Origin: Limnohabitans sp.
GTDB lineage: Bacteria; Pseudomonadota; Gammaproteobacteria; Burkholderiales; Burkholderiaceae_C
Direction: 5' to 3'
Assembly: GCF_023910625.1 (NCBI RefSeq)
Contig: NZ_JAAVVW010000003.1
Coordinates: forward strand, 2,418,001 to 2,482,000
DNA: 64,000 nucleotides
The notes below the pieces were generated by a model. That model saw nothing but the letters and a program-made list of their open reading frames with translations. It did no database searches and had not been told where the DNA came from. Numbering within the stretch: the stretch's first letter is position 1; the number at the start of each line of letters is the position of its first letter. Positions 1 to 64,000 of this stretch are shown one piece after another. A program made the position numbers and the translations under genes.

Positions 1-3000
1 GCGGGTGTTCAGGCGACCTAGAAAAATCCCCATACTCAGCTGGATTCCAAGCCTTCCACTGGTCAAGGCGCAGCCTGAGTCGGCTCATTACGGACGTTAA
101 CTCATCAGGTGCTACGGCCTTAACTCGATCGCAGATGATCTCCTCGATCCGATTCCTCAGTGCAGTGCCAAGTGCGAGCGGAAAGGGATCTGGTGTATCA
201 GCCTCGCGGCCTCTGTGACCGAGCTGCCGTACCAATGCGACGATCATTCCATGAAGGGCCCGGTCGATCGCCGGCGGACTGAACGGGGTGACGCTGGTCG
301 GCTCAACTTGGGCGTAGAGTTGCTGGTGGTAAGAACGAAACCGTTCATAGTGGCTACGGTCACGGGGTTTCGTCTGTCCATAGATCACTACTACCAGACC
401 TGGGCGCTCAAGATCCCGGCCGACGCGACTGGAGACTTGTATGTACTGTGACGTAGTCTTGGGTTGCCCAACGATCGCCATCAGAGACAGCCTTGGGACG
501 TCCACTCCCACTTCGATGATGTTTGACGCAAGACACGCGTCTATGGGAGCCGGGTTGGGGGCTGTCGCTCCTTTTCCTTCGCGGACCGTGACTGACACCT
601 CCAGTTGCTCCAGCAGGCGTGGAATGTGGTCGCCGCGGATGCGGCTAGTCAGCTCCTCGACGTGAAAGAGCTGGCGGATCCTTGAGTAATCGAGACCATG
701 GCGGTTCAAGATTACCTTGAGATATTCACGTGTATCAGCGGTGAAAAGGGTTGCAGCACCACCCAGTTCTCGCAAGGAGTTGAAGAATACGAGCAGGGTC
801 CACCATGGATCTAGATCGCATGCATCACCCTCTAGGAGGGAGGCATGTTGCATCAAGGTTGCGAAAACCCTGGCTTCAGATGTCTGTAGTGAAGTGTGTG
901 CAGGGGCAAGCACCCCTGCATAGAGCCTCCCTGGCTTCGGCCTACCTTGCTCGTCGCATGCTTCACGCGCAAAGAATGAGTCGGCAGCATCGAGCCCTGA
1001 GGGCGGAAAAAGCATGACACCTGAACGAGCATACAGACCCACAATCTGTTCGCGGGCACGACTGATCGTTGCAGTCGATGCAACAATCTTTGGAAGTATC
1101 ATTCCTCCGAGAGGATCAATGCACAGCGCCTCTATGACCGTTTCATAGGCGCCAACCATAGAACCCAGCGGCCCAGATATCAGGTGCAGCTCGTCTTGGA
1201 TGATCAATGTGGGCGGGATGCCACGATGGCGGCCCGATTCATCAAGTCCGAAAATGCTCCTTGCCGCCGGTGACCAGGCCAGCATCGCGAACTTGTCTAC
1301 TGTCCCGATCAGAAGATTGGGTGGCGAATCTAGCAGATCCTCATCAATCACAACAATCGGCAGAGGAGGCTTTCCGGGTCCGGGCAGACCGCCGAATTCA
1401 CAGGCGGCGTCACGGCAGCGGAATACGACAGTGTCACCGGAAGGACCGTGCTCCCTCTCATAACCATACACTTGGACACTTGCCGCTTGTCGTCCACCCC
1501 TGCCTCGCCCCCGCTGTTCTGTGGAGGGTCCGTCTTGGTGGGGGCCGAACTTTGCTGCGCACCATGGGCATCTGAGCAGCACGTATGGATTCTCTGCGTC
1601 TGGATCCCTCCGCAGCTTCTGCAGCTTGGCGACTGCGTCGTCCCGCTTGTTTGGCGTAGCAGAACTGCCCACCCAAAGCCCGATACGAAATGGCCTATCT
1701 CCTAAGGCGACTACATCCTTACGTCTCAGCTGCTCCATCGCGCAAAAGAGTGTGGCGGCGCGCTGGAACTGTTGTGCGGTTAGCAGCCGCAGCGTGTAAC
1801 GCATAAGTACATCGACACCGCCGTTGGAAACACCCGTTATCGCATTGAAGAAGACCGTGAAGGCGGTTAACCCAAGATATGCCTCCGTCTTACCACCGCC
1901 AGTGGGAAACCAAATGAGGTCGACTTCAGTCCTGTCGCGATGGGACGGGTCACATATTCCCCGCAACGACATGAGTAGAAATGCAATTTGGAACGGACGC
2001 CAATAGCCTTGCCTCTCGTTCGGTACCGATGGATCTAAGTCCGCGACCGGACGTGACCAAGTCAGTCTCCCGCTAGTGTCGTGCCCTGGCAGACGCAATT
2101 CTTGTCGTGCTCGTAGTTGGGCAACTAGCATGGCTTGGTTTGTCAGACTAAAAGCCTTGCGTGCTACATCTCCTATGGAGTCATGCTGCCGCAGAATCGA
2201 CAGTCCATCGGCAATACGATCGGCGCATCGACGGCAATTTTCTAAGAGTTCAGTTGCTGTTGGCCGATACGGTTCTGCAATCGTAATTACCGTCGATTCA
2301 AGTGAAGAAATCCAGGCGTGATACTCCTTCAGCAGATGGTCAATGTCAGCCAATCCATCGTCATTAGGCTGAAGACCTGCCAGCAATCTCATGCTAACGC
2401 GCAGTGGTACAAGTCTGCCTTCCGGGTCTTTTATCTGGAGATCGGCACTTGTTGCGGGCGTCTCGAAAACAGGCAGGACGTCCGACCACACCGTCTTGAC
2501 CCTTTTCGGACGCCCACTCATCCAGTCGGCGCCGCTGCCGTGGCCGATGGCAAATGTCCGGTTTTCCCTGTAAAGAACACGGTTGACGTTTTCGTCCGCC
2601 AACGGATCCGAAGCTTGGAAATCAGCGACCAGACTGTCCGGATACGGATCGATCCATTCACTGCTGCTTAAACCGCTAACCCGGATTCCAGCCTGAAAGA
2701 GGCACTGAGTTTCGAGCTCAGCTTCATTGACCTGCTTCTTGTTGGCAACTGAAATGGTCAGTAGCCGGTGCACCGTGCTCGGTGCTGAATGCCAAGTTCG
2801 TGAAACGACGATCAGTTCAAGTCCGAGTGCTGCGGGTCCGATCGAGCACCGCAAAGGACGGCGTGCGTTAAGAAGATCTGACGTCGCTAAGTGAATGACC
2901 GGCACTTTGCCATGCCCGTCGACAACCGGCTTTCTTAGCCAAACCTTGCGCGGCGTCGGCTTCTTACCGACACTGCTGCCCAGCTGAAGAGTAAGTGGTG

Positions 3001-3541
3001 CATAGACGCCGCATGGTTGTTCGATGGTTTTCTCTAGTCCAACCCGGCCGACGTTCACAAGCTCGATAGAGATTCCCTCGGGTTCTGATGCCAGATCGGC
3101 TAGGAAGCTGACGCCTATTGCCGAAGGTCGAAATGCATTGGCTAGCGTGACGTCTTCTTCTTCTGGCTCGTCTGCCGGCGCGCCGAATGAAGATGCTCGC
3201 TCAAATGGCGATTTTTCATCTCCAGACAGCAGCCCCGGGTGGGGCACCTCAGGCACATTGCTAAGTATTGCCTCCTCAGTCTCAGTCGCATTGACCACAG
3301 TCTCTTCGGTGGCGCCAAGTGGGTAAAGGATGCCTGCGCCAAACCGTTTGGTTGGGGGGTCTTGCCAGACGATTTCCTGCCCGTCCTCTTGCATTCGTGG
3401 GATCCGGTACTCTTCCCAAGTCATCGTTTGCTTATCAACTAGGGATACAGGTTTGCCGGCTGGATCCGGCCCCACGATCTCGGCCCGTAGGCGAGTTAGC
3501 ATCTGCTCTCTGTTAGCAAGATTCTTATCTAGTGATGACAT
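1..3541 (-). CDS. DrmA-like DISARM/YprA-type helicase (C-terminus beyond window)
   Basis: An uninterrupted frame of about 1,180 codons runs from the ATG at 3541 off the left edge, so the C-terminus is not visible. Seen: a Walker A motif FPTGGGKTEAYLGL with Lys at about residue 551, a DEXH-type box IIQDELHLISGPLG (Asp783-Glu784), a cysteine pair region (CPWC and CRDAAC, about 655-715) and a C-terminal helicase lobe with TTSQYIQVSSRVGRD (Arg about 1042) followed by SHYERFRSYHQQLYAQVEPT. This pattern is characteristic of the DISARM helicase DrmA, a superfamily-2 YprA-like family that acts in anti-phage defense. The start overlaps the stop of the upstream helicase gene by 3 bases (ATGA), so the two are probably translationally coupled. 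DrmB (DUF1998) and DrmC (PLD nuclease) genes would be expected just left of the window; this cannot be checked here. A Druantia- or ARMADA-class YprA helicase is the alternative. Confidence 0.78.
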   Translation of the reverse strand, partial: MSSLDKNLANREQMLTRLRAEIVGPDPAGKPVSLVDKQTMTWEEYRIPRMQEDGQEIVWQDPPTKRFGAGILYPLGATEETVVNATETEEAILSNVPEVPHPGLLSGDEKSPFERASSFGAPADEPEEEDVTLANAFRPSAIGVSFLADLASEPEGISIELVNVGRVGLEKTIEQPCGVYAPLTLQLGSSVGKKPTPRKVWLRKPVVDGHGKVPVIHLATSDLLNARRPLRCSIGPAALGLELIVVSRTWHSAPSTVHRLLTISVANKKQVNEAELETQCLFQAGIRVSGLSSSEWIDPYPDSLVADFQASDPLADENVNRVLYRENRTFAIGHGSGADWMSGRPKRVKTVWSDVLPVFETPATSADLQIKDPEGRLVPLRVSMRLLAGLQPNDDGLADIDHLLKEYHAWISSLESTVITIAEPYRPTATELLENCRRCADRIADGLSILRQHDSIGDVARKAFSLTNQAMLVAQLRARQELRLPGHDTSGRLTWSRPVADLDPSVPNERQGYWRPFQIAFLLMSLRGICDPSHRDRTEVDLIWFPTGGGKTEAYLGLTAFTVFFNAITGVSNGGVDVLMRYTLRLLTAQQFQRAATLFCAMEQLRRKDVVALGDRPFRIGLWVGSSATPNKRDDAVAKLQKLRRDPDAENPYVLLRCPWCAAKFGPHQDGPSTEQRGRGRGGRQAASVQVYGYEREHGPSGDTVVFRCRDAACEFGGLPGPGKPPLPIVVIDEDLLDSPPNLLIGTVDKFAMLAWSPAARSIFGLDESGRHRGIPPTLIIQDELHLISGPLGSMVGAYETVIEALCIDPLGGMILPKIVASTATISRAREQIVGLYARSGVMLFPPSGLDAADSFFAREACDEQGRPKPGRLYAGVLAPAHTSLQTSEARVFATLMQHASLLEGDACDLDPWWTLLVFFNSLRELGGAATLFTADTREYLKVILNRHGLDYSRIRQLFHVEELTSRIRGDHIPRLLEQLEVSVTVREGKGATAPNPAPIDACLASNIIEVGVDVPRLSLMAIVGQPKTTSQYIQVSSRVGRDLERPGLVVVIYGQTKPRDRSHYERFRSYHQQLYAQVEPTSVTPFSPPAIDRALHGMIVALVRQLGHRGREADTPDPFPLALGTALRNRIEEIICDRVKAVAPDELTSVMSRLRLRLDQWKAWNPAEYGDFSRSPEHP

Positions 3542-5322
3542 CAGAAATTCCCCTTAAGTGCTGCTTTGAGGCCCGCATCTACCATTGAGTCGTATCTAGA
3601 ACGCAGACGCTCATGCATGAAAACATGAAGCCGAACCCTTGCTCGAGACATGCCGACATAGAGCAGTGCCTTGGACTGTTCGTCATCTACGTTTTCGATG
3701 TCAGTAAGGATGATGGCGGGAGCCTCTAGTCCCTTGAACGCATGGACACTGGTATATCTGACAGAAGCCCCGCTATCAGGCATTCCTCGATAGGAATTGA
3801 ATTGCCAGTGGTCTTGTTCGCGAGGTAGCCGGGAGACGCAGGAAGATGAGTCGGAACGCATTGACAGGACGATGATCTCTGCTGGCGCAAAGGATTTCAG
3901 GAGCTTTGTAATGGTCGCGAGTAGGAGCTCACCCTGATGTGATGTGCTTCGGTAGAAGACGGGTTCGACATCTGCTGAATCGGTGGTACTGAGGATCTTG
4001 CTGTAGCCCGGTGACAATCCACATGTAATCGTAACTGCCTCCGCGATCCTAGTGGCATTCCGGCAATTGATGCGCAACCGGTATGTCGAAATACTGTCCG
4101 CGGTGCGCCTTAGCAGTCGATCAAGTCCGGAACCTGCACTGTTATCGGCGTAGATTGCCTGTCGTTCGAAGTCACCGAACAGTGCCCATTGTCCGCTTGC
4201 AAGACCACCGCGCAGCAGCAGCTCCATAACATCAAGAAATGGGTTTGACAGCAGGTCCTGCGCTTCGTCTACGAGCAGCAGATCGAAGGTCGGTGTTTTG
4301 CGATCATCGACCAGTAATGCATCGACGGCACGCCCTGGCAGCTCGATTTCCCAGAACCTGCTGTCGGCAGTTGCTGGAACATCGGCATCCGCAACTTGGC
4401 GCATGAGTCCTGAAAGGTTCCCGACATAGAAAGGAATAGATCGTGCCTTTGCTTCATCTCCGATCGCGGCGGTCTCTCTCTTAAGCCACATGGCTAGAAG
4501 ACCGTTGAAACATAACAAGGCAACGCTGCGGCCATCGAAAATAGCTCTTCGAGCAGCTTCGATCGCAAGAAACGTCTTGCCCGTGCCGGCTGGCCCCTTG
4601 AATATGACTCGACGGTTGTCATCAAGGTGATCCAGTGCTTCGAATTGTTCTTCCGTGAATCTGCGTATGGCATCTTCAGCCAGTTCCACATCATTGCGGC
4701 TGGAAGCAACGTATTCGAAGTTGGGTCGCAGGAGCCGGAGCATGGATTCGAGCTGCCGTAGGGTGGGACGGCTCTGGTTGCTGTACCAGGCAGGTTTTGG
4801 ATTGCGGGCCCGGCACTGGGAATGGGCAGCCTCGAGCACTTGGGTCACAACTGCCGATATCGGTTGCCTTAGAAAGTCGGTCCTTCCGATTATTTGCCAG
4901 GGTTCCCACTCGAGCGACTTTTCTAAAAAATCGATTTCGGTGAAGAGGACGGCGGAGTAGAAAAGAAGAGAACCGAGGGACCGATCTTTATGCGATAAGT
5001 ATTGTCGAATCGAATGTGCGGCTTGACTCGCCTGACGGAACGGGCCTACTGTGGACGTCTTAGGTGGATCGTAGGAGTACTTCCAGAGCCCATCCTCTCT
5101 GATAACATTGCAGCCCTTCACTTCGATGCAGAGAACGCCAAGGCCTGGCGCAATGATGAGCATGTCAGCTTCACCTTCTGCACGAGCTACATGGCGACGT
5201 ATGTCGAATGAGTGAAGTACCAGCCAGTCCCTAGTCATGGGATCATCCCGGAGCCTAGAAAATAACTGTCTTTCGCCCCAAGGCGCACCCGAGGAGACCA
5301 AAGGAGGAATCATCCTTGCCAT
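3541..5322 (-). CDS. NERD nuclease-domain / superfamily-1 (UvrD-like) helicase
   Basis: 593 aa. The N-terminus (about 14-110) resembles a NERD (nuclease-related) domain: GE near residue 16, E50/D53 and the IEVKG core with Glu67 and Lys69, as in PD-(D/E)xK-like folds. A helicase follows: TEEQFEAL (about 223), Walker A GPAGTGKT (243-250), Walker B LLLVDEAQDLL (348-358), SVHAFKGLEA (525-534) and YVGMSRAR (555-562). Predicted role: ATP-driven DNA unwinding or translocation joined to DNA cleavage. It is the third gene of a four-gene leftward operon. Its ATG overlaps the TAA of the gene before it by one base, and its TGA overlaps the start of the DrmA-like gene. That coupling argues that the protein works with the DrmA-like helicase. 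NERD-helicases also occur alone in other defense islands, so context rather than sequence ties it to this system. Confidence 0.82.
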   Translation of the reverse strand: MARMIPPLVSSGAPWGERQLFSRLRDDPMTRDWLVLHSFDIRRHVARAEGEADMLIIAPGLGVLCIEVKGCNVIREDGLWKYSYDPPKTSTVGPFRQASQAAHSIRQYLSHKDRSLGSLLFYSAVLFTEIDFLEKSLEWEPWQIIGRTDFLRQPISAVVTQVLEAAHSQCRARNPKPAWYSNQSRPTLRQLESMLRLLRPNFEYVASSRNDVELAEDAIRRFTEEQFEALDHLDDNRRVIFKGPAGTGKTFLAIEAARRAIFDGRSVALLCFNGLLAMWLKRETAAIGDEAKARSIPFYVGNLSGLMRQVADADVPATADSRFWEIELPGRAVDALLVDDRKTPTFDLLLVDEAQDLLSNPFLDVMELLLRGGLASGQWALFGDFERQAIYADNSAGSGLDRLLRRTADSISTYRLRINCRNATRIAEAVTITCGLSPGYSKILSTTDSADVEPVFYRSTSHQGELLLATITKLLKSFAPAEIIVLSMRSDSSSCVSRLPREQDHWQFNSYRGMPDSGASVRYTSVHAFKGLEAPAIILTDIENVDDEQSKALLYVGMSRARVRLHVFMHERLRSRYDSMVDAGLKAALKGNF

Positions 5323-6998
5323 TAGGTCACCTTTAGCTTTGTCAGATGGAACAAAGCAGACGTGGGCACTTTTCTTGTCATGGTGTCGATGGCAGCCACT
5401 CGAAGCAGGCCCATCCGGCCGGCTGCCACGCCCGTCAATTCAATCGCTTCGACCGTCTCGATGTGACGACGTTCGACAACGAATTTACGGACTTGGTCGA
5501 GCAGCTCCGTGCGAATGGCGACGCCAGCCTTCTGATGGTATGCCTTTAATCTTTCCATTTCCTCCCATCTTGCATCGGCATAGAACTTGGGCGCATCATC
5601 TATGTCCATGCCCTCTAGTTGCCAAATGGTCGCTATCAGGTGCTGGAATGTTTCGCGATCATGGGGCGCCATCACGGCAGCCCCCGCCCATTCCCAGAGG
5701 TACTGGGGCGATCGGAGTTTGACGCCAAGACCTTGCATCTTCACTGCTACTACGCCTTCCCCGTGTAGCTTGATAACTCGTTCGAGCTTATCTTTCCATT
5801 GAAGAGCGCTGCGGCGCAATCCTTCTTCGCCGGCCTGCTGAATCAGAGCGTCAGCAACATCGTCTAAATAGTCGCCGCTTCCAGACAGCCTCAGCATCAC
5901 TAGGTCGCCCTCGTCAAGGTCCCTTACTAGGACACGGGGAAGCTTATCTTCTGCGATGTTGAAGCTGGCCCCTTTTTCGAATAGATCAGAGACCTCCACT
6001 ACACGTCCAGATATAGGTAGAAAAGTGCCGCTTCCGTCCGCGAACAGGATGAACTGGGCGTCTACGGTGAGATCACTTTCCGAGGTTGGGGAAAAATTAT
6101 TGTGTTGGGCGTGGATGGACGCCCAGAGCGATTCTTTTGCCCATCCATTGTCGATCTCAGTAGCCTCAATAAACACGTCTGATTCCTGCTTCTCGCGGGG
6201 ATGATGAGCGGTTGACGGAAAGAAGTGGTCCTTTGGAAGATCCTTGGGGGCTGGCAAGGATGCGTGTTCTGATCGATAGCCTATTACAACGACGTCCGCA
6301 GTCAGTCCTCCATAAAGCAGGTCGAAGAGAAGGCCCCTTGGGGCAAGCCAAGGATTTCCAGGGATGATTAATCGAGCGTAAAGTGAGTCTCTTGTCTGAC
6401 GCCTGCGTCGAATGAGTTTCAATGCTGCGAGGTGGAAGTCGGATTCTGAATCAACGGATGAGGGCCACCCAGGTGTAGGCGATCCGCAGACATTGGCGAG
6501 AGCAGCTGGAGGAAGGTTGCTTCGCATCGGCTCTCTAAGAACTGTCAGCACTGCGTCTCGTTTTGGATTGACTGCGCTTGAAATGAGCGACTGGACGGCG
6601 CTTATCAAGTCATCTACTGCAGTTCGGATTGCTGGCATGCTTAAGGACGCGTGCAGCAGCTTGTCTAGATGCTCGTTCACACCTAGACGCGGATCATCGA
6701 ATGGCAATGCTGTGAGCATGAGCGATGTCTTCACTAGCCACGCGTGTCGTGCTGCTTCGCATTGGAGCGGATCCTCTCGGTCAACGCCTGAGAAAATCAA
6801 CGAGCAGGCTTTGGCAATACTCTGGATCGGCTGAAAGTCGATGACTACTATCCGCGGTCTGGTCTCAACAGCATTTGCATGGTATGCGGTTATCAGATCT
6901 AGGGTAGTTATTGTTGCGACTGCAGCACTAGGCACTGTTGACTCCGTCTGAAATGGTTGAATCATGAGGGTGCCTTGCGCACTCATGTGGCGCCTCAT
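5322..6998 (-). CDS. Defense-operon protein of unknown function (558 aa)
   Basis: 558 aa, not confidently recognised. No Walker motifs, membrane segments or signal peptide are visible. The N-terminal third is alpha/beta-like (TRPRIVVIDFQPIQSIAKAC near 47-66; ADVVVIGY near 234). A middle part (about 300-350) reads FILFADGSGTFLPISGRVVE and RVLVRDLDEGDLVMLR, which suggests a small beta-rich barrel. The C-terminus is helical, with conserved-looking WKDKLERVIKLHG and SPQYLWEWAGAAVMAP. The gene lies between the 333-aa gene (4-base ATGA overlap) and the NERD-helicase (1-base overlap), so it is co-translated with both. Together with the 333-aa protein it has about the size expected for DrmE of class 2 DISARM, and a split DrmE-like protein is my working guess, unverified. 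The first ATG is used because it gives the ATGA overlap; a second ATG a few codons in is possible. Confidence 0.75.
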   Translation of the reverse strand: MRRHMSAQGTLMIQPFQTESTVPSAAVATITTLDLITAYHANAVETRPRIVVIDFQPIQSIAKACSLIFSGVDREDPLQCEAARHAWLVKTSLMLTALPFDDPRLGVNEHLDKLLHASLSMPAIRTAVDDLISAVQSLISSAVNPKRDAVLTVLREPMRSNLPPAALANVCGSPTPGWPSSVDSESDFHLAALKLIRRRRQTRDSLYARLIIPGNPWLAPRGLLFDLLYGGLTADVVVIGYRSEHASLPAPKDLPKDHFFPSTAHHPREKQESDVFIEATEIDNGWAKESLWASIHAQHNNFSPTSESDLTVDAQFILFADGSGTFLPISGRVVEVSDLFEKGASFNIAEDKLPRVLVRDLDEGDLVMLRLSGSGDYLDDVADALIQQAGEEGLRRSALQWKDKLERVIKLHGEGVVAVKMQGLGVKLRSPQYLWEWAGAAVMAPHDRETFQHLIATIWQLEGMDIDDAPKFYADARWEEMERLKAYHQKAGVAIRTELLDQVRKFVVERRHIETVEAIELTGVAAGRMGLLRVAAIDTMTRKVPTSALFHLTKLKVT

Positions 6999-7996
6999 GC
7001 CGTTGACTCGACCTGCATTGGCAGACCGAATATGAAGAGCTGAACGCTCATGGGCGGGGTCATGACACCATTCTTTGGCAGGTGGATACCGTCATCGACT
7101 GCATGGTCAAGATAAGTCTGGAAAAGTTGCTCCAAGTCCTCGTCGTATTCCGCTTGATCAAGCAGGACCACTACGCTACTCGCTGTGGTGTCCTTCATTC
7201 GGCGCGCCGCGGCGGCGCCGTCGAGAATTGTCATCAACCCGGGCTCATCGGGGATGCCTTCGCTGCGAGCGTGAGCTACCCTAGTCTTGCCATGCGTCCT
7301 GCCCGAAGCGTCAGCTATTGCCAAAATAGCCGAGCAGTCGGCTTGGGCAATTCCGGCCGCGTGAACGGCCAAGCCTTCGAGATCCCCCATAAAGGATGTC
7401 AACTCAGTGATGACGGTACATTCGATAGTAGGCGACCTGAACCAGCCTTTAGGAGCGCCGTTCAGAATCGCCTCGATGACCAGCTCTGCATCAGTCAGTC
7501 TGGCATCAGTGATGGTGCTCACTGTGCCGAGGGTTATTCCATAGGAAAGTGCTGCAGACTTGGCAAAGAAGCGGCTGCCCTGATGAGACTTCCTCTGCCC
7601 TTGCATGACAACCTCCAAAAATTCGCCCGTTTCAATTTGGCGAACCCCGACAACCATACCTGATCGACGAATGTACTTGCCCGACGCAGATTCACGCCAG
7701 AAGACCTTCCGGCCGGGAGCAAGATCCTTCAACTCCTCCCAGTCTAGCGAATCGTCATAAAGTCGGGCTGATGCGAATGTGGCACCCAATGCCGTGAAAG
7801 CAGCGGCCAGCCTTCTGCTTGGTAATCTCACGACGGCAACCCGTCGGCCTCTAAAGGCGGTCTGGACCCTCATCCACTGACCAAGCCATACAAGCCAGTC
7901 GATCCAAGGGGGTGGTGCAATTGACTTCACACCGTCAGAGAGGGCCAAGTTGTCGCGCTTAAGGGCTTGAATGACTTCATCGATGTTTACTTGCAC
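6995..7996 (-). CDS. Defense-operon protein of unknown function (333 aa), first gene of operon
   Basis: 333 aa. It starts at a GTG (7996) with a GGAGG ribosome-binding site about 12 bases upstream. No catalytic motif is recognised. Visible segments: RRVAVVRLPSRRLAAAFTAL (about 50-69), which suggests a Rossmann-like strand-helix unit; DDSLDWEEL followed by GRKVFWRES; and near the C-terminus SSVVVLLDQAEYDEDLEQLF, which resembles a nucleotide-hydrolase or phosphoacceptor strand but lacks a P-loop. It is the promoter-proximal gene of the four-gene leftward operon, and its TGA overlaps the next ATG by four bases. I infer that it is a structural or regulatory partner of the 558-aa protein, possibly the N-terminal half of a split DrmE-like protein. 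Plain family assignment was not possible. Confidence 0.75.
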   Translation of the reverse strand: MQVNIDEVIQALKRDNLALSDGVKSIAPPPWIDWLVWLGQWMRVQTAFRGRRVAVVRLPSRRLAAAFTALGATFASARLYDDSLDWEELKDLAPGRKVFWRESASGKYIRRSGMVVGVRQIETGEFLEVVMQGQRKSHQGSRFFAKSAALSYGITLGTVSTITDARLTDAELVIEAILNGAPKGWFRSPTIECTVITELTSFMGDLEGLAVHAAGIAQADCSAILAIADASGRTHGKTRVAHARSEGIPDEPGLMTILDGAAAARRMKDTTASSVVVLLDQAEYDEDLEQLFQTYLDHAVDDGIHLPKNGVMTPPMSVQLFIFGLPMQVESTA

Positions 7997-8124
7997 AGTA
8001 CAAACACTCCTCCATTTGGTTGAATTATTGACTTATTATGGTGCTCCATTCTTGTCAGAACTAAGAATGTTCATATTGCGAATTCATAGCTTTTGGCAAA
8101 GTCAACTTACATGGAGAGAGTTGG
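7997..8124. promoter_or_regulatory. Divergent promoter region between defense operon and AIPR gene
   Basis: This 128-base A+T-rich gap separates the leftward four-gene operon (GTG at 7996) from the rightward AIPR gene (ATG at 8125), so it must carry at least two promoters. A TTGACT at about 8028 could serve as a -35 element for the rightward gene. GGAG lies about 9 bases before the AIPR start. I could not fix -10 elements or an operator with confidence. Confidence 0.4.
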
Positions 8125-10194
8125 ATGGACGAGAACTTGGCAATATTCCGTGATGGAGTAGTTAAACGCGCAATTGAAGAGTTCGGCGGCCGAGACCCCG
8201 AGGCTGGATTCGGCGTTGTTGCAGGGCAATTGTTGGAAGATGCTGAGGAGCTGACTGATTTCGTGGCCAGTCCATACCGCGGCACAGGGGCGAGGCGCAG
8301 GAGTCTCGGAATAGACGGATATGCGTTCGATGAGGTGGATGGCTCCTTACGTCTGGTCATTGTCGAGTTCAGCGGGGACAAGCTCCCGGTCACTCTCACG
8401 CAGACTACGGCGAAGACCATCTTCGGAAGGGTTATTGCATTTGTCGACGAAGCATTGTCAGGTAACGATGACCACCTTCCAGCAGACGAAGATCCCGCCA
8501 CAGATCTGTCTGCTTTAATGCATCTGCATAGGGCAAATATCACGAGGTTGCGGATCTATCTGGCGACTGATGCGCTCATGAGCGACCATATCCGTAACTG
8601 GCCAGAGGAGACTGTAGGTGGAATTCCTGCCGAGTTCCACATCTGGGATATTGCCCGTTTTCATGACGCATTCACATCTAGTTCAGGGCGCGAGGCCTTG
8701 ATAGTCAACTTCAAAAAGCTAGTTGATGATGGGGTCCCGTGTCTTAAGGCCAGCCTGAATCAGTCAGAATACAGTGGCTATCTTTGCGTTCTTCCCGGCG
8801 ATGCCCTGGCTCGTATGTATGAAGAATATGGCAGTCGTCTTCTTGAAGGAAATGTCAGAAGTTTCTTGGGGAAGGCTGTGAAGGTGAACAAGGCTATTCG
8901 TGAGACCACCCTGCGTAGCCCCGAGATGTTCTTTGCTTTCAACAACGGGATCGCAGCTACCGCGACTTCGGTCGAAACCTTGCTCACCCCTGATGGCATG
9001 AGGCTTCTTTCTGCAACCGACCTGCAGATCGTGAATGGCGGACAGACCACTGCATCTCTGGCACATGCACGTCGAAAAGACGGAGCAGAGCTTGGTGGGA
9101 TTTTTGTGCCAATGAAGCTTTCTGTTGTGGATGCAGGAAGATCAGATGAGATGATTCCCAAAATCTCTGAGTTTGCAAACAGGCAAACCAAGGTGTCCGA
9201 CTCAGACCTTTTCTCGAATCACGCTTTTCATAGAAAGATGGAGGAGTTGTCGAGACGGATCAAGGCACCACCGAGGGCAGGATCGCAGAGACCAACGACT
9301 TGGTTCTACGAACGCGCAAAAGGCCAGTATCGCATCGAGACGACAAAGATGAGTCCGTCTGAAAAGCTTCGATTTGAAGCCGATAATCCCAGGCGTCAAC
9401 TCATCACAAAGACAGATTTGGCCAAAATTGAAAACTCTTGGCGACAGATGCCACATGAGGTCAGTAAAGGCGCACAAAAGAACTTTGATGTTTACAGCCG
9501 ATTTATTGTTGCCGAATGGCTGAACAATCCTCTTCAGTTCAACGATGAGTTTTTCAAGGCAGTAGCTGCACATGCGATTGTGTTCCGCGATCTGGAGCAA
9601 CTCATTCCAACACAGACTGATTGGTATGACGGTGGCTATCGAGCAAACATCATTACATTCACTATTGCGAAGCTGATCCAAGTAATTTCAGAGCAGGGGG
9701 CGGGAAGGGTTTTGAACCTTCAATCCATCTGGCGGGCGCAGGCGATTTCTCCAGCACTAACCGAGCAGCTGAAGGTGATTGCAAAAAACATGTACGAAGT
9801 GATTACATCCCCTGAACAGGGGATAGAAAACATCACGGAATGGTGCAAGAAAGAACTGGCTTGGCAGCGTGCTCAACAGAAGCAGGCTCAGCTGCTGCCG
9901 GCGTTGGCAGCAGAGCTTGTGTCTCAGACAGAAGTTCAGCATCGCATGGAGGACGCCGTTGTAGTTGCACGCATTGACTCGGATATTGCTGCAATCACGG
10001 AGGTAGTGAACTACAAATATTCGAATTGGCGAAAGCTTCGTGATTGGGGAATTCAATGCAAGGAGCTGACTCCAAAGGAAGACCAACTTTTGATGTTGGC
10101 TGGCTCATCTGGTCGGGTTCCAACTTCCAAGCAAGCAGTGGCAATTCTCCTGATTCGCAAACGTCTAGAGCAGGCGGGCTACCAAGGTAGTTAG
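8125..10194 (+). CDS. AIPR family abortive-infection phage-resistance protein
   Basis: 689 aa, close to the usual size of the AIPR (PF10592) family. The family core is clear at about 225-420: LYEEYGSRLLEGNVRSFLG-like sequence, then VNKAIRETTLRSPEMFFAFN, NGIAATA, IVNGGQTTASLAHA, PKISEFANRQTKVSDSDLFS and a WFYERAKGQY segment. AIPR proteins are linked to abortive infection and are often found beside restriction or DISARM-like genes; the biochemical activity is not settled. The N-terminal ~200 residues look like an extra domain (strand-rich, LRLVIVEFSGDKL) that resembles a degenerate restriction-endonuclease-like fold, but no catalytic motif is certain. The gene is transcribed away from the leftward defense operon and converges on the methyltransferase, with a hairpin between them. 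The start has GGAGAG upstream. It is one of the few rightward genes in this A+T-richer island. Confidence 0.8.
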   Translation: MDENLAIFRDGVVKRAIEEFGGRDPEAGFGVVAGQLLEDAEELTDFVASPYRGTGARRRSLGIDGYAFDEVDGSLRLVIVEFSGDKLPVTLTQTTAKTIFGRVIAFVDEALSGNDDHLPADEDPATDLSALMHLHRANITRLRIYLATDALMSDHIRNWPEETVGGIPAEFHIWDIARFHDAFTSSSGREALIVNFKKLVDDGVPCLKASLNQSEYSGYLCVLPGDALARMYEEYGSRLLEGNVRSFLGKAVKVNKAIRETTLRSPEMFFAFNNGIAATATSVETLLTPDGMRLLSATDLQIVNGGQTTASLAHARRKDGAELGGIFVPMKLSVVDAGRSDEMIPKISEFANRQTKVSDSDLFSNHAFHRKMEELSRRIKAPPRAGSQRPTTWFYERAKGQYRIETTKMSPSEKLRFEADNPRRQLITKTDLAKIENSWRQMPHEVSKGAQKNFDVYSRFIVAEWLNNPLQFNDEFFKAVAAHAIVFRDLEQLIPTQTDWYDGGYRANIITFTIAKLIQVISEQGAGRVLNLQSIWRAQAISPALTEQLKVIAKNMYEVITSPEQGIENITEWCKKELAWQRAQQKQAQLLPALAAELVSQTEVQHRMEDAVVVARIDSDIAAITEVVNYKYSNWRKLRDWGIQCKELTPKEDQLLMLAGSSGRVPTSKQAVAILLIRKRLEQAGYQGS

Positions 10195-10257
10195 TCGCGC
10201 ACAGTTTAGGCGTTGAGCGCATTTGGTTAAATTGAAATCTAAATTTGTATCTAGACG

Positions 10258-10292
10258 CGAAGCGAAGCATGTCGCTTCGTTCAACATTTTTT
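10258..10292. terminator. Bidirectional terminator between AIPR and methyltransferase genes
   Basis: Perfect 8-bp arms CGAAGCGA / TCGCTTCG with a 6-base loop (10258-10279), followed by a short T-rich run on the plus strand (10287-10292). It lies in the 101-base gap between two convergent genes, so it probably ends both transcripts. Confidence 0.6.
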
Positions 10293-10295
10293 CAT

Positions 10296-11858
10296 TTACG
10301 CGCCTGACACTATCAAGTTCACTACATGAGCAATCTGGTTAGCAAGCAGCGATGGCACCGCATTCCCGACTTGGTGGTATTGCTGAGTCCGATTTCCTTG
10401 GAAGAAATAGTTGTCCGGGAATGTCTGTAGTCTTGCCGCCTCTCTTACCGTGAGGCTGCGACATTGCCGGGGGTCAGGATGAATGAAGTAGTGGCCGTCT
10501 TTGGCGATGTGGCTAGTCACAGTCGTACTTGGTGCCTTCTGTAGCTGCACTCTAAATCGATCAGCGAACTTGCCTGATTCCCAGTTAGCATGGTCAGGGG
10601 CAAGACCTTTGAGTGAAAAATCATGGTGGCCCTTGGGTGACCGGTTGAAGGTCTTGCCGAAAACGGCGGTGAAATAGTAGCGGGCAAGGTCACTGGACAT
10701 GTGTGAGCGTGCCTCATGGTTCAGCCAAACGTTGAGCCTTGGATCGGTTACCCATTTGTGAAATGTTGTCTGCCCATGAAAGGCGTTGTGGCGGGGAAAT
10801 CTGAGCGCTCCTGTTGCGAGACTTCCGTTCATGCGAAGCATCCCCGCTTTAAGTTCTTCAGCCAGCGTGCCCATGCGCTGTGCAATAGCATCTTTGTAGA
10901 GCATATTGGCGTTGCTAAGAACCGCTTCACACCATCCTTTATCGCTGTCGCTTGTGCTGAGTTTGCTACGTAAAAGTGGCATTCCTGAAAATGCATCTTC
11001 AACACAAAGCGGATCAGATTCCCGTAAGAATTTTTTTCCGTCGTAGCCAAGGTCCTCTCGCACGCCTAGCAAAATCACGCGATGTCTTGCCTGTGGAATT
11101 CCAAATTTTTCTGCTTTGATAACGAATTCACTGGCATCCAGTTCTTCGGGGTCGTCACCATGCACGAATTTCGCAGGTGAAACAAGTGAGTGAATGGTGT
11201 ATCGCGCACCGTCTCTTTTGCCAAGCGCTTGGCCCGGGTCCGTCAGGTCTCTGAGAATGTCGTGAAAGACGAGTTTGCCGCCCACCTTCGCTGAAAGAAT
11301 ACCTTTCACGTTTTCCATCACGAAAACTGCAGGTCGGCTGCGATGCAAGATGCGCAAATATTCTTTGTACAGAAAGTGACGGTGATCGTTTTCCGCTATG
11401 TAGTCCTGCTTGCCCATGTTGCGGGCGCGTCCCACAAGCGAGTAGGCCTGACAAGGGGGCCCGCCGATCAGCACAGTCTCATCTTCACGCAGTTTTGCTT
11501 GTTTAAGTAGAGCATCCAGTTGCTGGTTGTGTTCTGGATTGCCAAGCGTCAATTGGTGTGCCTCTGCGCTTGCAGCCTTCCACGCAAGTGGGAAAAGATC
11601 GCGCGGGTGCGGTGAATCCGCTGATTCGCAGAAACTGTAATAGGCATTCAGTGCCTTTTGATCGCCCTGTATCTTGCGAAAGAAGCTACGCAGAGTGAGT
11701 GTTTGGTGAGCACTGGATTCCATTTCTGCAGACAGTGCAATGTCAAAAATGGTGCCCTTCTTGTAGGTTGCAAAGCCCTCTCCAAGACCGCCTGGGCCTG
11801 CAAAGAGATCGATGATTTTGTATGTCATTTTTTGGGTATGGCGCGCAAGTCCACTCAT
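10296..11858 (-). CDS. DNA (cytosine-5-)-methyltransferase, DISARM DrmMII candidate
   Basis: 520 aa, with the C5-methylase motifs in canonical order: motif I IDLFAGPGGLGEGF (about 16-29, SAM binding), motif IV GGPPCQAYS with catalytic Cys136, motif VI VMENVKGIL (Glu182), motif VIII QARHRVILLG (256-265), then the target-recognition region, motif IX LTVREAARLQTFP and motif X QVGNAVP. It transfers a methyl group from SAM to C5 of cytosine and would protect host DNA from the island's restriction machinery. Class 2 DISARM uses a C5 methylase of this type (DrmMII), which fits the DrmA-like helicase at the other end of the island. The first ATG is kept; an ATG ten codons later (11828) is equally possible because neither has a clear ribosome-binding site. 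A stand-alone protective methylase is the alternative. Confidence 0.88.
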   Translation of the reverse strand: MSGLARHTQKMTYKIIDLFAGPGGLGEGFATYKKGTIFDIALSAEMESSAHQTLTLRSFFRKIQGDQKALNAYYSFCESADSPHPRDLFPLAWKAASAEAHQLTLGNPEHNQQLDALLKQAKLREDETVLIGGPPCQAYSLVGRARNMGKQDYIAENDHRHFLYKEYLRILHRSRPAVFVMENVKGILSAKVGGKLVFHDILRDLTDPGQALGKRDGARYTIHSLVSPAKFVHGDDPEELDASEFVIKAEKFGIPQARHRVILLGVREDLGYDGKKFLRESDPLCVEDAFSGMPLLRSKLSTSDSDKGWCEAVLSNANMLYKDAIAQRMGTLAEELKAGMLRMNGSLATGALRFPRHNAFHGQTTFHKWVTDPRLNVWLNHEARSHMSSDLARYYFTAVFGKTFNRSPKGHHDFSLKGLAPDHANWESGKFADRFRVQLQKAPSTTVTSHIAKDGHYFIHPDPRQCRSLTVREAARLQTFPDNYFFQGNRTQQYHQVGNAVPSLLANQIAHVVNLIVSGA

Positions 11859-12094
11859 GTTTAGATTGCCAGGAGGGCGACTTTATTTGCTGCGAAAAAA
11901 TCTATCACTGCTTGAGGCGACGGCCATTAACGCAGTGATAAATTTTGGTTTTTGGTCATTATCCGACTGGGAATGGCAGATGAAAGATCCCCGGACTAGC
12001 TTCCACCATTCCGCTCTGTACGTGGTTGAAATGAAATCAGCAACTTTGTGAGTATGCAACCAAGAATAGAAAAAATTCACACAGCACAGGTTCA

Positions 12095-12379
12095 TTAGTG
12101 GACTACGGCTTGCTTGACTTTCATGGACTTCTGGAAATAGTTGAGAGCCACCTCGTAGACCAAATCACCATGGCTCTCGAACAAGATGTGAATGCCCTCT
12201 TGCAATTTTTGGCACTCTAGGGGGGCGAAGACCTGTTCACCAGTCTCAATTGAAACAATGTCTTCAGGCTGGTCATCAGGATGAAAAAGAAGGCCTTCCA
12301 GATACAACTTGTTAAACCAGCGCTCCAAAGCGAAGCGGCTTTTGCCCGGGATTGCAGGGATGCGATTTTGCTTGTTCAT
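12095..12379 (-). CDS. Small hypothetical protein (94 aa) next to methyltransferase
   Basis: 94 aa. The start at 12379 is chosen over an upstream one because GGAGGT lies five bases before it. The protein is soluble and acidic in its middle (FHPDDQPEDIVSIETG), with no recognised domain. It points the same way as the methyltransferase gene, whose start is 236 bases downstream. It is divergent from the tiny genes at 12.54 kb, and two LexA-like boxes lie between them. An accessory or regulatory protein of the island is possible; no function is assigned. Confidence 0.65.
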   Translation of the reverse strand: MNKQNRIPAIPGKSRFALERWFNKLYLEGLLFHPDDQPEDIVSIETGEQVFAPLECQKLQEGIHILFESHGDLVYEVALNYFQKSMKVKQAVVH

Positions 12380-12470
12380 GCTACCTCCAATGATCTTTTG
12401 AGTTGCGCAGCAGTTTCGTGTTGAATCCGCAGTCGCTGCTTGCACTGATTTGCGAATTTATTCATCCATT

Positions 12471-12505
12471 GTGTATAAAAATACAGTACATGTATAGACA
12501 TACAG
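12471..12505. promoter_or_regulatory. Two tandem LexA-like (SOS) boxes
   Basis: GTGT-N8-ACAG at 12471-12486 and ATGT-N8-ACAG at 12490-12505. Each matches seven of the eight fixed bases of the LexA box CTGT-N8-ACAG, with A+T-rich spacers (ATAAAAAT and ATAGACAT) as in known boxes. Their centres are 19 bp apart, a spacing seen in strongly controlled SOS promoters. They lie between the divergent small genes at 12379 and 12541 and could control either. LexA binding is inferred. Confidence 0.6.
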
Positions 12506-12540
12506 TTAATTTATGTGCATCTTTTTATGGGGAGTTGCGC

Positions 12541-12684
12541 ATGAGCCACATGAACCAATCAGCAGTTGCTGGCCCGTATGTTTTTGAGCGTGGCGGACTA
12601 ACAAGCGTCAATGAACTTGATGCGACAACAGCGGTTGCGCGATTTGATTTTTTGCGAGGATTGCGACAGCGAAGTGCCTGTTGA
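12541..12684 (+). CDS. Tiny ORF (47 aa) downstream of LexA-like boxes
   Basis: 47 codons, with GGGGAG six bases before the ATG and the LexA-like boxes 36 bases upstream, so the start is well placed. The product (begins MSHMNQSAVAGPY) matches nothing I know. It overlaps the next small ORF in another frame, so either the two are translationally coupled or one indel has split a single small gene. Confidence 0.4.
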   Translation: MSHMNQSAVAGPYVFERGGLTSVNELDATTAVARFDFLRGLRQRSAC

Positions 12685-12742
12685 TGGCGCGGGGCTGTGT
12701 ACGTACTGCTTTAGTCCGATACCAGAAGACGGGGACGAATAA
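12611..12742 (+). CDS. Tiny putative zinc-ribbon protein (43 aa)
   Basis: 43 codons from ATG 12611 (or 40 from ATG 12620). The product contains CEDC and, 13 residues after the second of those cysteines, CTYC, a spacing consistent with a four-cysteine zinc ribbon, and ends in an acidic tail (PIPEDGDE). It overlaps the preceding ORF and has no good ribbon of its own upstream, so coupling or a programmed or accidental frameshift is plausible. No family is assigned. Confidence 0.4.
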   Translation: MNLMRQQRLRDLIFCEDCDSEVPVDGAGLCTYCFSPIPEDGDE

Positions 12743-13080
12743 TCTTTCTTGATGTGGGGCGTGGGCAGAGACAGTTTGTCCGACGCTCCCCGGTTTTCAA
12801 TCAGAAATTGACGATCTTTTCTTGGAATTGCGGGCCATAGACTGGCATGTCTCCATCTTTTCCGCCCCAGTGGCGTCGTTCCCACGCAAGAAGGCGAGCG
12901 AGGGCAAGGTGCAGGATGGAGGCAACGGATTGAACCACGGGCACGAGGCCCGAGGAATCAAGCCCCTCCAAACAAGCTCACTAGCTTGGCCACCTCGACA
13001 TTGCGCGGGTGTGAGCACCCGCAAAGAACACCCTGTTGCCCCGGATCCCTTGGCGATGAGACCGTCTCGCCTGCACTCGC
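12743..13080. other. Non-coding or decayed stretch
   Basis: No convincing gene. On the minus strand a 50-odd-codon open frame ending at 12801 reads LARLLAWERRHWGGKDGD, which looks protein-like and could be the tail of a decayed gene. A hairpin with 7-bp arms (GCGGGTG / CACCCGC, 13006-13023) lies downstream of the hydrolase gene but lacks a T-run. Confidence 0.3.
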
Positions 13081-13938
13081 TCAGCGTACCTCACCGGTGA
13101 AGGCTTTGAGGAAAAATGCCAGTGTCTTGCTGCGTGCATCCTCGGCGGCATCTGCATCGCGATAGAAGCGCACCTGTCCGCCTTTACCCTGATGGGCTGT
13201 GGGGTCGAAGATCAAACGGTCGGACCCTGCAGGCGAGTCGAATCCGTGGGTGGCACCGGGGTAGTGCTGCAGGGTCATCAATGCGCTGGCTGATGCGGGC
13301 AGGGCGTTGTAGAACAATTGAGCCGCGTCCGGCGGGCCGTAGTCGTCTTTGCCGCCCGAGACCAGCAGGACGGGGGCGCCGGTCAGCTCGGCATACACCC
13401 CAACCGTGGCGGCTTCCTTGGCAAGCTTCTCGTGCGCCCACCAGACCCCGTAGTACGCCGCGTGCGCGGCAAATGCTGGTTGACCATCTGCAAAGAAGCT
13501 GCGGTGCGTTTGCTTGGACGCAGTGCGCAGCGCCAAGTTACCACCCCACGAAAAACCCATCACGCCGATTTTCTTTGAATCCACCGCTGGGTGGCTGGCC
13601 AAAAACCGCAGAGCGCCATAAGCATGCGTCAACGTGGTGGTGTGGCCGCCCTTGAAGCGCCCGCCCTGCGGAAACATGAAGAGTTCCAGTGTCGCGATGC
13701 CTGACTTGTTCAGGGCTTGCGCGTGAAACGCGCCGCGTCCGTCTATGCCGCCGCTGCCATGCAGGATGACCACCGCTGGCACAGGCCGCTGAGCAGCTGC
13801 AGGCCATTGCAAGGTGGCGGTGACCTTCTCTTGTACAGGGAACCCGGCACCTACGGCACCTGGGAACGACACTTGCTCAGAGGCTGCCCAAACACACGCT
13901 GACAGGCACGCCATCAGCCCAATCAAGATGGATCGCAT
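13081..13938 (-). CDS. Secreted dienelactone-hydrolase-like alpha/beta hydrolase
   Basis: 285 aa from the ATG at 13938, chosen because AGGAG lies eight bases upstream and it opens directly into a signal peptide (MRSILIGLMACLSACVWA). The alpha/beta-hydrolase core is complete: oxyanion region VVILHGSGGIDGR, nucleophile elbow GFSWGG (Ser), acid in GGKDDYGPPDA and catalytic His in GATHGFD. The family hydrolyses esters or lactones; the substrate is unknown. The export signal suggests a periplasmic enzyme. It stands alone, between the island junction and an IS91-family remnant, and is G+C-rich like the genome rather than like the island to its left. Confidence 0.82.
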   Translation of the reverse strand: MRSILIGLMACLSACVWAASEQVSFPGAVGAGFPVQEKVTATLQWPAAAQRPVPAVVILHGSGGIDGRGAFHAQALNKSGIATLELFMFPQGGRFKGGHTTTLTHAYGALRFLASHPAVDSKKIGVMGFSWGGNLALRTASKQTHRSFFADGQPAFAAHAAYYGVWWAHEKLAKEAATVGVYAELTGAPVLLVSGGKDDYGPPDAAQLFYNALPASASALMTLQHYPGATHGFDSPAGSDRLIFDPTAHQGKGGQVRFYRDADAAEDARSKTLAFFLKAFTGEVR

Positions 13939-14195
13939 GGGATGTTTCTCCTGGGAGTTACGGTGGGTGGCGGAGAGGAAATCCGACCACTTGATCAAGA
14001 TTATGGCCCGGGTTTTGGGCATCACCAGCCTCCAGGCTGAGCCTGCGTAAGCACTGGTTCAGGTCCAGTTGCCCAAAATCTGCCGATTTCCCCACTCTTG
14101 GGGGGTGCAAGGTGCAGCCTGCCTCGCAGCGGCGGTCAGCTCGCTGCTTTGGCCCTCACCAACTGATGCGCTGATCGACCTCAAAGTCGGTCAGT

Positions 14196-14480
14196 GCTAT
14201 CGATGCCACCGCTGCGGCCCAGGTACAGGCCGATTTGCGCCGACGCATTCTGCGCGCCTTCGTGGGCCGGGGCCTGATCGAGAAGGCAGATGCCAAAGAC
14301 ATGCTGGCCTACCAGCACAGCGGCTTCTCGGTGGACGCTGGTGTGTGCATCGAGGCACACGACCGCGCTGCACTGGAGCGGCTGCTGAGGTACTGCGCCT
14401 GATCGCCTTGATGACCGAGGGCGTGCAGATCCGTCGGATTCTCGATCACATCGGCGTCGACTCAGAATGCCACACGGGCG
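14196..14480 (+). pseudogene. IS91-family (Y2) transposase remnant
   Basis: Two pieces of an IS91-type transposase are joined by an internal deletion. The first frame (14202-14402) reads QVQADLRRRILRAFVGRG, then DMLAYQHSGFSVDAGV and ALERLLRYCA, and then a stop. The next frame reads RLIALMTEGVQIRRILDHIG, the conserved C-terminal segment of these transposases. The zinc-binding N-terminus and the catalytic tyrosines are missing. The remnant marks the left border of the G+C-rich accessory block. The rest of 13939-14610 shows no gene. Confidence 0.7.
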
Positions 14481-14610
14481 GGAAATCCCGGGTTCGCTCG
14501 GGCTTCGAAGCCTTTTACTGGTGCGCGATACATCGGCTCGTGTGGTTGAATTTTTTTTACGTCATATGTGATGTCAATCTGATATATTGGTATTCAATTT
14601 TTTGACAGCC

Positions 14611-17600
14611 ATGCCCGCTGTGAGCAAGCAAACTTCCCACGCCAAAGGCTCCCTGCTGCGTCTGTTGGGTGGCTTCGAGTTACGCGATTGCCTGGGTCGT
14701 GTCTTGCCCTTGCCCTACGACAAGGTGCGCGCCCTGCTGGCCATGCTGGCGCTGCAGACCGGGCCGCTGGCGCGGGAAACTCTGGCCGAAACCCTATGGC
14801 CCGACTCCCCACTGGAGCAGGCGCGAGCCAATTTGCGCCGAGCGCTGTTTGACTTGCGCAGGGTGCTGGCCCAACTCTGGCCCGATCAGCCCGATCTGGA
14901 GCCGCTGCTGTCCGACAAGAAACATTTGCAGCTGCGCGAGGATTTGGCCTGGCAATTAGACTGCCGGGACTTCGCCCTGGCCCAACTGGCTGCCGCCACG
15001 CCGCAACCGCAGGCGCGCCGCCAAGCCCTGCAGCAAGCTCTGAACCTCTACCGCGGTCCCTTGCTCGACGGTTTGCAGCTGCCCGAAGCGCCGGGCTTCG
15101 AAGCCTGGCTGCAACCGCGACGCGAGGCGCTGCTGCGCCAGGCTCAGCAGTTGCTGGAGACGTTGGGCCAACTGTTTGAGGACGCCGGCGAAGCCGAGGC
15201 CGCACTGGCCTGCGCCCGGCGCGCTCTGGCCCAAGACCCCTGGTGTGAACCCGCCCTGCGCCGCTGCATGCGCATGCTGGCGCCCACGTCCGCGGGCGAA
15301 GCCCTGGCCTTGTTCGAACAGTTTCGCCTGCAACTGCAGAGCGATCTACAGATCCCGCCGCAAGCGGCCACTCAGGCCCTCGCCGAGCGTCTGCGCAACA
15401 GCGCCGCCCAGACACCCCAAGCCCCGGCCGCACACGCCGAGCGCCGCCGGGTCGTCGCCCTGGCTTGTGAATGGGAAGTTTCGTCGGACGAGGCCGCCCG
15501 CGAGGCCGAGGCCCTGGCCACCGCCTTACAAGCCCGGCTGCAACAAGCCCGCGTGCTCCTTCAAGCGCGCGGTGCCCATGTGCAACGCGCAGAAGGCGGC
15601 GCGCTGCTGGCCTTTTTTGGCCACCCGCGCGCGCAAGAGCAGGCGCCACGCCTGGCCCTGGACGCCGCGCTGGAATTGGCCGCCACGGACAAAAGAAACA
15701 GCCTTGCGCCCCGCGCCCTGCGCCAGGGCCTGCATGTGGGCTGGGTGCATGCCGACCCAGAGCTGGCCTCACCCGACAGCGTGGGCGCGCTCTCGCGCCA
15801 AGCACGCAAGCTGGCCCTTCAGGCCGAAGCCAACAGCATCCATGTCAGCGCCGAGCTACAGCAGCAAAGCGAACGCCACCATCGCTTTGCAGCCACGGCA
15901 GAACCCGGCCGCGGCGCCAGCCTGCTGGGCATCCGCTCAGCCAAAGCCAGCAGCCGGATATACGCGCTCAATCCCATGGTCGGCCGCAGCGCCGAACTGG
16001 CGCTGCTTCGGCAAGAATGGCTCTTGGCTCAAGGCAGCGCGCGCACGGTCTGGGTGCAAGGCGAGCCTGGCCTGGGCAAGACCCGGCTGCTGCAGGCCTT
16101 GCACCAGCATGTGGCGGCCGCTGCGGATAACGCGCCAACGCCGATCTACGAGCTGCAGTGCCGCCCCGAGTATCGCTACACGCCTTTGGAGCCAGTGCGG
16201 GCCACGCTGCGCCGGCGCATGGGTACCGCACTGAAGGGCGATGCAGGGCAGGCAGAGGCCGCCCTCAGCGCACTGCTGCAGCAAGCCGGCCTGCCACTGG
16301 CTGGTCATGAGGCCGCGCGCGCCCTGCTGCGCCCGTTGCTGCTGCAACACCAGAACACGTCGGCCCCGGCGGAGCCTTTGCACAAGCGTGAGCTGTACAC
16401 CTTGCTGTGCGAACTTTTCGAAGGCTTGGCCCAGGGTCGGCCGGAGCTCATGCTGCTGGAAGATCTGCACTGGGCCGACCCGTCGACGCTGGAGCTGCTG
16501 CAACTGCATCTCCAACGGCAACTTGAGCACCCCGCCCCGCAGCGCGCCCCGGGCCTGCTGCTGCTGAGCTCGCGCGAGGCGCCGCACGACGAAGTGCGCG
16601 CCAGCCTGGACTTGTGCCTGAATCTGCAGCCCCTGCCGCCCGAAGACATGGCCCGCCTGATCGAGCAACTCGACACCGCCCCGGCTTCGGCCGCGCAACG
16701 CCTGCAAGTGCTGCAACGCGCCGGCGGCGTGCCACTGTTTGCAGAAGAGCTGGCGCGCTCGATGCGCCTGCGCCCGTCCGACAAAGTGCCGGCCACGCTC
16801 TGGGACTTGCTGGCAGCGAGCCTGGACCGCCTGCCGCCCGAGACCAAGCACGTGGCTCAGGGCGCGGCTCTGTTGGGCAGCACCAGCTCGCCCGCCTTGC
16901 TGCAAGAGCTGCTGCAGCTGCCGGCCGGGCCACTGGCGCAGCAGCTGGCCCAGTTGCAGCGGCTCGACCTGCTGCAGAGCATTGACCTACAGCACTGGCA
17001 GTTCCGCCATGCATTGATCCGCGACGCCGCTCTGGAAACCCTCAGCACCAGCAAGCGCCGAGCCTTGCACCGGCGCGCCGCCCAGGCCTTGATGGGTCCC
17101 TTCTCCGCCCTGGCCGCTGATGCGCCCGAGGCCCTGGCCCAGCACCTGCAGGCGGCCGGCGACCCGGTGGCCGCGCACTACTGGCTGCAGGCAGCTGAGC
17201 GCGCCGCCGCTCAATCGGCCCACCAAGAAGCCCGCCACGGCTTCGAGCAAGGCCTGGCCGCCTTGCAGATGACCGGGGCCGCACCAACCCTGATCCAACG
17301 CCTGCGCCTGCCATTGCTGCTGGGCCTGGGGCGCAGCCTGTTGGCCCTGGAGGGCTACGGCTCTGCGTCCGCTCGCCAGTGCTTGCGCCAGGCGCTGCAG
17401 GCCTGCGATGAGCCTGGTGCCGCCAGCGGCCCGGGCCAACGCTTTCAGGCGCTCTGGGGCCTGTGGTTGGGCAGCCGCAGCGGCCCGGGCGAAAGCCCGG
17501 TGCTCACTCTGGCGCAAGAACTGCTGGACGTGGCCGCCGACACAAATGACGCCACTGCCGACGTGCAAGCGCGTTATGCCTTGGGCAACAACCTGTTCTT

Positions 17601-18384
17601 TCTCGGTCAGTTTCAAGCCTCCTGCGAGGCCCTGGCCGAGGCCGCCGCCGCCGGTGATCGCCTGCCGCCGCGCCAGCGCGCCCAATTGACCCAGCGTTTT
17701 GGCGAGCATGGCGGCATTGCCGCCCGCGCCATGCTGGGCTGGCCGCTGGCCATGTTGGGCCGCATTGACGAAGCCCTGGAACAAACCTACCTGGGCCTGC
17801 AGCAGGCACGCACGCTCGGCCATGCCCAGACCCTGGCATTTGCTTTGGGCATGGCGGGGGTGCTGCAACGCCACTTGCGCCGGCCCGAGGCCGCGCTGCC
17901 CCTCAGCATCGAGCTGCTGAGCCTCACCCAGCGTCATGGCCTGGCCCTGTGGCAGGCGGTTGGCGCACTGGTGCTGGGCTGGAGCCAGGCAGCCGGTGGC
18001 GACCCGGCCGGCCTGCTGCCCATACGCCAAGCCGCCAGCGCTTCAGCCGTGGCCATGCCAAGCACCGAAGCGACTTTTCTTTCCTTCCTGATCGAAGCGC
18101 TGCTGAACCTCGACCAGGCCGAGGAAGCCCTGGCACAGATAGACGCCTGCCTGCCCAAGGCACATGAGCGCCAAGAGCCCTACCTGCTGCCCGAACTCTG
18201 GCGCATGCGCGCCCAGGCCTTGGCAGCCCAAGGCGCGCCACGCGCCGACATCGAACAGGCGCTGGACAAAGCCATGCAGACTGCTCAAGCGATGGGTGCC
18301 GAGCTGCTTTTGCAACGCAGCACAGCTCAACGCCAGGCCTTGTCCAAGACCGCCAGCAGCGATTCAACGCAAATTCAACGCTAG
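14611..18384 (+). CDS. SARP/BTAD-type regulator with cyclase-like, ATPase and TPR regions
   Basis: 1,257 aa from ATG 14611; a TTG at 14587 would add eight residues and neither start has a clear ribosome-binding site. Domain order: winged-helix DNA-binding region (about 15-100, KVRALLAMLAL...LWPDSPLEQARANLRRAL) plus bacterial transcriptional activation domain (about 100-260); a degenerate class III cyclase-like domain (about 280-430); an NTPase with Walker A GEPGLGKT (484-491) and LLLEDLHWADPSTLELL (Walker B); then TPR-like helical repeats to the C-terminus. This is the AfsR/SARP plan: a nucleotide-gated transcription activator binding direct repeats. The gene's last codons lie inside the repeated leader that precedes the methyltransferase, so an operator may overlap its 3' end. 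Very G+C- and Ala/Leu/Gln-rich. Ligand unknown. Confidence 0.85.
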   Translation: MPAVSKQTSHAKGSLLRLLGGFELRDCLGRVLPLPYDKVRALLAMLALQTGPLARETLAETLWPDSPLEQARANLRRALFDLRRVLAQLWPDQPDLEPLLSDKKHLQLREDLAWQLDCRDFALAQLAAATPQPQARRQALQQALNLYRGPLLDGLQLPEAPGFEAWLQPRREALLRQAQQLLETLGQLFEDAGEAEAALACARRALAQDPWCEPALRRCMRMLAPTSAGEALALFEQFRLQLQSDLQIPPQAATQALAERLRNSAAQTPQAPAAHAERRRVVALACEWEVSSDEAAREAEALATALQARLQQARVLLQARGAHVQRAEGGALLAFFGHPRAQEQAPRLALDAALELAATDKRNSLAPRALRQGLHVGWVHADPELASPDSVGALSRQARKLALQAEANSIHVSAELQQQSERHHRFAATAEPGRGASLLGIRSAKASSRIYALNPMVGRSAELALLRQEWLLAQGSARTVWVQGEPGLGKTRLLQALHQHVAAAADNAPTPIYELQCRPEYRYTPLEPVRATLRRRMGTALKGDAGQAEAALSALLQQAGLPLAGHEAARALLRPLLLQHQNTSAPAEPLHKRELYTLLCELFEGLAQGRPELMLLEDLHWADPSTLELLQLHLQRQLEHPAPQRAPGLLLLSSREAPHDEVRASLDLCLNLQPLPPEDMARLIEQLDTAPASAAQRLQVLQRAGGVPLFAEELARSMRLRPSDKVPATLWDLLAASLDRLPPETKHVAQGAALLGSTSSPALLQELLQLPAGPLAQQLAQLQRLDLLQSIDLQHWQFRHALIRDAALETLSTSKRRALHRRAAQALMGPFSALAADAPEALAQHLQAAGDPVAAHYWLQAAERAAAQSAHQEARHGFEQGLAALQMTGAAPTLIQRLRLPLLLGLGRSLLALEGYGSASARQCLRQALQACDEPGAASGPGQRFQALWGLWLGSRSGPGESPVLTLAQELLDVAADTNDATADVQARYALGNNLFFLGQFQASCEALAEAAAAGDRLPPRQRAQLTQRFGEHGGIAARAMLGWPLAMLGRIDEALEQTYLGLQQARTLGHAQTLAFALGMAGVLQRHLRRPEAALPLSIELLSLTQRHGLALWQAVGALVLGWSQAAGGDPAGLLPIRQAASASAVAMPSTEATFLSFLIEALLNLDQAEEALAQIDACLPKAHERQEPYLLPELWRMRAQALAAQGAPRADIEQALDKAMQTAQAMGAELLLQRSTAQRQALSKTASSDSTQIQR

Positions 18385-18411
18385 GCCAGCAAGCTCTCAC
18401 TCAGTTTCAGG
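18363..18411 (+). repeat. Leader repeat copy 1 with 11-bp direct repeats
   Basis: A 49-base segment identical to the first 49 bases of copy 3 (28584). It holds two TTCAACGC units 11 bp apart (18363 and 18374), the spacing of SARP-type operators. It covers the stop codon of the regulator gene and ends nine bases before the methyltransferase start. Confidence 0.85.
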
Positions 18412-18419
18412 GGGCAAAT

Positions 18420-19292
18420 ATGGACGACATCACTTTGAGGCTGCCCGCCTCGCGCCTGACGCGTATTCACGATGCGGTAGCGCAGGGCTATAACTCTCAT
18501 AGCGGGATTATTGGGCGCAAGAATGACACCGTACTGCATATGCTGGCGCAACGCTTGCATGAGCTCGGCACGGGTCGCGGCGCCGATGATGCGGTGCCCT
18601 TGGACGTGCTCGACCTTGGCGTGGGCGATGGCGCCTTGCTGGCCCAGTTGCAGTGCTTGCAGCATCCGCTGCGCTTTACCGGCCTGGACATCTCGCCCGC
18701 CATGCTGGCCGCAGCAAGTGCGCGCCTGCCCCTGCGGGCCGTGCTCGCGGCGGCCCAAGATGCGGAGCACCATTTGCAGGCGCAGTCCTTTGATTGGGTG
18801 TTGGCGCACTTCATCCTGGCGTATGTGCCGCTGAGCGATGTGCTGCAACAGGCGCGCAAGCTGCTCAGGCCCGGTGGCGTTCTGTCCCTGGTCAGTTCCA
18901 CCCATGTGGGGATCAGCCCATTGCTGGTGGAGAGTCGACGCTGCTTCGAGCTTTCGCCCTGGCCCTGGAAGCGTTGGGTGGGTCGTGCGATTGAGCAAGC
19001 CCTGAAGGCCAGCCATGTGCCGCGCGCGCTGGACGATATCAAGCAGGCCTGCCAGGCCCAGGGCATGCGGGTGGAGCGCAGCTATACCCTGCGCGACCCG
19101 GTTTGTTTTGAAGACGCGCAGGAGGCCTATCGCTTCTGCATCACCGAGGGCTGGGGCGTCAACATTCTGGCGCAATGCCCCCAATTGCCCGCTCCCCTGA
19201 CCAAGGCGCTGTTGCTGTGGGGCATGCGCCAGTTCCGCTATCCGCTGTGCTGGCAACATACCACCGAGGTGCTCGAGATCGTCTCTGCATGA
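18420..19292 (+). CDS. Class I SAM-dependent methyltransferase
   Basis: 290 aa. The start has a run of five G six bases upstream. Methyltransferase fold: motif I VLDLGVGDGALLAQL (about 62-76), FTGLDISPAMLAAA (SAM ribose-binding acidic loop), SFDWVLAHFIL and LRPGGVLSLVSS. The type is UbiE/COQ5-like; the substrate is unknown. It follows the SARP-like regulator and is preceded by leader copy 1, so it is the likeliest direct target. Its TGA overlaps the next ATG by four bases, which couples it to the membrane protein gene. A methyltransferase paired with a cyclic-nucleotide-binding/CPBP membrane protein suggests modification of a membrane or small-molecule substrate, but this is conjecture. Confidence 0.85.
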   Translation: MDDITLRLPASRLTRIHDAVAQGYNSHSGIIGRKNDTVLHMLAQRLHELGTGRGADDAVPLDVLDLGVGDGALLAQLQCLQHPLRFTGLDISPAMLAAASARLPLRAVLAAAQDAEHHLQAQSFDWVLAHFILAYVPLSDVLQQARKLLRPGGVLSLVSSTHVGISPLLVESRRCFELSPWPWKRWVGRAIEQALKASHVPRALDDIKQACQAQGMRVERSYTLRDPVCFEDAQEAYRFCITEGWGVNILAQCPQLPAPLTKALLLWGMRQFRYPLCWQHTTEVLEIVSA

Positions 19293-21292
19293 CGGTTCAT
19301 TCGACGGCTCCTGCTGTCGCCAAGCGCACTTTGGCCCACACGCAAAAGCTGGCGCTGGCCCTGATCGCTGTGGCCACGGCATTTCACGAGGCGGCCGCCG
19401 CCCTGCTGATCCTGATCAGCGGTGTGGTGCTGGTGCGGCGGCGTGGTGCGCTGGGGCGGCGCGAGCGCGCGGCGCTGGGCATGGCACTGTGCGCGATGGG
19501 CGCTTGGGCCCTGTTGAAGCTGTTGCAACAAGCGCTGGCTTGGTCGCCCGATTTATCGATTCGGCTCGCCTTGATGCTCAGTTGCTGCGCGTTCGGCGCA
19601 GCGCTGCTGCCCCTGTTGCATTGGCGTCAGAGCAGGCGGGACCGGGCCAGGCCAGACAGCAGCGCGCACGCCCTGGCGTGGCAGGCTCGGTTGGCAGCGC
19701 AATGGCAGGATCAGGATTGGGATGTGCCGCAGCCCATACCAGAGCTGTCTCTGCCCGATGTGGCGGGTCGTGCCAAGCTCTCTTTTGAAGAGCGCGAGTT
19801 GCTTGAGCGCCTGCAGCATCTGCGCTTGCAGATGCAGACCCTGCAGACCACGGCGACCCAGCGTCATGCTGCCGCGCTCAGCGTGGCCACCTGGTTGGAC
19901 TTGTTGGCGGAAGTCTGTGCCGCCCCCGAAGATGCCGCAGCCGACCCCATGGCCATGGGTGCCGATGAGCTGGCCGCCCTCACGCGCAACCTTGACCAAG
20001 ACCACAGCGTTAGCGCCATGCGTGACTGGCCCGATCCCATGCGCAAAACGCTGGATCAGATACGCTGGCTGGTGCACCGGATTGCGTGCCAGTCCGAGCG
20101 CGCGCTGGCGGCACGCAAGGCGCTGCTTGCGAAGGGCTGGCGCAGCAATGACCTGATCAGCAGCCTCAGCAGCGCCCAGCTTGATGCCTTGGCCCCGCTG
20201 CTGATTCGGCAAACGCTGTCGCCGGGCGCCTTGCTCCACCCCTTGCACGCGCCACCCGACGGGCTGTGGCTGCTGGGCGAGGGTCAGGTGGTGCTGGAGC
20301 GCCCGGTGGCTTTGCAAGACACCGCGCCGACCGAATGGGTGGAGATGGGGCGCTTAGGGTCCAAGCAGTTCACCGGTGTCGAGAGCCTGTTGCGCCAAGA
20401 ACCGAGTGCATGGCGTGCGCGCTGTTCGAGCGCGGTATTGGCCTGGTACCTGCCCAGCACGGACCTGACCACTTACAAGCTTCAGACCGGCCAAGACCTG
20501 CTCACCCAAAGCCTGGCCAGCCAGACCTTGGCCTTGAGCGAACAGGTCGATCAGGCCCAGCTGCGCACATTAGCCGCTCTGCATCAGGCCCTGCAGGCTT
20601 CGCAGCACCGCTCGGCCTTTGGCACCCTGCTCACGCATCTGATCCTGCTGATCTTTGTCTACACCTCGGCGCTGGGGGCGCTGCAGCATTGGGCCAATGC
20701 CGCTGGCGCCAGCACCTGGATCAGCTCCGGGGCCCTTTTTTTGATGGCTTTGGTGGCGGGCTGGACGGTGAGGCAAACAGGCCTGCCGCTGCCAGTCTTC
20801 GGTCTGCGTCTCCAAGGCTGGCAGGCTGATGTGCGCGATGCCTTGCGCTGGAGCGTACTGGTGTGCGCGCTGTGCACCGTGCTCAAGCTGGCGTGCATCA
20901 GCTTTGTGCCTGCTTTTGCTGAGCTGCGGGTGTTTTCGCCCTGGGTCTCAGCGGCCGGGCTATGGGCCACAGTGGGCGCTTACGCGCTGTATGCGCTGTT
21001 TTCCCCAGTGCAGGAGTTCGTGGCGCGAGGCGTCATCCAGGGCTGCTTGCAGCATATGCTCAGCGGGCGGGGTGCGGCACTGCGCGCCATCTTGGTTTCT
21101 AACGCCGTGTTCTCCATCAGCCACCAGCATCTAGGCCTAGGCTATGCCTTGCTGGTGTTCGTGCCCGGCTTGTTTTGGGGTTGGCTGTATCTGCGTCACC
21201 AAACACTGGTGGGTGTCAGCGTTTCTCATCTGCTCATCGGCCTGTGGGTGACCGGCGTGCTGGATCTGGCGGCGTTCGTGCAGGCAGCCTGA
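19289..21292 (+). CDS. Membrane protein: cyclic-nucleotide-binding-like domain plus CPBP protease-like domain
   Basis: 667 aa from ATG 19289 (ATGA overlap with the methyltransferase). N-terminus: two or three hydrophobic helices (about 20-110). A soluble middle follows, with a cyclic-nucleotide-binding-like beta-roll at about 300-400 (TLSPGALLHP...GLWLLGEGQVVLERP). Then come five or more membrane helices with a CPBP (CAAX-protease/bacteriocin-processing) signature: QEFVARG in place of EExxxR, FSISHQH (FxxxH) and VSHLLIG for the third motif. CPBP proteins are intramembrane metalloproteases. Here the first Glu is Gln and the third-motif Asn/Asp is Gly, so activity is doubtful and a sensing or scaffold role is possible. 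The regulator upstream carries a cyclase-like domain, which makes a nucleotide-signal link tempting but unproven. Confidence 0.75.
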   Translation: MTVHSTAPAVAKRTLAHTQKLALALIAVATAFHEAAAALLILISGVVLVRRRGALGRRERAALGMALCAMGAWALLKLLQQALAWSPDLSIRLALMLSCCAFGAALLPLLHWRQSRRDRARPDSSAHALAWQARLAAQWQDQDWDVPQPIPELSLPDVAGRAKLSFEERELLERLQHLRLQMQTLQTTATQRHAAALSVATWLDLLAEVCAAPEDAAADPMAMGADELAALTRNLDQDHSVSAMRDWPDPMRKTLDQIRWLVHRIACQSERALAARKALLAKGWRSNDLISSLSSAQLDALAPLLIRQTLSPGALLHPLHAPPDGLWLLGEGQVVLERPVALQDTAPTEWVEMGRLGSKQFTGVESLLRQEPSAWRARCSSAVLAWYLPSTDLTTYKLQTGQDLLTQSLASQTLALSEQVDQAQLRTLAALHQALQASQHRSAFGTLLTHLILLIFVYTSALGALQHWANAAGASTWISSGALFLMALVAGWTVRQTGLPLPVFGLRLQGWQADVRDALRWSVLVCALCTVLKLACISFVPAFAELRVFSPWVSAAGLWATVGAYALYALFSPVQEFVARGVIQGCLQHMLSGRGAALRAILVSNAVFSISHQHLGLGYALLVFVPGLFWGWLYLRHQTLVGVSVSHLLIGLWVTGVLDLAAFVQAA

Positions 21293-21529
21293 GCAGCCAT
21301 GCTGAAGTCTGCGGGGCTGTTGAGCGGGCTCTAGAGGGGCGCTTGATGGGACTCATGACGGGTGGGCTGTCGGGTGTCGTGCGCTTGCCAGGCCTGTGGT
21401 GGTGCGCAGTTCGATGGCCTGCCAGGGCTGTGGCTTGCGCCTTGTTGCGCATCCCGAACCGGGGTTCGCAGCATCACAGGGACTTATTCAGCCTAGCCTT
21501 AGCAAGGAGGGTGACAGCCTTCTGGCAGC

Positions 21530-21862
21530 TCAAAACCCCGCGCCAGGCTGAGCCAAATAGTCTGCTTCTGCAGCGCTGGAGCTTCGGCCCAAGAGGGCGT
21601 TGCGATGCGGGAAGCGACCTAACTGTTCGATCACGGCCTGGTGTTTAGGGGCGTATTCCAGCGCGCCTTCCAGACGCGGGTCGGCGCTGGTCAGCCATTG
21701 CAGCCCATGCGCCACCAGTTTGGCGGCCAGGCCGCGCACCTGCAGGGCCGGGTCTACGCCGGTGTGATGCAAGTCCAGCACCTCGCCACGCTGCAAATAG
21801 TTCAGCTCGATGGGGTGGCCGTTGACCTTGGCGTGTAAATGTCCGCGCCCATCGGCGCTGCA
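21530..21862 (-). pseudogene. Chimeric remnant: GNAT acetyltransferase piece joined to DUF924 tail
   Basis: A minus-strand open frame whose 5' part is cut by leader copy 2. The first part (VNGHPIELNYLQRGEVLDLH, then VRGLAAKLVAHGLQW) resembles a YidJ-like GNAT acetyltransferase. The end (APKHQAVIEQLGRFPHRNAL then AQPGAGF) is the typical C-terminus of DUF924 proteins. Neither domain is complete. The flank 21293-21529 shows no gene. Confidence 0.5.
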
Positions 21863-21866
21863 GCGA

Positions 21867-22023
21867 TTCAACGCAAATTCAACGCTAGGCCAGCAAGCTC
21901 TCATTCAATTTCAGGCCCGTCGACCACGACGCGGGTCACACCGAGGAGATGGATTGATGCTTACAAAACCAAGACAACTCAGGAGACGAGCCGCCGCCTT
22001 GGCGCTGGCGGGCCTGGGCCTGC
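21867..22023 (+). repeat. Leader repeat copy 2 (promoter, RBS and signal-peptide start of porin gene)
   Basis: 157 bases that align without gaps to copy 3 (28584-28740), with about seven mismatches. The segment starts with two TTCAACGC units 11 bp apart, contains a GAGGAG ribosome-binding site at 21943 and runs into the first 22 codons of the porin-like gene. Confidence 0.85.
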
Positions 22024-23330
22024 TGGCCGGCGCCAGCACGCAGGCTGCCGAGGACGTGATTGAAGGCAGCGAAGGCCTTGTTGCTAAGCCGCTGCGCTTT
22101 TCCGGCTTTGCCACTTTGGGCCTGGCCCACAACAACAACGCTACCGCTGGCGCCATCACCTCCTTTTCTCAGCTCAAGCCGGTGCAGCAAGGCTGGTCGG
22201 CCAATATGGACACGGTGCTGGGCCTGCAGTTGGAATGGCAGCCGCTGAGCGGGACCACCTTTCAAGTGCAAGGCGTGGCCCGGGCCGGTGAGAACATGCA
22301 GCCGCGCCTGCGCATCGCAGCCTTGCGCCAGCAACTGGGCCAAGGCCTGAGCCTAAATCTGGGCCGCATGCGCAGCCCGCTGTTCTTCGACTCGAGCATT
22401 GCCGAGATCGGCTATGCCAATCTGACGGTGCGCCCGGCACCGACCATCTACGCCGCGGTCAACAGCGTGGCCAGTCTGGATGGCGCCGATCTGCAATGGC
22501 GCCTCAACCTCGGCGACGCCAGCCTGCTGGCGCAAGTTTTTGGCGGCCGAAACGACTACACCCACCGCTTCAACAATTTCTCGCCCGCCATGTCGGCCGA
22601 CGCCAGCCTGAGCGGCCTGCGTGGCTTCAGCCTCAGCGCCAATCTGCAAAACCTGACTGTGCGCGTCTCACGCACCGAAATTGACCTTTATGCGCTGCGC
22701 TCCGAGCAGGTCAGCCAGATCAACAGCGGCCTAAACCAGCTTAGCGGCGCACTACAGCAAATGGCGCTCAACCCCCTGCTGCCACCCACGACGCTGGCCA
22801 GCTTGAAAGCCAAGGCACAAGGCCTGGAGGCGCTACGCAATCCCTTCGACAACCGTCCCGTCTACACCAGCGTGGGTCTGGACGGCAACTGGCAGCGCTG
22901 GCGCTTGTTGGCCGAGCTGACCTCGATGGACCCGCGCAACGATCTGGTCGGCCGCGGCACCGGCTACAGCCTGACGCTGGCGCGCAGCTTCGGGGACTTC
23001 ACGCCCTATTTGAGCCTGGCACAGCTCAAGCGCTCCAGCGCCAAGCTCAACACCAGCGCCCTGGCCCCCACCGGCATGGACGCTCAACTCGACGGCTCGT
23101 TGAGCCAACTCCTTCAAGGCTTTGATCGCGCCCAGCAGTTCGCCAACATCAGCAGCCGCTCTGTCGGCGTAGGCCTGCGCTGGGACTGGCGCGAGAACAT
23201 GGCAATCAAGACCCAGCTCGACTTGGTGCGCACGCCTAACGCCAACACGCCCGGCCCGCTGGCCGTGCCCGCGCTGCCCTTCGACAACAAGCTCCTGCTG
23301 TTCAGCGTCACGCTGGACATGGTGTTCTGA
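21957..23330 (+). CDS. Outer-membrane beta-barrel (porin-like) protein
   Basis: 457 aa. ATG 21957 has GAGGAG eight bases upstream and gives a signal peptide (RRRAAALALAGLGLLAGAST, cleavage near QAAED). The mature chain alternates polar and hydrophobic residues in many short strands (FSGFATLGLAHNN, WRLNLGDASLLAQVFGG, YSLTLARSFGDFTPYLSLAQ) and ends in ...SVTLDMVF with a C-terminal Phe, the outer-membrane assembly signal. It therefore probably forms a barrel in the outer membrane; the solute is unknown. It heads a tight run with a phosphate-binding-like protein, a SpoIIE phosphatase, a STAS protein and a Na/Pi cotransporter, which suggests an anion or phosphate link. A broken copy of its start lies at 28674. 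Confidence 0.75.
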   Translation: MLTKPRQLRRRAAALALAGLGLLAGASTQAAEDVIEGSEGLVAKPLRFSGFATLGLAHNNNATAGAITSFSQLKPVQQGWSANMDTVLGLQLEWQPLSGTTFQVQGVARAGENMQPRLRIAALRQQLGQGLSLNLGRMRSPLFFDSSIAEIGYANLTVRPAPTIYAAVNSVASLDGADLQWRLNLGDASLLAQVFGGRNDYTHRFNNFSPAMSADASLSGLRGFSLSANLQNLTVRVSRTEIDLYALRSEQVSQINSGLNQLSGALQQMALNPLLPPTTLASLKAKAQGLEALRNPFDNRPVYTSVGLDGNWQRWRLLAELTSMDPRNDLVGRGTGYSLTLARSFGDFTPYLSLAQLKRSSAKLNTSALAPTGMDAQLDGSLSQLLQGFDRAQQFANISSRSVGVGLRWDWRENMAIKTQLDLVRTPNANTPGPLAVPALPFDNKLLLFSVTLDMVF

Positions 23331-23343
23331 GGAGGGGCCGGTC

Positions 23344-23820
23344 ATGAAACTCAATCATCAACACGTTCATCGCGCTCGCTTGGCCCTGTTCTCGCTGCCC
23401 ACTGTGCTGGCCTTGCTGTGCTTCACTGTGGTGCAACCAACCTTGGCCGGCAATGAGCTGATCGTCATCGCCCACAAAGATGTGGCCCTGAACAAGATCA
23501 GCCCCGAGCGCGTGACGCAGATCTATCTGCTCCAGCAACAGAGCTGGCCCGACGGTCAGGCCATCCAGCCCATCGACCTGCGCGAAGGCAGCGGCATACG
23601 CCGCGCCTTTTATGACCAAATCACAGGCCGCAGCCCCGGCCAGCTTCGTGCCTTCTGGGCCCGCCAGAGCTTCACCGGCATGGGCTTGCCACCGCGTCAG
23701 GTGGACAGTGACGAAGAAGTGACCCGCTTGGTGCAGAGCACGCCGGGTGCGATTGGCTATGTGTCGCGCAGGCCCAGCGGTGCAACCGTCAAGGTGCTCT
23801 TAACCGCCAGCCTCGACTGA
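23344..23820 (+). CDS. Small periplasmic phosphate-binding-like protein (PstS-like fold)
   Basis: 158 aa with a signal peptide (RLALFSLPTVLALLCFTVV, cleavage near LAGNE). The mature part, about 120 residues, follows the short PBP-like family: ELIVIAHKDVALNKISPERV, IYLLQQQSWPDG, PIDLREGSGIRRAFY and GAIGYVSRRP. These match the ligand-loop pattern of PstS-type proteins but make only about half of a full PstS, so transport through an ABC permease is unlikely; no permease gene is near. A sensing role beside the porin-like gene (14 bases upstream) and the phosphatase gene (five bases downstream) is more likely. Confidence 0.8.
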   Translation: MKLNHQHVHRARLALFSLPTVLALLCFTVVQPTLAGNELIVIAHKDVALNKISPERVTQIYLLQQQSWPDGQAIQPIDLREGSGIRRAFYDQITGRSPGQLRAFWARQSFTGMGLPPRQVDSDEEVTRLVQSTPGAIGYVSRRPSGATVKVLLTASLD

Positions 23821-23825
23821 GTCAC

Positions 23826-26366
23826 ATGAGCGCTGCTGTACCCGCCACCGTACGGGCACCCTACCGATGGAGCCGTGTGCTGGCGCCTGCGAGCTGGTTG
23901 TCGGGGCGACTGAGCTTTTCGCGCAAGTTTTTGCTGGTCGGATCAGTCATGCTGGTGACTCTGGCCTTGCTGAGCTGGCCGCTGCTGCGCAAAGCCGGGC
24001 AAGACGCGCAAACCGCTGAGCTGGAACGCCGCGGCCTGACCGCGCTGGCGCAGCAGGCCGCCGTACTCGACACGCTGGTGCGTCAGCGCGGTGAACTCAA
24101 CGGGGTGCGCAGTCAGACGCCGGCGGCCAAAGCCAAACTGCAACCCCTGCTGGCCTGGGCCACAAGCCCGCAGCTGCCCCCCAGTGCCCCGCCCAACACC
24201 TTGCCCGCCCTGGGCCAGCGCCTGCAGCAGCAGTGGCAGCAATTGCAAGACCTGGGGACGCAAGAGGACGATGCCCAGCGCCGCTTCGCCGCCCACACCG
24301 GCACTATCAACGCCTTGCTGGCATTGATGCGCGAGAGCGGACGGGCCCACCGCCTCAATGTGGACCCCCGACTGGACGCGGCCTTCGAGATGCTCACCCA
24401 CCGCCTGCCGCTGGTGATGGAGACGCTGGCCAAACAGCAAGACGCGCTGGCCATGTCCAGCGACAGCCTGACCAGCTACGCCGTGGCCGCCCAGGTGGTG
24501 CTGAGTGAGGCAACGCCCGCCCTGCACGCCGGCATGCGGCAGTTGTTGACCCCGGACGACCGCGCCGGCTTGCAAGCCCAACTGGACGAACTGCTGTCCC
24601 GCATCGAACGCCAGCAAGACGCGGTTGACAAGGTGCTTGAATCGCCCCAGGCCCTCGCCGAGCTGCGCCCCATCGCCGGTGCCAATCTGGCCCAAGCGCA
24701 AGCCCTGCTGGTGGCCAGCACCGCGCAGGCAGATGCCATGCTGCAAGAACGCCTGACCCAGCTGCGCCGTAGCCAGTGGCAGGTGGGCGCCTTGCTGGTG
24801 GGCGCAATGGCGGCGATTGCCTACTTGTTTGCTGGTATTTACGTCTCCACCCTGCGCTCGCTGCGCCGGCTCTCGCAAGGCACGCAAGACTTCTGCGCCG
24901 GCCGGCTGGACACCCGCATCCACATCGACACGCAGGACGAACTGGTTTTGGTTGCGGGCAACTTCAACACCGTGGCCTCGGAGGTCGGACGCTTGCTCGA
25001 TGTGATCCGCGAGCAAAACGAATCGCGCCAGCGCGAGTTGGAGCGCTTGGTGCAACTTCGCACCCTGGAGCTGGCCGACAAGAATGACCAACTGCACCTG
25101 GCCGCCCTGCGCGTGCAAGAAGAGCTGGCATCGGCCCGCGATATGCAGCAGGCCATACTGCCGCAGCATTTCCCCGACACGACCGACTTCTCCATGCAGG
25201 CCTGCATGCACCCGGCGCGCGAGCTAGGCGGTGACTTTTATGACTGCTTTGCGCTGTCGGAGGGCCGCTGGGGCTTTCTGGTCGCCGATGTGGCGGGCAA
25301 GGGTGTGGGCGCGGCATTTTTCATGGCCGTCTCACGCACCGTGCTGCAAGACCTCGCCCAAGACGAGCTGGGCCCCGAAGAGGTGCTGGGCCGCGCCAAC
25401 GATCTGCTCAGCGGGCGCAACCCGATGGAACTGTTCGTCACCGCTTGCTACTGCATCTACGACCCGCGTGACGGTAGCTTGGCCTACGCCAGCGCCGGCC
25501 ATCCCCCGCCGCTTCTGCGCACCGCCCAAGGTGAGGTGCTGAACCTGGACTGCGCGAACGACATCGCCCTGGGCGTGATGCCCGGCATGAGCTATAGCCG
25601 CCGCCACGCACATTTGGCCTACGGCGACACGCTCCTGCTCTACACCGACGGCATCACCGAAGCCTTCGACGCTGCCGAAAACGCCTACGGCGAAAAACAC
25701 CTGATCGCGTGGCTGCAGCGAAACCAAGAGCCGCAAGCCGCCGCCAAGCTGGTCAGTCTGGTGCGCGATGTGGCCGACTTCGTCGGCGGCGCCGAACCCA
25801 GCGACGACCTGACCGCCCTGCTGCTGTGCCGCAAGGCGCGCGAAGACTGCGTGGCGCTCAGCGATGCCCATCCCGATTCCACCGCCCCGTCCGCCTACCC
25901 ACTTGACCTAGGAGCTATGACCGTGAGCCACGCCCCCCTGGAACTGAATAACAAAACCTTGCTGCTGGAGCATAAGCTGCTCAGCCGTGTCGAGGAAATC
26001 GCCCATCTGGCCGAGGCCGTGGACCAGGCCCTGACCGAGCGGCCGGACGTGGCCTTTGCCGTCAACCTCTGTCTGGAAGAGCTGCTCACCAACACCATCC
26101 AGCACGGCCTCCACGGCGCGCCCAACCGTCTCATCTATGTGCGTCTGTCACGCTCGGACGAGTGGCTGGAAATCATCGTCAAAGACGACGCTCCACCCTT
26201 CGACCCCTTTGTGGAAGCGCCCGCCCCCGGCCTCGAAGCCGGGGTGGAAGAGCGCGCCGTGGGCGGCCTGGGCGTGCATATGGTCAAAACCATGATGGAC
26301 GAGGTGCGCGCCTTCTATGACGGCAGCGGCAACTTGATCGTGCTGCTCAAGACCCTCAAGCGCTAA
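23826..26366 (+). CDS. Membrane-bound SpoIIE-type Ser/Thr phosphatase fused to HATPase kinase domain
   Basis: 846 aa. Order: cytoplasmic lead, TM helix at about 38-58, periplasmic sensor region (about 60-315), second TM (about 320-340), HAMP (about 341-395, DELVLVAGNFNTVASEVGRL), coiled coil, PP2C/SpoIIE domain (about 455-675: ELGGDFYDCF, VADVAGKGVGAAFFMA, YASAGHPPP, LLLYTDGITEA, PSDDLTALLL) and a C-terminal RsbW-like GHKL ATPase (about 735-845: CLEELLTNTIQHG, VGGLGVHMVKT). RsbU-type phosphatases dephosphorylate STAS anti-anti-sigma proteins and RsbW-type kinases phosphorylate them, so this one protein holds both halves of a partner switch. The STAS substrate is the next gene, 61 bases downstream. 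The input signal may come from the small phosphate-binding-like protein encoded five bases upstream. Confidence 0.88.
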   Translation: MSAAVPATVRAPYRWSRVLAPASWLSGRLSFSRKFLLVGSVMLVTLALLSWPLLRKAGQDAQTAELERRGLTALAQQAAVLDTLVRQRGELNGVRSQTPAAKAKLQPLLAWATSPQLPPSAPPNTLPALGQRLQQQWQQLQDLGTQEDDAQRRFAAHTGTINALLALMRESGRAHRLNVDPRLDAAFEMLTHRLPLVMETLAKQQDALAMSSDSLTSYAVAAQVVLSEATPALHAGMRQLLTPDDRAGLQAQLDELLSRIERQQDAVDKVLESPQALAELRPIAGANLAQAQALLVASTAQADAMLQERLTQLRRSQWQVGALLVGAMAAIAYLFAGIYVSTLRSLRRLSQGTQDFCAGRLDTRIHIDTQDELVLVAGNFNTVASEVGRLLDVIREQNESRQRELERLVQLRTLELADKNDQLHLAALRVQEELASARDMQQAILPQHFPDTTDFSMQACMHPARELGGDFYDCFALSEGRWGFLVADVAGKGVGAAFFMAVSRTVLQDLAQDELGPEEVLGRANDLLSGRNPMELFVTACYCIYDPRDGSLAYASAGHPPPLLRTAQGEVLNLDCANDIALGVMPGMSYSRRHAHLAYGDTLLLYTDGITEAFDAAENAYGEKHLIAWLQRNQEPQAAAKLVSLVRDVADFVGGAEPSDDLTALLLCRKAREDCVALSDAHPDSTAPSAYPLDLGAMTVSHAPLELNNKTLLLEHKLLSRVEEIAHLAEAVDQALTERPDVAFAVNLCLEELLTNTIQHGLHGAPNRLIYVRLSRSDEWLEIIVKDDAPPFDPFVEAPAPGLEAGVEERAVGGLGVHMVKTMMDEVRAFYDGSGNLIVLLKTLKR

Positions 26367-26427
26367 CGGCCGGAAGGCCAGCGCCCCAAAACCACCCAAC
26401 CCCTTTGCCAAAGAAAGAGTCCCCGCC

Positions 26428-26772
26428 ATGAGCTTCGAACACGACATCAACGATGAACAAGGCACCCGCCTGGTCAGCCTCAAGGGGCGTATCGACAGTG
26501 CCACCGCCAGCGCCTTCGAGCAGGCCACACAAGATCTGTTTGCCACGCACAACGCCCGCGCCTTGCTGGATTTTTCCGCAGTGGACTACATCTCCAGCGC
26601 CGGCCTGCGCGTGGTGCTGATGGCCGCCAAGCGGGCCAAGCAGGCGCAAGGCCGGCTGCTGCTCTGCGGCATGAGTCAGCATGTGCGCGAAGTCTTCGAG
26701 ATCAGCGGTTTTCTGAAGATCATCGACAGCGTGGCCGACCGCAGCGAAGGCCTGCGACAACTGAACGCCTGA
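26428..26772 (+). CDS. STAS-domain anti-sigma-factor antagonist
   Basis: 114 aa, a complete stand-alone STAS domain. The phospho-acceptor loop DYISSAGLRVVL (about 50-61) carries the conserved Ser. By family knowledge, its phosphorylation state is set by an RsbW-type kinase and an RsbU-type phosphatase, here both on the preceding protein. The unphosphorylated form would bind a partner. No sigma factor or separate anti-sigma gene lies in the window, so the output partner is unknown. Confidence 0.9.
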   Translation: MSFEHDINDEQGTRLVSLKGRIDSATASAFEQATQDLFATHNARALLDFSAVDYISSAGLRVVLMAAKRAKQAQGRLLLCGMSQHVREVFEISGFLKIIDSVADRSEGLRQLNA

Positions 26773-26791
26773 CGCGGATTCACACGGGTTC

Positions 26792-28408
26792 ATGAGCATC
26801 TTTTTCAGCCTGTTCGCAGGGCTGGGCCTGTTCTTCATCGGCATCCGCCTGGTCAGCAACAACTTGCGCCAGGTGATCGGCCGGCGCCTGCGCCAACTGA
26901 TTGCGCGTGCCGTCACCGGCGCGGGCTCGCTGGCATTGTTCGGCCTGCTGGCCGGGGCGGTGATGCAAAGCGTCAATGCGGTGATTCACGTGTTGGTCTC
27001 CCTGGTCACCGCCGGTGCCATGGACCGCAAGCGCGCCTTTCCCATCATCCGCTGGGCCAATATCGGCACCTCGCTGCTGGTCCTGGTGGCCGCCATTGAT
27101 CTGCATGCCCTGGCACTGTGCTTGGTCGGCTTGACCGGCATTGCCTACTACCAGCAAATCGACCAGTCCACGCGCTGGCGCCACGCCGTGGGCGCCCTGC
27201 TGGGCTTGGGCCTGCTGTTCTTGGGCACCGACTTCATCAAGAGCGGCGCCGCCTTGCTGCGCACCGAACCCTGGCTGCGCCTGCACATCAGCGAGCTGGG
27301 CCTCTGGCTGCTGCCCAGCTTCGCCATCGGTGCGGCAGTGGCTTGGGTCGCGCAGTCTTCGACCACGGTGGTGGTCATCACCATGAGCCTGGCAGCCGGC
27401 GGCCTGATCAGCTGGAACGGCGGCGCCATGCTGGTGATGGGCGCAGGCCTGGGTTCCGCCGTCTCGGCCTGGAACTTGGCCGGCCGCTTGCAGGGCAGCG
27501 CCCGCCAATTGGTGCTGTTCCAGGTTCTGTTGCGCCTGCAAGGCCTGCTGCTCACCTTTATCTTCTACGCCTGCAACCGCTGGCTCTTGGACGACCCTTT
27601 CAACCGCCTGCTGGACCACTTCCAGCTAGGCTTGCCGGCCCGCTTCGCGGCCTTCTACATGGTGGTGCAACTGCTCAGCGATCTGGGCAGCCGCACCCTA
27701 GAAAAGCCCAGCCTGCGCTGGCTGGAAGCCTGGGCCGCGCCCTCGCTGCAGGAGAACCTGAGTAAGCCGCACTTTGTGCATGACGAGGCCCTGGACGAAG
27801 CCGAAACCGCCCTGCTGCTGGCCGACAAAGAGCAGCAACGCCTGCTCGCCTGCCTGCCCGCTTATCTCGACGCACTGCGGCAAGACGCGCCTGCCGCCCT
27901 TGCATCCGCCGACAAACGCCAGGCCGCCGAAAGCCAGGTGCTGCTGCTCTGTGAGCAGTTCTTGGTAGAACTGGCCGACCGCCAACGCAGCCGCGATGTT
28001 CTGGAGCGCAGCATGGTGCTGCGCGACCGCAACCGCCTGCTCGGCTCATTGCAAGAGTCGCTGGCGGAACTGCACCAGAGCACCCAAGCCGTGATGAGCG
28101 ACCCCACCGTCGCCCAGCTGCTGGACCATCTTGTGCAAAGCCTGCACATAGTGCTGGAGACCCTGGCCGAAACCGCCGCACTCGCCCAGCCCGACGCCGA
28201 AGATCTGGAGCTGCTGCGCAGCCTCACCCATGATCGCTCGGATCTGATGGACAGCATCCGACGCCGCCTGCAAGGCAGCGATCTGGAACCCGGCCTGCGC
28301 CAGGCGGTGTTCAGCGCCACCACTGTGTTTGAGCGCTGCGTCTGGCTGGCGCGGCGTTATATGCTGCTGCTGGACGGCCCAGCCGCCTCGCCCGGCCATC
28401 CAAAGTGA
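26792..28408 (+). CDS. Na/Pi cotransporter family protein with PhoU-like tail
   Basis: 538 aa. The N-terminal ~310 residues hold about eight membrane helices and two inverted repeats with the family QS motifs (MQSVNAV near 52-58 and AQSSTTVVV near 186-194), as in NptA/YjbB sodium-phosphate symporters. In the first motif the usual second Ser/Thr is Asn, so transport may be altered. The C-terminal ~210 residues are helical and charged, like the PhoU-type regulatory tail of this family. It is the last gene of the run starting at the porin-like gene, 20 bases after the STAS gene, which supports a phosphate-related module. An imperfect hairpin (28533-28551) lies beyond the end. Confidence 0.85.
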   Translation: MSIFFSLFAGLGLFFIGIRLVSNNLRQVIGRRLRQLIARAVTGAGSLALFGLLAGAVMQSVNAVIHVLVSLVTAGAMDRKRAFPIIRWANIGTSLLVLVAAIDLHALALCLVGLTGIAYYQQIDQSTRWRHAVGALLGLGLLFLGTDFIKSGAALLRTEPWLRLHISELGLWLLPSFAIGAAVAWVAQSSTTVVVITMSLAAGGLISWNGGAMLVMGAGLGSAVSAWNLAGRLQGSARQLVLFQVLLRLQGLLLTFIFYACNRWLLDDPFNRLLDHFQLGLPARFAAFYMVVQLLSDLGSRTLEKPSLRWLEAWAAPSLQENLSKPHFVHDEALDEAETALLLADKEQQRLLACLPAYLDALRQDAPAALASADKRQAAESQVLLLCEQFLVELADRQRSRDVLERSMVLRDRNRLLGSLQESLAELHQSTQAVMSDPTVAQLLDHLVQSLHIVLETLAETAALAQPDAEDLELLRSLTHDRSDLMDSIRRRLQGSDLEPGLRQAVFSATTVFERCVWLARRYMLLLDGPAASPGHPK

Positions 28409-28583
28409 TGCAAGCTCTGAGCCGCTGGCTGGCCCTTCAGCGTGCGGCCACAGTGCTGGCCCCGAGCTCCCATGTGCTGGCCGCCGCCAAGATTGCCAGA
28501 TTGAACCGCGTGAATGCTCAATCACAAGCAAGACAGAAAAGATTTTTCTGTAAGGCAAAAAACACCGCCCAGAACCGGGCTCG

Positions 28584-28740
28584 TTCAACGCAAATTCAAC
28601 GCTAGGCCAGCAAGCTCTCACTCAGTTTCAGGCCCGTCGACCACGACGCGGGTCACACCGAGGAGATGCATTGATGCTCACAAAACCAAGACAACTCAGC
28701 AGACGAGCCGCCGCCTTGGCGCTGGTTGGCCTGGGCCTGC
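28584..28740 (+). repeat. Leader repeat copy 3
   Basis: Third copy of the leader, with two TTCAACGC units 11 bp apart, then the same GAGGAG site and the same first porin codons as copy 2. The stretch 28409-28853 otherwise shows only a short A+T-rich hairpin (ACAGAAAA / TTTTCTGT, 28533-28551) and the broken ORF below. Confidence 0.85.
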
Positions 28741-28778
28741 GCGGCCGTGGCCGTGGCCGACAGCAGCGTTCACATTGA
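28674..28778 (+). pseudogene. Truncated duplicate of the porin signal-peptide region
   Basis: 34 codons. The first 22 match the start of the porin-like gene at 21957 (MLTKPRQL, RRAAALAL), after which the frame diverges into GRGRGRQQRSH and stops. It is a leftover of a duplicated porin locus or of recombination between leader copies. The duplication makes this gap recombination-prone. Confidence 0.7.
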
Positions 28779-28853
28779 AATCCAGTGAGGTGATGGGCGC
28801 CTCACCACCCATCGTTCAACGAACCAACCCCCAAAACCAAAGAGGACACAGCC

Positions 28854-29951
28854 ATGACTCAGACGGCACTAGATTCGATCATCACGGCATCGGACGATCA
28901 AGCCGGGCTGGCAGCCCCCCCCGTGGGTCTGCCGCGCCAGCTGGAAAATGCCATGAACGACTTGAGCGAAGCGATCTTCCTGCCACTGCTGGGCCAGAGC
29001 CCGGCCCAAGAGCCCACCTCGGCGCGGCTGCTGTCGGTGCCCTCGCCTCAAAAGCGCGGCCGCTACGCGCTGGCCTACTGGCCAGCCACGCTGCGCAGCC
29101 TGCTCTCGCCGCACCGGCTCAACCCTTCGGCTGCCCAGGGGTCATACGCAGCGCCCTTTCAGCCGCGGCGCGACGAACACACGCGCTGGTGCCAGGCCTT
29201 CGGGCTGGACGCAGGCGCAGCCGCTGGCGCGCCTTTTCTCTTCAGCCAGGCCACCGGCACGCTGCTGTACATGCGGCTCTTCGCCGACCTGGGCCTGAAC
29301 TTCCGCCACCTGCTGCACCTGCGCCACCGCGCGACACACCGGCCGGCACCTCAGGCCGCTCAACTGGGAAGTCAGATCGTCTCGGCGCGGGTCGCGGCCG
29401 TGCACTCGCTGGGCGCGCACAAGTCTGTGGTGCACAAGGCCGTGGTGCACATCGCCTGCACCGTGAGCAGCGAGGACGGCCTCGTGCTGCTGAACGTGCA
29501 GGACGACTTCATCGTGCGCGGCTACCGCCCGGGCCAGCTGGCCGCGCTGGCACGCCACCCCGGACCGCCGTTCGAGGCGCTGCTGCGCCGAACACCGCGC
29601 TGGGCGCCAGACACGGCGCCCTGGCAGGCGCGCATCGACGTCTCCAACGACCTGGGTCAGCGTTACGGCCAGCTCAGCGGTGACGCCAACCCGGTGCACA
29701 CCACGCCCTGGGCTGCGCGGCTCTTTGGCCACCCAAAGCCGTTTCTCCAAGGGCTGGCCACGCGCTCGATGATCGTCGGCCAGCTGGCGCAGGCCGGCTG
29801 GCAGGTGCACCGCCTCGACCTGCACCTGTGCCGGCCGGTGCCCTGCGGCGAGCCGGTGCTGCTGTCGCACGACGGCCAGAGTTTCGAGCTCGCCAACGCC
29901 AGCGGCACGCAGTTGCTGGCCAGCGGCCGCTTTGAGGCATCGCGGTACTGA
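28854..29951 (+). CDS. MaoC-like hotdog dehydratase family protein
   Basis: 365 aa. The start is preceded by AGAGGA. The C-terminal half holds a MaoC-type hotdog domain: YGQLSGDANPVHTTPWAARL with the catalytic-type Asp and His, then GLATRSMIVGQL and a final barrel strand. The N-terminal half is a second, degenerate hotdog-like region, as in two-domain acyl-CoA hydratases. The family hydrates or dehydrates 2-enoyl-CoA/ACP. Substrate and pathway are not shown; a role in polyhydroxyalkanoate or fatty-acid metabolism is possible. It follows leader copy 3 by about 110 bases and may be under its control. Confidence 0.8.
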   Translation: MTQTALDSIITASDDQAGLAAPPVGLPRQLENAMNDLSEAIFLPLLGQSPAQEPTSARLLSVPSPQKRGRYALAYWPATLRSLLSPHRLNPSAAQGSYAAPFQPRRDEHTRWCQAFGLDAGAAAGAPFLFSQATGTLLYMRLFADLGLNFRHLLHLRHRATHRPAPQAAQLGSQIVSARVAAVHSLGAHKSVVHKAVVHIACTVSSEDGLVLLNVQDDFIVRGYRPGQLAALARHPGPPFEALLRRTPRWAPDTAPWQARIDVSNDLGQRYGQLSGDANPVHTTPWAARLFGHPKPFLQGLATRSMIVGQLAQAGWQVHRLDLHLCRPVPCGEPVLLSHDGQSFELANASGTQLLASGRFEASRY

Positions 29952-29963
29952 GGCATCCGTTGC

Positions 29964-30024
29964 TGAATCAATTGGGATCTGACCCCAATTTCCCTGAATC
30001 AATTGGGATCTGACCCCAATTTCC
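29964..30024. repeat. Two tandem REP-like hairpin repeats
   Basis: A 31-base unit occurs twice head-to-tail (29964 and 29995). Each unit holds an inverted repeat, AATTGGG-ATCTGA-CCCAATT, able to fold into a hairpin. It lies just after the MaoC-like gene and before the end of the convergent AbiE-like gene, so it may also end transcription. The form fits a REP-like dispersed element; no transposase is nearby. Confidence 0.7.
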
Positions 30025-30026
30025 GT

Positions 30027-31259
30027 TCAAGGGCTTGGCCGCATATGCTGAACGGCCCTGATTTCGTAGTCGTTGATCAGCTTTTTGAAGTACTTGTAAA
30101 TGTCGGCCATCTTCACATTCAGCTGGATGCTGGCAAAACCTTCATCATTTTTGTCCAGCGGGATCACGCCCGTGACCACGCTTTTGAAGCGTTCGGGGTC
30201 TTTGTTCCTGATGGGTTGATAGCGATCGATGCATGCAAAGATGTCGTCGAGGGTATAGCCGTGATCCTTGGTGAGGACCATCAAATCGTAGAGGTCACGA
30301 GACTTCACGCGGTCATAGACAACGATGCTTTTCATGGCAAGCAGCCCATCGATGCCCAGCACATCAAAGCCTCCCTCTGAAACCGTCACCTTGGGCGTTG
30401 CCTTCAAGTACGCAATTTGCGCCTTGGGTCGATCGCTTTCATTGCGGGAATGAAACGTGACCTTGGAATTCGCTTTTCCCCGGGATGTTCGCAAGCCTTT
30501 GCTGATGTTGCCCAGCATTCGCGTCACACTGGCGCTGGTCATGGGTTCATAAGCGCGCCGCTTGAACACGCGCTTGACCTTGGGGACGCCGTAGTAAAAG
30601 CACAACCGAGCCACATCCTCGAACTTGTGCTTTTCGAGCACTTTGCCGATCAACACGTCGTCTTTGATGTTGGGGTTTGACCAGTCATAAGCGCCCGATA
30701 AACCGATCTTGACGGACTTGCGTGGCGCGTTGGCTTGCGCAATGACGGTGCGCAGCCACGCCGGGATAAGCGCTGCGTAGTTGTCCATTTCCCCTTCTGC
30801 CCAGTCACCCGTGGCACGTTGGATCTCCAGCGTTGTGAGGTTTTGCATGCCTCGGGTCCACAGCTCAAGCAAGACCCTGCCCTTGGGGCTGGCAGCCAGC
30901 TGGACTTTTCTTTGACTCATGCGGCGAAATTGCACGGTGTGCCCAGCGGCTTTGACCGTGCGTGACAGACCAGAAGTGGGCACCACGAGCAGATTATTCG
31001 TGCCTCCGGCTGGCGCAAGCCCTACTTGCTCCCCCGTCTTTTGCGCCATTGCATGGGCAATGGTTTGTGCGTCCACACGCTGACCGGCTGTGACATACAG
31101 CCCTCTGGCGACCCGTTCGATGATCCCGGCACTCATCATCCGAAAGAGCGCCTGGTCCACGGCTGCGCGAGTCCCCACCGACAAAAAGTCAGCACTTGAG
31201 AAGACCGCCCCAAGGGGTTTGTCTGCCATGGCTTGCCTGATCATTTCAGATGTACGCAT
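30027..31259 (-). CDS. AbiEi-like antitoxin / AbiEii-like toxin fusion, catalytic core apparently lost
   Basis: 410 aa. The N-terminus (about 1-125) is a winged-helix antitoxin of the DUF6088/AbiEi type (AVFSSADFL, LFRMMSAGIIERVARGLYV). A middle segment (about 190-260, NPNIKDDVLIGKVLE, then FEDVARLCFYYGVPKVKRVF) resembles the region that precedes AbiEii toxins. The C-terminus (about 270-400) matches the tail of AbiEii/AbiGii nucleotidyltransferases (GIDGLLAMK, RVKSRDLYDLMVL). I do not see the GG/GS and DxD nucleotidyltransferase motifs. Separate antitoxin and toxin genes are the rule in AbiE, so this looks like a deletion fusion; it may be non-toxic or purely regulatory. More A+T-rich than its neighbours. 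Confidence 0.6.
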   Translation of the reverse strand: MRTSEMIRQAMADKPLGAVFSSADFLSVGTRAAVDQALFRMMSAGIIERVARGLYVTAGQRVDAQTIAHAMAQKTGEQVGLAPAGGTNNLLVVPTSGLSRTVKAAGHTVQFRRMSQRKVQLAASPKGRVLLELWTRGMQNLTTLEIQRATGDWAEGEMDNYAALIPAWLRTVIAQANAPRKSVKIGLSGAYDWSNPNIKDDVLIGKVLEKHKFEDVARLCFYYGVPKVKRVFKRRAYEPMTSASVTRMLGNISKGLRTSRGKANSKVTFHSRNESDRPKAQIAYLKATPKVTVSEGGFDVLGIDGLLAMKSIVVYDRVKSRDLYDLMVLTKDHGYTLDDIFACIDRYQPIRNKDPERFKSVVTGVIPLDKNDEGFASIQLNVKMADIYKYFKKLINDYEIRAVQHMRPSP

Positions 31260-31265
31260 GTCAGA

Positions 31266-31294
31266 AATTATTAACGTTTTTCAGTCAATGTCAA
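31266..31294 (-). promoter_or_regulatory. Sigma-70-type promoter of the AbiE-like gene
   Basis: On the minus strand TTGACA (31294-31289) is followed after 16 bases by AATAAT (31272-31267). Transcription would start near 31260, at the ATG itself (31259), which implies a leaderless or nearly leaderless mRNA. No ribosome-binding site is visible. Confidence 0.55.
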
Positions 31295-31353
31295 TATTTT
31301 TAGGTGGTGATGGATGGTGAGGGTAAAGGAAGGACGAGAAGCTAGGCGGCAGG

Positions 31354-32025
31354 TCAAGGCCACGCCATGACCCCCCGCAGCCCCACCCCATAACTTTCAA
31401 ACCCCTGCTCAGCCCAACGCGCGCTGCTGTCAATGTTGTCGTGTTGGTGGCCATGCACCGTCATGCGCACGCCCATGCGGCGGGCCAGTTCGTCCAGCGG
31501 CGCAAAGCCGTGTTCGTGGTAGCCGGGGGCTTCGTGGGTGATGAGGATGTCGGCCTGCAGTGTGGCCAGTTGCTCCACCTCGTCGGGGTAGATGGTGGAC
31601 CAGTGTTTGAGGTGCACGCCGCTCTGCCAGCGGTCTTGGCGCGGGGTTTTGCTGGCATGTTCTTCGCGGTTGCGAAACTTGGGCGTTTGCCGGTCTTTGG
31701 GGTACCACACCGCACCCCGAAACACGCCGCCCAGCCCGCCAATGCGCGTGCCGCAGGGCAGCGTGACCACTCGGCCATGGATGTTGCGCTCGGCCAGTTC
31801 GCTGTGCCAAACGTTGGCAAAGTTGCCCTCGTGGTCGGTGTCGTGGTTGCCGTGGATGTACCAGACGCGTTCGCGGATGGCCGCCAGCTCGGTGTGCAGC
31901 GGGCGTGCGGGCTCCAGGTCGCCCAGCAAGATGACGGCGCGGGCATCGGTTTGCAGCGCGGCATCGATGATGTGCTGCCATTGGCCGTGCGGGTCGCCGC
32001 AAAAGAGGAGGGGGCCGGGGTGCAT
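31354..32025 (-). CDS. Calcineurin-like metallophosphoesterase
   Basis: 223 aa with the complete metallophosphoesterase motif set in order: GDPHG (11-15), GDLEP, GNHDTD, THEAPG and HGHQHD. These bind two metal ions and hydrolyse phosphomonoesters or diesters; the substrate is unknown. The protein is soluble. It lies 23 bases after the DUF4143 ATPase gene on the same strand, so the two may share a transcript, though their functions are not obviously linked. Confidence 0.88.
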   Translation of the reverse strand: MHPGPLLFCGDPHGQWQHIIDAALQTDARAVILLGDLEPARPLHTELAAIRERVWYIHGNHDTDHEGNFANVWHSELAERNIHGRVVTLPCGTRIGGLGGVFRGAVWYPKDRQTPKFRNREEHASKTPRQDRWQSGVHLKHWSTIYPDEVEQLATLQADILITHEAPGYHEHGFAPLDELARRMGVRMTVHGHQHDNIDSSARWAEQGFESYGVGLRGVMAWP

Positions 32026-32048
32026 GTGCTCAGTCTGTGTGTTGTGGT

Positions 32049-33227
32049 CTATTCGGGGTTCAGCAATTCGAGCATGCCTTGCAAGCCAATGGCCTGTGTG
32101 CCTTGTCGCAGGCTGAAACTTTCGGTACCCGGGTAGACCACGTATCGCTGGGTGATGCCCAGATCGTCACACGCGTGTTTGAACCCCCGTTCGGGAGATG
32201 GCGCACTGGACCGTTTGACCTCGATCGCGATGTCGGGTTGCCCGCCGCGTTCAAACAGCAGGTCAATTTCCGCACCATCGTGCGTTCGATAAAAATAGGG
32301 TTTGAGCGAAGGTCCGGCTTGCGTGATCAGTGTTTCCAAAACAAAGCCTTCGTAACTGGCACCTGCAACAGGATGACCCAGCACATCGTTTTCGTCTTTC
32401 AGGCCCAGCAAGGCATGCACCAAACCGCTGTCGCGCACAAACACTTTGGGCGTCTTGACCAAGCGCTTGCCCACATTGGCAAACCAGGGCTGTAGTCGGC
32501 GGACCAAGTGCAGGTCGGTGAGCAGGTCGATGTAGCGGCCTACGGTAGGGGCGCTGACACCCAAGCTCGCTGCCAGTTGCGCTTGATTGATTTGGCCGCC
32601 TTGTTGGTGCGCCAACATGGTCCACAGGCGACCCAGTGTTTCAGCGGACATGCGAGGTGCAAACATGGGCACGTCACGTTCTAAATAAGAGCGGATGAAG
32701 TCTTGCCGCCACGACATGCTGTGTGCGTCGTCTTGCGCCAGCAAACTGTCTGGAAAGCCGCCCCGGTTCCACAGGACAGATTCAGACAGTCCTGCAGAAA
32801 TGGCTTCGCTCAAATGGATGGCATGCATGTCCAGATAGGCCACGCGACCGGCCAAGGTTTCGGATGACTGCTGCATCAGTGCCATGGCGGCTGAACCCAA
32901 GAGCAAAAAATGGCCGTAAAGCTGCCCGGCTGCGCGTCTTTCGTCAATCAGTCCGCGCAACACGGCAAAAAGTTCAGGCACGCGGTGGATTTCATCGATG
33001 ATGACGAGTTTGGGGGCTTGTGCCCTTAAATAGGTTTCGGGGTCTTCCAAGCGGCGGCGATCTGAGGGAAGTTCCAGATCCAGGTACACCGCGCCTTGGG
33101 GCCAGTGGGCCGCCAGTTGACGCGCAAGCGTGGTTTTTCCCACCTGACGGGGTCCGAGCAATACCGCAGCGGGTACGCCAGAGCTGAGCCGTTGTTGAAC
33201 GATGGAGGCGATTTGTCGAGTTATCAT
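32049..33227 (-). CDS. AAA ATPase with DUF4143 domain
   Basis: 392 aa. N-terminal AAA_14 ATPase: Walker A LLGPRQVGKTTLAR (23-36), Walker B PKLVIIDEIHRVPEL (72-86) and sensor-like LLLGSAAM. A DUF4143 domain fills about 190-380, ending in a nuclease-like core (GAEIDLLFERGGQPDIAIEV then K, a PD-(D/E)xK-like pattern). The family is widespread and often horizontally moved; function is unsettled, with toxin-antitoxin-like roles proposed. A 10-bp palindrome sits just upstream of the start (33230-33262). Confidence 0.88.
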   Translation of the reverse strand: MITRQIASIVQQRLSSGVPAAVLLGPRQVGKTTLARQLAAHWPQGAVYLDLELPSDRRRLEDPETYLRAQAPKLVIIDEIHRVPELFAVLRGLIDERRAAGQLYGHFLLLGSAAMALMQQSSETLAGRVAYLDMHAIHLSEAISAGLSESVLWNRGGFPDSLLAQDDAHSMSWRQDFIRSYLERDVPMFAPRMSAETLGRLWTMLAHQQGGQINQAQLAASLGVSAPTVGRYIDLLTDLHLVRRLQPWFANVGKRLVKTPKVFVRDSGLVHALLGLKDENDVLGHPVAGASYEGFVLETLITQAGPSLKPYFYRTHDGAEIDLLFERGGQPDIAIEVKRSSAPSPERGFKHACDDLGITQRYVVYPGTESFSLRQGTQAIGLQGMLELLNPE

Positions 33228-33229
33228 TA

Positions 33230-33262
33230 CCGTAAATCATACATCATATATTTGATTTACGG
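33230..33262. promoter_or_regulatory. Inverted repeat upstream of DUF4143 ATPase gene
   Basis: Perfect 10-bp arms CCGTAAATCA / TGATTTACGG separated by 13 A+T-rich bases, with the proximal arm two bases before the start codon. The position fits a repressor operator, perhaps autoregulatory. A transcribed hairpin hiding the start is the alternative. Confidence 0.5.
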
Positions 33263-33410
33263 GGTTATTTGAGGTGTGACTCAGTAACATCCTGCACGAA
33301 AGCCCCAGCCGGTGACTGCATTTTGTAGAGACCCGTCTTCTGGGGCGAGAGGTCGTGGTCGGCGGGGTTGATCGAGATGCGGGCAATGTGGTCGCCCGTC
33401 AACCGCCGCC

Positions 33411-34499
33411 TCACATCGCCGGGTAGTCGATGTACCCTTCAGGCCCCGGTGCATAGAAGGTGCTGGAGTTCGCTTTGGCCAGTGGGGCGTTGGCTTTGAG
33501 GCGTTGCACCAGGTCGGGGTTGGAGATGTAGGCGCGACCAAAAGCAACGGCGTCGGCGCTGCCGGATGCGATGGCGTCGAGGGCCATGTCGCGGGTGTAG
33601 CCGTTGTTGGCGATGTAGGCGCCTTTGAAGGCTTGGCGTGCCCACGCAAAGTCAAAGCCGGTCAGGTCACGCGGGCCACCGGTGGCACCTTCCACAAAGT
33701 GGATGAAGGCGATGCCGCGTTGGCTGAGCGCTTCGACCAGCGGGCCGAACACGGCCTGGGGGTTGCTCTCGGCCGAGTCGTTGGCGGGCGACACAGGCGA
33801 CAGGCGAATGCCGGTGCGGCCTGCGCCGATTTCGGCGGCCACGGCGTCCACCACCTCCAGCGCAAAGCGGATGCGGTTTTGGGGCGAGCCGCCGTAGCCG
33901 TCGGTGCGCAGGTTGGTGGTCTCGCGCAGAAACTGGTCGATCAGGTAACCGTTGGCACCGTGGATTTCCACACCGTCAAAACCGGCGCGCATGGCGTTGG
34001 CCGCGCCTTGGCGGTATTGCTGCACAACTTCTTTGATTTCTTCTGCGCTCAGGGCGTGTGGCACCGGGGCGGGCACTTTGCCGTTGTGGCCGTAGGCCAT
34101 GACCCTGGCGGCCACGGCCGATGGGGCGATGGGCGCAGCGCCGCCGGTCAGGTCGGGGTGCGAGATGCGGCCCACATGCCAGATTTGCGCCACGATCTTG
34201 CCGCCCGCCGCGTGCACGGCCTGAGTGATGGGCTTCCAGCCTTCGACCTGGGCGTCCGAATAAATGCCGGGGGTGGCCATGTAGCCTTTGCCACCGGGCG
34301 AGACCTGTGTGCCTTCGCTGATGATCAGGCCTGCGTTGCTGCGCTGGCGGTAATACGCGATGTTCATGGCGCTGCCGGGGATGTCGCCTGCAGCTTCGTC
34401 GGCGCGGCAACGGGTCAGCGGGGCCATGACCACGCGGTTGGCCATCTCGATGTCGCCGATGCGGGTGGGTTGGAAGAGTTGGGCAAGGGTGTCGGTCAT
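33411..34499 (-). CDS. Old Yellow Enzyme family alkene reductase
   Basis: 362 aa starting at MTDTLAQLFQPTRIGDIEMA (ATG 34499). TIM-barrel FMN oxidoreductase: NRVVMAPLTRCRA (FMN contact), ISEGTQVSPGGKGYMATPGI, HGANGYLIDQFLR with the substrate-anchoring His and Asn, and C-terminal YIANNGYTRDMALD. It uses NAD(P)H to reduce activated C=C bonds or nitro compounds (NemA/Oye type). The frame extends upstream, but that part is not protein-like and overlaps an exonuclease remnant. No operon partner. Confidence 0.92.
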   Translation of the reverse strand: MTDTLAQLFQPTRIGDIEMANRVVMAPLTRCRADEAAGDIPGSAMNIAYYRQRSNAGLIISEGTQVSPGGKGYMATPGIYSDAQVEGWKPITQAVHAAGGKIVAQIWHVGRISHPDLTGGAAPIAPSAVAARVMAYGHNGKVPAPVPHALSAEEIKEVVQQYRQGAANAMRAGFDGVEIHGANGYLIDQFLRETTNLRTDGYGGSPQNRIRFALEVVDAVAAEIGAGRTGIRLSPVSPANDSAESNPQAVFGPLVEALSQRGIAFIHFVEGATGGPRDLTGFDFAWARQAFKGAYIANNGYTRDMALDAIASGSADAVAFGRAYISNPDLVQRLKANAPLAKANSSTFYAPGPEGYIDYPAM

Positions 34500-34560
34500 G
34501 GGGGCTTTGCAATGTGGGTGGGCCAAAAGTAATCTGTTGATTATGGTTGGTGGCGAAAAC

Positions 34561-34703
34561 ATGGGCATCTCGTCCAATGTGCGCGAACGCGCCACCGAGG
34601 TGGCGGTGGTGATGCTGGAGGGGGGCAGGTGGTGGACCGCTTTCAGAGACTGATGAACGCCGGGGTGCGGTTGAACGCTTTCATCACCCAGCTCACCGGC
34701 TGA
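34561..34703 (+). pseudogene. DnaQ-like 3'-5' exonuclease remnant with frameshift
   Basis: The short frame from ATG 34561 reads SSNVRERATEVAVVMLEGG, typical of the first strands of DnaQ-type exonucleases. At the G-run near 34620 the sense moves to another frame (RLMNAGVRLNAFITQLTG), then stops at 34701. The catalytic DxE start and everything after QLTG are gone. The surrounding 34500-34783 holds nothing else. Confidence 0.6.
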
Positions 34704-34783
34704 TAACCCGCTAGTGCCCATACGCTGGTCCATAATCGAGCGCATTTGCTTGGATTGACTGTCCGTTCACCATCACAACCATC

Positions 34784-36805
34784 ATGAGCAATGCCACGCA
34801 TATCAATTCTGAATTTGTAGCTCTGCAGCAAAAACTGGCACGCCTTGAGAGAGAGAATGAACTGCTGCGTACAGCCCTGGACGAAAGTCCAGACGTCGTC
34901 GTTCTCAAGGATGCCAAGGGCGACTTTCTGCTGTGCAACCGCACCGTGGCCGCCCTCTACGGCACAACCCCCGAAGCCATGATCGGCAAGTCTGACGGCC
35001 ACTTCAGCGCCACCCCCGAACAAGATGCCTTTTTCCGCGACAACGTGATGGGCATCATGCGTTCGGGCGTCACGCAAATCGTCATGGAAGAATCGACCGA
35101 CGACCGCACCGGCAAAGTGCGCTACTTCAAATCCATCAAGAAGCCCTTCAAAAACAAGGATGGAGAAAACTGCATCCTCGTCATCGCCCACGACATCAGC
35201 GACATCCGCGCTGCACAGGCACGCGTCGAGGCCAGCGAACGCCAACTCAGCCTGGCCATGCAAGCCACCGGAGAAGGCCTGTGGGACTGGCGAATCGACA
35301 CCGGTGAACTGCGCCACAACAATCGCTGGTACGAAATACTCGGCTACAGCGTTGACGATCTGACGGGCACCGTAAAAGATTTCACCTCACTGCTGCACCC
35401 TGATGAAAAGGATGAAGTCGAGCTCCTTTTGCAGGACAGTCTGGAACACGGTCAGCATTACCACCATGAACACCGTATGCGCCATCGCAATGGTGACTGG
35501 ATCTGGGTACTCGACAGAGGTGAGGTGGTTGAGCGAACTTCCGAAGGCCGTCCTCTGCGCATGGTGGGCAGTTTTTCAAACATTCAACAACGCAAACAAG
35601 TTGAGATCGACTTGGTCGAAGCCAAACATCAGGCTGAACTGGCCAATAAGGCAAAGAGCATTTTCTTGGCCAACATGAGCCATGAAATTCGAACACCCAT
35701 GAACGGTGTTGTTGGCATGCTCAGTCTGCTTGAGGCCTCTGGTCTGAATCAAGAGCAAACTGAGCAAGCGCACATGATCAAGCAAAGTGCCGATGCATTG
35801 ACGCAACTCATCGACGAAATTTTGGACCTCTCCAAGATTGAGGCCGGCAAAATGGCATTTCGCAATGAACTTGTTCACTTGCATGATCTCATCAACAGTT
35901 GCACCCAATTGCATGCTGCGGGTGCGCAGGCCAAAGGGCTGCAAGTCAACACGAAACTGGCACCGGGACTGCCATCCATACTGCTCATCGATCCCTATCG
36001 CTTGCGGCAAATCATCAACAACCTGCTCAACAATGCCATCAAGTTCACCCGCCAGGGGCAAATCCAACTGAGTGCCAGTTGCCACGAAGGTTATTGGCAA
36101 TGTGAAGTTCAAGACTCTGGCATTGGGATTTCTGAGGCTCAGCAAGCGCTGCTGTTCAAACCATTTTCACAAGTGGATGACTCCAGCACGCGACATCATG
36201 GCGGAACGGGCCTTGGACTTTCGATCAGTAAACGCTTGATTGAAGCCATGGGTGGTGAAATTGGCGTCAAAAGCAGCGTGGGCAACGGCTCATGTTTTTG
36301 GTTCAGACTGCCCCTGAACAAAGATTTATACCCACCTGATGACAGACAGCCCAGGAACAAACTGACACAGTCGGAGCAAAACAACCAGGCCGACCTCATT
36401 TTCAAACAAGGGCCAAGCGTGCTCGTGGCAGAGGATCACCCACTCAATCAAAAGATGATCCTCTCCATGCTCGAAAAATTGGGGGCAAGCCATCAACTGG
36501 TGGACAATGGACTTGCAACCCTTCAGATCCTTCGGGAACGACACTTTGACATCGTGCTCATGGACTGCCAGATGCCCATCATGGATGGCTATGAAGCGGT
36601 CCGACGCATTCGGGCAGGCGAAGCGGGCGAACAGGCGGCTCAAACCCCCATCTTGGCCCTGACCGCCAATGCCATGCCCGAGGACGTGTTCCGTTGCAAA
36701 CAAGCCGGATTCAACATGCACGTCCCCAAGCCCATCACCCTGGAGGCCTTGTGCAGCGCGATCACCCAATGGACGAAAGTCACAGGGGCTCAGGGCCACC
36801 TGTAA
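34784..36805 (+). CDS. Hybrid sensor histidine kinase (PAS-PAS-HK-REC)
   Basis: 673 aa, no membrane segment. A coiled-coil start (about 8-28) precedes PAS 1 (about 25-145) and PAS/PAC 2 (about 155-280, GEGLWDWRIDTGELRHNNRW, HRNGDWIWVLDRGE). The HisKA H-box is LANMSHEIRTPMNGVVGML (phospho-His near 310), and HATPase_c has N (INNLLNNAIKFT), G1 (DSGIGIS) and G2 (HGGTGLGLSI) boxes. The C-terminal receiver (about 545-665) holds phospho-Asp in IVLMDCQMPIMDG. A soluble ligand or redox signal is likely. No response-regulator gene is adjacent, so phosphorelay to a distant partner is inferred. Confidence 0.93.
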   Translation: MSNATHINSEFVALQQKLARLERENELLRTALDESPDVVVLKDAKGDFLLCNRTVAALYGTTPEAMIGKSDGHFSATPEQDAFFRDNVMGIMRSGVTQIVMEESTDDRTGKVRYFKSIKKPFKNKDGENCILVIAHDISDIRAAQARVEASERQLSLAMQATGEGLWDWRIDTGELRHNNRWYEILGYSVDDLTGTVKDFTSLLHPDEKDEVELLLQDSLEHGQHYHHEHRMRHRNGDWIWVLDRGEVVERTSEGRPLRMVGSFSNIQQRKQVEIDLVEAKHQAELANKAKSIFLANMSHEIRTPMNGVVGMLSLLEASGLNQEQTEQAHMIKQSADALTQLIDEILDLSKIEAGKMAFRNELVHLHDLINSCTQLHAAGAQAKGLQVNTKLAPGLPSILLIDPYRLRQIINNLLNNAIKFTRQGQIQLSASCHEGYWQCEVQDSGIGISEAQQALLFKPFSQVDDSSTRHHGGTGLGLSISKRLIEAMGGEIGVKSSVGNGSCFWFRLPLNKDLYPPDDRQPRNKLTQSEQNNQADLIFKQGPSVLVAEDHPLNQKMILSMLEKLGASHQLVDNGLATLQILRERHFDIVLMDCQMPIMDGYEAVRRIRAGEAGEQAAQTPILALTANAMPEDVFRCKQAGFNMHVPKPITLEALCSAITQWTKVTGAQGHL

Positions 36806-36819
36806 AGCCGTCAGCACCG

Positions 36820-37419
36820 TCAGCTCTGAATCACGGCCAGGTAGGCCTGGTGCGTTTCGGGGCTGACAGCTTCGAGCGCTTGCTCATGGCGTGTCTGGTG
36901 CTGGGCCAGCATGCGGGCAGAGGCGATGGTTTTGGAGCGGCAAAACCAATGGCAACTGTGTTGCATCAAAAACATCTCGCCCATCATGCGGAATGATCGG
37001 GCCTTGTTGGACAAGCCCTCACGGTTGTCCACGGCCCGCTCGATGCCTAGTGCGTGCACCTCCAGCAGGCGGCGCATGTCAAAACAAAACTTCGGCGTGA
37101 GTTGGTCAATGAAGGGCAGTGCCAGCTTCAAGCCACGGGTCTCGGGGGCGGGCAATTTTGCGAACTCGCGCGCCAGATGCTGAAAATCGGCCGCCATTTG
37201 TTGCTCGGCTTGTTCTTGAAGTTGCCAAATTTGTTGTTGTCGCTCGGGGTCTGGTTCGCCCAGCGCGCGCATGTACGAGGTGGTCAGTTGTGACATGAGC
37301 TTTTCGATCTGGTAGGGGCGCAGTTGCTGGGCCAGCAAGGCGGTGCGTTTGCGCTGTCCTTGCAGGTTGAGCCAGTGGATACCCATGGCCGAGATGAACA
37401 ACAGGAGGATGAGTTCCAT
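36820..37419 (-). CDS. Hypothetical membrane-anchored protein (199 aa)
   Basis: 199 aa. One N-terminal hydrophobic helix (MELILLLFISAMGIHWL) acts as an anchor and is followed by a charged, helical, probably cytoplasmic region rich in Gln, Glu and Arg (DPERQQQIWQLQEQAEQQMA). No domain is recognised. It lies convergent to the sensor kinase gene with a 14-base gap. Conserved function is not evident. Confidence 0.7.
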   Translation of the reverse strand: MELILLLFISAMGIHWLNLQGQRKRTALLAQQLRPYQIEKLMSQLTTSYMRALGEPDPERQQQIWQLQEQAEQQMAADFQHLAREFAKLPAPETRGLKLALPFIDQLTPKFCFDMRRLLEVHALGIERAVDNREGLSNKARSFRMMGEMFLMQHSCHWFCRSKTIASARMLAQHQTRHEQALEAVSPETHQAYLAVIQS

Positions 37420-37659
37420 AAAGATACAAAGTTTGCGGCCAGAATTGATCGAGCGCCGAGTTTAGTGATTGAAAGCCCCAACAGGGGCAAAGGCCCTGCC
37501 CAGGGAATGGCACGGGCTGAAGCAGGGTGTTCAGCGCGTTGGCGCTCACAAACGCTTTATTGGAGAGCGGACTCTAAAGTGCAGCTTCTCCCTTGCCCCG
37601 GCTTCTTCATGCTGTTCAAATTGCTGCATTGCAACAAAAACCCCTTCAAGGATCACGTC

Positions 37660-38217
37660 ATGAACTTCAACGCTGAACATTTCACCGCCACCCAACAAGC
37701 CAACATGGCTGCCGTTGCCGACCTGTCGCAAACCGCTTTTGCCGGTTTCGAGCGTTTGGTCGATTTGAACATGGCCGCTGGCAAAGCTGCTGTGGGTGAG
37801 TCTTTCGCCAACATGCAAGCCCTGTTGGCTGTCAAGAACCCGCAAGACCTGATGGCTGTGCATGCCGCTTTGGTGCAGCCGGCACTCGAAAAGTCGGTGT
37901 CTTATGGCCGACACATCGCTGACATTGCCAACAGCACCAGCGCCGTCTTCACCAAGGTCGTGGAGGGCAAAATGGCCGAGTCCGAGAAGGCTGTCAAAAG
38001 CCTGGTCGAAAGCAGCCTGAAGAACGCACCTGCTGGCTCCGATGTCGCCGTGGCCGCCATCAAGACCGCTTTCGACGCCAGCCAGAGCGCCGCCGAAACC
38101 CTGAAAAAAGTGGCCAAGCAAGCCGCTGAGAGCGCCGAAGCCAGCCTGAAGGCGGCCACTGCCCAAGCCGAAGCTTCGGTCAAAGCTGCCATGTCCAAGC
38201 CTAAAGCCAAGGCCTGA
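37660..38217 (+). CDS. phaP: Phasin family protein
   Basis: 185 aa from ATG 37660, with AAGGA seven bases upstream; longer upstream frames are not protein-like. The phasin pattern is clear: FTATQQANMAAVADLSQTAF, FERLVDLNMAAGKAAVGES, VKNPQDLMAVHAALVQPALE and a Lys/Ala-rich amphipathic tail. Phasins coat polyhydroxyalkanoate granules and control their number and size. Monocistronic, with a strong terminator 45 bases downstream. Confidence 0.9.
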   Translation: MNFNAEHFTATQQANMAAVADLSQTAFAGFERLVDLNMAAGKAAVGESFANMQALLAVKNPQDLMAVHAALVQPALEKSVSYGRHIADIANSTSAVFTKVVEGKMAESEKAVKSLVESSLKNAPAGSDVAVAAIKTAFDASQSAAETLKKVAKQAAESAEASLKAATAQAEASVKAAMSKPKAKA

Positions 38218-38261
38218 GCAATTGCCACACACGCCGGCCAAGAGGGTCGGCTGCCTGCCAT

Positions 38262-38290
38262 CAGGGTGCCATCGGGCACCCTGTTTGTTT
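38262..38290 (+). terminator. Rho-independent terminator of the phasin gene
   Basis: Perfect 9-bp arms CAGGGTGCC / GGCACCCTG with loop ATCG, followed by TTTGTTTT. Confidence 0.85.
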
Positions 38291-38542
38291 TGGGTTTCAC
38301 CCAGGTCATCTGCTTGGGTTTTGGCCTGTGCACCCGTTTTGCAGACCGAAGGGGGACTTGGCCGTTCTGACCGTTTGGCATGCGATTGAGCTCATGACCT
38401 GACAAAGCGCAGTCTTTGCCGGGGGTCTCGCCGCATTGGCCGATCACCGCCAGTCGTTTTGGGGGTGGCTTTGAGGGGCTATCAAGTCGGGCCTGTTGCT
38501 GCCGATACTGTAAGACGATGTTTTTTGGGCAACGGTGGTGCA

Positions 38543-39640
38543 ATGGGTTCAAGTCGTTGGTGGTGCGTGACAGTGCTTGTGCTGGGGGCCGTGCCGTGGG
38601 CATGGGCGGGTCAGTACGTGCTGCTGGCGGGTCAAACCCAGACCGTGCCCGTTTCGGCCCGGGTGCTCAATGGTGAGCAGGTTTGCAATCTGGAGATCAC
38701 CGTCCCCGGGCAAGCCCCTGTCGAGCGCGTGGTGCGCGCACCGTTCTTTGACGCCCGCGTGGCGATCAACCCGGGCGAGGCTGAGTGGGTCACGGTGTAT
38801 TGGCGCGGACAGTTTAGGCGTGTTGATGACCAGTTGATCAATGCCTGCCCTGTGCAAGGCCAGGCGCGGTTCAAGGTGGTCCGTGACAATGGCACGACGC
38901 AGGCGATCTGGGCGGCCATGCTGGCGCAAATGCCGCCTGCCAAAAGTGAGTGTGTGAGCGTGGCCTTGGCGCACGATCTGGTGCGCCCGCAATGGTTTGA
39001 TTTCACAGACCCCCAGCCGAGTGCAGAAGACGCCCGGATCCAGCGGGCTTTTACCCGCTGCGATGCATTTGTGGCGCAACCCAAAGCATGGGGGGCGCAA
39101 AACCCGGCGGGGCATGCTTGTACGGTGGCGGGGGGCATTCGGAGCCGTTGCGAGGGCTACTTCACGGCATCCTTGCAAGGCCAGTCGCGGGTGATTTCAC
39201 GCGAAGAGGCCATTCGCCGCCAATTGGAGAACTTGCCCTGGAGCACCGGGGTGCGCGAGATGGCCGGGGTCAGGTCTTCGCGCATCAAGGCAGAGCAAGA
39301 CCGGGTGGCCCAAGCGGCAGCTCAAGAGGCTGCTCGGAAGGCGGCTCAAGAGGCGGCGAGGATTCAGGCGATTGAGGAGGCGCGTGCATTGGCCGAGCGT
39401 CAGGTCGCAGAGGTCAAATCGGCAAAGGAACGTGCTTTGCAGGACAAAATCGTAGCTTTGCGCGCGCAGGTTGCACAAGAAAATGCGCTGCAGGAAAAGC
39501 AGCGCCAAGAAAACCGCAATTGGTTGCTCAAGCAGGTGGACAAAATCACGGGCAGCCCGCAGCCCGCAACACCCGCAACACCCGCAACACCCGCCGCCGC
39601 TCCGGGCAATCCGGCAGTGGCAGCCCCTGTGGCGAAGTGA
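38543..39640 (+). CDS. Exported hypothetical protein with coiled-coil tail
   Basis: 365 aa from ATG 38543, chosen because it opens a signal peptide (WWCVTVLVLGAVPWAWA, cleavage near AGQ). The mature N-terminal half has strands and six or so Cys (CNLEIT, CPVQ, CVSVALAH, CDAF, CTVAG, CEGYF), which suggests a disulfide-bonded periplasmic domain. From about 245 a long charged helix follows (RVAQAAAQEAARKAAQEAAR, EKQRQENRNWL), predicted coiled coil. The end has three Pro-Ala-Thr units. No family recognised. Confidence 0.7.
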   Translation: MGSSRWWCVTVLVLGAVPWAWAGQYVLLAGQTQTVPVSARVLNGEQVCNLEITVPGQAPVERVVRAPFFDARVAINPGEAEWVTVYWRGQFRRVDDQLINACPVQGQARFKVVRDNGTTQAIWAAMLAQMPPAKSECVSVALAHDLVRPQWFDFTDPQPSAEDARIQRAFTRCDAFVAQPKAWGAQNPAGHACTVAGGIRSRCEGYFTASLQGQSRVISREEAIRRQLENLPWSTGVREMAGVRSSRIKAEQDRVAQAAAQEAARKAAQEAARIQAIEEARALAERQVAEVKSAKERALQDKIVALRAQVAQENALQEKQRQENRNWLLKQVDKITGSPQPATPATPATPAAAPGNPAVAAPVAK

Positions 39641-39678
39641 TCTCCGGCCAGGCAGGGGATTGCGTTTGTTCTGTGGTC

Positions 39679-40533
39679 TCAGGACTTGGCTTGACCGGCT
39701 GACCAGGCGGTGCCCATGGAAGCGACCATGACCAAGACAATCGCCAAGCCTTGGGTCAGGCTCAGGTGTTCCGCCAACACCAGCCAGCCTGCCAGTGCGC
39801 CAACGGCGGGCTCCAGGCTGAGCAGAATGCTGAAAGTGTTTTTGGACAGGTGGTGCAGGGAAAACATCTCCAGTGCGTAGGGGATCGCACTGGACAGCAA
39901 GGCCACGGCCAGGCCGGCCACCAACCATTGCGGGTCGAGCATGGCTGTGCCAGCATGGTAGAACCCAATGGGTGTCACCATGATGGCCGCCGCCAGCATG
40001 CCCATGGGGGTGGCCATGCTGCCGTAGCGCAGGGCCACCCGTTGTCCGAAAACGATGTACAGCGCCCAGCAAATACCCGCTGTGAAGGCAAAAAACATGC
40101 CCATGGGGTCGAGCGCCGAGTTGGCCTCGCCCCCGGGCAGGGGCAGCAGCAAGGCCAGCCCGGCGATGGCCAAAGACACCCAAAGCCAGTCACTGGTTTT
40201 TTTGGAGGTCCAGACCGCCAAGGCCAGCGGGCCGGTGAATTCGATGGCAATGGCCACGCCAAACGGGATGGTTTTGATGGCGCTGTAAAACAGCAGGTTC
40301 ATGACCCCGAGGGTGACGCCATACAGGCCCAGTGGCAGCGCGTCTGCCCAGACCCACTTTCTGCGCCAGGGCCGAAACACCGTCATCAGCATCAGCATGG
40401 CAAATACGATGCGGTAGGCGGTGGTGCCCTCCGCGCCCAATGCAGGAAACAGGCTTTTGGCAAACGAGGTGCCCACTGCCAGGGAAATCAGGCTGCCCAG
40501 CAAGGCCAGGATGGCCCACAAACGCAAGTTCAA
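39679..40533 (-). CDS. EamA/DMT-superfamily exporter (RhtA-like)
   Basis: 284 aa, ten predicted membrane helices in two EamA repeats (about 5-130 and 145-275), with the RhtA-like signatures GTSFAKSLFPALGAEGTTAYR and LSSAIPYALEMFSLHHLSKN near the second repeat. Such proteins export amino acids (threonine/homoserine type) or other small metabolites; the substrate here is unknown. It stands alone, divergent from yajC. Confidence 0.88.
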   Translation of the reverse strand: MNLRLWAILALLGSLISLAVGTSFAKSLFPALGAEGTTAYRIVFAMLMLMTVFRPWRRKWVWADALPLGLYGVTLGVMNLLFYSAIKTIPFGVAIAIEFTGPLALAVWTSKKTSDWLWVSLAIAGLALLLPLPGGEANSALDPMGMFFAFTAGICWALYIVFGQRVALRYGSMATPMGMLAAAIMVTPIGFYHAGTAMLDPQWLVAGLAVALLSSAIPYALEMFSLHHLSKNTFSILLSLEPAVGALAGWLVLAEHLSLTQGLAIVLVMVASMGTAWSAGQAKS

Positions 40534-40673
40534 ACGGGGCCTCTTTCTGTGAGTTCCAACACGATGGGTTGGCCGTGGGTGGTTGGCATGTTTGTTTTTT
40601 GTCGGGGTTTGGACGGGGTTGATGGGGTGGCCCCGATGCTTTCTTGGGGCGCGACCCTCTACAAGCCGGGCTT

Positions 40674-40702
40674 TTGGAAGTGATCATAGCGCCGCATACA
40701 AT
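40674..40702 (+). promoter_or_regulatory. Promoter of yajC-secD-secF
   Basis: TTGGAA (40674-40679), 17 bases, then TACAAT (40697-40702), about 70 bases before the yajC ATG. Good spacing and a near-consensus -10. Confidence 0.6.
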
Positions 40703-40771
40703 GGCGGCTTCGCCCGCAGGACGCCCAGGCGTCACCCGCACAACCCGAATTTGACTTTCAGTGGAGTTCCC

Positions 40772-41104
40772 ATGTTCATTTCTTCTGCTTTTGCCCAAAC
40801 CGCTCCCGCCGCCGCCTCAGGTGGTGACATGCAGTCCACCCTGATGAGCATGCTGCCGCTGCTGCTGATGTTTGTGGTGCTGTATTTCGTGATGATCCGC
40901 CCCCAGATGAAGAAGCAAAAAGAGCACCGCGCCATGGTGGACGCCCTGGCCAAGGGCGATGAGGTGGTGACGGCGGGTGGTCTGCTGGGCAAGGTCAGCA
41001 AGATCGGTGATGCCTATATAGGCGTGGAGATGGCCGCTGGCGTGGAAATTCAGATGCAGCGCAGCGCCGTGGTGCAGGTTTTGCCCAAAGGCACGATCAA
41101 GTGA
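40772..41104 (+). CDS. yajC: Sec translocon accessory protein YajC
   Basis: 110 aa, usual length. Short N-terminal periplasmic stretch, one membrane helix (LMSMLPLLLMFVVLYFVMIR), then the YajC cytoplasmic motif RPQMKKQKEHRAMVDALAKG and VVTAGGLLGKVSKI. It belongs to the SecDF-YajC-YidC complex. GGAG lies before the ATG. First gene of yajC-secD-secF, the standard order. Confidence 0.96.
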   Translation: MFISSAFAQTAPAAASGGDMQSTLMSMLPLLLMFVVLYFVMIRPQMKKQKEHRAMVDALAKGDEVVTAGGLLGKVSKIGDAYIGVEMAAGVEIQMQRSAVVQVLPKGTIK

Positions 41105-41173
41105 TTTGAGCGTCAACTCTTCGGGGACCCGGATTCACCGAGCCCCTTGTTTCTTTCCTGCACGCGAGTCTTT

Positions 41174-43054
41174 ATGAACCGTTACCCGGTCTGGAAATAT
41201 GTGGTCATCGTGATCGCCTTGTTGTTGGGTGCGGTCTACACCTTGCCCAATTTCTTTGGAGAGGCGCCTGCTGTGCAGGTGTCTTCGGGCAAGGCCACCA
41301 TCAAGGTGGACACTTCGACTTTGCAAAAAGTCGAAGATGCGCTCAACGCCAACAGCATCAACACTCGGGGTCTGGTGCTCGATGGGGGCTCGGTTCGGGT
41401 GCGCCTGGAGAGCACCGATGAGCAGCTCAAGGCCAAGGATGCCATCCAGAAAGCCTTGATCCCGGACGCCTCGGATCCGCAATTCGTGGTGGCCCTGAAT
41501 CTGGTGTCAAGATCACCCGGCTGGCTGACCGCCTTGTATGCCTCGCCCATGTACCTGGGCCTGGATTTGCGCGGTGGCGTGCACTTCATGCTGCAAGTGG
41601 ACATGCAAGCTGCGCTGAACCAGCGCGTGGAGGCCCTGACCGGGGAGTTGCGCAGTGTCATGCGCGAAAAAGACATTCGCCATGGCGGCATTTCACGCAA
41701 TGGCCAGAACATCGAAATCCGCGTGCGCGACGCGCAACAACAAGAAGCCGCCAAGCGCCTGATCACCGACCAGTTCCCCGATCTGCAAACGCGCGAAGTG
41801 ACCGATGGCGCCGAGCTGCGTTTGGGGGTCAACATCAAGCCTGAATCCGCCCGCAAGGTGCAAGAGCAAGCGCTCAAGCAAAACATCACCACACTTCACA
41901 ACCGGATCAACGAGCTGGGCGTGGCTGAGCCGGTGATCCAGCAGCAGGGGCTGGACCGCATCGTGGTGCAGTTGCCCGGTGTGCAGGACACGGCCAAGGC
42001 CAAAGACATTTTGGGCCGCACCGCCACCCTTGAGGTGCGCATGGTGGACGAAAGCACAGAAGCGCGTGCCGCCGAGCAGCCTGGGGGCATGGTGCCTTTT
42101 GGCACCGAGCGCTATTTGGAGCGCGATGGGCGTGCGTTGATCGTCAAAAAACAGGTGGTGCTCACGGGCGACAACCTGACCGATGCCCAGCCTGGCTTTG
42201 ACAGCCAGACCCAAGAGCCGGTCGTGAACCTGACGCTCGACGGCAAGGGCGCCCGCATCTTCAAGGATGTAACCCGCGACAACGTGGGCAAGCGCATGGC
42301 CATCATCTTGTTCGAAAAGGGCAAGGGCGAGGTGGTCACGGCCCCGGTGATCCGTGCCGAGATTGGCGGCGGTCGTGTGCAGATTTCTGGCCGCATGACC
42401 ACGGTTGAGGCCAACGACACCGCGCTGCTGCTGCGCGCTGGTTCATTGGCTGCGCCCATGGAGATCATCGAAGAGCGCACCATTGGCCCCAGCCTGGGCG
42501 CAGAAAACATCGCCAAAGGCTTCAACAGCGTGACCTGGGGTTTCCTGGTGATCGGGGCCTTCATGGTCATTTACTACGCCATGTTCGGCCTGTTCTCCGG
42601 CATTGCGCTGGGTGTGAACCTGCTGTTACTGGTGGCCATTTTGTCGACGCTGCAAGCGACCCTGACCCTGCCCGGCATGGCCGCGATGGCGCTGGCACTG
42701 GGCATGGCGATCGACTCGAACGTGCTGATCAACGAGCGTGTGCGTGAAGAGCTGCGAAATGGGGCAAGCCCCCAAGCGGCCATCCACGCGGGCTATGACC
42801 GCGCCTGGGCCACGATTTTTGACTCCAACATCACCACCTTGATCGCGGGTGTGGCCTTGCTGGCCTTTGGCTCCGGCCCGGTGCGCGGGTTTGCGGTGGT
42901 GCACACCATCGGCATTTTGACGAGCATGTTCTCGGCGGTGTTCTTCTCGCGAGGTCTGGTCAATCTTTGGTATGGCGGCCAAAAGAAACTCAAATCGGTG
43001 TCGATCGGCACCGTCTGGCGGCCCGAGGCTGGCACTGCGGTGAAAGCCGACTAA
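41174..43054 (+). CDS. secD: Protein-export membrane protein SecD
   Basis: 626 aa. One N-terminal membrane helix (VWKYVVIVIALLLGAVYTLP), a large periplasmic domain with the signatures DLRGGVHFMLQVDM and RTATLEVRMVD, then five helices in the C-terminal SecDF domain (LGMAIDSNVLINERVREELR). It uses the proton gradient to complete protein translocation with SecF. It lies 69 bases after yajC; secF follows by 12 bases. Confidence 0.97.
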   Translation: MNRYPVWKYVVIVIALLLGAVYTLPNFFGEAPAVQVSSGKATIKVDTSTLQKVEDALNANSINTRGLVLDGGSVRVRLESTDEQLKAKDAIQKALIPDASDPQFVVALNLVSRSPGWLTALYASPMYLGLDLRGGVHFMLQVDMQAALNQRVEALTGELRSVMREKDIRHGGISRNGQNIEIRVRDAQQQEAAKRLITDQFPDLQTREVTDGAELRLGVNIKPESARKVQEQALKQNITTLHNRINELGVAEPVIQQQGLDRIVVQLPGVQDTAKAKDILGRTATLEVRMVDESTEARAAEQPGGMVPFGTERYLERDGRALIVKKQVVLTGDNLTDAQPGFDSQTQEPVVNLTLDGKGARIFKDVTRDNVGKRMAIILFEKGKGEVVTAPVIRAEIGGGRVQISGRMTTVEANDTALLLRAGSLAAPMEIIEERTIGPSLGAENIAKGFNSVTWGFLVIGAFMVIYYAMFGLFSGIALGVNLLLLVAILSTLQATLTLPGMAAMALALGMAIDSNVLINERVREELRNGASPQAAIHAGYDRAWATIFDSNITTLIAGVALLAFGSGPVRGFAVVHTIGILTSMFSAVFFSRGLVNLWYGGQKKLKSVSIGTVWRPEAGTAVKAD

Positions 43055-43066
43055 GGGTAAAAGACC

Positions 43067-44017
43067 ATGGAATTGTTCAAAATCAAAAAAGACATCCCGT
43101 TCATGCGCCATGCCTTGGTGCTCAACGCGATCTCCTTCATCACCTTCGCTTTGGCGGTGTTTTTCTTGTTCAGCCGGGGTCTGCACCTGTCGGTGGAGTT
43201 CACGGGCGGCACCTTGATGGAGGTGAGCTACAGCCAGCCCGCCGACCTGCAAAAGGTGCGCGGCACGGTGGCCACACTCGGTTATGGCGAAGTGTTTGTG
43301 CAGAACTTTGGCTCGGCACGCGATGTGATGATCAGGTTGCCCACGCAAAAAGGTGTGAACTCGGCCCAGCAAAGCGAAAAAGTCTTGTCAGCCCTGAAAG
43401 CCAACGACCCCGATGTGACCCTGCGCCGCGCCGAATTTGTGGGTCCGCAAGTGGGCGACGAACTGGTGGAAGACGGCCTGATGGCGCTGGCCTTTGTGGT
43501 GGGCGGCATCATGCTGTACTTGGCCATTCGCTTCGAGTGGAAGTTCGCCGTCTCGGCCATCATTGCCAACTTGCACGATGTGGTCATCATCCTGGGCTTT
43601 TTTGCCTTCTTCCAGTGGGAGTTTTCACTGGCGGTGCTGGCGGCGGTGCTGGCGGTGCTGGGTTATTCGGTGAACGAGTCGGTGGTGATTTTTGACCGAA
43701 TTCGCGAGAACTTCCGACGCTACCGCAAGATGAACACGGTGGAGATCATCGACAACGCGATCACCTCCACCATCAGCCGCACCATCATCACCCACGGATC
43801 GACCCAGATCATGGTGTTGTCCATGCTGCTGTTTGGCGGCGAGACGCTGTATTACTTCGCGCTGGCTTTGACGATTGGCATTTGCTTTGGCATTTACTCG
43901 TCGGTGTTTGTGGGCGCTGCGGTGGCCATGTGGCTGGGCATCAGCCGTGAAGACATGGTCAAGCCGATCAAGAAAGACAACGACCCAAGCGACGAAAACT
44001 CGGGCGCGGTGGTCTGA
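43067..44017 (+). CDS. secF: Protein-export membrane protein SecF
   Basis: 316 aa. AAGGG before the ATG. N-terminal helix, periplasmic loop FTGGTLMEVSYSQPADLQKV, then five helices with NLHDVVIILGFFAF, LGYSVNESVVIFDRIREN and STQIMVLSMLLFGG, the SecF core. Partner of SecD in proton-driven export. Last gene of the operon; it converges on dprA with four bases between stops. Confidence 0.97.
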   Translation: MELFKIKKDIPFMRHALVLNAISFITFALAVFFLFSRGLHLSVEFTGGTLMEVSYSQPADLQKVRGTVATLGYGEVFVQNFGSARDVMIRLPTQKGVNSAQQSEKVLSALKANDPDVTLRRAEFVGPQVGDELVEDGLMALAFVVGGIMLYLAIRFEWKFAVSAIIANLHDVVIILGFFAFFQWEFSLAVLAAVLAVLGYSVNESVVIFDRIRENFRRYRKMNTVEIIDNAITSTISRTIITHGSTQIMVLSMLLFGGETLYYFALALTIGICFGIYSSVFVGAAVAMWLGISREDMVKPIKKDNDPSDENSGAVV

Positions 44018-44021
44018 GTTT

Positions 44022-45185
44022 TCAGGCCGATCCGATTCGCTGAAACAGGCCGCCAGGCAAACGCCCAACCAGGCCTGTCAGTTCCAGCTCCAGCAACTGT
44101 GCCTGCAATTGTGATGTGGGCCATCCGCAGCGCGCTTGCAGGGCGTCCAGACTCACTGGGTCATGGCCCATGGCCCGCAGCAGTTCGGCTTCCGGTGAAT
44201 CGTCCTTGCCCGTGTGTGGCGAGTCGCCCGGTTCTGGTGCCAGGGGCAGGCAGCGCTGCGCCAGCGAGTCGGGCAGGCGCAATTCTTCGAGCACATCCTG
44301 GGCCGATTCCACCAGCTTGGCACCTTGTTTGATCAGCAGATGACAGCCTTTGGACTGGGGCGAGTGGATCGAGCCGGGGATGGCCATCACATCGCGCCCC
44401 TGCTCCAGCGCTTGCTTTGCCGTGATGAGCGAGCCCGATTGCAAGGCAGCCTCGACCACCAGTGTGGCCTGTGAGAGGCCTGATATCAGGCGATTGCGAC
44501 GCGGAAAGTTGGGTGGCAAGGGGGGCGTGCCCAGGGGGTATTCGCTCAGGATCAGTCCGTTTTGTGCAATGCGGTGCGCCAGGTCCCGGTGCTGACGCGG
44601 GTAGACCCGGTCCAGTCCGGTGCCGACGATGGCGATGGTGGCCAGGCCTGGTCCGGTATGTCCCTGCAGAGCGCCTTCGTGCGCAGCGCCATCCACGCCC
44701 AAGGCCAGGCCCGAGATGATCGTCAAACCACTGGCAGCCAGACTGCGGGCAAATTCGCGGGCGTTGTCCGCGCCTTGGGGGCTGGGGTTGCGACTGCCTA
44801 CGATGGCCAGTGATGGCTTGCCGGACAGCGAGCCCAGTTGGGAGGTTTGCCCCATGCCGTAGAGCATGAGTGGCGGGTCAGGGATGTCGAGCCAGACCCC
44901 CGGGTAGTCGGCATCACCGAGCGTCAGCACGCAACAGCCCTGTTGGGCATGTTGGTCCAGCCAATCCAGGGTTTCCTGCGTGAGCGCGGCACAACCCTCG
45001 GGCATGCGCTGCACTGCCTGGGCTTGAAGCGGGCTGAGCACTTGGCACAAGGCGGCTTCGGTTTGCTGAAAAATCAGCTCGGGCTCGCCAAAGGCAGCCA
45101 AAAGCCGGCGCGCGCTTTCAGGGCCCACGCCGGGTGTCATGCTCAGGCGCAGCCAAGCGCCCAGTTCTTTTGGGGTGTTGACCAT
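44022..45185 (-). CDS. dprA: DNA-processing protein DprA
   Basis: 387 aa from ATG 45185, chosen because GGGAG lies six bases upstream; an in-frame ATG eight codons earlier lacks one. A helix-hairpin-type N-terminus precedes the Rossmann domain: LAIVGSRNPSPQGADNAREF, SGLALGVDGAAHEGAL and AIPGSIHSPQSKGCHLLIKQ. A winged-helix-like C-terminus ends the chain. It loads RecA on incoming ssDNA during natural transformation. Convergent to secF; def-fmt lie on the other side, a common neighbourhood. Confidence 0.95.
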   Translation of the reverse strand: MVNTPKELGAWLRLSMTPGVGPESARRLLAAFGEPELIFQQTEAALCQVLSPLQAQAVQRMPEGCAALTQETLDWLDQHAQQGCCVLTLGDADYPGVWLDIPDPPLMLYGMGQTSQLGSLSGKPSLAIVGSRNPSPQGADNAREFARSLAASGLTIISGLALGVDGAAHEGALQGHTGPGLATIAIVGTGLDRVYPRQHRDLAHRIAQNGLILSEYPLGTPPLPPNFPRRNRLISGLSQATLVVEAALQSGSLITAKQALEQGRDVMAIPGSIHSPQSKGCHLLIKQGAKLVESAQDVLEELRLPDSLAQRCLPLAPEPGDSPHTGKDDSPEAELLRAMGHDPVSLDALQARCGWPTSQLQAQLLELELTGLVGRLPGGLFQRIGSA

Positions 45186-45373
45186 CTTGTCTCCCTGCAC
45201 GGCCATCATGGCCGTTCTGGTTTTTGTGGGTGCTGTGATTGTGTTGCAAAGTCAGATGCGCGCCAAGTCCATAAAATGAAAGCCCCAGCTAGAGCCCACC
45301 ATGCTCCCCCCGATTTCAAGTCTATTCAGCGCCTGCGGCTGTTTATTTGGGAAAACGACGATCTGGATGCCCC

Positions 45374-45637
45374 ATGGTGCAGGGCTATACCCGTGTGGCC
45401 AGCCACCAGGATCAGGTGTTGGGCCTCCAGCCCCACCCGGAGTTCACGCCCGAGATGTGTGCATTTTTGTGGCACAAGCGCCGGGCGCTTTGGGGTGAGG
45501 ACCACGACTTTCGCGGAATGAGCAGTTTGCCCAAAACGCATGATGGTTTGGCGCTGGCGGGTTTCATGATCCATTTTGTCCAATATGGGTTATCGGGCGG
45601 TGGTGCTGGGGGCGTGCACCGAAATGACCGAAAATAA
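45374..45637 (+). pseudogene. Glutamine-amidotransferase C-terminal remnant
   Basis: The frame reads GYTRVASHQDQVLGLQPHPE then FTPEMCAFLWHKRRALWGED, which matches the C-terminal third of class I glutamine amidotransferases (the catalytic-type HPE is present). The nucleophile Cys and N-terminal two thirds are missing. Upstream, 45186-45373 holds the dprA promoter side and no gene. It ends 26 bases before def. Confidence 0.6.
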
Positions 45638-45663
45638 ACACATTCTTGTTGACCTTCAAAACC

Positions 45664-46170
45664 ATGGCACTGCTCACCATCCTTTGTTACCCCGACCCTC
45701 GCCTGCACAAGGTGGCCCAGCCTGTGCAGGCGGTAGACGCGCGCGTGCACGCCCTGATCGACGACATGCTGGAGACCATGTACGAGGCGGGCGGCATTGG
45801 CCTGGCGGCCACGCAGGTGGATGTGCACGAGCGTCTGGTGGTGATCGACACCTCTGAAGAGCGCAACCAACCGATGGTGCTGATCAACCCCGAGATCACC
45901 TGGATGAACGACGAGCGCGTGAAGGGGGAAGAGGGCTGCTTGTCGGTGCCCGGCATTTACGACGGCGTGGAGCGCGCCACCGCCCTCAAAGTGACGGCCC
46001 TGGACCGCAACGGTCAATCGCGCACCCTCGAGGCCGAGGGCATGCTGGCCATCTGCATCCAGCACGAGTTGGACCACCTGATGGGCAAGGTGTTTGTGGA
46101 ATACCTCTCGCCGCTCAAGCAAGGCCGCATCAAGACCAAGATGGTCAAAGCCCAAAAAGCCGGACGCTGA
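45664..46170 (+). CDS. def: Peptide deformylase
   Basis: 168 aa, usual length. Three active-site motifs are intact: [17 protein letters not shown] (metal-binding Cys) and QHELDHL (HExxH). It removes the formyl group from nascent N-terminal Met with Fe2+ at the active site. It lies eight bases before fmt, forming the classic def-fmt pair. Confidence 0.97.
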
Positions 46171-46177
46171 GCACGGC

Positions 46178-47152
46178 ATGCGGCTGATTTTTGCGGGCAC
46201 GCCCGAATTTGCGCAGGTGGCCGTGGCGGCCCTGCACGCCGCTGGCCACGAGATCGTCCTGGTCCTGACCCAGCCTGACCGACCTGCAGGGCGCGGCATG
46301 AAGCTGCAACCTTCGCCTGTCAAGCAGTGGGCCGTGGACCATGCGGTTCCAGTGGCTCAGCCGCGCAGCTTGCGGCTCGATGGCAAATACCCCGAAGACG
46401 CGGCTGCCGCCCGCCAGACTTTGCTGGACGCAAAACTCGACCATCAGGCCGACGCCATGATCGTGGCGGCTTACGGCCTGATCCTGCCGCAGTGGGTGCT
46501 GCACTTGCTGCCCAAGGGGTGCCTGAACATCCACGCCTCTTTGTTGCCACGCTGGCGCGGGGCCGCGCCGATTCACCGTGCCATCGAGGCAGGCGATGCG
46601 CAAACCGGCATCACCATCATGCAGATGGACGCGGGCCTGGACACCGGCGACATGTTGCTGGTTTTGCCCTGCGCCATCGCGCCCACCGACACCACCGCCG
46701 TGCTGCACAACCGCCTGGCTGCGCTGGGCGGGCAGGCCATCGTGCAAGCGCTGGCCTCACTCGATGCCTTGCCGCACCAGCCCCAGCCCGATGAAGGCGT
46801 GACCTATGCGCACAAGATCGACAAGGCCGAAGCGGCGCTGGACTGGGCCTTGAGCGCCGAGGTGCTGGCGCGGCGCATCCGGGCCTTTGATCCGTTTCCG
46901 GGCATGACCGTGCCATTAACCACAGATTCGGGCGTGGAAACCCTCAAGCTCTGGCAAGCCACGGCGCAAGCGTCCGTGCAGACCGCTCAACCCGGCACCG
47001 TGCTCAGCGCCGATGCCTCGGGCGTGCGCGTGGCCTGCGGTGAGGGTCAGCTGTGCCTGACGCAGTTGCAGCGGCCCGGTGGCAAGCGCCTGGGTGCAGC
47101 CGACTTTTTGCGTGGCTGCCCCTTGCAGCCTGGCCAGCGTTTGGTGGCCTGA
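46178..47152 (+). CDS. fmt: Methionyl-tRNA formyltransferase
   Basis: 324 aa. N-terminal formyltransferase fold: [34 protein letters not shown], and the catalytic block [20 protein letters not shown] (Asn-His-Asp set with DTGDML). OB-fold C-terminus. It formylates Met-tRNAfMet with 10-formyl-THF. Its TGA overlaps the next ATG by one base. Confidence 0.97.
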
Positions 47153-47883
47153 TGTTTTTTCGGCCCACGCTCTACCGCCGCGCCGAGTTCTGGCAAGGCT
47201 TTCGTGATTTGGCCCCGCAAGCGCCGGGTGTGGCAGCTTGGGGCCTGATGACGGGCGTGGCCATGGTCAAGTCGGGCATGAGCGTGTTCGAGGCGGTGGC
47301 CATGACCCTGCTGGTGTTTGCGGGCAGCTCGCAGCTGGCGGCCATTCCGCTGTTGGTGGCTGGCGCCCCGGCTTGGGTGATTTTGGCCACCGGCTTTTGC
47401 GTGAACCTGCGCTTTGTGGTGTTCAGCCTGCACCTTCGGCCATATCTGATGCACCTGCCCCGTTGGCAGCGCATGTGTCATGGTTACTTTACCGCCGACA
47501 TCAGCTATGTGTTGTTCACCCGGCGTTTTCACGAACCGGGTGGCTCCGAGGCCGAACGCATACACCAGGAGGCCTATCTGGCGGGCAACTATTTTCTGAA
47601 TTGGGCCAGCTGGATGGTGGCCAGTTTGCTGGGCATTGGGCTGGCCAATCTGATCCCGCCCGAATGGGGTTTGGGCTTTGCGGGCATTTTGTGTTTGCTG
47701 GGGATTCAGTGCTCACTGGCCAGTTCGCGCATGCGCATCTTGTCGGCGGCGGTGGCGGGTGTGGCCGCAGTGGCCGCATACCACCTGCCGCTCAAACTCA
47801 ACATCGTGGTGGCCATTGCGGTGGCCGTGATCCTGTGCCTGACGGTCGAAAAAATCCGTCCAGAACACAAGGTGGCGGCATGA
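47152..47883 (+). CDS. azlC: AzlC-family branched-chain amino-acid exporter subunit
   Basis: 243 aa. Starts at the fmt stop (TGATG). AzlC pattern: FRDLAPQAPGVAAWGLMTGV, VFAGSSQLAAIPLLVAGAP, NLRFVVFSLHLRPYL and about six membrane helices. With AzlD it exports branched-chain amino acids in known systems. Its TGA overlaps the azlD ATG by four bases. Confidence 0.92.
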   Translation: MFFRPTLYRRAEFWQGFRDLAPQAPGVAAWGLMTGVAMVKSGMSVFEAVAMTLLVFAGSSQLAAIPLLVAGAPAWVILATGFCVNLRFVVFSLHLRPYLMHLPRWQRMCHGYFTADISYVLFTRRFHEPGGSEAERIHQEAYLAGNYFLNWASWMVASLLGIGLANLIPPEWGLGFAGILCLLGIQCSLASSRMRILSAAVAGVAAVAAYHLPLKLNIVVAIAVAVILCLTVEKIRPEHKVAA

Positions 47884-48215
47884 ACGGCACAGACTTGTGG
47901 ACCCTGGCGGTGATCGTGGGCTTGGCTGTGGTCACCGTGGTGGCGCGCAGTTTCTTTTTCATCTCCAGCAAATCCTGGCAACTGCCGCATTGGGCGCAGC
48001 GTGGTCTGCAGTACGCTCCGATTGCCGCTTTGTCGGCGGTGGTGGTGCCAGAAATCATCACTGTGCAGGGTGATTTGATCGGCACCTGGCAAGACGCGCG
48101 ATTGTTCGCTGCACTGGCTGGGGTGGCAGCTTATTTTTGGCGGCGCGATGTACTGGTCACGATTGTGGTGGGGATGGCGGTGTACCTGCCTTTGCGTCTG
48201 GGGCTGGGCTGGTAA
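47880..48215 (+). CDS. azlD: AzlD-family exporter subunit
   Basis: 111 aa, four membrane helices, with FFFISSKSWQLPHWAQRGLQ, then YAPIAALSAVVVPEII, the usual AzlD pattern. Small partner of AzlC and translationally coupled to it. No regulator of the pair is nearby. Confidence 0.92.
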   Translation: MNGTDLWTLAVIVGLAVVTVVARSFFFISSKSWQLPHWAQRGLQYAPIAALSAVVVPEIITVQGDLIGTWQDARLFAALAGVAAYFWRRDVLVTIVVGMAVYLPLRLGLGW

Positions 48216-48319
48216 TTCACGCCGGCTTTGTTTGGCGTTCGTACCCGGGGGCGTCCATCGCGGTCAATCCAGGCTTTTAAAATCAACGCGAATTGATCCA
48301 TCTACTTTTTCTTCACACC

Positions 48320-49537
48320 ATGAACGTCATCCGTTTTTCTGATTTGTGTGCCAACGGCCAAGCCGCTGGCCAACGCGTTTTCATCCGCGCCGACTTGAAT
48401 GTGCCGCAAGCCGATGACGGCAGCATCACCGAGGACACCCGCATCCGCGCCAGCGTGCCCTGCATCCAGATGGCGCTGGCAGCCGGTGCGGCCGTGATGG
48501 TCACATCGCATCTGGGCCGTCCGACCGAGGGCGAGTTCAAGCCCGAAGATTCGCTGGCCCCGGTGGCCAAACGTCTGGGTGAATTGTTGGGCCGCGAAGT
48601 GCCTTTGATCGCCAACTGGGTAGGTTCAGAAGGCAACGCCAGTGTTGCGGGCGTGACCGTCGCCCCCGGCCAGGTGGTGCTGCTCGAAAACTGCCGCGTC
48701 AACAAAGGCGAGAAAAAGAACGACGAAGCGCTGGCCCGCAAGATGGCCAAGTTGTGCGACATCTACGTGAACGACGCCTTTGGCACCGCCCACCGCGCCG
48801 AAGGCACCACCTACGGCATCGCCCAGTTTGCGCCCATCGCCTGCGCTGGCCCCTTGCTGGCGGCCGAGATCGATGCCATCACCCAGGCCTTGACCAACCC
48901 CAAACGCCCGTTGGTTGCCATCGTGGCGGGCAGCAAGGTGTCCACCAAGCTGACCATCTTGAAGAGCCTGTCCAAAAACGTGGACCAGTTGATCGTGGGC
49001 GGCGGCATTGCCAACACCTTCATGCTGGCGGCGGGTCTGAAGATCGGCAAAAGCTTGGCCGAAGCCGATTTGGTGACCGAGGCCAAAGCCGTGATCGAGG
49101 CCATGAAGGCGCGTGGGGCCGAAGTGCCGATTCCGACCGATGTGGTGGTGGCCAAAACTTTTGCGGCCGACGCCGTGGCCACGGTGAAAAAAGCCACCGA
49201 CGTGGCCGACGACGACATGATTTTGGACATTGGCCCCGAGACGGCGGCCCAGCTCGCCGCGCAGCTCAAGCAAGCGGGCACGATTGTGTGGAACGGCCCG
49301 GTGGGCGTGTTCGAGTTTGCGGCCTTTGAAAACGGCACCCAGGTCATTGCCCAGGCGATTGCCGAGTCGAGCGCGTTCAGCATCGCAGGCGGCGGGGACA
49401 CGCTGGCGGCGATTGCCAAATACGGCATCGAAGAGCAGGTGGGCTACATCTCGACCGGTGGTGGCGCGTTCCTGGAAATTCTGGAAGGCAAGACTTTGCC
49501 CGCCTTCGAGATTTTGGCCAAGCGCGCTGCAGACTGA
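48320..49537 (+). CDS. pgk: Phosphoglycerate kinase
   Basis: 405 aa, full length. Substrate site RADLNVPQ and [11 protein letters not shown]; nucleotide site [15 protein letters not shown] and [12 protein letters not shown]. It transfers phosphate from 1,3-bisphosphoglycerate to ADP. A TAAAAT box lies about 40 bases upstream. Glycolysis genes pyk and fba follow after a desaturase gene on the other strand. Confidence 0.98.
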
Positions 49538-49551
49538 GCGCGTTGACCCGA

Positions 49552-50664
49552 TCAGGCCTGAGCCGCCGGTGGCAAGTTGCCGCGCACCGGGCTGGTCATG
49601 CTGCCTTTGAAGTCGGTCCAGCATTCACGGCCGAAATCGTACAGTTTGCAGTTTTGAGCGGTCTCGAAGTACCACTTCCAGGAGAAGGGTTGCACGATGA
49701 TGCGGCCCGGCAGCATTTCTTCAAGCTTGGCCTGGGCTTGCTTCAAGCGATACAGCGGAATGCTCATGTCCACATGGTGGGCGGTGTGCTCCATGATGTG
49801 GTGCATCATGCCGCCAATGTTGAACGGAAAGGTCAGGTGCACCGTGGTGGACACAAAGGGCGCGGCCTTGGTCCAAGCGGCTTTGTTGTCGTGCCAGGAC
49901 ACCTTGACGTGGGTGTGGTGCACATAGACCACAAAGCCGATCATGGTGTTCCAGAAAAAGAAGGGGATCGCCACGCCCATGAGCAAGGACAGCCAGACCG
50001 ACTGCCCGGTGTAGAGGGCCGCCGCAGTGATGGTGGCGATCCACAGCACGGCAAAGGCGCTGACCAGCAGGCTGTCCTTGAAGAAAATCGGGCGACGGGT
50101 GGGCATGTGGGTCTTGTTGGGGAAGAACTCGCGCTTCCACCAGATCTCGATCATGTAATACAGGCCCGGTGCCCAGCCGCTGCGGTAGGCGCGCTCGAGC
50201 AGCTTTTGCATGGGGCTCAGGGCTTCAAATTCGGCGGCAGTCAGGGGTGTCCAGACAAAGTCCACGCCTTTGAGGTTGGTGTAGCCGTGGTGCACCACGT
50301 TGTGGCCGGTATCCCACAGGCTGTAAGGCGTGAGCGAAGGCAAAAACGCGATACGGCCCAGCACCTTGTTCAGTTCGCGGTGGGGTGTCAGGCTTTGGTG
50401 GCAAGCGTCATGGCCGATGATGAAAAGGCGACCAATCACGAAACCGGCGGCCAGGGCGCAGAGCACTTTGAGCCACACCGATTCCAAAGCGATGGTGCCT
50501 GCAATCAGTGCAAAGAACAGGGCGTAGTCAAAAGCCAGCAACACAAAAGCGCGTGCCGTACTGCGCCCGGACAAGGGCACCAGCCATTCGCGCAAGGTTT
50601 TGCGGTGCGGCAGGGGTTGGTCCAAGTCAATCGGCTGATCGGCGGTAGGGGGTAAGGCAGTCAT
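49552..50664 (-). CDS. Membrane fatty-acid desaturase
   Basis: 370 aa with the three His boxes of acyl-lipid desaturases: HDACHQ (about 105), HNVVHH (about 141) and HTAHHVD (about 304), on a frame of four membrane helices (AFDYALFFALIAGTIAL and others). A di-iron enzyme that introduces a double bond into acyl chains, probably a membrane-fluidity function; regiospecificity cannot be read from sequence. Convergent to pgk and divergent from pyk. Confidence 0.9.
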   Translation of the reverse strand: MTALPPTADQPIDLDQPLPHRKTLREWLVPLSGRSTARAFVLLAFDYALFFALIAGTIALESVWLKVLCALAAGFVIGRLFIIGHDACHQSLTPHRELNKVLGRIAFLPSLTPYSLWDTGHNVVHHGYTNLKGVDFVWTPLTAAEFEALSPMQKLLERAYRSGWAPGLYYMIEIWWKREFFPNKTHMPTRRPIFFKDSLLVSAFAVLWIATITAAALYTGQSVWLSLLMGVAIPFFFWNTMIGFVVYVHHTHVKVSWHDNKAAWTKAAPFVSTTVHLTFPFNIGGMMHHIMEHTAHHVDMSIPLYRLKQAQAKLEEMLPGRIIVQPFSWKWYFETAQNCKLYDFGRECWTDFKGSMTSPVRGNLPPAAQA

Positions 50665-50848
50665 GGGTCAGGAATGTAATTCTCTTGTGCGCAAGTTTAG
50701 CTGCTTGACGTTGCAAAGCCCTGACTGCGATCAATTCAAGGGCTTTGGCAGGGGTATGGAGCCGCTCTGAGAGCGAAGCTGCCGGATGTCGCTGGGATGT
50801 AACGCGTTTCGTGTGAGAATTGAAACCAAATTACATGGAGATCTTCAA

Positions 50849-52279
50849 ATGCCCCGTCGTGCCACCAAGATTGTTGCCACTTTAGGCCCTGCTTCCAGCG
50901 ATCCCGCACTGTTGGAGGCCATGATCCGGGCCGGTGTGAATGTGGTTCGCCTGAACTTCAGCCACGGCAAGGCGCAAGACCATGTGGACCGCGCCCGTTT
51001 GGTGCGCGAAGCCTCGCAACGCGCGGGCCGCGAGGTGGCCATCATGGCCGACCTGCAGGGTCCCAAGATCCGGGTGGGCAAGTTTGCCGAGGGCAAAGTG
51101 ATGCTGGAGCCTGGCGCGCCCTTTGTGCTGGATGCCTCGCGCACCGAGCCGGGTGACTTGCAGGGTGTGGGCCTGGATTACAAAGAGTTGCCGCGCGATG
51201 TCAAGGCCGGCGACGTGCTGCTGCTCAACGATGGCCTGATTGTCCTCACAGTGACCGCCGTCAAGGGCGAGCAGGTGCACACCACCGTCAAGTTGGGCGG
51301 TGAATTGTCCAACAACAAGGGCATCAACAAACAAGGCGGCGGCTTGACGGCTGCTGCCCTCACGGCCAAGGACATGGACGACATCCGCACGGCCATGAGC
51401 TTCCATGCCGACTATGTGGCGGTGAGCTTTCCCAAAAACGCCACCGACATGGAAATGGCGCGACAGCTGTGCAACGTGGCCTGCACCAACGGACACCGCC
51501 CGGGTTTGATCGCCAAAATCGAGCGGGCCGAAGCCATCCCCGAGCTGGACCGCATCCTGGCCGTGTCCGACGGCATCATGGTGGCGCGCGGTGATTTGGC
51601 GGTGGAGGTGGGCAACGCGGCTGTGCCGGGCTTACAAAAGCACATGATCAAACGGGCCCGGGAACTGGACAAACTGGTCATCACCGCCACGCAGATGATG
51701 GAAAGCATGATCGTCAACCCGGTGCCCACCCGCGCCGAGGTGAGCGACGTGGCCAACGCGGTGCTCGACGGCACCGACGCGGTGATGCTCAGCGCCGAGA
51801 CCGCTGCGGGCAAGTACCCGCTGGAGACGGTGGAGATGATGGCTGCGGTGTGTCTGGAGGCCGAAAAAACCGATCACGACCCGCTGGACGACGATTTTGT
51901 GGACGCGCACTTCAACCGCATTGACCACGCCATCGCCATGGGGGCGTTGTTCACCGCGCACCACCTCAAGGCCAAAGCGATTGTGGCCTTGACCGATTCG
52001 GGCTCAACCCCGCTGTGGATGAGCCGGCACAGCGTCCGCATGCCCATTTATGCACTCACGCCCAAAGTGGCCACCCAGCGCAAGATGGCGCTGATGCGCA
52101 ACGTCAGCCCCTTGTTGATGGACACCAGCGCCGACCGCGACACGGCCTTGGCCGATGCCGAGGCGCACCTGAAAAAGCGCGGCATTGTGCAAACGGGGGA
52201 TGTCTACGCCATCACCGTGGGCGAACCCATGGGCACGCCGGGCGGCACCAACACCCTCAAAATTTGCCGGGCCACCTGA
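50849..52279 (+). CDS. pyk: Pyruvate kinase
   Basis: 476 aa from ATG 50849; GGAG lies about ten bases upstream. Motifs: VVRLNFSHG, the Mg/substrate block IAKIERAEAIPELDRIL, ITATQMMESM and DGTDAVMLSAETAAGKYP. Converts PEP and ADP to pyruvate and ATP. fba follows after 150 bases with its own TAAAAT promoter element, so the two are probably separate units. Confidence 0.98.
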   Translation: MPRRATKIVATLGPASSDPALLEAMIRAGVNVVRLNFSHGKAQDHVDRARLVREASQRAGREVAIMADLQGPKIRVGKFAEGKVMLEPGAPFVLDASRTEPGDLQGVGLDYKELPRDVKAGDVLLLNDGLIVLTVTAVKGEQVHTTVKLGGELSNNKGINKQGGGLTAAALTAKDMDDIRTAMSFHADYVAVSFPKNATDMEMARQLCNVACTNGHRPGLIAKIERAEAIPELDRILAVSDGIMVARGDLAVEVGNAAVPGLQKHMIKRARELDKLVITATQMMESMIVNPVPTRAEVSDVANAVLDGTDAVMLSAETAAGKYPLETVEMMAAVCLEAEKTDHDPLDDDFVDAHFNRIDHAIAMGALFTAHHLKAKAIVALTDSGSTPLWMSRHSVRMPIYALTPKVATQRKMALMRNVSPLLMDTSADRDTALADAEAHLKKRGIVQTGDVYAITVGEPMGTPGGTNTLKICRAT

Positions 52280-52430
52280 ATCCGCACGCTGGGCTCGGGA
52301 CCGGACACGCGCCCTGAGGGGGGCGCATGACTTGGCCTGATGCCCATCAGAGGCTTTAAAATCTCGCCCAGTAAGCAGCCGGGTACACACCGGCGCCGCC
52401 CCCTCTTCAAACTTCTGGGAAATCATCACC

Positions 52431-53495
52431 ATGGCACTCGTTTCAATGCGCGAGCTGCTGGACCATGCAGCCGTCAACGGCTACGGCATTCCAGCTTTCA
52501 ACGTCAACAACCTGGAGCAGGTCCAGGCCGTCATGACCGCCGCCGACGAGGTCGGTGCCCCAGTCATCTTGCAGGCCAGCGCAGGTGCCCGCAAATACGC
52601 GGGTGAACCCTTCATCAAGCACCTGATCCAGGCGGCCACCGAGCAGTGGCCCCACATCCCGCTGGTCATGCACCAGGACCACGGGCAAAGTCCGGCGGTT
52701 TGCCAGGGTGCGATCAACCTCGGTTTTTCGTCGGTGATGATGGACGGCTCCTTGCTGGAAGATGGCAAAACCCCCGCCGACTTCGGCTACAACGTGGACG
52801 TGACACGCCGTGTGGTCGAGATGGCCCACTTGGTCGGTGTGTCTGTCGAGGGCGAACTCGGCTGCTTGGGCAACCTGGAAACCGGCGAAGCCGGTGAGGA
52901 AGACGGCATTGGCGCCGAAGGCAAGCTGGACCACAGCCAGATGCTGACCGACCCCGAAGAAGCGGCCCAATTCGTCAAGGCCACAGGTCTGGATGCGCTG
53001 GCCATTGCGATCGGCACCAGCCACGGCGCCTACAAGTTCAGCCGCAAGCCCACGGGCGACATCCTGGCCATCAGCCGTGTCAAGGAAATCCATGCCCGCA
53101 TTCCCAACACCCATCTGGTGATGCACGGCTCGTCCAGCGTGCCACAAGAGTTGCTGGCCATGATCAACCAGTACGGTGGCAAGATGAAGGAAACCTACGG
53201 CGTGCCGGTCGAGGAGATCCAGGAAGCCATCAAGCACGGCGTGCGCAAGATCAACATTGACACCGATATCCGTTTGGCCATGACGGCCGCATGCCGCAAG
53301 TTCCTGTTTGAGAACCCCGACAAGTTCGATGCCCGCGAATGGCTCAAGCCCGCCCGCGAAGCGGCCAAACAAATCTGCAAGCAGCGTTTTTTGCAGTTCG
53401 GCTGCGAAGGCCAAGCGCCCAAGATCAAGGGCGATAACCTGCAGGTGGTGGCGGCCCGTTATGCGCGGGGTGAATTGGCCCAGGTGGTGAACTGA
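52431..53495 (+). CDS. fba: Class II fructose-bisphosphate aldolase (CbbA/FbaA type)
   Basis: 354 aa. Class II signatures: [20 protein letters not shown] (Zn-ligand His/Asp), [29 protein letters not shown] and [12 protein letters not shown]. Zn-dependent cleavage of fructose-1,6-bisphosphate. A promoter-like TAAAAT (about 52358) lies 70 bases upstream, and a strong terminator follows. Confidence 0.97.
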
Positions 53496-53516
53496 GGCGC
53501 GATAATTGACCCGAAT

Positions 53517-53552
53517 GGCCCGTTGACGGTTCAACGGGCCTTTTTCTTTTTT
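53517..53552 (+). terminator. Rho-independent terminator after fba
   Basis: Perfect 10-bp arms GGCCCGTTGA / TCAACGGGCC, loop CGGT, then TTTTTCTTTTTT. Confidence 0.92.
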
Positions 53553-53568
53553 GCTGGACTGTTTTTCC

Positions 53569-54489
53569 ATGACCTCTGCGCTTCACACCTCGGCCCTGAC
53601 TTCCCTGCCTTTGCTGGCCCGAGGCAAGGTGCGCGACAACTACGCCGTGGGTGATGACCGCATCCTGATGGTGGCGTCGGACCGCATCAGCGCATTCGAC
53701 GTGATCATGGGCGAGCCGATTCCGGGCAAGGGCGTGCTGCTCACGCAAATGGCGCTGTTTTGGTTTGACCAGCTCGGCCCCAAAGGCCTGAACATTTGCC
53801 CAATCCACCTGACGGGCGAAGCCCCCGAGAGCGTGGTGAGTGCCGAAGAGGTGCCGCAGGTCACGGGTCGCTCGATGCTGGTCAAGCGCCTCAAACCCAT
53901 CCCGGTCGAGGCGGTGGTGCGCGGCTATTTGGCGGGCAGCGGCTGGAAGGAATACCAGGACAACCAGGCGGTGTGCGGTGTGAAACTGCCTGCTGGCCTG
54001 AAAAACGCCAGCCGCCTGCCCGAGCCCATTTACACCCCCGCAGCCAAAGCCGCCGTGGGCGAGCACGACGAAAACATCACCTTCGAGCAAACCATGTCCA
54101 TGATCGGTGCCGATCTGGCCACCCGCATCCGCGACATCAGCCTCCAGCTTTACAAGGCGGCGCGTGACATCGCGGCGGTCAAAGGCATCATCATTGCCGA
54201 CACCAAGTTCGAGTTTGGCCTGGATGCCGACGGCACTTTGGTGCTGATGGACGAGGTGCTGACGCCCGATTCGTCGCGTTATTGGCCCACAGACTCTTAT
54301 GAACAGAGTTATGCGCAAGGCGCCAATCCACCGAGCTACGACAAACAGTTTTTGCGCGACTGGCTGGAAACCGCCCAGGTCAACGGCGAGCCGTGGGACA
54401 AGACCCCGCCTGCACCGCGTTTGCCGCGTGAAGTGATCGAGAAGACGGCCGCCAAATACGCAGAGGCCATGAAAAAGCTGATGGCTTGA
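53569..54489 (+). CDS. purC: SAICAR synthetase (phosphoribosylaminoimidazole-succinocarboxamide synthase)
   Basis: 306 aa. Motifs: [13 protein letters not shown] (ATP loop), [26 protein letters not shown] and DTKFEFG...[15 protein letters not shown]. Ligates aspartate to CAIR in purine synthesis. The start lies just after the fba terminator, so its promoter must overlap that hairpin or transcription reads through. Other pur genes (purE, purK) follow beyond a minus-strand gene. Confidence 0.97.
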
Positions 54490-54546
54490 GCTTTGCCCTT
54501 GCGGTGCCCTGGCCCCTGAGTTGGTGCACGGCTGTGATGAGCAGCC

Positions 54547-55500
54547 TCAGTTGAGCATCATGCTCAGCTTGCGCCGGTAGCTGGAGATCATGGCCATGTG
54601 CGGGTCTTCTTGCATGGCGGCCTTGCCCATCAACTCGATGCCACCTGCGGACTTGCCGGTGGCGTCTTGCGTTTTGGATTTGGGGGGCGTCATCAATTCC
54701 AGCAAGGCGACAAAGGTCTTGCGGGGGGCTTCGTCGTCCCACTTTTTGTCGCGCATGATGATTTCAAGCAGCTCGTCCATGGCCGCTTCCCACTGGCCGA
54801 CGGCGATCAGCAGGCGACTCTTGGCAAAGCGGGTTTCAAAGTCGCGCTTGTTCTGCCCAATCAATTCGTCAAATTTCGCCAATTCCCATTGGCCGCGTGG
54901 GTCGGTGGTCACGAATTCCAGCGCGTTGAGCCACTGGGTTTGCGCCTCAAAGCGCAGCGGCACCGGGATGCGGGCCATGGTCGGGGCCAGCAAGGCGGCG
55001 GCCTCGGCCAACTCGCCCAAGCCGATCAGCAGCTTGACCAGGTCAAAGCGGGCGTCGTCGTTGCCTGGGTCGGTGGCCAAGGCCTGTTCTAGGGCGGCAC
55101 GGGCGCTGTGCTCGTCGCCCGCTTGCAGGTGTTGCTGGGCTTGTTCGGCGGCGGCCATGGCCTGCAGTGCTTCGGCGGCGGGCAGGTGTTTGTCCAAAAA
55201 CTGTTTGACCTGACCCTCGGGCAAAGCGCCCATGAAGCCATCGACGGGCTGGCCGTTTTTCAGCAGCACACAAGTTGGGATACTTTTGATGCCGAATGCT
55301 TGAGCCAGTTGCTGCTCCTGATCTGAGTCGATTTTGACCAGCTTGAAGCGGCCTTCGTAGGCGGCTTCGACTTTTTCGAGCACAGGGCCCAAAGACTTGC
55401 AAGGGCCGCACCAAGGGGCCCAAAAGTCCACCAACACGGGCGTGGTCATGGAGGCTTCGATGACCTCGGCTTCAAAGTTTTGTATCGTGACGTCCATCAT
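54547..55500 (-). CDS. cnoX: Thioredoxin-domain/TPR chaperone (CnoX/YbbN type)
   Basis: 317 aa from ATG 55500 (an upstream frame extension is not protein-like). N-terminal thioredoxin fold with the active site WCGPC in [15 protein letters not shown] (about 24-38) and cis-Pro loop SIPTCVLL. The C-terminal two thirds form TPR-like helices ([20 protein letters not shown]). Unlike E. coli CnoX, which lacks an intact CxxC, this keeps WCGPC, so it may also act as an oxidoreductase. Divergent from purE. Confidence 0.9.
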
Positions 55501-55581
55501 GGTGGGCAGTGTTCCGGGTTGTGTTTCAGACCCCAAGCGGGTGAAACCTTAAAATTCAACATTGATCACGAAAAGCACCCA

Positions 55582-56091
55582 ATGACTCAAGCGCTCATCG
55601 GCGTCGTCATGGGTTCCAGCTCCGACTGGGACACCATGCAGCACGCAGTCCAGATTCTCCAACAGTTTGGCATCCCTCACGACGCCCGCGTGGTTTCGGC
55701 CCACAGAATGCCGGACGATATGTTTGCTTATGCACAGAGCGCGGCCGAGCGGGGCCTGCAGGCCATCATCGCCGGCGCTGGCGGCGCAGCCCATTTGCCC
55801 GGCATGATCGCTGCCAAAACCGTGGTGCCGGTGCTGGGTGTGCCGGTGCAGACCAAGGCCCTGTCGGGCGTGGATTCGCTGCACAGCATTGTGCAAATGC
55901 CCAAGGGCGTGCCGGTGGCCACCTTTGCCATTGGCGCAGCAGGCGCTGCCAATGCCGCCCTGTTTGCCGTGGCCATGTTGGCCAACAACGACCCGGCCCT
56001 GCGCCATAAGCTTGAAGCTTTCCGCGCCGAACAAACCGCCATGGCCCGCGCCATGACGCTTCCTCCCGTTCCACCAGCAGGTGCCGCATGA
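55582..56091 (+). CDS. purE: N5-carboxyaminoimidazole ribonucleotide mutase
   Basis: 169 aa, usual class I length. Motifs: [40 protein letters not shown] and [16 protein letters not shown]. Moves the carboxylate of N5-CAIR to give CAIR. A TAAAAT element lies about 30 bases upstream. Its TGA overlaps purK by four bases. Confidence 0.97.
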
Positions 56092-57272
56092 GCCGCGCCA
56101 TTTTGCCGGGTGCCATGGTCAATGGCCAGATGGCCACGTTGGGCGTGATGGGGGGCGGCCAGCTGGGCCGCATGTTTGTGCACGCGGCCCAGGCCATGGG
56201 CTACTTCACCGCGGTGCTCGATCCCGATGCGGCCAGCCCCGCCGGGCGGGTGAGCCACCACCACATCCAGACCGGGTATTTGGACGAGCAGGGCCTGGCG
56301 CAGCTGATGCAGCGCTGCGCGGCCATCACCACCGAGTTTGAAAACGTGCCCGCTCCCGCGCTGATCACTTTGGGCGCTCACCGCCCGGTGGCACCGGCGT
56401 CTGAGTCGGTGGCGATTGCGCAAGACCGGGTTGCCGAAAAAGCCCACTTTGTGCGCTGCGGCGTGCCGGTGGCTCCGCATGCGGTGATCGAGACCCCCGC
56501 TCATCTGGCTGCGGTGGCCGAAAATTTGCTGCCCGGTATTTTGAAGACCGCCCGCATGGGTTACGACGGCAAGGGCCAGATCCGCGTCAAGACCCGCGAA
56601 GCGTTGGGGGCCGCTTGGGCAGAGTTGAAGGGCGTGCCCTGCGTGCTCGAAAAAATGCTGCCGCTTCAGGCCGAGTGCTCGGTCATCGTGGCGCGTGGGG
56701 CCGATGGGCAGATGGTGAATTTTCCGGTGCAATCGAATTTGCACCGCGATGGCATTTTGGCCGTGACCCGCGTGTATGAAGGTGCCGTGCCCTTAGACGT
56801 GGCGGCGCAAGCCGTGGCCGCCACCCGCGCCATTGCCGAGGGTCTAAATTACGTGGGCGTGCTGTGTGTGGAGTTTTTCCTGCTCGAAGGCGGCGAGCTG
56901 GTGGTCAACGAAATGGCCCCCCGCCCGCACAACAGCGGCCACTACACGATGAACGCCTGCGACCAGTCGCAGTTTGAATTGCAGGTGCGCACGCTGGCGG
57001 GTTTGCCGCTGACGCAGCCGCGTCAACACTCAGCGGCCATCATGCTCAATTTGCTGGGCGAACTGTGGCCCCAAGAGTCGGTCAAGGGTCCCAGCAGCCC
57101 TGCATGGTCCCAGGTGCTGGCGCTGCCGGGCACGCATTTGCACCTGTACGGCAAGTTGTCGGCTCGGCCCGGCCGCAAGATGGGACACCTGAACATCACG
57201 GGTGCCACGCCTGAGGCCGTGCGCGCCACCGCCTTGCAAGCGGCCGCTTTGCTCGGCATCGAAGCGTTTTAA
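56088..57272 (+). CDS. purK: N5-carboxyaminoimidazole ribonucleotide synthase
   Basis: 394 aa, ATP-grasp fold: [13 protein letters not shown] at the start, [12 protein letters not shown] (ATP loop), [12 protein letters not shown] and [19 protein letters not shown] (metal site). Makes N5-CAIR from AIR, bicarbonate and ATP, the substrate of PurE. Coupled to purE by the ATGA overlap; the next gene starts nine bases on. Confidence 0.97.
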
Positions 57273-57280
57273 AGACCGCC

Positions 57281-58279
57281 ATGATCTTGAGTGCCAACGA
57301 GGCAACCATTGCCCAGGCGGCGCTAGCGCTGCGTGATGGCCAGCTGCTCGGCCTGCCCACCGAGACGGTGTACGGCCTGGCCGCCAATGCGACCGACGAC
57401 GCGGCCGTGGTGAAAATCTTTGTGGCCAAGGGCCGCCCGGCCGACCACCCGCTGATCGTGCACGTGGCCGGTGTGGACCAGGTGCCGCTGTTTGCCGCGC
57501 AAGTGCCCGACTTTGCGCAAAAGCTCATGCAAGCTTTTTGGCCTGGCCCGCTCACCTTGATCTTGCCGCGTTGGAGCGGCGTGGCCGCTACATCAGCCGG
57601 GGGGCAAGACTCGATTGGTCTGCGTTGCCCTTCGCACCCGGTGGCGCAAGCTTTGTTGCGGGCTTGTCTGCCGCTGGGTGTGCTGGGCGTGTCGGCTCCC
57701 AGCGCCAACCGCTTTGGCCGCGTGAGCCCCACCAGCGCCGCGCATGTGCAGTCCGAGCTGGGCTCTGACTTGTTGATTCTGGACGGCGGCGACTGCGATG
57801 TGGGCATCGAGTCCACCATCATCGACTGCACGCGGGGCGAGCCGGTGCTGCTGCGCCCGGGGCAGATCACGCGGGCGCAGGTCGAGGCCGCGTGTGGCCG
57901 AGCGGTCCGAGGCAAAGACGCGCCACTGGATGTGAGTGGCCAGGCCGCGCCGCGTGCCTCAGGCACGCTCGAATCGCACTACGCGCCACGCGCCAAGGTG
58001 CGCCTGATGACCGCGCAAGACATCACCGCCAAACTGCAGGCCTTGGGGCCGCACGCGAACAACTTGGGGTTGTGGTCAAACGAACGACCGGATGGCAGCG
58101 CCGGTGCCGGTGTGCTGTGGCGTGCCCAGCCGCACAGCGCCGAGCAGGCCGCGCACGACTTGTTTGGTGTGCTGCGCGATTTGGACGCCCGGGGCGTGAC
58201 GCAAATCTGGGTGCAACTGCCGCCCGACACGTCCGAGTGGGAGGGCGTGCGGGACCGGCTGCAGAGGGCGGCGGCTTGA
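57281..58279 (+). CDS. Threonylcarbamoyl-AMP synthase (Sua5/YrdC type)
   Basis: 332 aa: an N-terminal YrdC domain (about 1-200: LGLPTETVYGLAANATDD, KGRPADHPLIVHV, APSANRFGRVSPTSAAHV) plus the C-terminal Sua5 domain (about 215-332). First step of the universal tRNA t6A37 modification: makes threonylcarbamoyl-AMP from Thr, bicarbonate and ATP. The partner TsaB is encoded 2.5 kb downstream. Co-transcribed with purEK by its nine-base spacing. Confidence 0.93.
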   Translation: MILSANEATIAQAALALRDGQLLGLPTETVYGLAANATDDAAVVKIFVAKGRPADHPLIVHVAGVDQVPLFAAQVPDFAQKLMQAFWPGPLTLILPRWSGVAATSAGGQDSIGLRCPSHPVAQALLRACLPLGVLGVSAPSANRFGRVSPTSAAHVQSELGSDLLILDGGDCDVGIESTIIDCTRGEPVLLRPGQITRAQVEAACGRAVRGKDAPLDVSGQAAPRASGTLESHYAPRAKVRLMTAQDITAKLQALGPHANNLGLWSNERPDGSAGAGVLWRAQPHSAEQAAHDLFGVLRDLDARGVTQIWVQLPPDTSEWEGVRDRLQRAAA

Positions 58280-58282
58280 GTC

Positions 58283-58460
58283 TTGCGTCAGTTTGAACAA
58301 TCAAGGGGTGAACATCGACCGAAGTCACGTTCGTCAGTCCTTTGGCGTCAAACGCGGCTTTCATGACCGTTTGGTGCATGGCCTGAGGCACAGTCGGGTC
58401 ACCACTGCCGCTGCAGAGCATGGTTTGCGACTTGGGAGACCAATCCGCGTAGGAGACTCT
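58283..58460 (-). pseudogene. Alpha/beta-hydrolase (lipase-like) C-terminal remnant
   Basis: The minus-strand frame reads VSYADWSPKSQTMLCSGSGD then PTVPQAMHQTVMKAA and GLTNVTSVDVHPLI, which resembles the end of secreted lipase/esterase proteins around the acidic catalytic residue. No start or nucleophile motif is present. The gap 58280-58568 shows nothing else. Confidence 0.4.
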
Positions 58461-58568
58461 GTGTGATTTAGGATTAAACCGAACGACCGTGCGATTTTGT
58501 TAAATCCTAAAGCTTGTATTCCTTGTTGACCATCGGGCTACTACCCATTTACCGGTATCCCTTGAAGC

Positions 58569-58823
58569 TCAGCGGTAACGCATCTTCATCACCAAAATCA
58601 TCAGCGCCAGGCTGGTGGTGATGGCGTTGGCGATGATGATGGGCCAAGCCACCATCAAGATGCCGTAGACCAGCCACAGCGCCACCCCTGCAGTGAACAG
58701 GCTGTACATGCCCAGTGAGATGCCGCTCACGTCTCGGGTGCGAAAAGTTTGCCATGCTTGGGGGATGAAGCTGGCCGTGGTGAGGAGGGCGGCCAGGGAG
58801 CCGACCCAGTCGATCGGGTTCAT
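58569..58823 (-). CDS. SemiSWEET-type sugar transporter (MtN3/PQ-loop)
   Basis: 84 aa, one MtN3/PQ-loop repeat of three membrane helices with the conserved SFIPQAWQTFRTRDVSGISL and ALWLVYGILM. Works as a dimer to move sugars down a gradient in characterised SemiSWEETs; the substrate here is unknown. Its start overlaps the end of the carboxypeptidase gene by four bases, so it is co-expressed with a cell-wall enzyme. Confidence 0.88.
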   Translation of the reverse strand: MNPIDWVGSLAALLTTASFIPQAWQTFRTRDVSGISLGMYSLFTAGVALWLVYGILMVAWPIIIANAITTSLALMILVMKMRYR

Positions 58824-60373
58824 GGTGTGCGTTGGGGCAAGGTTTTGTGCGGTGGCACCGTGTCACGCACGGTCCATTCGAGCAACTGGTCCAATGCGGC
58901 ACGCGCCTGAGGTGCCTGGGGGTGGTGCAGCACCGCCACCAGGGTGTAGCGTTGGCCGCTTTGGCCTTGTACATAGCCTGCGACCGAGGCCACATCGCGC
59001 AGTGAACCGGTTTTGAGCCAGGCGTTGCCGATGGCCGGAGAGTTGGGGTTGCGGTCCTTCAGGCGGGCGGCTGTGCCATCCACCCCGGCCACGGCCAATG
59101 AGTCCACAAAGACTTGGGCGTGAGGGCCTGCATGCGCTGCTTGCAGCAAGGCCGTCAAGGCGTGTGCTGTGCTGCGCTCGTTGCGCGAGAGGCCAGAACC
59201 GTTGTCTAAAACGGGTTCGGGTTGACCTGGAAATTCATGTCGCCACCATTGCGACAAGCGCACGCGGGAGGCTTCAAAGCGACCGGGGGCTCCCAACTCG
59301 CTCGACAGCGACAAATACAACTGTTGTGCCATCACGTTGTTGGACAACTTGTTGATGTCTTTGATCACTTGCGACAAGGGCAGCGAGGGTGCTTCCACCA
59401 GCAAGCGCGCATCTGCCGGACGTGCGCCATAGCGCACTTGCCCGGTGATTTGCCCTCCCGTGTTGCGCCACATGGCCTGCATCACCAAAGGGGCGTATTG
59501 GTTGGGTTCCGGATAGGCCACAGGCCATTCGCGCGCACCACAACTGGCGGGATAGTTGCCCACAAAGCGCACCTGCAGGGCCTGGCTGAAGTCGGCCTGT
59601 AGCTGGCGTCGCCAGTCGCTGCAAGGAACGGACGACAAAGGCAGTTGGGGGGTGACTTTCAGGCCTGCCAAGGGCGGCTCATGCTGGACTTGCACATGGC
59701 CGTTGGCCGCATCGGGGGTGAACTTGTAAACCACGGCCTTGAAGTTGATCAGTAGCCCGTCTGGTGCCACGTTGTAAGGGCGCAGGGGCTCTTCGTCAAA
59801 GGGTTCGCTGCGCTCGCGCACGTCAAACACGCTGCGGTCGAGCACGATGTCGCCACGCACTTCACGCACCCCTGCTGCTTGCACTTGGGTCAGCAAATCC
59901 TGTAAACGTTCGACGACCAGTTTGGGGTCGCCACTGCCGCGCACCACCAAATTGCCCTGCAGCACGCCATCCCGAACAGGCCCATCGGCGTAAACACGGT
60001 TGCGCCACAGGTGTTCCGGCCCGAGCAATCTCAAGGCCGCGTATGTGGTGAATAGCTTCATGACCGAAGCGGGGTTGACGCTGATGTGTGCTTGATGCGC
60101 CAAGCGCACAGGCGTTTCGCGGTTAGTCCGGGGGTGGGCTGGCAGCGGTGCGATCACCACGCTCAATGCAGAGGCGGGCACTTGAGCCTGACGCAGGGTT
60201 TTCAGGACCTCGGGTGGCAAGTCCGTGTGAGACGCGCGGGTTTTGCCAGAGGGGAGGGCTGATGTTTCAGTCACCGGTGTGGCTGCGGACGGACTCCCAA
60301 CGACAGTCAGGAGTGTCAAGCAGCTTGCACTGGCAAGCTTGAGCCAAGGTTTTCGGGAGGCGCGCGGCATCAT
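58820..60373 (-). CDS. dacB: D-alanyl-D-alanine carboxypeptidase/endopeptidase (PBP4/DacB type)
   Basis: 517 aa with a signal peptide (LKLASASCLTLLTVVGSPSA). Penicillin-binding motifs: SxxK as SVMK (103-106 in NPASVMKLFTTYAAL), SxN in INKLSNNVMAQQL and KTG in WLKTGSLRDV. A large insert (about 150-310) between motifs fits PBP4. Periplasmic hydrolysis of peptidoglycan D-Ala bonds. Upstream of the SemiSWEET gene and coupled to it. Confidence 0.95.
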   Translation of the reverse strand: MMPRASRKPWLKLASASCLTLLTVVGSPSAATPVTETSALPSGKTRASHTDLPPEVLKTLRQAQVPASALSVVIAPLPAHPRTNRETPVRLAHQAHISVNPASVMKLFTTYAALRLLGPEHLWRNRVYADGPVRDGVLQGNLVVRGSGDPKLVVERLQDLLTQVQAAGVREVRGDIVLDRSVFDVRERSEPFDEEPLRPYNVAPDGLLINFKAVVYKFTPDAANGHVQVQHEPPLAGLKVTPQLPLSSVPCSDWRRQLQADFSQALQVRFVGNYPASCGAREWPVAYPEPNQYAPLVMQAMWRNTGGQITGQVRYGARPADARLLVEAPSLPLSQVIKDINKLSNNVMAQQLYLSLSSELGAPGRFEASRVRLSQWWRHEFPGQPEPVLDNGSGLSRNERSTAHALTALLQAAHAGPHAQVFVDSLAVAGVDGTAARLKDRNPNSPAIGNAWLKTGSLRDVASVAGYVQGQSGQRYTLVAVLHHPQAPQARAALDQLLEWTVRDTVPPHKTLPQRTP

Positions 60374-60428
60374 CGCGTAAGTCTAACCCGCCACCACGGG
60401 TTCCCTGAGGCCGGGACTTGAGGCCCTT

Positions 60429-60749
60429 ATGATTCGGACCATGCGACTGTCTCCAAAAACCGTGGACTTGGGCTGCATCGTGCCCGGCGATGTGCTGCTG
60501 CGAGGCGCACGCTTGCTCAGGGCGTTTGTGTGTTTTGTGCCCTGTTTGGCCGTTTTGGTGGGCTTGCAGATCTTGCCCACTCAGTTGCACCCGGCAACGT
60601 GGCCCGCAATCTTGTTCCATACTGCGTTTGTGGGTGGGATATCGGTGGTCATGTCGGGCCTGCGCTCGAAGATCTTGTGGGGTGAGCGTCAGCCCCAAAC
60701 CGCAACAGTACCTGCTGTGGCCCTGCCCATGTCCGGAGGCAGGCCTTGA
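60429..60749 (+). CDS. Small hypothetical membrane protein
   Basis: 106 aa; GAGG five bases before the ATG. Two hydrophobic stretches (FVCFVPCLAVLVGLQILP and ILFHTAFVGGISVVMSGL) suggest two membrane helices. No family recognised. Its TGA overlaps the TTG start of tsaB (TTGA), so the two are likely co-translated. Confidence 0.55.
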   Translation: MIRTMRLSPKTVDLGCIVPGDVLLRGARLLRAFVCFVPCLAVLVGLQILPTQLHPATWPAILFHTAFVGGISVVMSGLRSKILWGERQPQTATVPAVALPMSGGRP

Positions 60750-61546
60750 GCGCCCCGGTTGCAGCAGGCCGTTGGCTGGCGTTTGACACCAGCACCGACG
60801 AGCTGTCTTTGGCTGTGGCCCGAGGCGATCAGGTCTGGACCCAAACCCTGCCTGGCGGGGCGCAATCATCCAGCGGCCTGATTCCGGCGGTGTTTGCCAT
60901 GCTGTCCGAGGCCGAGATGACGCTGGCCACGCTGGATGCCATTGTGTTTGGTCGGGGGCCGGGTTCGTTCACCGGCTTGCGCACCGCTTGCGCCGTGGCG
61001 CAAGGCCTGGCTTTTGGAGCCGGTGTGCCGGTGCTGCCCATCGATACCTTGCTGGCGGTGGCCGAACAGGCGCGCTGGGCGCAGCATCAAGCAGGCCTGT
61101 GGGCTTTCAAGGTCCCTTTGACGGTGCTGGCACTGCTGGACGCCCGCATGGGCGAGGTGTACAGCGCGGCCTACCGTTGGCAAGTGCAGCCGGGAGATGA
61201 GGCAGCGGATGTGCGGGGTCAGTGGCAAACCGTGACGCCCTTGCAAGTGGGTCCGCCCGAACTCGTGCAACTGCCCGAGGGCCCTGGGGTGCTGCTGGCA
61301 GGCAATGCCTTTGCCGTTTATCCAGAGCGCCTGCCCGCAGGCCAGCGCTGGGTAGCCATGCCCACAGCAGCGGCTTTGCTGCGCCTGGCTCCGGCCGCTT
61401 GGGCGCAAGGCCAGGTGGTGCCTGCCGAACAGGCCATGCCACTGTACATCCGGGACAAAGTGGCCCACACCACCGCCGAGCGCGAGGCCCTGAAAATCCA
61501 GGCCCAGGTGCCAGCTTTGCAGAACCCGGCGGTAAGCCAGCCATGA
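60746..61546 (+). CDS. tsaB: tRNA threonylcarbamoyladenosine biosynthesis protein TsaB
   Basis: 266 aa from the TTG at 60746, chosen because GGAGG lies seven bases upstream and no ATG fits. TsaB fold: WLAFDTSTDELSLAVARG at the start and FGRGPGSFTGLRTACAVAQG. Partner of TsaD and TsaE in transferring threonylcarbamoyl to A37 of tRNA. Its TGA overlaps rimI by four bases. Confidence 0.95.
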   Translation: MSAPVAAGRWLAFDTSTDELSLAVARGDQVWTQTLPGGAQSSSGLIPAVFAMLSEAEMTLATLDAIVFGRGPGSFTGLRTACAVAQGLAFGAGVPVLPIDTLLAVAEQARWAQHQAGLWAFKVPLTVLALLDARMGEVYSAAYRWQVQPGDEAADVRGQWQTVTPLQVGPPELVQLPEGPGVLLAGNAFAVYPERLPAGQRWVAMPTAAALLRLAPAAWAQGQVVPAEQAMPLYIRDKVAHTTAEREALKIQAQVPALQNPAVSQP

Positions 61547-62046
61547 GTCAGACCATGCCTTCGAGCTCCCAACGCACAGTGATTGCACAGGCCGTGCGCG
61601 ATGCGGCCACTTTGGCGGCCATGACGCTGGATGATTTGGACGCGGTCATGGCCATCGAGCAAACCGTTTACAGCCACCCTTGGTCGCGCGGCAATTTCAT
61701 GGATTCGCTCAATCCGCTGTTTGATGCCCAATGCCTCTGGCTGAAGGGCGAGTTGCTGGGTTACTTTCTGGCCATGCGCGGCTTTACGGAGATGCATTTG
61801 CTCAACATCACCCTGGCCCCCGCGCACCAGGCTCAGGGCTGGGGCCGCATGATGCTGGATGCGCTGGCGCTGATATCACGCCACACAGGTGCCCAATCGC
61901 TTTGGCTGGAGGTGCGCCAGAGCAACCAGCGCGCCTTGCAGGTGTATGCGCACTATGGTTTCAAACAAGTGGGTGTCCGCAAGGATTACTATCCGGCAAG
62001 CCACCAGCAGCGAGAACATGCGGTGGTAATGAGTTTGGAACTGTGA
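61543..62046 (+). CDS. rimI: Ribosomal-protein-alanine N-acetyltransferase (RimI-like)
   Basis: 167 aa, GNAT fold: DLDAVMAIEQTVYSHPWSRG, LGYFLAMRGFTEMHLLNITL, acetyl-CoA loop APAHQAQGWGRMMLDALA and SLWLEVRQSNQRALQVYAHY. Acetylates N-terminal Ala of ribosomal S18 in known cases. tsaB-rimI linkage is standard. An N-terminal ~20-residue extension is longer than in E. coli. Confidence 0.93.
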   Translation: MSQTMPSSSQRTVIAQAVRDAATLAAMTLDDLDAVMAIEQTVYSHPWSRGNFMDSLNPLFDAQCLWLKGELLGYFLAMRGFTEMHLLNITLAPAHQAQGWGRMMLDALALISRHTGAQSLWLEVRQSNQRALQVYAHYGFKQVGVRKDYYPASHQQREHAVVMSLEL

Positions 62047-62942
62047 GCCAGGACATGAGCGACCCAACCCGATTTGACCTTGATGAGCGCCAGCGCGCCA
62101 TGCTGGCCGAAATGGGCGTGCGCGTCTGGTGGCCGCAGCGCTCCGGTGGTGCGTCCCATGCGCTGGCCGAGGCCACAGCACCTGCCGCCTCAGTCCAAAG
62201 TGTGTCCGCCCCAGCATTGACCGCTGCCGTTGTGCCATCCGCAGCCGCCCCGCTGGTGGCCTCGTCCGTGCGCGCAGCGCCATCCGTTCGACCGGTAACA
62301 CCCCAGGCTGCGACTGCTGCTCCGGCTTTTGCACCTTTGCCCGAAGGTTTGCCGGGCATGGCCTGGCCTGAGCTGCAAGCCACTGCCAACCACTGTGCAT
62401 CTTGCGCCTTGTGTGCGGCACGCCAATCGCCGATTTTGGGCACAGCCCATGCCCCGGCCTACTGGATGGTGGTGGGCGACTTGCCCAGCGAAGAGGACGA
62501 TGACAAGGGCACACCTTTCAACGGGCCCGAGGGGCAGTTACTCGACAACATGCTACAAGCCGTGGGTGTGCGCCGGCAAAGCGCCGACCAAGTTGCTGCG
62601 GCCAATCCCACGCAAGCCCTGGCTTACCTGACGCACGCTGTCAAATGCCGCCCACCGCGTGGGCGCAACCCTGATGCAGCTGAGTTATCGGTTTGCGCGG
62701 CCTATTTGTCCCGCCAGGTCCAATTGGTTCAGCCGAGAGTGATTTTGGCCATGGGTCGTTTTGCCATCCAGTCTTTGTTGGGCAGCACAGAGCCCCTGGG
62801 TCAATTGCGCGGGCGATTGCACGCCTTTCAGGGAGTGCCCGTGGTGACCACTTACCCCCCCGGCAACTTGCTGCGCCAGCCTGCCGACAAGGCCAAAGCC
62901 TGGGCCGATCTGGTGTTGGCCTTGCAGGTGGTCAAAGGCTGA
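62043..62942 (+). CDS. Uracil-DNA glycosylase, family 4
   Basis: 299 aa from GTG 62043 (GTGA overlap with rimI); ATG 62055 is the alternative. An Ala/Val/Pro-rich linker (about 40-105) precedes the catalytic domain. Family 4 marks: CASCALC iron-sulfur Cys near 120, VGDLPSEEDDDKGTPFNGPE (active-site block) and KCRPPRGRNPDAAELSVC (remaining cluster Cys). Excises uracil from DNA using a 4Fe-4S enzyme. Confidence 0.92.
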   Translation: MSQDMSDPTRFDLDERQRAMLAEMGVRVWWPQRSGGASHALAEATAPAASVQSVSAPALTAAVVPSAAAPLVASSVRAAPSVRPVTPQAATAAPAFAPLPEGLPGMAWPELQATANHCASCALCAARQSPILGTAHAPAYWMVVGDLPSEEDDDKGTPFNGPEGQLLDNMLQAVGVRRQSADQVAAANPTQALAYLTHAVKCRPPRGRNPDAAELSVCAAYLSRQVQLVQPRVILAMGRFAIQSLLGSTEPLGQLRGRLHAFQGVPVVTTYPPGNLLRQPADKAKAWADLVLALQVVKG

Positions 62943-62981
62943 TGTCGTCGGTCGGCGCTTCAGCGCCCTGATCGCCTGAGT

Positions 62982-63845
62982 TCAGGACAGGCTGCCCATG
63001 GCCTCGCCCATGACGATGGGGCGGGTCGGTGTCCAGTCGGGGTTGAACCGCATCACCCCGCTCGGGAACAGCATCACCACGGTGGAGCCCAGCAAAAATC
63101 GACCCATTTCCTCGCCTTGCGCCAGGGTGATGCTGCCCATCTCGTAAGTCCATTCGCGCACCGTGCCGGGGCGGGGTGGATTGACCACGCCGTGCCATAC
63201 GGTGGCCATGCTGCCCACGATGGTGGCCCCCACCAGCACCATCACAAAGGGGCCGTGCTCGCTCTCAAACACGCACACCACCCGCTCGTTGCGGGCAAAC
63301 AGGCCAGGCACGCCACAGGCGGTGGTCGGGTTGACGGAGAACAAATCGCCCGGCACGTGAATCATGCGGGTCAAGCGCCCCGCGCAAGGCATGTGGATGC
63401 GGTGGTAGTCGCGTGGGCTGAGGTACAACGTGGCAAATTCGCCGTCTTGAAAATGCGCGGCCAGTGCCGCGTCGCCGCCCACCAAAGCGCGGGTGCTGTA
63501 GCTGTGGCCCTTGGCCTGGAACACCTGATCGCCCAGAATGGGGCCGCACTGGCTGATGGCCCCGTCCACCGGGCTGACATACGCTGCGGTGGCCAATGGG
63601 CGAGAGCTGGCCTTGAGCGGGCGGGTGAAGAATTCGTTGAAACTCTTGTAACTGGCCGTGTCGGGGTTGGCGGCCTCCATCATGTTCACGTTGTAGCGCT
63701 TGACAAACCAGTTGATGATGCCCGTGGTCGCGCCGCCCCATTGGCTGTCCGCGACCCAGCCGGCAAAGGCGGTCAGGGCTTGTTTGGGCATCAGGTACTG
63801 CGGCAGGACGGCCAGGCGATCCGAAAAAGAGGGGGAACTTGACAT
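62982..63845 (-). CDS. psd: Phosphatidylserine decarboxylase
   Basis: 287 aa. Catalytic parts: YVSPVDGAIS (Asp), YHRIHMPCAG (His) and the LGST processing site in RFLLGSTVVMLFP, where Ser becomes the pyruvoyl group after self-cleavage. Makes phosphatidylethanolamine at the inner membrane. Convergent to the glycosylase gene; divergent from the ABC gene. Confidence 0.97.
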   Translation of the reverse strand: MSSSPSFSDRLAVLPQYLMPKQALTAFAGWVADSQWGGATTGIINWFVKRYNVNMMEAANPDTASYKSFNEFFTRPLKASSRPLATAAYVSPVDGAISQCGPILGDQVFQAKGHSYSTRALVGGDAALAAHFQDGEFATLYLSPRDYHRIHMPCAGRLTRMIHVPGDLFSVNPTTACGVPGLFARNERVVCVFESEHGPFVMVLVGATIVGSMATVWHGVVNPPRPGTVREWTYEMGSITLAQGEEMGRFLLGSTVVMLFPSGVMRFNPDWTPTRPIVMGEAMGSLS

Positions 63846-63938
63846 GAAGGGGCCGCCAGCGCGGTGCAGGAGAAGGCCCTGATTTTATCGGTCACCCGCA
63901 AACCTGCTCAGGCATGTGGTCACGGGCACAATCCGGGC

Positions 63939-64000
63939 ATGAACACCCCCTTGCTATCGGTCGAACATCTGGTCAAACGCTACGGCGACACCACGGTGGT
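63939..64000 (+). CDS. ABC transporter ATP-binding protein (start only)
   Basis: Only the first 20 codons are visible: MNTPLLSVEHLVKRYGDTTV, the typical opening of an ABC ATPase with the A-loop Tyr in KRYGD. The rest lies beyond the right edge; type and substrate cannot be told. Confidence 0.7.
   Translation, partial: MNTPLLSVEHLVKRYGDTTV

Follow-up and report, generated by a model that had tools for sequence, protein, structure and literature searches.

Class 2 DISARM is composed of DrmA, DrmB, DrmC, DrmE and DrmMII, and class 1 carries the SNF2 helicase DrmD and the adenine methylase DrmMI. DrmAB senses DNA ends, and the PLD protein DrmC is reported to be apparently non-essential and often missing from DISARM, with other PLD nucleases reported as possible substitutes (PMC9142583). 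Many uncharacterized DISARM-like classes are mentioned by Bell et al. (PMC12458937). No description of an association between NERD proteins and DISARM was found in the literature searched, which included PMC10952713 and PMC9523054, although the present variant may be among the classes of Bell et al.

The window analyzed here is a 64,000-nucleotide stretch of the chromosome of a Limnohabitans species. The six genes claimed in the first-pass annotation all are present as described (Table 1), and the DUF1998 gene that it had predicted, drmB, was revealed directly to the left of drmA when the chromosome was extended leftwards. Thus, the DISARM core of DrmA and DrmB is present. The operon runs in the order P333, P558, NERD/SF1 helicase, DrmA and DrmB, and upstream of it lie the AIPR gene, which is divergent, and the genes for a C5 methylase and a small protein (P116). 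The overlaps of 1–4 bases that had been noted through the operon were borne out, with 4 nt shared by P333 and P558 (6995–6998), 1 nt by P558 and the NERD gene (5322), 1 nt by the NERD gene and drmA (3541) and, outside the window, 4 nt by drmA and drmB. The A+T-richer character of the stretch also is real: G+C content per kb is 49–57% over positions 1–13000 compared to 61–71% over 13001–30000, and is low again in parts of 30001–44000 (53–62%). The cassette lies inside ~40 kb that are absent from a congener.

Table 1. Features of the DISARM-like locus (negative coordinates lie to the left of the window).
Feature	Coordinates	Strand	Size	Basis
drmB	-2259 to -142, outside window (L002:16742-18859)	-	705 aa	PADLOC, PDB 7s9v chain B
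drmA	1..3541 in window, cut by edge; whole gene -145 to 3541	-	1228 aa	PADLOC, PDB 7s9v
NERD nuclease–SF1 (UvrD-like) helicase fusion	3541..5322	-	593 aa	Pfam NERD, UvrD_C_2
P558, resembling the C-terminal part of DrmE (DrmE_C, residues 348-497)	5322..6998	-	558 aa	PF24957
P333, own gene for what probably is the N-terminal half of DrmE	6995..7996	-		position before P558
AIPR protein, divergent from operon	8125..10194	+	689 aa	Pfam AIPR, AIPR_N
C5-cytosine DNA methylase, DrmMII-like	10296..11858	-	520 aa	PADLOC DrmMII, Pfam DNA_methylase
P116, small protein next to methylase	12095..12445	-		conservation

The helicase that had been described as DrmA-like is DrmA, with a PADLOC DrmA score of 682 bits and a match to the DrmA of PDB 7s9v (E = 1.8e-143), although its NCBIfam DrmAS score of 843 bits falls under the 950-bit equivalog cut-off of that model. 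The neighboring protein scored 235 bits with PADLOC DrmB and matched chain B of 7s9v (E = 1.2e-67), so that both proteins match the solved Serratia DrmAB structure. The motifs GGGKTEAYL, QDE[LM]HL and the C-terminal [LM]-R-x-V-[DE] are kept in all 18 DrmA proteins compared. At the offset (88) at which the alignment ends, V1208 of this DrmA would fall onto Serratia V1296, the proposed methylation sensor. The locus shares with class 2 DISARM the DrmA and DrmB proteins, a DrmMII-like C5 methylase and a protein bearing DrmE_C with a borderline score, but differs from it in that no DrmC was found, the DrmE-like part is spread over two genes, a NERD/SF1 helicase is located inside the operon and an AIPR gene is divergent upstream. 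DrmD and DrmMI of class 1 gave no PADLOC match in 13 proteins scanned. The interpretation of the locus as a DISARM variant is supported by the discovery of DrmB, the identity of the helicase and the conservation of the gene set. An ARMADA-type alternative also had been raised in the first-pass annotation. In favor of a member of the ARMADA, TALON or DNA-repair YprA/MrfAB branch instead of DISARM, TALON combines a NERD nuclease with a YprA-family helicase, and a GajB-like helicase is part of ARMADA Type II (PMC12458937). However, DrmA and DrmB are separate genes here whose best matches are DrmA and DrmB, and no BrxHII, PglX, TPR-CSD or TBP match was obtained in the proteins scanned, which leaves this placement highly improbable. 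TALON, in which an ARMADA-like helicase is accompanied by TPR-CSD and TBP genes, was rejected as the helicase is DrmA and the NERD domain is fused to an SF1 helicase. ARMADA, in which DUF1998 and a nuclease are fused to the YprA helicase and a BrxHII-like helicase and a PglX-like methylase are present, was rejected on the separate DrmA and DrmB and the C5-type methylase.

Two proteins of the operon had been left as unrecognized. P333 indeed gave no match to Pfam, but P558 is not entirely unrecognized, as it matched DrmE_C (PF24957) at 24.2 bits in one search and 27.2 bits in another around a cut-off of 27 bits. The P558 homologs of Nostoc and Priestia exceeded that cut-off. P333 immediately precedes P558 in Burkholderiales, Nostoc, Rhodococcus opacus and Deinococcus psychrotolerans, and was matched weakly to the Priestia DrmE-like set (E = 0.0028; hhalign probability of 4%). 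P333 and P558 most likely are a DrmE in two genes. DrmE_C was matched in one of 398 genomes of a phylum sample and an eight-row P558 profile in one of 369 genomes of a class sample, in each case this genome only, and P558 by itself retrieved no match from plasmids or phages. With a profile of four P558 copies, the R. opacus protein went undetected at E 0.1 and that of D. psychrotolerans was reached at 0.057 only; both were matched once Nostoc was added and therefore rest on an intermediate. An 801-aa L. plantarum protein was rejected as a DrmE because similarity was undetectable. The structure models obtained were of low confidence, with mean pLDDT values of 35 and 37. A four-helix bundle predicted in P558 (residues about 55–144) might substitute in the split-DrmE clade for the four-helix bundle reported in DrmC.

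The NERD/SF1 protein matched Pfam NERD at 46 bits and UvrD_C_2 at 35.6 bits. Residues E17, D53, E67 and K69, the Walker A motif G-x4-GKT (243–250) and VDExQD (351–356) were invariant in all ten aligned rows. DrmC had no match in the 13 proteins scanned with PADLOC or in 873 frames from 102 kb around the locus, and the PLD gene that had been expected nearby was not found in that interval. Across the whole genome, PLD domains are carried by two frames far from the locus, and DrmC was matched no better than weakly (E = 0.027), in a PLD protein distant from it. These distant PLD proteins might act as an alternative nuclease for DrmAB. The locus then could be an ordinary DISARM minus DrmC, either without a dedicated nuclease or using a PLD protein from elsewhere, with NERD/SF1 as a separate, co-transcribed defense gene. 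The two PLD frames and the presence of NERD/SF1 genes away from DrmA in L014, L025, L067 and L075 are consistent with this arrangement, as are the reported dispensability of DrmC and the possible PLD substitutes (PMC9142583). However, the NERD gene overlaps both of its neighbors by 1 nt in this locus, L007 and L010, its place before drmA is kept in Burkholderiales, Rhodococcus and Deinococcus, and the distant PLD proteins resemble DrmC only by the weak match. A DISARM that simply lacks DrmC is unlikely. What the analysis establishes is the gene content, the intact motifs, the cross-phylum gene order and the lack of a DrmC match. The locus as a whole probably is a DISARM-type anti-phage system in which, judging from context, the NERD/SF1 helicase-nuclease is the effector in the place of DrmC.

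The gene set including AIPR was recovered in three further loci of Burkholderiales, and plasmids of R. opacus (pROB02) and D. psychrotolerans carry the five genes in the same order. As distant bacteria share the same core, the locus looks like a real, little-described version of DISARM. In DrmA and DrmB trees of 18 rows, all eight rows that bear P333 and P558 fall in one clade (support 100/100 and 100/99). Two plasmids of Nostoc, and Priestia, are in this clade without a NERD gene between P558 and drmA, and NERD therefore is not obligatory. Directly after drmB, the usual DrmC site, a NERD/SF1 gene is found in Rhizobium, Azospirillum, another Burkholderiales genome and a contig from a viral collection. 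The Rhizobium, Azospirillum, G231 and L076 loci share DrmA, DrmB and the NERD/SF1 helicase with the window, and the C5 methylases of G231 and L076 are related to that of the window, but in these loci NERD follows drmB and P333 and P558 were not found by profile. DrmA of Rhizobium, Azospirillum and G231 groups in the opposite half of the tree from that of the window. Distant relatives were reached via NERD gene and DrmA searches; a scan of named genomes with two narrow peptide patterns returned two loci, one of which shares a contig with G393. Among 399 Burkholderiales genomes, DrmA was present in 13, a NERD/SF1 match in 16 (the NERD part being reached by only six of these) and both in four (P of 4 or more 0.001). 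The two genes are in one cluster in all four co-occurring genomes, three of which are one related group. Plasmid records matching NERD/SF1 numbered 20, and in 8 of them DrmA was adjacent or one gene away (expected 0.02), three of these eight being near-identical Rhizobium. The recruitment of an SF1 helicase-nuclease that had been suggested for this locus thus extends well beyond this genome, whereas that of AIPR is confined to the four Burkholderiales loci. There is a nearly even chance that DISARM has repeatedly exchanged DrmC for NERD/SF1 as an alternative effector, which lies before drmA in the split-DrmE clade (Burkholderiales, Rhodococcus and Deinococcus) and after drmB elsewhere.

We infer that the locus provides anti-phage defense and that its proteins form a complex. 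The methylase would mark host DNA, and DrmA with DrmB would load on exposed single-stranded or 5′-overhang DNA without the mark and then translocate; DNA-end sensing and methylation discrimination are suggested by analogy with published work on Serratia DrmAB. From its context, NERD/SF1 may be a dedicated helicase-nuclease that trails DrmAB and degrades DNA, the role attributed to DrmC elsewhere, and P333 with P558 may be adaptor or loading subunits. If NERD/SF1 repeatedly displaced DrmC, DISARM would comprise a fixed DNA-end sensor (DrmAB) and exchangeable nucleases. With a dedicated helicase-nuclease encoded in the operon, DNA destruction by DISARM becomes testable, because sensing and destruction should be separable by a single active-site change, and the probable division of DrmE into P333 and P558 would allow its role to be studied piece by piece. 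Typing of DISARM by DrmC would overlook NERD/SF1 systems that lack it.

The AIPR protein matched Pfam AIPR at 312 bits and AIPR_N at 114 bits, and is 77–94% identical to the copies in the three other Burkholderiales loci. It was not matched in L012, the D. psychrotolerans stretches or any plasmid locus compared. We call AIPR accessory on this context, because it is kept in four Burkholderiales loci and was not found in plasmid relatives, and it may be an accessory layer retained in this lineage. There is a substantial, if less than even, chance that AIPR, perhaps together with the methylase and P116, forms an independent defense module parked beside DISARM: it is transcribed divergently, had no match in any plasmid locus compared, and combinations of AIPR and a C5 methylase are known from other, MZA-like systems (PMC9523054). 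However, its place and divergence are the same in all four Burkholderiales loci, even in L010 where the methylase is on the other side. MZA itself, in which the AIPR protein MzaE is found together with other Mza proteins, was rejected, as AIPR scored 317 bits against a cut-off of 1050 bits and no other Mza match was recovered in the 13 proteins scanned. The methylase matched Pfam DNA_methylase at 152 bits and, as the best of 57 families, PADLOC DrmMII at 293 bits, with type II methylases scoring up to 233 bits. It possesses motifs I, IV (PPCQ), VI (ENV), VIII and X, and was not matched in the D. psychrotolerans stretches. P116 matched no Pfam family at a threshold of 0.1 and was not found in L010, but is 26% identical in L007 and 88% identical in L009.

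The locus is read as a variant of the anti-phage system DISARM in which a NERD/SF1 helicase-nuclease (a NERD nuclease domain fused to an SF1, UvrD-like helicase) lies in the core operon, the DrmE-like part is in two genes, and DrmC, the usual PLD nuclease, was not found. The first-pass annotation had proposed a DISARM variant with an SF1 helicase-nuclease, which the data bear out: the DrmA and DrmB core is present, the NERD/SF1 gene is inside the operon, and the arrangement is conserved elsewhere. Profile scans identified DrmB and recovered every protein that had been named, namely the DrmA-like helicase, NERD/SF1 (as NERD plus UvrD), AIPR, and the C5 methylase (DrmMII type). The start of the window (C3:2418001-2482000 of the genome) falls within drmA, and drmB, which had been sought to the left, was found adjoining it. 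The minus-strand operon is transcribed in the order P333, P558 (proteins of 333 and 558 aa), NERD/SF1, drmA and drmB, and the small overlaps noted earlier were measured at 4, 1, 1 and 4 nt, drmB included.

Features of the DISARM-variant locus (window coordinates; negative values lie left of the window start)
Feature	Coordinates	Strand	Remarks
drmB	-2259 to -142	minus	705 aa; outside window
drmA	-145 to 3541	minus	1228 aa; full gene seen on leftward extension
NERD/SF1 helicase	3541-5322	minus	third gene of operon
P558	5322-6998	minus	second gene of operon
P333	6995-7996	minus	first gene of operon
AIPR	8125-10194		divergent from operon
C5 methylase	10296-11858	minus	beyond AIPR
P116 (116 aa)	12095-12445	minus	beyond AIPR

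Two operon proteins had been considered unrecognised, which no longer wholly holds for P558: residues 348-497 matched DrmE_C with 24.2 bits as protein (cut-off 27) and 27.2 bits in a six-frame search. The four Burkholderiales P558 copies, combined as a profile, matched a 483-aa Nostoc plasmid protein (6e-14) which has its own DrmE_C match above the cut-off (28.2 bits) and which, as query, retrieved a 507-aa protein of R. opacus (3e-12) and a piece from Priestia (1e-10; DrmE_C 28.8 bits). The D. psychrotolerans counterpart scored 0.057 with the four-copy profile and 3.4e-7 after Nostoc was added. The four-copy P333 profile matched the protein upstream of the P558 counterpart in Nostoc (3.2e-8; second plasmid 1.7e-9), R. 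opacus (8.9e-5, using a frame longer than the annotated start) and D. psychrotolerans (3.1e-12). As these profile matches recur side by side in all three, P333 and P558 are conserved as a pair, and together they probably constitute DrmE. P333, the presumed N-terminal half, is linked only weakly to the Priestia set (0.0028; hhalign probability 4%). In the annotation of the Priestia megaterium plasmid, the DrmE-like region (L021:8332-10803) is divided among three genes (330, 206 and 278 aa), the last with DrmE_C, through either a natural split or breakage of the gene.

A DrmC (PLD) gene had also been expected to the left, an expectation that failed: there was no match with PADLOC in 13 proteins (seven plus six), nor with a two-sequence DrmC profile (members 30% identical, E=1.9e-35) when 873 frames from 102 kb around the locus were searched. 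The sole match to a whole-genome DrmC query (E=0.027) was ~0.8 Mb distant within a 482-aa frame bearing two PLD domains; PLD matches also occurred in one more frame, of 695 aa. DrmAB is reported to bind ssDNA and 5' overhangs, with an ATPase rate that is reduced by methylated DNA, and recruitment of DrmC or other nucleases has been proposed (PMC9142583). In the Limnohabitans system the recruited nuclease would be the NERD/SF1 protein, a role suggested by operon position, conservation and the absent DrmC match. The enzyme looks active as both nuclease and motor because E17, D53, E67, K69 and the key SF1 residues are invariant in 10/10 aligned rows. DrmA aligned with Serratia DrmA in two stretches; V1208, inside a C-terminal motif common to 18/18 DrmA, would correspond, by offset at the alignment end, to Serratia V1296, the proposed methylation sensor (PMC9142583).

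Comparison of gene order in relatives showed that P333, P558, NERD/SF1, DrmA, DrmB and divergent AIPR recur with 58-94% identity in G038 (locus L007) and two Burkholderiales MAGs (L009; L010, a contig of G393). The methylase and P116 occupy the same positions in L007 and L009; in L010 the methylase is 43% identical and follows drmB, and P116 was not found. The five-gene core is in the same order in R. opacus pROB02 and D. psychrotolerans. In Priestia and on two Nostoc plasmids, the pair, whole or in pieces, accompanies DrmA and DrmB, and no NERD lies between the pair and DrmA. The suggested recruitment of AIPR holds for the Limnohabitans locus, L007, L009 and L010, but not for the plasmid loci compared, where the AIPR profile had 0 matches. 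Trees (18 DrmA, 18 DrmB and 15 NERD rows) placed the Limnohabitans locus, the three Burkholderiales loci, Nostoc, R. opacus, D. psychrotolerans and Priestia in a single clade (DrmA 100/100, DrmB 100/99); the other half held DrmC-bearing loci (L022, L065) and loci with NERD after drmB (L018, L019, L063). P558 was found in 3/399 Burkholderiales genomes and 1/369 genomes of the class sample. The variant with NERD/SF1 is rare in the samples searched, and no description of it was found in the texts searched, a set outside which lie supplements and most subscription papers. What is left in a decayed relative (L064 in G087, 9465-14002) is DrmB (947 bits), a C-terminal DrmA piece and a related methylase (719 bits). 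A transposase-looking gene lies upstream of them, and no P333, P558, NERD or AIPR was found at that locus.

In Rhizobium, Azospirillum, the Burkholderiales genome G231 and a viral-collection contig (L076), the gene immediately after drmB is NERD/SF1; in D. gobiensis, NERD/SF1 comes before drmA. Methylases related to that of the window also occur in G231 and L076 (522 bits; 1e-171). Among 399 Burkholderiales genomes, NERD/SF1 (E<=1e-10, with up to three candidates scored per genome) matched in 16, DrmA (E<=1e-30) in 13 and both in four, clustered in every case. Six of the 16 NERD/SF1 matches extend to the NERD part, the others being helicase only, and three of the four co-occurrences belong to the Burkholderiales group described above. 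On plasmids, at least 8 of 20 NERD/SF1 records have DrmA adjacent or one gene apart, among the best 40 of 86 DrmA records; in a ninth, from Burkholderia aenigmatica, broken DrmA and DrmB pieces adjoin NERD. Evidence against such a link being general comes from L014, L025 and L067, which carry NERD/SF1 without DrmA of note, and from the viral-collection loci, of which one of four (L076) has DrmA. The NERD tree grouped the Limnohabitans protein with R. opacus (100/99) and Azospirillum with Rhizobium separately (100/100); D. gobiensis and G231 joined the former at 91/100, below the star of the tool. Midpoint roots, several long rows and some open forks limit the count of NERD recruitments. The mixed G231 locus (L063:1030-17147) comprises a C5 methylase, a Vsr-looking gene, a 594-aa unknown, an SNF2 helicase that is DrmD-like by position, NERD/SF1, DrmB, DrmA and a UvrD helicase.

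G234, of the same genus, has a gyrB-type gene (named by its look; protein 94% identical), ~1.5 kb past which its sequence resumes matching the window from 31363 onwards; thus ~40 kb (-8513 to 31363) is absent in G234, through insertion at the present locus or loss in G234. This stretch beside the gyrB-type gene is a variable spot. As L009 aligns to 12600 to -3045 (85% over 15.7 kb) and to 30026-31304, its cassette adjoins the same right-hand flank. Movement of the cassette appears to be as one unit, which ends near a DUF3427 gene that has other partial copies to its left. Three partial copies of DUF3427 gene segments (-7254 to -2580; 94-99% identity) lie on the left extension; the copy just beyond drmB (211 aa) is conserved in L009. 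The copies may be sites of recombination at the edge of the cassette. On the same extended stretch (L002), a minus-strand RES-Xre toxin-antitoxin pair (14197-15284) lies to the left of the DUF3427 gene, and 12107-13807 holds two genes named by their appearance, one HTH and one HipA-like.
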